Shown in pieces: positions 1-21,829 of a stretch of DNA of 21,829 nt. Location: positions 1-21,829 of the IMG/VR virus record IMGVR_UViG_3300002514_007037. One strand, given 5' to 3'. Source of the stretch: a virus. The number at the start of each line of letters is the position of its first letter. The first letter of the stretch is position 1. The position numbers were made by a program, and so were the translations under genes. The notes beneath the pieces are model-generated. The model ran no database searches. It had not been told where the DNA came from and was given only the letters and a program-made list of their open reading frames with translations.

Positions 1-1409
1 CCTACCGTTTGAAATCCCAACCATTTAGTAATGGCTTCGCCGGGATAGTCGCCGCCATCTTGATAAGAACCGCCGTAGCGTTCCCAATTACTAAGATTAA
101 ACTTGCCGTTTTCATCAAACGCGCTATCAAAGGGGTTATCAGAGTTTTTAGAGTCATCTATTTTTTTAAGTTCTTCGGCTTGTTTTTCTTTGGTGAAGGC
201 GCTTATGTTGTTGTAAAGATTGGGGAATCTTTTTCCGTACACTTGTGTGCTGGGAACTGCAAGAGACATTTTCAAAGTGGGGTTGACGAATTTCTTTAAG
301 CGAACGCGAGAGAGAGGCTCAATTTCACCAGTCCCTCGTTCGGTATCCAAGAAGAGTTCTTCGTCGTTCTCTTCTATAAAGTCTAAAAGCTCTTGATGAG
401 ACGCTTCGCTCGGCAGCGCAGAATCAACCAGAATGCTATCCAAGTCGCTAGTCTTAACGACATAAGCAATCGGGCCGTGACCGTGAGCTTCTGCAACAGC
501 GCACTTGTAGTAGCTGCCCCCACCTCCGCGTGAGCTTGGTGAATGGCATGTCTCAATCCTATCGAAGTCGGACATTCGCAATACATCGAGTGGGTGGCGC
601 GAGTAGACAATTGAGTATTCGCTGCTTGTTGTTGCGTCACCGGCAGCAGCTTCTGGATTTTCGCGGTAGAAGGCTGACTTTTTATTCCACCAATCGGCTA
701 GCTGTTGATAAGGGTTTAACGCCGAAGAAGGTATTGTTTGCGCACCTTGAAAGACATCGAAAAGCTTTTGTCTTTCTTTTTTTGATTTGTCTGTCGCTGC
801 CTCATATGCTGCGTGATATTCTTTTACCTTTTCTTCGTCATTATCGGCTGCTGGGTCGTCGCCCGTTGGAGATATGCCGAACTGATCTGGATACATCTCG
901 TCGTGGACTTTCCACGCTTCGTGAGCATTATCATAGAGGCGCGACCCTTTTTGAAGAAGCTTTCCTATTTTTATTTGTTTCTTTTGTATCTTCTTTTTTC
1001 TTTTCTCGAAGCTTTCGTCGGTATCTGTTTCTAGCCTTTTTATTTGCCCGTCATCATCTACGAGATGTTCCATTTGCTCGGGTGTAAGAATAATTGTCGT
1101 TGGCTTGTCGCCTTCGCGCATAGCGGGAAGCGAAAAAGAATAGTAATTCGCCAAACCTGTTGAAAAGTCTGGCTCATAACCCGATAGTTTGAGTGTCCGC
1201 TTAAGAGCTTGAAGGTTTCTGTCTTTGGTTTTCATTGGCGTTATTAAACGCATCTTGTCGCCAAAGATGTTTCCGAACGAAAGGTCTTCTGGCTTTAGGT
1301 CGTGAAGAATCTCATCGATGTCTTCGAGTTCTTCGTCCGTTACTTCTTTGAGTTCTTCTTCGTTGAGGAATTTATTCCAGTTTTCGAATAATTTATTGTA
1401 ATTGTTCAT
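1..1409 (-). CDS. Large phage protein with Cys motif, 3' end cut by window
   Basis: This open frame starts at ATG 1407-1409 and runs without a stop to the window edge, giving 469 codons of an unfinished protein. An AAGG ribosome site lies about 8 nt upstream of the ATG. Residues 6-20 read KLFENWNKFLNEEEL, which resembles the N-terminal tags of the two large proteins at 2370-6202. Residues about 130-220 are very rich in Lys and Glu and look helical. Residues 268-318 hold a compact block: YSRHPLDV, then ETCHS with Cys288, a GGGG run, YYKC with Cys303, and GHGPIAYVV. From memory, related R-HP-x-DV ... C-H/M ... AYL/V blocks recur in hypothetical proteins of large phages, but I know no proven function. 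It is likely the last-translated gene of the unit at 1-6202. I am confident that it is a gene and do not know its role. Confidence 0.85.
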   Translation of the reverse strand, partial: MNNYNKLFENWNKFLNEEELKEVTDEELEDIDEILHDLKPEDLSFGNIFGDKMRLITPMKTKDRNLQALKRTLKLSGYEPDFSTGLANYYSFSLPAMREGDKPTTIILTPEQMEHLVDDDGQIKRLETDTDESFEKRKKKIQKKQIKIGKLLQKGSRLYDNAHEAWKVHDEMYPDQFGISPTGDDPAADNDEEKVKEYHAAYEAATDKSKKERQKLFDVFQGAQTIPSSALNPYQQLADWWNKKSAFYRENPEAAAGDATTSSEYSIVYSRHPLDVLRMSDFDRIETCHSPSSRGGGGSYYKCAVAEAHGHGPIAYVVKTSDLDSILVDSALPSEASHQELLDFIEENDEELFLDTERGTGEIEPLSRVRLKKFVNPTLKMSLAVPSTQVYGKRFPNLYNNISAFTKEKQAEELKKIDDSKNSDNPFDSAFDENGKFNLSNWERYGGSYQDGGDYPGEAITKWLGFQTV

Positions 1410-1453
1410 ATTCAGCCCTTATATAATTAGTTTGTGGTCGCCAAAAGCAACCT

Positions 1454-1681
1454 TCAAGATATCTTTTCCAAAAGAGAGGTTTTGATGGTTACTTTATGGC
1501 CGCTCGACCAGAAAACCAATGCATATTCATATATTTGATCGGGTTCATTCTTTGGCATCTCGCTGCGGCCGTATTGAACTGATAAGACTAAGCCAATCGT
1601 TTTATATCTAGAAAACATTCCTTTAATGAAATCGCCACGTCGTTGTACTACTAAGTCGCCGACCTCAATCTCATTAACCAT
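1454..1681 (-). CDS. Small VGDLV-type hypothetical protein
   Basis: A 75-residue protein starting at ATG 1679-1681 with an AGGGG ribosome site about 10 nt upstream. The sequence begins MVNEIEVGDLVVQRR and continues as alternating short beta segments (IGLVLSV, YALVFW, HKVTIKT). This pattern is typical of small SH3/KOW-like barrels that phages carry in many copies. The neighbouring 73-residue protein has the same VGDLV start and a similar size, so the two may be old tandem duplicates. It sits between that gene (6-nt gap) and the large truncated gene, and is probably co-transcribed with both. No catalytic motif is visible and the function is unknown. Confidence 0.7.
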   Translation of the reverse strand: MVNEIEVGDLVVQRRGDFIKGMFSRYKTIGLVLSVQYGRSEMPKNEPDQIYEYALVFWSSGHKVTIKTSLLEKIS

Positions 1682-1687
1682 CTAGAT

Positions 1688-1909
1688 CTATTTCCCCTTA
1701 GTTTCATTTAAAACTATTTCATATTTAATTATATCTTCAAAACTTTCTAAACACCACAGCGCATCCTGCCAGAGAACTTTGGCGAAATATAAATCCGTTC
1801 CTGTGACGACTCCAATCATATTCTCTTGAATATTGTCTGAAAAAAATCTTCGTGGTTGTCGGTATTTAACCAGATCTCCCACTTTATACTCATTTTTTAT
1901 CTCGTCCAC
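1688..1909 (-). CDS. Small VGDLV-type hypothetical protein, GTG start
   Basis: A 73-residue protein beginning at GTG 1907-1909, one base past the stop of the hydroxylase-family gene. No ATG is available in frame near the start, and no clear Shine-Dalgarno sequence is seen, so translation is probably coupled to the gene before it. Residues 8-15 read YKVGDLVK, matching the EVGDLVV segment of the next gene; the rest alternates hydrophobic beta-like stretches (MIGVVTG, FAKVLWQDALW). The likely fold is a small SH3-like barrel, which is inferred from pattern only. The function is unknown. The GTG start and weak ribosome site make the exact first residue uncertain. Confidence 0.65.
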   Translation of the reverse strand: MDEIKNEYKVGDLVKYRQPRRFFSDNIQENMIGVVTGTDLYFAKVLWQDALWCLESFEDIIKYEIVLNETKGK

Positions 1910-1910
1910 T

Positions 1911-2369
1911 TTATTCGTCGCTTGTTGTTCCTAAAATGCGATCCCAAAGTGGAGTAGTGACACCCCAATTGGCTTCTTGGTTTTTTCCCATATGATGTGT
2001 ATAATGCCATGGCACGTGCTTTTTTCCCCACTCAACGTCGCGATGAGCCTTTTGGTGTACATAAAAGTATCTAGCGGAAGATGCAATTAAAGTATAAAAA
2101 AACCAGGGTGATATAAAATAAAAGGGAAGGTGAAATATTAATAAAGCGTAGAGACTCAATATCTCGCGAGATACGACAGTCGGAAGGAATTTGTTGTAAT
2201 CACCGTCTTTATTATCGTTTTTACGGCACGTTTGGTGATGGACGCTCCAGTGGAAACTAAACCAACTATTTTTCTTTTTACCGAGTTTGTGAAGAACATA
2301 TTTGTGTAGCACCCATTCTAGCCACGTCGCATATAAGTAGCCAATGATAACGCCAATAATTATGGTCAT
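1911..2369 (-). CDS. Fatty acid hydroxylase superfamily membrane protein
   Basis: A 152-residue membrane protein with the histidine clusters of the fatty acid hydroxylase / sterol desaturase / carotene hydroxylase superfamily, whose members use a di-iron centre to hydroxylate or desaturate lipids and pigments. The motifs are HKYVLH at 22-27 (HX4H), HWSVHH at 40-45 (HX3HH), HQKAH at 105-109 and WHYTHH at 121-126 (HX2HH). The end NWGVTTPLWDRILGT at 134-148 is a family hallmark. Hydrophobic segments lie at about 1-20 and 68-100, so it should sit in the host inner membrane with the His boxes on the cytoplasmic side. The start is well fixed: a strong AGGAGG site precedes ATG 2369 and overlaps the 3' end of the upstream gene. 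The substrate cannot be told from sequence; carotenoid, lipid or sterol-like compounds are possible. It may be an auxiliary metabolic gene. Confidence 0.85.
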   Translation of the reverse strand: MTIIIGVIIGYLYATWLEWVLHKYVLHKLGKKKNSWFSFHWSVHHQTCRKNDNKDGDYNKFLPTVVSREILSLYALLIFHLPFYFISPWFFYTLIASSARYFYVHQKAHRDVEWGKKHVPWHYTHHMGKNQEANWGVTTPLWDRILGTTSDE

Positions 2370-4055
2370 TTAACTCCTCCTAATAGTTATTTTAATTCCT
2401 TTTTTACCCTCTTGCAAAGGTAGCTCCATTTGTTGTTTCTTTTCTTCGGGGTCTGGCCAGTATTCTTCTTCTTTGGCGGGACGACCAATTAGATTTTCAT
2501 CTTTAAGATATTTTAGGGCTAGTTCATCGAAATTGTCTGTAATCAGCGAATCCCATCTTGTCATCGTTCTTAGATAGTGTGCGTATTCTTCGGGTGAGCC
2601 ATAGCCGCTCTCAAAAGTAACAAGAAATTCATCCGGGTGGTCATATTCTGCTTCGATATCTTCCCAAAATACACGTGAGTCGCGCAATGCTAACTTCGCA
2701 GCCCTCTTCATTGCCTCTCTTTCATCATCTGTTATATCTTCTACATTTATTTTCCACTCTAAGCCCTCGGTATTTCCCTCAACGGCGGCGCCCAAATCAA
2801 GAAAGGCAGTCGCGTAAAAGGTTGGAGATGAAGCGCCGGTTTCATAAGGAAACTCCAAGCTTACATTAATATGTTGGCGCTCGTCATATTGAGCATTAAG
2901 ACTTTTGTATGCTTCTTCGCTTGGTCCCGCTGGATTCTCTTCTGCGTCTTGTTCGGCCCAATCTTTCATTTGTTTAAACAAGGCATATGCTTTTTCTCGA
3001 ATCTTCTCATTGGCGTTCAAAGCTTCGCCTGCAAATCCCACTCCGGTATCAGCCAGTGCGGAATCCCACATAATGTCTAATCTTTCTAATGCTGCGAGGT
3101 ATTCGGCCTCATCTTCATCTGTTGGGTCGTCGACGTGTTGGTCGCCCTCGTAAAACAAATAGGTCATTAATGCGCCATCGGCTTCTTTTTCGTGCAAGAG
3201 GTTAGAGACGAGCGCGTGTGTTATTTCGACAAGGCTTAAAGAGTTATCTTCTGCATCAAAGGTTTCATCATATGTGCTATTGTGGACCGGGTTATCGCTG
3301 TCGACAACCATTGCTAGTTTTTTATATTTGTTATCGTTTGATAAGTGGCCTAGCATAACAAAGTAGAACGCTTTACCATCAGCAGTGTATTGTTCGTAAT
3401 AATTTTGCGACTCAGTTGCAGAGATGCACCACTTTGTGCCCTTTCCGTAGTAGCAAGAAGCTTCTTCTGATTCTGGACGAATCATTATATAGTCGTCGTT
3501 GTTTACGATTACTCTCGATGTTGAAGAGGCTGCTTCTCTTTCTTGTTCTTTTTGCTTCTTGGCCTTATCTTTGTCTTGTTTCTTTCGGTCGGCATTTGAT
3601 ACGGCGCTGTTTAATTCCTCCCAAGTTGTATAGGATGCGAGGTCGCGACCTTTGGGGTCAATGTGAGGTAACAATTCGTGGAACTTGTTTATTTCTGTTG
3701 CTATCGTAGTAGCTAATCCCCAAGGCGACCAGAGTTTTTCGGTATCAAAGTTGGTTACTACTTCTCCATCAACGCTGTCCAGTGGCCATTGCTTTTCCCA
3801 GAAAGGTTCCAGACCATTGCGCTTGTGGATTGCGAATTGATTGTTTAATATTTTAGCTGCTGCTGCAAGATACTTTTGATTGCCGGATGGGTCGGCTTGG
3901 ATAAGGACGTCCAGTACGCTTTCGCCGTCAAGCCCTTCTCTTTTCTCTGCTAGCTCAGGATACTTCTTTTTAACGTCGTCGATGCGGCCTTCGATAAGAA
4001 GCTGTTCTTCTGTAAGAATTGAGTATTTACGGAAGTTCTCGAATAAATCTTGCAT
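2370..4055 (-). CDS. Large LFE-tagged phage protein with GTKWCIS domain (paralog of 4079-6202)
   Basis: I place the start at ATG 4055 (561 residues) because the frame from there matches the paralog's first residues (MQDLFENFRKY against MQKLFESFRKY) and because the 12 nt before this ATG match those before the paralog. A longer form from ATG 4082 (570 residues, ATGA overlap with the upstream stop) is possible. Domains: N-terminal tag 1-25 ending LLIEGR; a shared KKYPEL and ADPSGNQKYL block at 30-63; a Lys/Glu-rich linker at about 155-178; then a conserved domain at 183-235 containing NNDDYIMIRP, ASCYYGKGTKWCIS (Cys201, Trp209, Cys210) and AFYFVML. The C terminus reads KKGIKITIRRS. I recall GTKWC-type domains as frequent in large phages with no settled function. 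It is acidic after residue 300. Possibly an internal or structural virion protein. Confidence 0.85.
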   Translation of the reverse strand: MQDLFENFRKYSILTEEQLLIEGRIDDVKKKYPELAEKREGLDGESVLDVLIQADPSGNQKYLAAAAKILNNQFAIHKRNGLEPFWEKQWPLDSVDGEVVTNFDTEKLWSPWGLATTIATEINKFHELLPHIDPKGRDLASYTTWEELNSAVSNADRKKQDKDKAKKQKEQEREAASSTSRVIVNNDDYIMIRPESEEASCYYGKGTKWCISATESQNYYEQYTADGKAFYFVMLGHLSNDNKYKKLAMVVDSDNPVHNSTYDETFDAEDNSLSLVEITHALVSNLLHEKEADGALMTYLFYEGDQHVDDPTDEDEAEYLAALERLDIMWDSALADTGVGFAGEALNANEKIREKAYALFKQMKDWAEQDAEENPAGPSEEAYKSLNAQYDERQHINVSLEFPYETGASSPTFYATAFLDLGAAVEGNTEGLEWKINVEDITDDEREAMKRAAKLALRDSRVFWEDIEAEYDHPDEFLVTFESGYGSPEEYAHYLRTMTRWDSLITDNFDELALKYLKDENLIGRPAKEEEYWPDPEEKKQQMELPLQEGKKGIKITIRRS

Positions 4056-4058
4056 GCC

Positions 4059-4068
4059 ATAAGTAGTT
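4059..4068 (-). promoter_or_regulatory. Start-proximal AACTATTTAT-like element (variant)
   Basis: The minus strand reads AACTACTTAT, a one-base variant of an element found at exactly the same place, three bases before the ATG, at 6206-6215 and 10997-11006. The copy here precedes ATG 4055 rather than ATG 4082, which is one reason for choosing the shorter start of this gene. Whether it acts in transcription or translation is unknown. Confidence 0.4.
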
Positions 4069-4078
4069 TGTTTAATTA

Positions 4079-6202
4079 TCATTTCTTAATAGTTATCCTT
4101 ATTCCTCTTCTCTTTCTATTCTCCTCGAGATATCCAACGGGTGCATATCCGGAGGTTGAACCTAGTGGCATGAAGAAGTTGGACTCAGCATAATTCCTAA
4201 CCTCATCGGCAGCAGACTTCAAGCCCTTTACTAATACACTGCGAACAATGCTTTGGAACTCATCGAAGTTCGCGTCGAAATAATCGATGAACTCAACAAG
4301 TGCTTTCATTTGTTCTTCATCGTCTCCTCTCTGCAAGGCCATTCCCAATAAAAGCTCTACAGAGTTCTTAGCTATGTCCAGTGTTGCCCAATGTATTTTG
4401 AACTTTGAAGGGGTAACGAGTTGTCGTATCTCTGCTGCTGGAATGCCGGGAAGATTAAGCTGTCGTTTGGCTTGGTTTTGTGCTTCTAGAAAGTGTTTGC
4501 TCAGGGCGTCAAGCAACATATTGGTTCCAAAGGAAAAGTTTGTAGGGCCAATTTTCTGACTGAACAATTCCTGGAATTCGATATTCAAATACCTTAACAC
4601 TTTTGCTTGGTCAAAATCTCCAAGGCCCAGTTCATTCCCTGCTGCTTGTATTTCCCTTGTTACGGTTCGAACGATTTCTCCTATCTCTGGTAATTTAAGT
4701 TCCATCTTTATAGAATAGCTAACTGTTCCTCTGGAAGTGTCTGCTTTAAAGTGTTTGTATTCTTGTGTCTTCGCCGTGTCTCGCAGTTGTCCGTATGCTG
4801 TTTTCGAGATATCTAGCGCACCCTCTTCGATGAACATGTCAATTAAGTCTTGGCGCGCATCATCGTATTTTGCGTCGGCGTCTTCTAGGCCGGTAACAAA
4901 ACTACTAAACCTGTCTATGTCTGAGTCTCCATAGGAGCCATCCTCAGTCGAGATACTAACGTAAATTCGATTATCGTAGAACTCTATCTCATTTGGATAA
5001 ATATAATTGTCGTCTAAAATCGAGCCGATTTCGTTCGAAAGGTCGAGTTCATCAAGAGTTTTCTCGTTCCATCCCTCTAAGTCATCGAAATCAAAAGCGA
5101 TTGAAGCGTCCCATCCCCAAGTCCCAATATCATATTCTTCAAAAGTAACATCAATGTGTTGTAAGTTCGCGTTATCTAAGATGTCTTGGAAATCTTGGTC
5201 CGATGGACCTGCGGGGTTTTCTCTCGTATCGTCTGCGGCGGTCGCTTCCATTTCATACCACACTCCATTAACAGTTTCATCATACCACTCTTCTACGCTT
5301 TCTGGTTCATAACCATCTGCTTTTAATCTATCGACCAGTATTTCATATGCAGTAGGGACCTCTTCTTTTAATTTCTCCATATCATGATAGCGAGTGTATT
5401 CTTGCCATGCATCACTGACTTTGCTTCCTAAAAGATTGGTTGCAATTATTTCTATAACACCCAGCTCGCTCATATGTTGATCGGTAGCATCATATGCTTC
5501 TTCGAATTCGCCGAGGTTGAGAAAGACGAGAGCTAACTTGCCGTAGGTTTTCCAGAAATCATCTCCTTCAAAATTATCTTTATTCTTCGACAAGAGAAAG
5601 TAAAACGATTTACCTTCGTTGGTGTAGCGATTGAAGTAGTTCTCTGACTCCCTTGCAGAAATACACCATTTTGTGCCTCTTCCCCAATAGCAAGATGCTT
5701 CTGCGCTTGTTGGACGCACCATCATAAAGTCATCATTGTTAATGAGAATGGTTGATTCTTGCATTGCTTCTTGCTTTTGGCGCTTTTTCTCTTCTTTGAC
5801 TCGTTCTGTATCGAGTTTAATACGTTCTAGGCTTTGAACCAATGCTATTAAATTATCGAGGCTAGTAATATTATTAATGTCTCTGAATTTTTTAGCTCCT
5901 TCACGGATGTACGGTTGGAGCTTGTGGAATTTTTGAAGATACTCGGCTATATTATCTGCTTCTACTTGAGCGGTAGCCGGATCTATTTCAGGTGTGCGGC
6001 CTAACTCTCTGTCGAGCATTTTTGCTGCCCACATAAGATACTTTTGGTTGCCTGATGGGTCTGCGTCGATGAGAATATCGATATAGCCATCTGCTGCTAG
6101 TTGGGGGTATTTCTTCTTCGCGTCGTCTTTGCGACCTTCAACGAGAAGTTGTTCTTCGGTCAGTATTGAGTATTTGCGGAAGGACTCGAAAAGCTTTTGC
6201 AT
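4079..6202 (-). CDS. Large LFE-tagged phage protein with GTKWCIS domain
   Basis: A 707-residue protein starting at ATG 6200-6202; an in-frame stop lies four codons upstream, so this is the earliest ATG. It has the same plan as its downstream neighbour: tag MQKLFESFRKY...LLVEGR at 1-24, KKYPQL and ADPSGNQKYL at 30-56, a charged coiled-coil-like stretch at about 125-148, and the conserved domain at 152-205 with NNDDFMMVRP, ASCYWGRGTKWCIS (Cys171, Trp179, Cys180) and SFYFLLS. The middle (about 250-470) is acidic and rich in Asp, Tyr and Gly; a longer C-terminal part at 480-690 has no match I recognise. It ends RRGIRITIKK, close to the neighbour's KKGIKITIRRS. No good Shine-Dalgarno site is seen; instead the start is bracketed by a 16-bp inverted repeat and preceded by AACTATTTAT. 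The function is unknown; a packaged internal protein is my inference. Confidence 0.88.
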   Translation of the reverse strand: MQKLFESFRKYSILTEEQLLVEGRKDDAKKKYPQLAADGYIDILIDADPSGNQKYLMWAAKMLDRELGRTPEIDPATAQVEADNIAEYLQKFHKLQPYIREGAKKFRDINNITSLDNLIALVQSLERIKLDTERVKEEKKRQKQEAMQESTILINNDDFMMVRPTSAEASCYWGRGTKWCISARESENYFNRYTNEGKSFYFLLSKNKDNFEGDDFWKTYGKLALVFLNLGEFEEAYDATDQHMSELGVIEIIATNLLGSKVSDAWQEYTRYHDMEKLKEEVPTAYEILVDRLKADGYEPESVEEWYDETVNGVWYEMEATAADDTRENPAGPSDQDFQDILDNANLQHIDVTFEEYDIGTWGWDASIAFDFDDLEGWNEKTLDELDLSNEIGSILDDNYIYPNEIEFYDNRIYVSISTEDGSYGDSDIDRFSSFVTGLEDADAKYDDARQDLIDMFIEEGALDISKTAYGQLRDTAKTQEYKHFKADTSRGTVSYSIKMELKLPEIGEIVRTVTREIQAAGNELGLGDFDQAKVLRYLNIEFQELFSQKIGPTNFSFGTNMLLDALSKHFLEAQNQAKRQLNLPGIPAAEIRQLVTPSKFKIHWATLDIAKNSVELLLGMALQRGDDEEQMKALVEFIDYFDANFDEFQSIVRSVLVKGLKSAADEVRNYAESNFFMPLGSTSGYAPVGYLEENRKRRGIRITIKK

Positions 6203-6258
6203 ATCATAAATAGTTTATTTTTTTTTAAAAAACCATAGATTACAAAAGCTTTTCGAGT
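6184..6258. repeat. Perfect 16-bp inverted repeat spanning a start codon
   Basis: ACTCGAAAAGCTTTTG at 6184-6199 and CAAAAGCTTTTCGAGT at 6243-6258 are exact reverse complements, separated by 43 nt. In the minus-strand transcript the first arm lies 6 nt after the hsp20 stop codon and the second arm is bases +4 to +19 of the downstream gene, so its ATG (6200-6202) sits at the foot of the loop. Each arm also holds a 10-nt self-complementary core, AAAAGCTTTT. There is no U-run after the second arm, so this is not an ordinary intrinsic terminator. Confidence 0.85.
6206..6215 (-). promoter_or_regulatory. Start-proximal AACTATTTAT element
   Basis: The minus strand reads AACTATTTAT followed by GAT and the ATG at 6202. 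The same ten bases with the same 3-nt spacing occur at 10997-11006, and a one-base variant at 4059-4068. The element stands where a ribosome site would be expected but has no GGAG-like core. On the opposite strand it contains ATAAATA, close to the T4 late promoter octamer, but in the wrong direction for this gene. The role is unknown. Confidence 0.45.
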
Positions 6259-6264
6259 GTTTTT

Positions 6265-6705
6265 TTATTTAATAGAAATCATAAGGGGCTTGACTTCTTC
6301 ACGAGTCGGAACTGTGATTCGAAGAAGGCCATTATCGTACTCAGCATTCACTGATGTTAAATCTAGATTATTATCATAGTTTACATAAGTTTTGCTAAAG
6401 CTGCGACGGGCGATTCGCCTGTTGCTGTCCACTGCCTCTTCGTCCACTTTTGTTTCAGCAGAGACGGTGATACTTTTCTTGTCTGGTCGTACTTCTAAAT
6501 TAAGCTCTTCCTTAGAAAAACCTGCTAACGCGAATTCCATAATGGTGTTTCCGCTATCATCTTTCCAAATATCTGCAACTGGGTATCCTTGTGTGGATTG
6601 CTGCATGAGTTGTGGAAAGTCTCTCAGGACATTATTGAAGATGTCATCAAAAACAGGTCGCCCAAGAAGGCTCGGTCGTCTGTGTAAAGTAAGTGTGTTG
6701 CTCAT
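6265..6705 (-). CDS. Small heat shock protein, Hsp20 / alpha-crystallin family
   Basis: A 146-residue small heat shock protein, an ATP-independent holdase that keeps unfolding proteins soluble until GroEL or DnaK systems take over. The alpha-crystallin domain runs from about 41 to 133: YPVADIWKDD, a strand FALAGFSKEELNLEV, and the family signature GLLRITVP at 126-133. The C terminus MISIK supplies the I-x-I motif (143-145) used for oligomer assembly. The length is normal for the family. I start at ATG 6703-6705, which has an AAGGAG site 7-8 nt upstream; a 13-residue longer frame lacks such a site. It has its own sigma70-like promoter at 6772-6799 and a structured leader at 6733-6766. Small heat shock proteins are known in several marine T4-like phages, where a role in virion assembly has been suggested. 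Confidence 0.95.
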   Translation of the reverse strand: MSNTLTLHRRPSLLGRPVFDDIFNNVLRDFPQLMQQSTQGYPVADIWKDDSGNTIMEFALAGFSKEELNLEVRPDKKSITVSAETKVDEEAVDSNRRIARRSFSKTYVNYDNNLDLTSVNAEYDNGLLRITVPTREEVKPLMISIK

Positions 6706-6732
6706 TTTATTTTCTCCTTTAAAAAGCAAGTA

Positions 6733-6766
6733 AGAACTCAACACCCCAAAGGCGATATCAAGTTCT
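6733..6766 (-). promoter_or_regulatory. Leader hairpin of the hsp20 mRNA
   Basis: In the minus-strand leader, AGAACT at its 5' end pairs perfectly with AGTTCT, and the inner TGATATC pairs with GGTGTTG through three Watson-Crick and four G-U pairs, giving a stem of about 13 bp around an 8-nt loop. The predicted transcription start (about 6765) would put the hairpin at the extreme 5' end of the mRNA. The ribosome site AAGGAG lies downstream and outside the stem. It could protect the mRNA or respond to temperature; this is drawn by eye without energy calculation. Confidence 0.45.
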
Positions 6767-6771
6767 ATTAA

Positions 6772-6799
6772 AGTATAGGAAATTGTTTCAAGGTGTCAA
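6772..6799 (-). promoter_or_regulatory. Sigma70-like promoter of hsp20
   Basis: The minus strand carries TTGACA (6794-6799), a 16-nt spacer and TATACT (6772-6777). This is a full-consensus -35 and a 5-of-6 -10 box, in the short gap between the glutaredoxin stop and hsp20. The leader would be about 60 nt. It implies that host RNA polymerase with its housekeeping sigma factor can read hsp20 directly. Confidence 0.8.
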
Positions 6800-6809
6800 C
6801 CCCTGACGT

Positions 6810-7058
6810 TTATTTCAAGGATAGTTTTTTTTGAAAGTCGTCGCAGCCACCAATCAATACTTCATGGTCGCCATCATACGTGGTAACAAGAGGCACTGTT
6901 GTCCAGTCCCAATGTTTTTTGACCTTCTCTAGTCCGACGAGATCTTCGTCCATCACATAGACGGTGTGAGAAATGGCATTTTCTTGTGCCAGGGTTAGAA
7001 TCTTTTGGCAAAAAGGACATTGTGATTTTATCCACATAAAATAATGTTTGTTATCCAT
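6810..7058 (-). CDS. Glutaredoxin
   Basis: An 82-residue glutaredoxin, a small thiol-disulfide oxidoreductase that in phages commonly supplies electrons to ribonucleotide reductase or reduces other proteins. The active site is CPFC at 14-17 after the first beta strand (KHYFMWIKSQ). WTTVPLV at 52-58 carries the cis-proline (Pro56) that faces the active site, and IGGCDDF at 69-75 is the glutathione-binding turn. The size is normal for phage glutaredoxins. The start overlaps the stop of the upstream gene by 8 nt and its ribosome site is weak, suggesting coupled translation. No ribonucleotide reductase is in this window. This is the last gene before the hsp20 promoter. Confidence 0.93.
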   Translation of the reverse strand: MDNKHYFMWIKSQCPFCQKILTLAQENAISHTVYVMDEDLVGLEKVKKHWDWTTVPLVTTYDGDHEVLIGGCDDFQKKLSLK

Positions 7059-7326
7059 TTAATACCATCTTTTGATCGCTTTGCAGCTTAGATTCCACTG
7101 CTGCGGGCGAACCCACTACAATAAACTCAGTTCCACTCGTACCATTATCGAGAGTCAGTTTGGTAAACTTTTGACGAATGTCTAGGTCTTCTGGAAATTT
7201 GCCTTCGGTGAGGTGTTGCTTTGCGAGCACATCTTCTCTCAAATAAACGACATGTTTAGGGTTTACAAAAATCTCTCTTAGGCTGTACTTGCCTGAATCT
7301 CTCACCACTTCTACTAATTTAATCAT
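7051..7326 (-). CDS. FlbD-like small phage protein
   Basis: A 91-residue protein with a strong GGAGG-type site and a TAATG junction with the gene before it. It opens MIKLVEV and has EIFVNPKHVVYLRED at about 19-33, then FTKLTLDNG and FIVVGSPAAVESKL near the C terminus. The layout (short strand, x-VNP-x-HVV, a turn with TLDNG, a strand and a final helix) recalls small FlbD-like or beta-barrel proteins that recur in phage genomes. It is the length of GroES and lies near groEL, but lacks the GroES mobile loop and core motifs, so I do not call it a co-chaperonin. The function is unknown. Confidence 0.7.
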   Translation of the reverse strand: MIKLVEVVRDSGKYSLREIFVNPKHVVYLREDVLAKQHLTEGKFPEDLDIRQKFTKLTLDNGTSGTEFIVVGSPAAVESKLQSDQKMVLNG

Positions 7327-7661
7327 TATTCTTCCTCCACTCCTTCTAATATATCAAAGTCGCCTTCCGATGGTTGAGCCTGTGTATTGGCGGATGTAGC
7401 GGGGGTATGCTTGAATTGATAATATCCAACTAGAATATTACTTAGCTCGCCTAGTTTTTCTTCGAGGCTTACTAAAATCTTTTTATATTCGGTTATGGCA
7501 CTAGCGACCTTGCCTATATTCTCATCTGTGTAATCGTCTCGAAGAATTTGCACAAGGTATGCTTCTTTTTCTCTATAGTCTTCTTCTATTTTCAAAAATA
7601 AGAATCTTGTATTGTCTAGAACCTCTTCTAGGTCTACGGTGTAGGATAAATTGACTTTCAT
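7326..7661 (-). CDS. Hypothetical coiled-coil protein
   Basis: A 111-residue protein with a good AGAGG site 6 nt before its ATG. It begins MKVNLSYTVDLEEV. Residues about 15-85 are helical and rich in Glu, Lys and Leu, with a heptad-like pattern (FLFLKIEEDYREKEAYLV, then YKKILVSLEEKLGELSNIL). The last 25 residues are a Ser/Gln/Glu-rich tail ending EEGVEEE-like. It shares one base with the next start, so the two are translationally coupled. I recall similar proteins in marine phages without function, and assign none. Confidence 0.65.
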   Translation of the reverse strand: MKVNLSYTVDLEEVLDNTRFLFLKIEEDYREKEAYLVQILRDDYTDENIGKVASAITEYKKILVSLEEKLGELSNILVGYYQFKHTPATSANTQAQPSEGDFDILEGVEEE

Positions 7662-7705
7662 AGTTACCTCTTTAATATTATAATAATTTATTGTTATTTT
7701 ATTTT

Positions 7706-7990
7706 TTAATGCATAAAGGCTAATTTGTACAAAGTCGCGACAGTAAGTGTGCTAACGGAGGTGATAATTATCCATAGCAATCGCGAAGAAGTCTGCTTCC
7801 AACTTTCTAACTCGCGCAAACGCGCATACAATCCCGAATCAGGACCATATACAGATTCTTTAATTTTAGCGATATCTCCCGCCACTTCATCTTGCTTTTC
7901 TTTAACCGTCACTATATTTTGCATCACTTGATCGAGGCGTCCGTTTATCTCCGCCAAAGCAACTGCATTATCAACAACTGATTCTCTCAT
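7706..7990 (-). CDS. Coiled-coil protein with C-terminal membrane anchor
   Basis: A 94-residue protein with an AGGAAGG ribosome site 5 nt before ATG 7990. Residues 5-65 form a probable coiled coil (INGRLDQVMQNIVTVKEKQ and following), and residues 71-90 (LLWIIITSVSTLTVATLYKL) are one membrane span with only a four-residue tail. This tail-anchored plan is like XhlA-type hemolysin or holin-associated proteins, but it also fits many phage membrane proteins. It lies just after groEL and is probably on the groEL transcript. It is not near the endolysin gene, which weakens a lysis role. The function is open. Confidence 0.7.
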   Translation of the reverse strand: MRESVVDNAVALAEINGRLDQVMQNIVTVKEKQDEVAGDIAKIKESVYGPDSGLYARLRELESWKQTSSRLLWIIITSVSTLTVATLYKLAFMH

Positions 7991-8019
7991 TGTGCCTTCC
8001 TATGCTACTACTAAATAGT

Positions 8020-9597
8020 TTACTTTTCAACAATTGCATAGTTAGAAGAGATTAACACACCGGCTACTGAAACGGCGTTTTGTAGGGCACAACGAGTGAC
8101 GCGCGCGGGATCAATTATACCAGCATCCGTCACATTGATTATCTCATTCACCCTAAAGTCATACCCAAAGCCTTCAGTCTGATTCTCAACCAAATTTATC
8201 ACAAGGTCTGGTGACTCTCCTGCGTTTAAAGTCATTTGTTTTAGAGGTTCCTTGATAGCCTGTTCAACAATCTTTACTCCGAACTTTTGCCATTCATTCT
8301 GAACATCGTCTTGTACATTTTCTACTAGACGTGGTGAGCATTGAGTTAGGAAGGAGCCCCCGCCAGGGAGCACCCCTTCAAGCTGCGCTGAATGCACAGC
8401 CTCTAGAGCATCCTGAATACGATGGCGCTTTTCTATCATCTCAATCTCAGTTGCTGCGCCTACATGTATTACGGACACGCCGGAGGCCAATCGCGTAATG
8501 CGCTCTTGTATTTTTTCGCACTCTTGAAGACCGTCTGTGTCTTTCATCACGGCTTTAAGTTTTTCTATCTGCTTGTCGACTTCATCATGATCTCCCGCTC
8601 CGCCAACGATTGTGGTAAGATTTTTTCCGGCCTCTAGTTTCTTTGCTTCGCCAAAATGAGTCAGCTTCACGTCTTTTAATTTAACTCCCGTCTCTCGAGA
8701 GACCAACGTTGCGCCGACCGAGAGAGCTAAGTCTTTTAATATGCCTCTACGCTCTTCTCCATAGCGAGGGGCCTTGATGCCAACTACGCGCATTGTTCCG
8801 CGAACGGCATTCATAATAAGCGCAGCCAATGCTTGTCCTTCTATGTTTTCAGCTACAATAACAAATGGTCGAGCCTCTCGTGCAGCTACTTCCAAGGCCG
8901 GTAGCATGTCTTCAACCATCTCAATCTTCTCATCTGTAACCATTATCAACGGATTATCATATTTTACGAGGCCTCGCTGCTCATCGTTAATGAATGCAGT
9001 GGCTAAGTAGCCGGAATCAAAGCGAAACCCCTCTACTAATTCTAGACTAGTCTCGAGAGAGCGAGCCTCTTCAATTGTAACAGAGCCATCTTTGCCTGCG
9101 AGATCGACTGCTTTGGCTACAAGCTTGCCAATAACGTTATCGTTGTTGGCAGAAATAGTAGCTACGTTTTGAATATCTTCAACGGATTTGATAGGAACTG
9201 ATGCTTTTTCTACCTCTTTAACCAAGTAATCAACGGCGAGTTCCATGCCCTTCTTGAGTTCGATGGGAGGGGCACCGCTGGTTAAATACTTCTGTGCTTC
9301 TTTATACATTGCATATGCGAGAACCGTTGTAGTCGTTGTACCATCTCCGGCCTCGACATTTGTTTTTTCAGCAGCTTGCTTAATAATTTGAGCGGCGGCG
9401 TTTTGAAATGGATCTTCCAAATCAATAAACTTTGCCACTGTCACACCATCTTTGGTGGTGATAGGATTGCGGCCTTTTTGGTGAAGGATAACAGTGCGTC
9501 CCTTCGGGCCTAGTGTTGACGCCACGTTTTCTGCGACTGTTCGAACGCCCTTTTCCAGCGCGGAGCGGAGCGCTAAAGAATCATTAAATTGTTTCAT
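8020..9597 (-). CDS. groL: Chaperonin GroEL (60-kDa, group I), no GGM tail
   Basis: A 525-residue group I chaperonin, the ATP-driven double-ring cage that folds proteins in the cytoplasm. Key parts are present: TLGPKGR at 28-34, TTKDGVT with Asp50, GDGTTTTT at 84-91 with Asp85, a full apical domain, and DALEAVHSAQLEGVLPGGG with the catalytic Asp of the C-terminal equatorial part. The start is ATG 9597 with AGAGG 5 nt upstream; a GTG two codons earlier is less likely. The protein ends VAGVLISSNYAIVEK and lacks the acidic and GGM-repeat tail of bacterial GroEL, so it is about 20 residues short. No GroES is in the window. Phage chaperonins, for example that of phage EL, are known, and some work without a co-chaperonin. 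It has its own strong promoter. Confidence 0.97.
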   Translation of the reverse strand: MKQFNDSLALRSALEKGVRTVAENVASTLGPKGRTVILHQKGRNPITTKDGVTVAKFIDLEDPFQNAAAQIIKQAAEKTNVEAGDGTTTTTVLAYAMYKEAQKYLTSGAPPIELKKGMELAVDYLVKEVEKASVPIKSVEDIQNVATISANNDNVIGKLVAKAVDLAGKDGSVTIEEARSLETSLELVEGFRFDSGYLATAFINDEQRGLVKYDNPLIMVTDEKIEMVEDMLPALEVAAREARPFVIVAENIEGQALAALIMNAVRGTMRVVGIKAPRYGEERRGILKDLALSVGATLVSRETGVKLKDVKLTHFGEAKKLEAGKNLTTIVGGAGDHDEVDKQIEKLKAVMKDTDGLQECEKIQERITRLASGVSVIHVGAATEIEMIEKRHRIQDALEAVHSAQLEGVLPGGGSFLTQCSPRLVENVQDDVQNEWQKFGVKIVEQAIKEPLKQMTLNAGESPDLVINLVENQTEGFGYDFRVNEIINVTDAGIIDPARVTRCALQNAVSVAGVLISSNYAIVEK

Positions 9598-9612
9598 ATA
9601 CACCTCTGTGTT

Positions 9613-9640
9613 ATTATATAATATTATAAAGGATTGTCAA
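9613..9640 (-). promoter_or_regulatory. Consensus sigma70 promoter of groEL
   Basis: The minus strand reads TTGACA (9635-9640), 16 nt, TATAAT (9613-9618): both hexamers match the consensus exactly. It lies in the 55-nt gap between the 446-aa gene and groEL. The predicted mRNA leader is only about 9-10 nt and consists mainly of the AGAGG ribosome site. I see no operator. Confidence 0.85.
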
Positions 9641-9652
9641 GTTGTTTTTCAA

Positions 9653-10993
9653 TTAAAGTTCTCTATCAGAAGCCGTTGCCACTGTTTGGGCTGTCATTTC
9701 TTTTTCAATTGTTATGGTGTTGCCAACGGCAGCGTTGCCTTTATTGATTGCTTCGCCTCTTTCCGTCGTAGAAAAATAAGCATTGATGTTTTTAGATAGT
9801 TCAGCGGTTGCTTGAAAAAGATCTCTAATCGAATTGTTAAGAACGTCTGTGTAGCGATCTGCAGTTTTGTATAGATTTTCTGGTGAAAAGTCTAAGACAG
9901 CTAGTTTTGCCCAAGCTACAACATTGGTTCCCTGTTGCTTGGAGTCTCCTTTGAGGGTTGCCAACTGTGCAGGAGATATGTGCCATCCGCTGCCCTCTGC
10001 TGCTTCATTTAGGGCTTCTTGTGTTTCTTCTTCGGTGGACATCGGCTCGATTATATCAACTTCAACCTCTTCTTCTCTTTCTATTGGCTTCCTTTTAGCC
10101 TTTTTTGTATAACCTTTAGTTTCCTGTAGCAGTTCATACAAAGTGTTCCAGTCGTCTATGCTTTTAAGCATGTCATATGATTCTTCCGAGCTTTTATCGG
10201 GCAGTCTCATACGATCTTGACCAGCACTGTTAACGTTCAAAATGTCTAAAAAATTTTGACGATCAATAGTGAATTCAGCAATGTCAATAGCAGTTACTTT
10301 ATCACCTTCACTTTCTTTGTATGCAATAATATATTTCATTCCTTCCGGATAGTCATTAAGAGCGTCGACTAAATTTGTATAACTTCCCTTAATCTTCGTC
10401 GTTCTCTTAAGCGCTTTAAGGCTAATCGGGATAGGAGTAGAGCCCTCCCAAGCAGAAAAAGCAAAAATATCTTGGATGGGAAGTGCGCCCGAAGCGCTCT
10501 TACCTGTTTCTTGATGGCCACCCAGTATGGCGGCGAGAAAACCCTCGAATACGAAACCAGCTGATGAGTCATTGAAAGCGTTAAAACACGCCGAAAGACT
10601 TTCTAAAAGTATAAGAGTAGAAATAACCCTGCGCGGTGAGGTTATTTTTCTGCCTTTTTCATCTGGTGCTGACAATCTTTCAAGGTATTGCAGTCGTGCT
10701 TGAATGTTGGCGCCTCCGCCCACCTGTCTGAGATAACCTTCCATCATTTTTCGAGCTTCACTATTAGGATTTCCCCACGCATCGGAAGGTGTAAACTTAG
10801 GAAGCGAAAGTATAAACTGCTCTCCTGCGGTTTTTTTAACCCCTTTAGACTTCTTTTCCTGAACTATAGAATATTTGCCTTTAAGCCGGGAGAGGTCTCC
10901 GTAGGCTGCATCGAACATCTCCCAAAGATTCTCTTTATTCAGAGACTCTCCTTCCGTTTTAAAATAATTCTCTACTATTTTATCCACATCCAT
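9653..10993 (-). CDS. 446-aa phage protein with possible PD-(D/E)XK-like motifs
   Basis: A 446-residue protein starting at ATG 10993, preceded by AACTATTTAT at 3 nt and by AAGGA at an unusually long 12 nt. The best-defined region is 145-205: AGFVFEGFLAAILGG (Glu150), ALPIQDIFAF (Asp175), IPISLKAL (Ser191-Leu-Lys193) and IKGSYTNLV. A Glu in a helix, then an Asp, then a strand with x-L-K is the order of the PD-(D/E)XK nuclease fold, so I infer a nuclease-like domain; this is not proven. Residues 300-335 are an acidic and basic linker, and the C-terminal 340-430 looks helical. I recall FVFEGFLAALLGG-type proteins in T4-like and jumbo phages, sometimes annotated as structural. It follows clpP directly. 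The function remains open. Confidence 0.8.
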   Translation of the reverse strand: MDVDKIVENYFKTEGESLNKENLWEMFDAAYGDLSRLKGKYSIVQEKKSKGVKKTAGEQFILSLPKFTPSDAWGNPNSEARKMMEGYLRQVGGGANIQARLQYLERLSAPDEKGRKITSPRRVISTLILLESLSACFNAFNDSSAGFVFEGFLAAILGGHQETGKSASGALPIQDIFAFSAWEGSTPIPISLKALKRTTKIKGSYTNLVDALNDYPEGMKYIIAYKESEGDKVTAIDIAEFTIDRQNFLDILNVNSAGQDRMRLPDKSSEESYDMLKSIDDWNTLYELLQETKGYTKKAKRKPIEREEEVEVDIIEPMSTEEETQEALNEAAEGSGWHISPAQLATLKGDSKQQGTNVVAWAKLAVLDFSPENLYKTADRYTDVLNNSIRDLFQATAELSKNINAYFSTTERGEAINKGNAAVGNTITIEKEMTAQTVATASDREL

Positions 10994-10996
10994 ATT

Positions 10997-11006
10997 ATAA
11001 ATAGTT
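10997..11006 (-). promoter_or_regulatory. Start-proximal AACTATTTAT element
   Basis: The minus strand reads AACTATTTAT, AAT, ATG. It is identical in sequence and spacing to the element at 6206-6215. Read on the plus strand it includes TATAAATA (10996-11003), the exact T4 late promoter octamer, but pointing away from the gene. The role is unknown. Confidence 0.45.
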
Positions 11007-11008
11007 CC

Positions 11009-11680
11009 TTAAATGATGATATCCGCTATTCCCATCTCCACTGCCTCTTCTGCACTGAGATATATGTCGACTCTTTTATTCAACATTGTATTGATTTGTC
11101 TCTTTGTCATACTTGTCTCGGCAATTAAAGCGGCAATGTGTTGCTCTTGTAGCCACTTGGTTTCTTTCATTTCATTTTCTAACGAGTGGAGCGCGCCATA
11201 GTGGCCTCCGCGTACTGCATGCATCATAATGCGCGTATTCTTTCCTACTTTGCGGGTGCCTTTTGTTCCAGCAGCGAGTAGCAGAACACCGGCCGACATT
11301 ACTTTTCCAATCCCGATGGTATTAATATCACACTCCTCTCTTATCATACGCATTAAATCGTATATGGCAAACATCCCCAGTGCGTCACCCCCCCACGTTG
11401 AAATGCAAAAGTCAATTGGGTTTTTAATTATTTCCACCTCGCCATCAGGATCATCAGGGTCTACGAGGCGTTCTTCACAGCAGGTGTCTTTAAGGTAAAG
11501 TAAGCCTGTGCAGATGTTTTCCACCTTTTCTTCATCCAAGTCGCCAAACATATTAAGCATTCTAGAAGGCGGCGGCGAGAGAGCTGATGGGTCAAACAAG
11601 TTAATCTGAAATGGGGGCTCTGGTGTTGTTATTTCCTCTATCTCTTGTGGCTCTTCTTGATCCTTCTTTTTTTTAGTCAT
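11009..11680 (-). CDS. clpP: ClpP-like serine protease (S14)
   Basis: A 223-residue ClpP-family protease. The triad is complete and properly spaced: Ser129 in GKVMSAGVLLLAAG, His154 in TRIMMHAVRGG, Asp205 in KRVDIYLSAEEAVEMG. STWGGDALGMFAIYDLM at 94-110 is the family's oxyanion and handle region. An N-terminal extension of about 45 residues, basic then Glu/Pro-rich, precedes the ClpP core and differs from cellular ClpP. ATG 11680, with AAGGAAG upstream, is the probable start; it overlaps the preceding gene by 8 nt. No Clp ATPase is in the window. It could dock on the host unfoldase to redirect protein degradation, or act as a head-maturation protease, since ClpP-like prohead proteases exist in other phages; its place after an acidic scaffold-like gene leaves that possibility open. 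Confidence 0.93.
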   Translation of the reverse strand: MTKKKKDQEEPQEIEEITTPEPPFQINLFDPSALSPPPSRMLNMFGDLDEEKVENICTGLLYLKDTCCEERLVDPDDPDGEVEIIKNPIDFCISTWGGDALGMFAIYDLMRMIREECDINTIGIGKVMSAGVLLLAAGTKGTRKVGKNTRIMMHAVRGGHYGALHSLENEMKETKWLQEQHIAALIAETSMTKRQINTMLNKRVDIYLSAEEAVEMGIADIII

Positions 11681-12077
11681 TGCTTTCTTCCTTCTTGGCT
11701 TCAATGATAGTTTTTCTATAATATTTGTTTAAGTGATTCATTAGGAGCTTCCAGGTTTGCGCATCTAGGCTCGCGCGGTACAAAGGAGGGACGGCATTAT
11801 TAAGCTTGTTAAGGGTTTCCTTTTGCCACTTTTCCATAAAGTTATCATCCTCGTTTTTAAAGGCTGTGATTCTTTCACTATCTATACTGGAATCTTTAAT
11901 CAAAAACTTATATTTTATAGCGCGTATGCTCACCAAATCCTCATAGGCTCGGCCGATGAGTTCAAACGCAATGATGCGAATGTCTTCAACAAATTGTGCT
12001 TTTTTGGAAAAGAAATCTAAATTGGATATAACAGAATAAGCTAATCCGCCAGCGGCGAACCAAAAGAATTCCCACAT
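11673..12077 (-). CDS. Hypothetical protein with N-terminal membrane segment
   Basis: A 134-residue protein starting at ATG 12077 with GAGG 6 nt upstream. Residues 1-19 (MWEFFWFAAGGLAYSVISN) are hydrophobic and aromatic and would anchor it in the membrane; the rest is helical and charged, with KKAQFVEDIRIIAFELIG and a Lys-rich end. It overlaps clpP by 8 nt, so the two are translated together, which hints at a shared task, perhaps tethering or substrate delivery; that is inference only. I do not recognise the family well enough to name it. Confidence 0.7.
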   Translation of the reverse strand: MWEFFWFAAGGLAYSVISNLDFFSKKAQFVEDIRIIAFELIGRAYEDLVSIRAIKYKFLIKDSSIDSERITAFKNEDDNFMEKWQKETLNKLNNAVPPLYRASLDAQTWKLLMNHLNKYYRKTIIEAKKEESND

Positions 12078-12102
12078 CTAAAACCTCATTTTATAATTCT
12101 AT

Positions 12103-12693
12103 TTAAGACTGTTTCGAGCGTAAGAGTCGTTTAGCTACGCGAGTAGCTACTTCGTTAACGAGAGATTCATCGTCGACCACGGTAACTTCGGCAAGCTCTA
12201 TCTCGTCCTCTACTTCCATTTCGACTTCTTCCCCTTCGGGACCAGCCTCCATATCCATCTCGACGTCTAGTTCTTCTTCGCCGCCCATGTCTACTGCTTC
12301 GACCTCTTCAGGTTCTAACTCATCACCTGCGCTGCGTAATTTTGTTACTACACCTTCTGCGGCGTCAAATGCAGCAACAAGAGAATCAACCTCGTCATCT
12401 GTAAGAGTAACTTCGCCTTCTTCGGTCTCGGGGCTTGGGGGTAATGCTGCTTCGGCTTCCTCGGCGCCCAAGTCAAGTTCAAGCTCTTCTTCGGCACCCT
12501 CTTCTTCACCAGCTTCTTTGCCTTGCTCGTACTCATATTTATCGACATCTGCTCTCTCTTCGCGAGATTCGTCTTCTTCCTGTACAACCTCTTGGTTATC
12601 TAAAAAGGAATCTGTAAGTGGGGCAATCTCTGCCAGTTTCATAAAGCGTCGAACGGTGCCTTCTTCTAAAAGGGTTTTTTTGTTTTTAGCCAT
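12103..12693 (-). CDS. Highly acidic, scaffold-like phage protein
   Basis: A 196-residue protein in which about a third of residues are Glu or Asp. The ends differ from the middle: residues 5-32 contain TLLEEGTVRRFMKLAEIAPL, a short basic amphipathic block, and residues 178-196 contain LVNEVATRVAKRLLRSKQS, another basic helix. The middle (35-170) is low-complexity acidic sequence with few aromatic residues. I recall LLEEGTVRRFMKLA-like starts and VARRLL-like ends from marine phage proteins. A strong AAGGAG site precedes ATG 12693, with a small hairpin (TAAAAC TTT GTTTTA) just before it. The composition resembles scaffolding, prohead-core or DNA-mimic proteins; I cannot choose between them. 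It lies two genes ahead of clpP. Confidence 0.8.
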   Translation of the reverse strand: MAKNKKTLLEEGTVRRFMKLAEIAPLTDSFLDNQEVVQEEDESREERADVDKYEYEQGKEAGEEEGAEEELELDLGAEEAEAALPPSPETEEGEVTLTDDEVDSLVAAFDAAEGVVTKLRSAGDELEPEEVEAVDMGGEEELDVEMDMEAGPEGEEVEMEVEDEIELAEVTVVDDESLVNEVATRVAKRLLRSKQS

Positions 12694-12746
12694 TTGTTTT
12701 CTCCTTAAAACAAAGTTTTAGATGTGTGTGGGACATCAAAAAATTA

Positions 12747-13001
12747 TCAGTTGTTATAATTAGTATTCTTTTTTATAAAAGCTTTTTTTCTTAACTTTTG
12801 CAAAGCACTTTTTTCTATTTGAGTTACGCGAACATACGATATTCCCAGCCTCTCTCCCACTTCTTTCAACGTGAGCGACCCATATTTTTCAATCGCAAGT
12901 TCAACACAATTCAGGTCGTCTTTAAAATCTATCCAACTTCGACATTGCATCTGTTTACAAGGGTTGTTGCCGGTCAGGCATTCTTGCGCACATAGTTTCA
13001 T
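12747..13001 (-). CDS. Sigma-region-4-like HTH protein with Cys cluster
   Basis: An 84-residue protein. Residues 28-72 (DDLNCVELAIEKYGSLTLKEVGERLGISYVRVTQIEKSALQKL, quoted here only by its parts SLTLKEVGERLGIS and VRVTQIEKSALQKL) match the helix-turn-helix of sigma70 region 4, which contacts the -35 element. The N-terminal 20 residues hold Cys4, Cys8, Cys15 and Cys20 around LTGNNP and could bind zinc. There is no region 2, so it cannot be a complete sigma factor; it may act as a transcription co-regulator for phage genes. It starts at ATG 13001 with AGAGGTG upstream and an ATGA overlap with the preceding gene. Confidence 0.8.
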   Translation of the reverse strand: MKLCAQECLTGNNPCKQMQCRSWIDFKDDLNCVELAIEKYGSLTLKEVGERLGISYVRVTQIEKSALQKLRKKAFIKKNTNYNN

Positions 13002-13336
13002 ATATCACCTCTTTCATTTTCAATTAAATCAAATATATTTTCAATTTCGTCTTGGTTTAAACCAAAACGATCAATAATATCCTTTTCTTTTTTACGAAGC
13101 TCACGAGACTTCTTTAATCTAAATTTTCTAGCTAACATACTCTTTTCTTTAACCTTTTCTATAAAAGGTGTTAAAAGAGGGTCTTCGGAAAGATAAGCTT
13201 TAATATACTCATTAAAGAAGAAGAACTTGGTTACATCATCAAACCTTAACTTAATAAGCAAATTAGCGTCTAGCTGTCCCAACGACGGGAACTGAATCAA
13301 CTTGGCGTCCTCGGGGAGTGTCTTTTTCTTTTTCAT
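12998..13336 (-). CDS. Hypothetical basic protein
   Basis: A 112-residue protein joined by ATGA overlaps to both neighbours, with no clear ribosome site, so it depends on coupling to the gene before it. It has a FFFFNEYIKAYL aromatic segment at about 38-49, a very basic stretch at about 62-85 (EKVKEKSMLARKFRLKKSRE then LRKKEKD), and an acidic helical end (LNQDEIENIFDLIENE). The basic helix could bind nucleic acid. Its place between the GMP reductase-like gene and the sigma-like gene suggests, weakly, a role in transcription. I do not recognise the family. Confidence 0.68.
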   Translation of the reverse strand: MKKKKTLPEDAKLIQFPSLGQLDANLLIKLRFDDVTKFFFFNEYIKAYLSEDPLLTPFIEKVKEKSMLARKFRLKKSRELRKKEKDIIDRFGLNQDEIENIFDLIENERGDI

Positions 13337-14364
13337 TTTATAGCTAAAATATGAGTGCCGCTTTCAAATAAGCCTGCATTTGTTTGAATAGTAAATAGGG
13401 ATTTGGACTGCAACTCACTTATAGATCTACATCCAGAGTATGAAAAGCCGGAAGCAATTCCCTTTCGGAGCCCTTCTAAAATTTCTTTGACTGGGCCTTT
13501 ATAGTTTACTGTGGTGCTTATTCCTTCGTCAGAAGAGGTGGTGCCCTTCCAATCTAGCTGGGCGTCTTTTGATGCCATCCCGCGATAAATCTTATAACGT
13601 CTGTCGCCGCTTGATTGTACTTCGCCAGGAGACTCATCAGTACCGGCGAGCAACGAACCTAGCATTACAAAATCTGCACCGGCTGCTAACGCCTTGACTG
13701 CATCGCCGCTGTTTCTAATACCACCATCTGCAATAATATTTACTTTTCTATTAGAACGCGAACAATCCAAAATTGTTTGAAGTCCGGGCATTCCATGCCC
13801 AGTTTGAATTCTGGTGGAACATATACTGCCTCCACCGATATTACATCGAACACTGTCTGCGCCCCAATCAGCCAGATCGTTAAACCCGTCTAGAGTGGCG
13901 ATATTGCCAGCAATAATATGAATGGTGTCTCCATACTTATTTTTAAGCGCAGTGAGGGTTTTTTTCATTAAGGCATGGTGTCCGTGCGCCACGTCAATGC
14001 ATATTATTTGCGCTCCATTGGCGACCACTGCGTCACTGCGCTCTAGAAAATCGCCGCTCATCCCAACTGCTGCTGCCACCGGGGCTTGACCAGTGGTTAA
14101 CGAGGTGTGAAGAACAAGTCCCGCTTGTTCTTCGATAGAATTATACCGATGAATAATGCCTAGGCCACCATTGTTATGCATTGCTATGGCCATGGCTTCT
14201 TCCGTCACAGTGTCCATCGGAGAAGAAATGATAGGAAGAGGAAAGTAGATATGATCGCTTAAAAAACTGCCAACATCAACCTCTGAGCGGCTTTGTATGT
14301 TGGAGTATTGCGGCACTAATAAAACATCATCATATGTAACTGCTTCTTTTAAGATTCTTCTCAT
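13333..14364 (-). CDS. IMP dehydrogenase / GMP reductase family enzyme without CBS domains
   Basis: A 343-residue TIM-barrel enzyme of the IMPDH/GMPR family, acting in purine nucleotide interconversion. Seen: [12 protein letters not shown] at 10-21, SRSEVDV, the phosphate loop and catalytic Cys182 in [30 protein letters not shown] at 212-230, and [10 protein letters not shown] at 260-269. The CBS pair of IMPDH is absent, giving GMPR-like length. The Arg-Tyr flap pair of IMPDH is not seen; instead Thr184 follows the Cys at +2 and Glu280 lies in SSDEGIST, like the Thr-Glu pair of GMP reductase, and the flap is short. I therefore favour GMP reductase (GMP plus NADPH to IMP) but cannot exclude an IMPDH. 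SD AAGGA and ATGA overlap at the start. Confidence 0.88.
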
Positions 14365-14597
14365 TTGTTTTCCTTGGCGGCTCGCAGCGCTTCTCTTTCT
14401 ACGATTTTATTCATATACCATTGGCCTTTTTTCAAATCTTCAAGTCCACCTTTTTGCTTGTATCTAGTTAAGTATTTAATTACGTTACCTTCATCATAAT
14501 CCATTGCCCAAGATTTTATGTATTCATAAGTTTCAATAGCCGGGTCGCCTTTCCAATTAATGTTGTAGTGATCTGGTTTATTGATAATGTCTGCCAT
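14361..14597 (-). CDS. DUF3310 family protein
   Basis: A 78-residue protein matching the DUF3310 family found in many phages; a DUF3310 region is also part of the T7 gp1.7 nucleotide kinase. The family pattern is clear: INKPDHYN at 5-12, AIETYEYIKSW at 20-30, then EGNVIKYLTRYKQKGGLEDL and KKGQWYMNKIV. It may act in nucleotide metabolism, which fits its overlap with the GMP reductase-like gene, but no kinase P-loop is present. The start is directly after the stop of the previous gene, with GAGGAAG upstream. Confidence 0.88.
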   Translation of the reverse strand: MADIINKPDHYNINWKGDPAIETYEYIKSWAMDYDEGNVIKYLTRYKQKGGLEDLKKGQWYMNKIVEREALRAAKENK

Positions 14598-14942
14598 TTA
14601 ATTTTCTTCCTCCGACCAATTTCCATAGTCTATGCTCACATCTTCTTCTTCTAGAATTTCCGATAGTTTTTCCCAATCGGGAGTGCCTTCTTGATAATCT
14701 TCGAACAATACATATGGCCGATCCCACTCAAAACCGCAAAGATCCCTTATCGCTTCGGACTCGTCATAGTCAAAAAGTCTAACAGATTCTGGGAGTACTC
14801 CATATTTTTCTTCGAAAGCATTGCAAAAAGAAATACACGTGTGCTCCTCTTCCCACACTAAGAACTCTTCTAATAAATCTAGAGCTTCGGCTAGTTCGGG
14901 GTCAATTGCAAACCCCTTGCGTTCTTTAGAAAAAAATCTCAT
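14598..14942 (-). CDS. Hypothetical acidic protein
   Basis: A 114-residue protein with a very strong AAGGAGG site 7 nt before ATG 14942 and an ATGA overlap with the zinc-knuckle gene. It starts with a short basic MRFFSKERKG and then turns strongly acidic (ALDLLEEFLVWEEEH, then VRLFDYDESEAIRDLCGFEWD, then a Glu-rich end). Aromatic residues are frequent. No family or motif is recognised. Confidence 0.68.
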   Translation of the reverse strand: MRFFSKERKGFAIDPELAEALDLLEEFLVWEEEHTCISFCNAFEEKYGVLPESVRLFDYDESEAIRDLCGFEWDRPYVLFEDYQEGTPDWEKLSEILEEEDVSIDYGNWSEEEN

Positions 14943-15220
14943 TTTTTCGCCTCCTTTAGTTCTTGAGCCTTTTTAATCAAATCCATTGCAATATTCCAAC
15001 AGTTGGGGCAGTACAGTCGCACCTCTTCCTTCTGCTCTCTTACTACAACGTTCCAGGTCATAACCTGCTCTTTGTCTGTTTTGTCAAATGATTTTTGACA
15101 CGTTAAGCATTCGTTGGGCATCTGTCCAAATAAAGAAATTTTTGTGGCCATCTCTTTTTCGGCCAACTTCTTGGCTTTATTGCCCTTTCTCCTGCTTAAT
15201 TTTCTCTTTAACGATGACAT
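14939..15220 (-). CDS. Small zinc-knuckle phage protein
   Basis: A 93-residue protein. I start at ATG 15220, which has GGAG 5 nt upstream; a six-residue longer frame from 15238 has no such support. The first 25 residues are very basic (SSLKRKLSRRKGNKAKKL). ECLTC at about 37-41 and YCPNCW near 69-74 give a CxxC ... CxxC pair likely to bind zinc. SFDKTDKEQVMTWNVVVRE lies between them. Similar short proteins recur in marine phages as I recall, with unknown function; nucleic acid binding is plausible. The start overlaps the 3' end of the endolysin by 13 nt. Confidence 0.78.
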   Translation of the reverse strand: MSSLKRKLSRRKGNKAKKLAEKEMATKISLFGQMPNECLTCQKSFDKTDKEQVMTWNVVVREQKEEVRLYCPNCWNIAMDLIKKAQELKEAKK

Positions 15221-16092
15221 GTACACTCCACGCAGCAACAGTTAGAACAGGTTGCCGAAATAGTGAGGCTATCGAGTTGCTCACCGGCCATCCAATTTTG
15301 GTCACACTTGCCTTTAACGCCAGGGACGGAACCGGAGCCCGTCCATTGCCAAACTGTCCACTCATCCCAGGCTCTAACTGGGCGTTCGGGCTCTGTGCCG
15401 CTATTATAGGATGCCACCCATAATGGATATTTCAGTAATTCGGCGAGATCGGAACTGTCTCCTCTTTTAAGGAAAAGGTCGTAAGCCCACCTTGCTGTAT
15501 ATACCAATGGCTTTACATTTAACTCTTTCTCTATAATGTCCAGCCATTGCAAACACCATTCCACATTGTATTGATCATCTGTCTTCATTCCCTTTTCAAC
15601 ATCTAGGGTGGGAATGAGATCGCCAGCGCTAAAGCCCACTTTGTTCGCTGCGTTTAAGAAATGTTCCGCCTCACGCTCGGCGTCTTTAATTCCCGCGTCG
15701 GAATCTGGGCGTCCAAAGTGATATAAGCCAGTGGCAATATTGTTATCTTTTGCCCCATTGGCTCTATCAACAAAATTTCGATTAACGTGGGTGCGTCCCT
15801 CTGTGGCCTTAACCCACGCATATTTAACACCGGAGGCGGCTACTGTTGGCCAATCCACGGTGCCATTCCAAGCACTCACATCTATACCATGGTAAACCTC
15901 AATCCCTAAGCGCCCTAGAGTTTGAGGGCCTGCAATGCCATCAACTGTCAATCCATTGTGGGATTGATAGCTTCTTACTTCGGCTTGAGTTTTAGGGCCA
16001 AACTTTCCATCTGCTGCGCAGGGCAGCTTGCTCTGGAGACGCTTGACCTCTTGGCCAATATCACCTTTTCTCAGCGTGTATTTGAACGACAT
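15208..16092 (-). CDS. Endolysin: peptidoglycan-binding domain plus GH25 lysozyme
   Basis: A 294-residue lysozyme that would cut the MurNAc-GlcNAc bonds of peptidoglycan at the end of infection. Residues 5-62 form a PG_binding_1 repeat (LRKGDIGQEVKRLQSKL, then DGKFGPKTQAEVRSYQ and VDGIAGPQTLGRL). Residues 68-265 are GH25: YHGIDVSAWNGTVDW with Asp71, the WVKATEG strand, LYHFGRP, the catalytic TLDVEKG with Asp164 and Glu166, and WTVWQWTGSG. There is no signal peptide, so it needs a holin to leave the cytoplasm. The last 13 residues hold six cysteines (282, 285-287, 290, 292), unusual for this family. The N-terminal order of binding domain before catalytic domain is common in endolysins of phages of Gram-negative hosts. 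GGGAG lies upstream of ATG 16092. Confidence 0.95.
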   Translation of the reverse strand: MSFKYTLRKGDIGQEVKRLQSKLPCAADGKFGPKTQAEVRSYQSHNGLTVDGIAGPQTLGRLGIEVYHGIDVSAWNGTVDWPTVAASGVKYAWVKATEGRTHVNRNFVDRANGAKDNNIATGLYHFGRPDSDAGIKDAEREAEHFLNAANKVGFSAGDLIPTLDVEKGMKTDDQYNVEWCLQWLDIIEKELNVKPLVYTARWAYDLFLKRGDSSDLAELLKYPLWVASYNSGTEPERPVRAWDEWTVWQWTGSGSVPGVKGKCDQNWMAGEQLDSLTISATCSNCCCVECTCHR

Positions 16093-16133
16093 GTGTGTAT
16101 TCTCCCGGCTGTGTAGCCAACTCTAATTAGATT

Positions 16134-16232
16134 CTACCCTTTGGTTTTTCCAAATAAATTTATTACTAACAAGATAACTGCCCCAATGAGTACTATTTTT
16201 GCTGCAAGATAGGGGTCGATAATAGGCTCCAT
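16134..16232 (-). CDS. 32-aa single-span membrane protein, candidate holin-like peptide
   Basis: A 32-codon frame from ATG 16230-16232 to TAG 16134-16136. Its ATG shares one base with the dUTPase stop (TAATG), the coupling style used throughout the window. It starts MEPIIDPYLAAK, has a hydrophobic run at about 8-27 (IVLIGAVILLVINLFG), and ends GKTKG, so the charge pattern predicts N-out, C-in. The next gene is the endolysin, 41 nt downstream, which itself has no export signal. This suggests a small holin, antiholin or other lysis peptide; no family match is claimed. The 41-nt stretch after it shows only the ribosome site of the endolysin. Confidence 0.65.
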   Translation of the reverse strand: MEPIIDPYLAAKIVLIGAVILLVINLFGKTKG

Positions 16233-16702
16233 TATCTGTCCCCTGTGCTTCCAAAGCCGCCCTCGCCTCGTTTAGTTGTCTTGTTAAAACTTTTTTTAGG
16301 AACTTCTTCTATTTCACAGCAACTAATTGGAACAAGCACTGCTTGAGCAACTTTATCACCCGGTTGTATATACTGCGTTTTCCACCCAATGTTGTGAAGA
16401 TTGACAAATATCTCACCAGTATATCCACAATCAACAACGCAGGCGCCCACCACTAATTGCTTCTTTGATGCAACTCCAGATTTGTTTTTAATTTCTAGCA
16501 TATGATTTGGTGGGACTTCTATTTTTAATCCCGTTGGGAGGACCACGGATGCTCTTATTTCAACGGGAAGACCGTTTGAGCTAATCATTTTTTCTTTAGT
16601 CTTTGTGTCTGGACAAAAATACAAATCCATCCCTGCGTCCGTAGGATAGGCGCGTACCGGAAGCTTTGCGTCTTTTCTAACTTTAGCTACTTTTAGTTTC
16701 AT
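16232..16702 (-). CDS. dut: dUTP diphosphatase (dUTPase)
   Basis: A 156-residue trimeric-type dUTPase, which converts dUTP to dUMP and diphosphate, keeping uracil out of phage DNA and feeding thymidylate synthesis. All five motifs are present: I TDAGMDLY at 21-28, II KNKSGVASK at 72-80, III VVDCGYTGEIFVNLHN at 89-104 with the catalytic Asp91 and the base-stacking Tyr94 region, IV PGDKVAQAVLVP at 114-125, and V RGEGGFGSTG at 145-154. The length is normal. The start is ATG 16702 with AAGGA 5 nt upstream and a sigma70-like promoter about 20 nt before it. It is followed, with one base of overlap, by the 32-aa membrane peptide. Confidence 0.96.
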   Translation of the reverse strand: MKLKVAKVRKDAKLPVRAYPTDAGMDLYFCPDTKTKEKMISSNGLPVEIRASVVLPTGLKIEVPPNHMLEIKNKSGVASKKQLVVGACVVDCGYTGEIFVNLHNIGWKTQYIQPGDKVAQAVLVPISCCEIEEVPKKSFNKTTKRGEGGFGSTGDR

Positions 16703-16722
16703 CGTTTTCCTTGTTGTATGTA

Positions 16723-16751
16723 AGTTTAAGTTAATATTAATTATTTGTCAA
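16723..16751 (-). promoter_or_regulatory. Sigma70-like promoter of dut-lysis unit
   Basis: The minus strand has TTGACA (16746-16751), 17 nt, then TAAACT (16723-16728). The -35 box is perfect and begins 6 nt after the polymerase stop codon; the -10 matches 4 of 6. The predicted leader of about 14 nt contains only the ribosome site of dut. It sits in one of the few real gaps of the window. Confidence 0.6.
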
Positions 16752-16756
16752 ACAAA

Positions 16757-19700
16757 TTATCCCAACATTTTCCACTGGCCCAAAGAACGAGTAGAAAAGC
16801 CCCACTGCTCTTCGTACTTTAGTCGTGCCATATACGGTCTATTAATATAAATCTTATCTTTACGAGGATTTACTCCCCAGCATCTAATGTCAATCATGGC
16901 TGAGTTGGTGTCTAGAGTTTTAACAACGTAATAAGTTCTTCCTTTTGCTGTTTTTCTTTTAATGACCTCGCGAGGAATAAACCAAGCGATTCCCAAATCT
17001 TCATCATAGTTTGATATCGTAGGAATACAATTGTATTCAATTCTTTGAAGAATGTCTTCTTTGACTACCAAGTCAAAAGGATATATTCCACTAATATTAA
17101 CTTTGTTTTCAATGTATTCATCTCTTGTGAAATCCTCGACATCTTTAAAAGCTTCTATGTTCTCATTCAACTTCTTTCTGGTCTTGGGTCTGTTGTCGGC
17201 GATGGATAGCCAAAAATGCTTTAAATTGTTAAACCTTTCGTCCACCAATCCATTTAAAGCGCCGACTCGAGCTAGGACATCTAGAGCCTTTTTATTCAGT
17301 TTTGAGTAGATAATTTCCTTATTATAGAGAAGCTCTTCAACAGTGTTGAAGGGTCGATGAGCGATAATCTGTTCAATCGCTTTGTCGCCCAATCCCTTAA
17401 GAGAGGTTAAAGGTTGAATCAAGCTTTTGCCATCATCGGAAATTTCCCAAACAATCCCTGATTCATTAATATTGACGGGCTCAATTTGAAAGCCTTCTTT
17501 CTTTGCAATGTTAATGGCGCGCTCTTTTCTGCTCTCGGGTTCTTTGTCAAGAAAACTCGCCATCCACTCGGAAGGATAGTAATTTAGCAGCCAAGCACAC
17601 TGGAAAGAAATAACAGAATAGGAAACAGCATGAGACTTGTTAAAACCATAACCGCTGAAATACTCAAACCTTTGCCAAATCTTTTCTGCCTCTTTCTCCG
17701 ATATTCCCTTAAGTCCACAACCTTCGATGAATTTTTGGTGGATGGCTTTTTTCTTTTCATTTCCTTTCCCGGTGCCCTTTTTAGTTAACAGCTTTCGAAG
17801 AAGATTCGCTTCGTCTAAGCTAATGTCTTTTCCTAACTTATGTGCCAATAAAGCAATCTGCTCTTGAAAAATCAAAAAGCCATATGTTTCTTTTGTAACT
17901 TCCTTAATAATATCGTGACCATAGCGCACTTTGCTTGGGTTCAACTTTGTCTCAACATAAAGTTCATGAACGTTAGCAGACAGTGGGCCGGGACGGTAAA
18001 TACTCGTTATCGCTGCAATGTCAACTATGCTTTTAGGCTTTGCTCGTTTGCAAAAAGCTTGTGCGCCTTTTTCAGTAAACTGAAAGATGCCTGCCCACTT
18101 ACCTTTATGAAATATATTAGCATACACTTCTTGATCTTTAAGGTTGATTTTGTCTGGATGTAAATTTTTGTTGTAAAATTCTTTTATGTCTTCAAATGTG
18201 GGTTCTGCAACATTATGATATCTTTGAAGAATATGATATATTGCTCCTTCCACCATCTTAAGAGTGGAAAGGCCAAGGATATCAAACTTGATAAACCCCA
18301 TTGGTTCTAGATGGCGAACGTTCTGCCCTTCGGACCAAGGCGTTTGAGTTATGCCTCCGTTGTTAATCAGCGGCATATATTTATCTAAGTCTTCTCCAAT
18401 CACAACGCCCCCGGCATGCCTCGAAACCGATCTAACTTGACCATAAAGAGTATTAACGTGGTCTGCTACGTTGGGATACTTGTTTAAGAAACTCTTAAGA
18501 GAGTCTGAGAATTCCATCACTTCTTCGAAGGTCGGAGTATAGACTCCTGCTTTAATTCCGTGTTTTTGTTTGGCGCGGGGCATCGCTTCAAAAAGCATTT
18601 TAGAGGTAACATTGTTCACTTCTAAAAAGGGAATGTCGTAAAGCTTTGAGATATCTTTAATTAAAGAACGTAGTTGCAAAGTGTTGAAGTTAGATATCGG
18701 AACAACTTTATTGTTGCCCCACTCTTGTGCTAGCTGTTCTTTAAGTTCCATCGGAGAACTACAATCATAATCGATGTCCGGATAATCTGTTGCGTCCTTT
18801 CTTAAGAATCGCGAAAACAAAAGGTTATATTTAATTGGATCGATCTGTGTGATTCCCAACACATATGCAACTAACGAGCCTGCGGCGCTGCCTCTACCCG
18901 GTCCTGTTATCTGCACTTCATTTGCTTTGTCGGCTATGGCTTTCATTGTTAAAAAGTATTTACTAAACCCACGTTCAGAAATGACGAGAAGCTCTTCTTT
19001 CAATCTTGAAACATACTCTGGCTTCTTTTGGAAATTAAGACCCCTCAAACCATCGATACAAGCAGCGCTGAGGGCGCTATCTGCGGTGTGACCTGCAGGA
19101 ACTACGAACTCAGGCAGGCGAACAGTGTTGTCAGGTAAAAAGCTTTCAATGCGATTATGGGCGATATGATAGGTTTCGGTGATACTGTCCATCACCACGT
19201 CATCGTCATACTCAACACCACACTCTTTAGAATAGTTCTTATAGGATTCCCATATTTGGTCGCCATTTTTAGGATATAGTTCATAACCAATTTCATCTAG
19301 CCCTGCCGGTAGTTCAGAGGACATCCAAGTGGGCATCCCACCTTTCCCAAGCCATCCAAGACGTTTATATAATTCGCGGTCCTTCCAGGCGTTTGGGCCT
19401 GGATAATGACTATCGGCTGTAGATATAAGCTTGAAACCGCATTCCTTAGAAAGACGAATGATATAGGTGTTTAGCTCATGCTGTTCCGCAATGTTGTTCC
19501 ATTGCACTTCTCCATACCACCTGTCGCCGAAAATGGCCACCATACGTTCGGTGGTTTCGCGCATTGCTTTCATTACAGCGTCAGGGCCGTCATCGCGATT
19601 TTCCCAATAGTTACCAGCATATACACCACCCAAACAAGCCGAAGCTGCAATCACTCCTTCGTTATACTTCTCAAGCAAATCATAGTCGACACGTGGGAAA

Positions 19701-20179
19701 CGATAAAAACAATCTGGAGAATAAGAGTCTGAGACTAGTTTAAAGATATTATTTAAGCCAGTTTGATTCTGCGCCAACAAGATTAGATGGCGTCTACGAT
19801 TAAGGATGTTTTTAACAGACTGTTTAGATTCCCCTTCGTCTTCAACGGTGGTAGCGGAGCGGGAGGTATCAATCTTCTTTTTGGCTTTCTTATCTTCTTT
19901 CGCGCTTTCGTATTCTTTCTTCCACTCTTTAAGACTAGGAAGGAAGTAGGCTTCTACACCGAAGATGGGCTTAAACTCTTTACCTTCCGCTTGCATCTTC
20001 TTAGCGTGTAAAACTTGATATGCTAAACCATTCTGATTGCCATGGTCTGTTAGTGCCAGGGCGTCACTGCCGTTATCATAAGCAAAGTTCATATGCTCTG
20101 CTGGATAACCAAGCCCGTCAAAGGGGCTGCCCACGCCACTATGGGCGTGGAGCCCTACAAAGGGTATTTTACTCTTCAT
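16757..20179 (-). CDS. dnaE: DNA polymerase III alpha subunit (DnaE-type, C-family)
   Basis: A 1140-residue bacterial-type replicative polymerase. PHP domain at 1-270 with all nine expected metal ligands: His11, His13, Asp21, His46, Glu76, His131, Cys182, Asp256, His258. A Lys-rich charged insert lies at about 84-125. The catalytic core has GPGRGSAAGSLVAY at 426-439, Asp468 and Asp470 in YPDIDYD, and Asp633 in FIKFDILGL; SRHAGGVVIG, SIYRPGPL, FLIFQEQIALLAHKLG and GFNKSHAVSYSVI follow. The helix-hairpin-helix region (LTSLKGLGDKAIEQI) comes next and a C-terminal OB-like part begins near VNISGIYPF. The usual internal clamp-binding box is not evident, but the protein ends LGQWKMLG, which might be one. 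The start is ATG 20179 with a GAGGAAG site; it overlaps the preceding gene by 11 nt. A DnaE in a phage suggests a largely self-run replisome. Confidence 0.97.
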   Translation of the reverse strand: MKSKIPFVGLHAHSGVGSPFDGLGYPAEHMNFAYDNGSDALALTDHGNQNGLAYQVLHAKKMQAEGKEFKPIFGVEAYFLPSLKEWKKEYESAKEDKKAKKKIDTSRSATTVEDEGESKQSVKNILNRRRHLILLAQNQTGLNNIFKLVSDSYSPDCFYRFPRVDYDLLEKYNEGVIAASACLGGVYAGNYWENRDDGPDAVMKAMRETTERMVAIFGDRWYGEVQWNNIAEQHELNTYIIRLSKECGFKLISTADSHYPGPNAWKDRELYKRLGWLGKGGMPTWMSSELPAGLDEIGYELYPKNGDQIWESYKNYSKECGVEYDDDVVMDSITETYHIAHNRIESFLPDNTVRLPEFVVPAGHTADSALSAACIDGLRGLNFQKKPEYVSRLKEELLVISERGFSKYFLTMKAIADKANEVQITGPGRGSAAGSLVAYVLGITQIDPIKYNLLFSRFLRKDATDYPDIDYDCSSPMELKEQLAQEWGNNKVVPISNFNTLQLRSLIKDISKLYDIPFLEVNNVTSKMLFEAMPRAKQKHGIKAGVYTPTFEEVMEFSDSLKSFLNKYPNVADHVNTLYGQVRSVSRHAGGVVIGEDLDKYMPLINNGGITQTPWSEGQNVRHLEPMGFIKFDILGLSTLKMVEGAIYHILQRYHNVAEPTFEDIKEFYNKNLHPDKINLKDQEVYANIFHKGKWAGIFQFTEKGAQAFCKRAKPKSIVDIAAITSIYRPGPLSANVHELYVETKLNPSKVRYGHDIIKEVTKETYGFLIFQEQIALLAHKLGKDISLDEANLLRKLLTKKGTGKGNEKKKAIHQKFIEGCGLKGISEKEAEKIWQRFEYFSGYGFNKSHAVSYSVISFQCAWLLNYYPSEWMASFLDKEPESRKERAINIAKKEGFQIEPVNINESGIVWEISDDGKSLIQPLTSLKGLGDKAIEQIIAHRPFNTVEELLYNKEIIYSKLNKKALDVLARVGALNGLVDERFNNLKHFWLSIADNRPKTRKKLNENIEAFKDVEDFTRDEYIENKVNISGIYPFDLVVKEDILQRIEYNCIPTISNYDEDLGIAWFIPREVIKRKTAKGRTYYVVKTLDTNSAMIDIRCWGVNPRKDKIYINRPYMARLKYEEQWGFSTRSLGQWKMLG

Positions 20180-21065
20180 TCTCTTCTTCCTCTTCTACAT
20201 CAATTCCTAAAGGATTCCATTCGCTATATGATAACAAAAACTCTGGTGGTTTGTCAAGCTTGTTTTCGCCACTTAACCATTTTTTTAAACCGTCCCAACT
20301 CGTTATTTCACAAAACCAAGGGATATCAACCAGATGCGTGTCTTCCTCACCAACTTCACTAAAAACAAAATCGTGAGTAAAGTAGCGGCCAGTGTAAGCT
20401 TTATCAACAGGTATGCGCACCTTGTCTGCCGTGTGGCCTTTGACCTCGTGAAGACGGAACTTTTTTCGACAATCTATAAAATCTTGCCCACTTAAAGTAA
20501 ATGGCAAAAACAAGCCATCTCTAAATGTTTTCCCCTCAAAAGCAACTGCAAATGGGCGAGCACTGCGAATCTTGGAACGATGGTCCTTCATATAATAAGG
20601 AGAAAACATTCCATAGGGGAAAGAAACAAAATACTTGTCGGGGCACGTCCACCGGCTCAACTTGCGAGAGACGCGATAAGCGTTGTCAATGCCTGTGATT
20701 ATACTCCAGGCCAAGCAGTCGCGACGATCTACATCTTTAGGGTGCATCGGCACATAATAGATGGGGATCTCTTTAATTTTGGGTCGACCGGCAAACTTAT
20801 ACTCCTTATAATAAGTGATAGGGTCCAGCACATAATCGCCCAGACGATATCTAATTAAAGGCTGCATATCGCGAGGGCAAACAACCCATATGGTGTCACA
20901 CCCAGCCACTGCGCAATCAAAGATGGCTTTCTCCACTGCGAGATAGTTTTTTCCAATCGGCGTTAAACAGTCATGCCACGGGAATTCAAAATCCAGCGGT
21001 TGACCGGCCACGGGAACTATACCGGCTAAATTAAATCTTTCTTTGTTTATTGGCGTGATGTCCAT
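20169..21065 (-). CDS. Nucleotidyltransferase-like phage protein
   Basis: A 298-residue protein whose first 90 residues resemble the nucleotide-binding half of GT-A/NTP-transferase enzymes: NLAGIVPVAGQPLDFEFPW at 12-30, a PIGKNYLAVEKAIFDC stretch at 36-51, and AGCDTIWVVCPRDMQPLI at 54-71, in the place of the G-x-G-T-R ... P-K signature. The classic residues are not all conserved, so activity is uncertain. Later parts hold DCLAWSIITGIDNAYRV and an acidic tail (DVEEEEENEE). It overlaps the preceding gene by an unusually long 35 nt and the polymerase by 11 nt. I recall proteins with the same NLAGIVPVAG start in large marine phages, with no proven substrate. It may act on sugars or nucleotides. 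Confidence 0.75.
   Translation of the reverse strand: MDITPINKERFNLAGIVPVAGQPLDFEFPWHDCLTPIGKNYLAVEKAIFDCAVAGCDTIWVVCPRDMQPLIRYRLGDYVLDPITYYKEYKFAGRPKIKEIPIYYVPMHPKDVDRRDCLAWSIITGIDNAYRVSRKLSRWTCPDKYFVSFPYGMFSPYYMKDHRSKIRSARPFAVAFEGKTFRDGLFLPFTLSGQDFIDCRKKFRLHEVKGHTADKVRIPVDKAYTGRYFTHDFVFSEVGEEDTHLVDIPWFCEITSWDGLKKWLSGENKLDKPPEFLLSYSEWNPLGIDVEEEEENEE
20228..20257 (-). promoter_or_regulatory. Possible internal promoter before dnaE
   Basis: The minus strand has TTGACA (20252-20257), 18 nt, then TATCAT (20228-20233), inside the 3' end of the nucleotidyltransferase-like gene and about 50 nt before the polymerase start. The -35 is perfect and the -10 matches 5 of 6, but the spacer is long and the sequence is also coding, so chance is possible. 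Confidence 0.35.
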
Positions 21066-21741
21066 ATAAAAACTTTATCTTATCAGTGTCTTCATAAAAA
21101 TCCATTTGTTTGGTGGTGTCGCGACCAATCACCTCCAACACAATTGGGGTTCGTTTGTGTCTCATAATGTTTCCCTCAAACCCCCTCTCTTGTAGAAGAT
21201 GTTCGCTTTTAAACTTTGCCATTGTGTCTGAAAAATTAAACTCATACAACTGCTTGTCGGTAAGCTCCGAGAGGGCATATATCTTTATTGGCGCCGTGGA
21301 GTACTTTTTTAACACATAGAGGTGTGACACAAATCTTTCTTCAGTTTTAATCATATGGAATCCGACTTTGCTAATTAGCGACTGGGGTTTCATATAATCA
21401 ACAACATCATATTTTCTATTTTCCTTTTCCACCGGGGGGAGACCGCTTATGTTTTTGTCGCAGAAAATGAAAAGCGTATGGTACTTGACCTTATTGACAA
21501 CATTTCCTTTACAGACCACAGAAATATAATCATCGCTAACTTGGGTTTTTTGTACGGTGTCGCCGCCTATCGTTTGACCACTTAACATCAACTTGGTATA
21601 TAAAAGTGCCCACGCTTCTTTGATATATTTTTTTTCAAACTCGAGTGGAAAGTTTAACCTATTGATTATTATTTTCGTCTTGTTCTCGATAGCAAACTGC
21701 AAAGCTGCCAAGCTTGCCCCATATGTTATACTAGCAGCCAT
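21031..21741 (-). CDS. Hypothetical protein
   Basis: A 236-residue protein. ATG 21741 is the likely start; a TTG two codons earlier is the only other option and an in-frame stop lies upstream. No strong ribosome site is seen, which fits coupling to the upstream gene that it overlaps by 11 nt. The start is AASITYGASLAALQFAIENKTKIIINRL, here in parts ITYGASLAALQFA and TKIIINRLNFP, then HTLFIFCDKN and TPIVLEVIGRDTTK toward the end. It contains a VSHLYVLKKY segment and is basic overall. No known domain is recognised. Its long overlap with the nucleotidyltransferase-like gene suggests the pair is expressed together. Confidence 0.72.
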   Translation of the reverse strand: MAASITYGASLAALQFAIENKTKIIINRLNFPLEFEKKYIKEAWALLYTKLMLSGQTIGGDTVQKTQVSDDYISVVCKGNVVNKVKYHTLFIFCDKNISGLPPVEKENRKYDVVDYMKPQSLISKVGFHMIKTEERFVSHLYVLKKYSTAPIKIYALSELTDKQLYEFNFSDTMAKFKSEHLLQERGFEGNIMRHKRTPIVLEVIGRDTTKQMDFYEDTDKIKFLYGHHANKQRKI

Positions 21742-21829
21742 CTTCAACGTCGGCTTTTCGTTTCTTTTTAATTCTTTTAATCCACTTTTTTAAAATACGA
21801 TAATGGGTGGGTGCCTGGAAACACCGGTA
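21731..21829 (-). CDS. C-terminal end of an upstream gene, cut by window
   Basis: From the window edge, one minus-strand frame runs 32 codons to TAG at 21731-21733. It reads APTHYRILKKWIKRIKKKR in its middle and ends ADVEDGC. The frame overlaps the next ATG by 11 nt, the same junction style as other genes here, and the other two frames hit early stops. The strongly basic tail is typical of a protein end. The product cannot be identified from so short a piece. Confidence 0.5.
   Translation of the reverse strand, partial: YRCFQAPTHYRILKKWIKRIKKKRKADVEDGC

Follow-up and report, generated by a model that had tools for sequence, protein, structure and literature searches.

Putative T4-like capsid-targeting tags at the N termini of three neighbouring phage proteins and of unrelated proteins in related contigs

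Three large neighbouring genes at one end of a 21,829-nucleotide viral DNA fragment (IMG/VR record IMGVR_UViG_3300002514_007037; the whole stretch is referred to here as the window) encode proteins that open with a similar LFE-type string, raising the question of whether this shared N terminus reflects common descent, a docking element, or a removable sorting signal. Phage T4 and a few of its relatives provide the textbook cases of a short removable tag that sends proteins into the phage head, and in T4 the gp21 protease removes such capsid-targeting sequences after (L/I)-x-E. A sequence-only reading of the window had proposed that the three proteins, designated P1, P2, and P3, share an N-terminal tag of this kind. 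All three N termini were found as quoted there, on the minus strand; in the features below, a vertical bar marks a predicted or candidate cut.

3-1409, minus strand: P1, 469 aa in the window, truncated at the window edge; N terminus MNNYNKLFENWNKFLNEEEL
1359..1409, minus strand: P1 tag MNNYNKLFENWNKFLNE; predicted gp21-type cleavage following E17 (L-N-E|E)
2370-4082, minus strand: P2, 570 aa if started at the first ATG and 561 aa if started at the second; N terminus MQDLFENFRKYSILTEEQLLIEGR
3990..4055, minus strand: P2 tag MQDLFENFRKYSILTEEQLLIE; candidate cleavage sites following E16 (L-T-E|E) and E22 (L-I-E|G), counting from the Met at 4055
4079-6202, minus strand: P3, 707 aa, a paralog of P2; N terminus MQKLFESFRKYSILTEEQLLVEGR
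6137..6202, minus strand: P3 tag MQKLFESFRKYSILTEEQLLVE; candidate cleavage sites following E16 (L-T-E|E) and E22 (L-V-E|G)

The open reading frame of P2 opens at 4082, and ortholog starts match its second methionine, at 4055, a start favoured by ortholog N termini such as MRDLFESF.. and MHKLFESF... P2 contains a DPSGNQKYL region and a GxGTKWC domain. P1 is without a known domain; its orthologs, 820-914 aa at full length, conserve the region RHPxDVLRMSDFDxIxSCHSP...YYKCAVAEAHGHG and keep the predicted cut site as [FY]L[NTK]E (for example, MTDWMNRWDQYLTE|N and MKNYRRFLKE|V), a single ortholog (L275) having FLSD in place of FLxE.

Because P2 and P3 are paralogous, with 73% identity across the first 67 residues and 36% across the middle, a tag shared by these two alone would mean little, and the N terminus of all three proteins might be read as mere paralogy with no sorting tag. 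P1, however, displays no detectable similarity to P2 or P3 outside the tag, and the same tag stands on dozens of unrelated payload clusters. Paralogy was therefore rejected as the whole explanation, and we consider its probability negligible.

Instead, the LFE-type N terminus is, on sequence evidence, a modular tag shared beyond chance. When a profile of the P1-P3 tag was run against the proteins of related contigs, leaving out the orthologs of P1-P3 and never scoring Glu14, the eight top-ranked of 140,922 positions were N-terminal, falling in eight unrelated proteins with every match at the start codon; at 14 bits or more, seven N-terminal positions and zero internal positions remained. Each of five related contigs, 147-191 kb in length, has 11-19 tagged genes, and since the profiles behind these counts were seeded with some of the proteins recovered, N-terminal enrichment is taken only from the P1-P3 profile test. 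The consensus of this tag, hereafter tag A, is M-(K/Q)-x-L-[FL]-[ET]-x-W-R-x-[FY]-[LI]-x-E. Its pattern matches viral contigs 43 times and opens an open reading frame in 43 of 43 cases, and 257 Gb of cellular genomes contain a single, out-of-frame match that opens only 15 codons. A literature search for the tag strings, covering 5.39 million papers, returned none.

The closing glutamate of the tag is fixed. With residues 12-15 unconstrained, scanning retrieved 40 distinct tagged proteins from viral contigs, among which residue 14 is Glu in 38 and residue 12 is aliphatic (L/V/I/M) in 39; conservation ends at Glu14, and none extends beyond the site. A second tag in the same genomes, tag B (MKITKSxLKxLIKEE), also closes with I-x-E at residue 14, with E14 in 71 of 79 proteins; its conservation runs on to residues 15-16, which leaves the exact tag B cut uncertain. 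Among tag A proteins, 91% have the motif [LIVM]xE with its Glu at residues 13-16, as do 93% of those with tag B; the background is 10% in proteins from the five contigs that lack a tag, and 6-7% when the tagged proteins themselves are read at residues 30-33. The exact site is missing in 3 of 32 tag A and 3 of 43 tag B proteins. The L/I-x-E ending named in the sequence-only reading stands, with the predicted cut placed, in P1 (FLNE|E) and most tagged proteins, at the tag-closing Glu, most commonly E14. That reading's version of the T4 rule expected Ala, Gly, or Ser at P1', which in tagged proteins is frequently Glu.

One further protein had been counted with the tagged set on account of its LEE|G string:

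12103-12693: acidic 196-aa protein; LEE|G string present, tag absent

The string is real, yet the protein was rejected as a member because it lacks the tag and because ortholog conservation crosses the supposed site (EGTxRxFMKLA).

What the tags precede varies widely. The 65 tagged payloads fall into 41 sequence clusters and include a C39 peptidase, an Ntn-hydrolase, an ADP-ribosyltransferase (ART-PolyVal, matching PF18760), and a 2H phosphoesterase. Tags are interchangeable on homologous payloads: one phage has the 2H phosphoesterase behind tag A, and a second phage has it behind tag B. The clearest pair of payloads consists of G015_122771 (MQDILHEWRIFLAE|SSLSRFYSHM) and a protein of Microcystis phage Mel-JY01 (MQFKQYILGE|SSLSRIFSYL), whose homology begins at the predicted cut. 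Tagged genes are also clustered, with 4-13 adjacent tagged pairs in the five contigs against 0.6-1.5 expected.

A gp21-family protease and head genes co-occur with the tags. Neither a protease nor a capsid gene had been seen near P1-P3, and the same holds for the whole 21.8-kb fragment; we therefore infer both for the window's phage from its relatives. There, the proposed search for other tagged proteins and a gp21-like protease found both. TerL, portal, gp21, gp22-like, and MCP genes are present in all five large contigs with tagged gene sets, and contig G001 encodes gp20, gp23, and a peptidase S77 (PF03420; E 1.9e-30, 106 bits against a cut-off of 27). The S77 protease occurs in 9 of 27 contigs, including every contig of at least 147.3 kb.

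The best explanation of these observations is that the window comes from a marine T4-like phage, in which P1, P2, and P3 would be head-cargo proteins, each starting with a short amphipathic helical capsid-targeting sequence that acts as the propeptide of T4 internal proteins does. As the prohead assembles, binding of the tag to the scaffold core would draw the tagged protein inside; cleavage by a gp21-family prohead protease would follow, behind the tag-closing Glu (FLNE|E in P1, ILTE|E and/or LL(V/I)E|GR in P2 and P3), leaving the mature protein free to remain in the head and pass into the host along with the DNA. We judge this account very likely on comparative grounds and by analogy with T4, and to that extent the core of the sequence-only reading, a T4-like targeting tag with a gp21-type site on a family of cargo proteins, is retained, minus the acidic protein. 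In short, the tag probably directs proteins into the virus head for entry into the bacterium alongside the DNA; its targeting, cleavage, and ejection steps, and early anti-defence or takeover roles for the cargo, are modelled on T4. Given the many genes with tag A or tag B per phage, about 11-19 different cargo proteins would be loaded per genome.

The tag might also be an uncut docking helix for another partner, such as the tail, an internal scaffold, a membrane, or an infection compartment, in which case the proteins may be fixed structural parts and not injected cargo. The P3 model has an unbroken first helix spanning residues 2-31, and tag B is conserved past Glu14, both as such a helix would predict. 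Conservation of tag A, in contrast, stops at the Glu; L/I-x-E is the rule of T4 gp21, and an S77 protease is encoded on the same contigs; the clearest payload pair is homologous from the predicted cut onward; and the payloads resemble soluble enzymes. We regard an uncut helix as improbable. In the AlphaFold model of a 900-aa P1 ortholog, residues 2-14 form a single helix, and pLDDT lies below 50 over residues 1-45, ahead of a folded body.

Where a removable P2/P3 tag would end is a narrower question. Residues L20, E22, and R24 are conserved throughout the P2/P3 family even under differing upstream tags, which favours the LLVE|G and LLIE|G sites (residue 22) put forward by the sequence-only reading; ILTE|E (residue 16) is a candidate as well. 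LLVE|GR might instead be the conserved, uncut first helix of the DPSGNQKYL domain, any processing then taking place only at ILTE|E. Conservation of R24 equal to that of E22 suggests such a fold constraint, and confidence in the P3 model climbs from about 53 over residues 1-20 to 80 over residues 21-30, and is thus high from about residue 21. Against this, the site keeps its L/I and E constant but shows free variation at its P2 residue (V, I, S, L, F, T), its P1' position is occupied by G, S, or N, and short-tag homologs retain this site alone (MKITLENIRKVLSE|NR, MNIILESIRKVLLE|GR). We hold the uncut first helix to be possible, though somewhat doubtful; it concerns the exact P2/P3 cut and is compatible with the cargo reading.

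Comparison with known systems places T4 nearest. Its N-terminal propeptides, 10-19 residues long, direct proteins that are otherwise unrelated to the core (PMC9026906); its internal proteins have only the targeting sequence in common (PMC3012670). The gp21-cut targeting sequences of IPI, IPII, and IPIII, and the Alt propeptide, resemble the present tags in being short N-terminal propeptides on otherwise unrelated proteins. Sites in the T4 record (MKTYQEFIAE|A in IPII and IPIII, FLTE|A in gp23) share Phe followed by (L/I)-x-E with FLNE and FLKE here, and the S77 protease accompanies T4-type head genes in the same genomes, here as seen in relatives. The T4 tag, however, has 10 residues against 14 here, where the sequence is LxEWRKFLKE or KITKSxLKxLIKEE; the likeness to MKTYQEF is limited to the opening M-K and the closing F-(L/I)-x-E. 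T4 also has a few tagged genes, against 11-19 per contig with many enzyme payloads here, and cleavage and packaging are, in the present lineage, predicted from sequence.

Phage polyvalent effector proteins (Iyer and others 2017, PMC5512222) comprise similar kinds of enzymes (ART-PolyVal PF18760, peptidases, 2H phosphoesterases) and are thought to be injected with DNA, but they are large multidomain chains (PMC5512222), whereas the proteins here are separate, each with its own tag. The proteases phiKZ gp175 and SPN3US gp245 belong to a different branch; head proteins in those phages are likewise cut after Glu, with redundant propeptide sites and ejected proteins, but without a short tag common to unrelated proteins of the present kind. 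In Agrobacterium phage Atu_ph07, ten consecutive genes (gp53-gp62) start M(K/R)WxxLxE, an 8-residue tag on members that look like paralogs; they lie within CDS 31-76, of which 29 products were detected in virions by mass spectrometry, the main text not naming which (PMC6102473). A search for homology between the tagged payloads and this array found none.

Taken across the lineage, it seems likely, again by analogy with T4, that the marine T4-like phages of this large and little-studied group have two or more interchangeable capsid-targeting tags, by which each genome brings one to two dozen different enzymes into the head, as a modular effector set delivered with the DNA and readable from sequence through the 14-residue tag. 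The set would comprise peptidases, ADP-ribosyltransferases, 2H phosphoesterases, acyltransferase-like hydrolases, and GxGTKWC-domain proteins. If so, the range of proteins loaded by environmental T4-like phages far exceeds that of T4, and a tag at the start codon that closes with L/I-x-E at residue 14 would flag probable injected effectors among functionally uncharacterized proteins, yielding a candidate list for early anti-defence and host takeover as well as new short targeting peptides for loading phage heads with proteins.

The literature searched held no virion proteomics for this lineage, and searches of named isolates with P1 and with the Ntn-hydrolase payload gave no match. A P3 homolog is present in Pseudomonas phages; for phage MIJ3, gel bands gave four identified proteins only, the P3 homolog not among them (PMC6892783). 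Fold comparison of the P3 and P1 models with PDB entries returned nothing significant and no solved relative, and a viral library returned one close homolog and weak links, including an Atu_ph07 protein. The GxGTKWC domain of P3 is weakly PcfJ-like; membership in the PcfJ-like family (PF14284) was rejected, P3 scoring 17.9 bits against a cut-off of 25 and P2 giving no match. Profiles of PHROG 17056 and 28193 (unknown function) match P2 and P3 with E 1.7e-8 to 4.7e-12, in the GxGTKWC region only.

The 21,829-base virus record carries all main genes of the window on its minus strand, and three of these encode the large proteins with an LFE-type N-terminal tag.

3-1409, minus strand: P1, cut off by the window edge
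2370-4082, minus strand: P2, paralog of P3
4079-6202, minus strand: P3, paralog of P2

The N-termini of all three read from the window as the sequence-only reading quoted them. Outside the tag, similarity between P1 and P2/P3 is not detectable. Orthologs of P2 start at its second Met (4055), so that the tag probably lies at the true start in P1, P2 and P3. A fatty acid hydroxylase gene (PF04116, E 3.6e-12; 1911-2369) sits between P1 and P2, a position kept in relatives such as loci L069 and L072.

To set the tag against chance, a profile was seeded with the tags of P1, P2, P3 and their orthologs only and scanned over all other predicted proteins of the window and eight related contigs gathered by DnaE search. 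The eight best-scoring positions, out of 140,922, all fall at the N-termini of proteins unrelated to P1-P3, including MQKLFENWRRFLTE, MKLLLERWRKYLNE and MKLIFENWRRHLKE; at 14 bits or above there are seven N-terminal positions and no internal one. The enrichment claim rests on this test, because the seeds of the profile search of tagged genes in five large contigs are partly among the proteins it recovered.

Two tag classes end in a common predicted cleavage motif. The tag A pattern (M-K-x-[LF]-[LF]-x-E-W-R-K-F, all downstream residues left free) has 43 matches in viral contigs, every one opening an ORF. Among their 40 distinct N-termini, residue 12 is L, V, I or M in 39 and Glu occupies residue 14 in 38; K or N predominates at residue 13, and conservation is absent from residue 15 onward. 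The same pattern finds a single match in 257 Gb of cellular genomes, opening a 15-codon frame within another gene. Tag B (MKITKSxLKxLIKEE), common in the same genomes, has Glu at residue 14 in 71 of 79 cases, with residues 13-16 left free in the pattern. In the five large contigs described below, 91% of tag A and 93% of tag B proteins have an [LIVM]xE site whose Glu falls at residue 13-16, versus 10% of untagged proteins; the exact site is missing in a few tagged proteins, and the residue after the predicted cut (|) is often Glu. A text search of open-licence papers did not find the tag strings.

The candidate site of P1 is FLNE|E; distant orthologs retain YLTE|N, FLTE|N and FLKE|V, and one ortholog has Asp instead of Glu. 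P2/P3 have two candidates, ILTE|E and LL(V/I)E|GR. L20, E22 and R24 are conserved in this family, against a variable upstream tag and a variable residue between L and E; on this basis we tentatively take LL(V/I)E|G to be a site that is used, or the final cut. AlphaFold confidence is low over the tags: about 53 for P3 residues 1-20 and then 80, and below 50 for residues 1-45 of a P1 ortholog. Fold searches with the bodies of the P1 and P3 models did not find a solved relative. The GxGTKWC domain of P2/P3 matches two PHROGs of unknown function; a PcfJ match for P3 fell below the cut-off.

The window itself lacks a protease or capsid gene, as already remarked from its sequence. The related 155.7-kb contig G001 encodes T4-type TerL, gp20 portal and gp23 together with a gp21-family (S77) prohead protease (E 1.9e-30), and 9 of 27 contigs have an S77 match that passes the cut-off, among them all those of at least 147.3 kb. 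Each of the five large contigs has TerL, portal, protease, capsid protein and a gp22-like protein, and their DnaE proteins belong to one lineage. By mechanical ORF calls these contigs hold 11, 19, 16, 17 and 12 tagged genes, which cluster (4-13 adjacent pairs observed versus 0.6-1.5 expected); in G001 a row of them (80,782-82,796) immediately precedes TerL (83,757).

The window's own DnaE, a bacterial-type DNA polymerase III alpha subunit (1140 aa, 16757-20179), links a family of marine contigs having T4-type heads. Identified by eye were a GroEL-like chaperonin (8020-9603), a ClpP-like protease (11009-11704) and an Hsp20-like protein (6265-6744), similar genes recurring in related contigs; IMP dehydrogenase-like (13333-14364) and dUTPase-like (16232-16702) genes are also present. 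A very acidic 196-aa protein (12103-12693) begins MAKNKKTLLEEGTVRRFMKLA, its LLxEGTxRxFMKLA start being conserved in relatives, and is possibly a head core protein.

The proteins behind the tags are diverse: an initial comparison of 65 payloads gave 41 clusters, and the 75 from the five large contigs form 59.

Pfam matches above cut-off among payloads
C39 peptidase: 8.5e-16
AAT Ntn-hydrolase: 7e-18
2H phosphodiesterase: 5e-7 behind tag A, 1.4e-6 behind tag B
ART-PolyVal: 1.3e-7

Different tags also precede homologous payloads. In the clearest pair, G015_122771 from a related contig (MQDILHEWRIFLAE|SSLSRFYSHM) and Microcystis phage Mel-JY01 (MQFKQYILGE|SSLSRIFSYL), similarity begins at the predicted cut. 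T-even internal proteins are described as a varied group of defence proteins whose one common feature is the targeting sequence (PMC3012670); Alt of T4 is an ADP-ribosyltransferase transported in the head, and earlier surveys make the case that head packaging is frequent among ARTs and 2H enzymes (PMC9503650; PMC7824862). The first 10 residues of T4 IPIII are enough for packaging; positions 4 and 7 are important for targeting, positions 8 and 10 for cutting (PMC9026906). The T4 record gives MKTYQEFIAE|A for IPII and IPIII and FLTE|A for gp23. The tags described here share the M-K start and F-(L/I)-x-E end of these sequences, but differ in length and in the stretch between. By this analogy, we file them as tags that would work like T4 capsid-targeting sequences.

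In Atu_ph07, ten genes in a row, gp53-gp62 (L324:39487-50592), begin M(K/R)WxxLxE and sit in a cluster that contains many virion proteins; most of the ten have a YRG(M/I) motif, and gp53 additionally has a zeta-toxin-like kinase domain. Paride and related Wroclawvirus phages encode a distant P3 homolog (MKLFEVF...; L004:1556-3118) directly 3' of the large terminase gene. The distant jumbo phage G008 (318 kb; L076-L091) has eight P3 matches across seven proteins, and several short N-termini that follow the pattern MRNLIKKIIKEE, which may be a third tag class.
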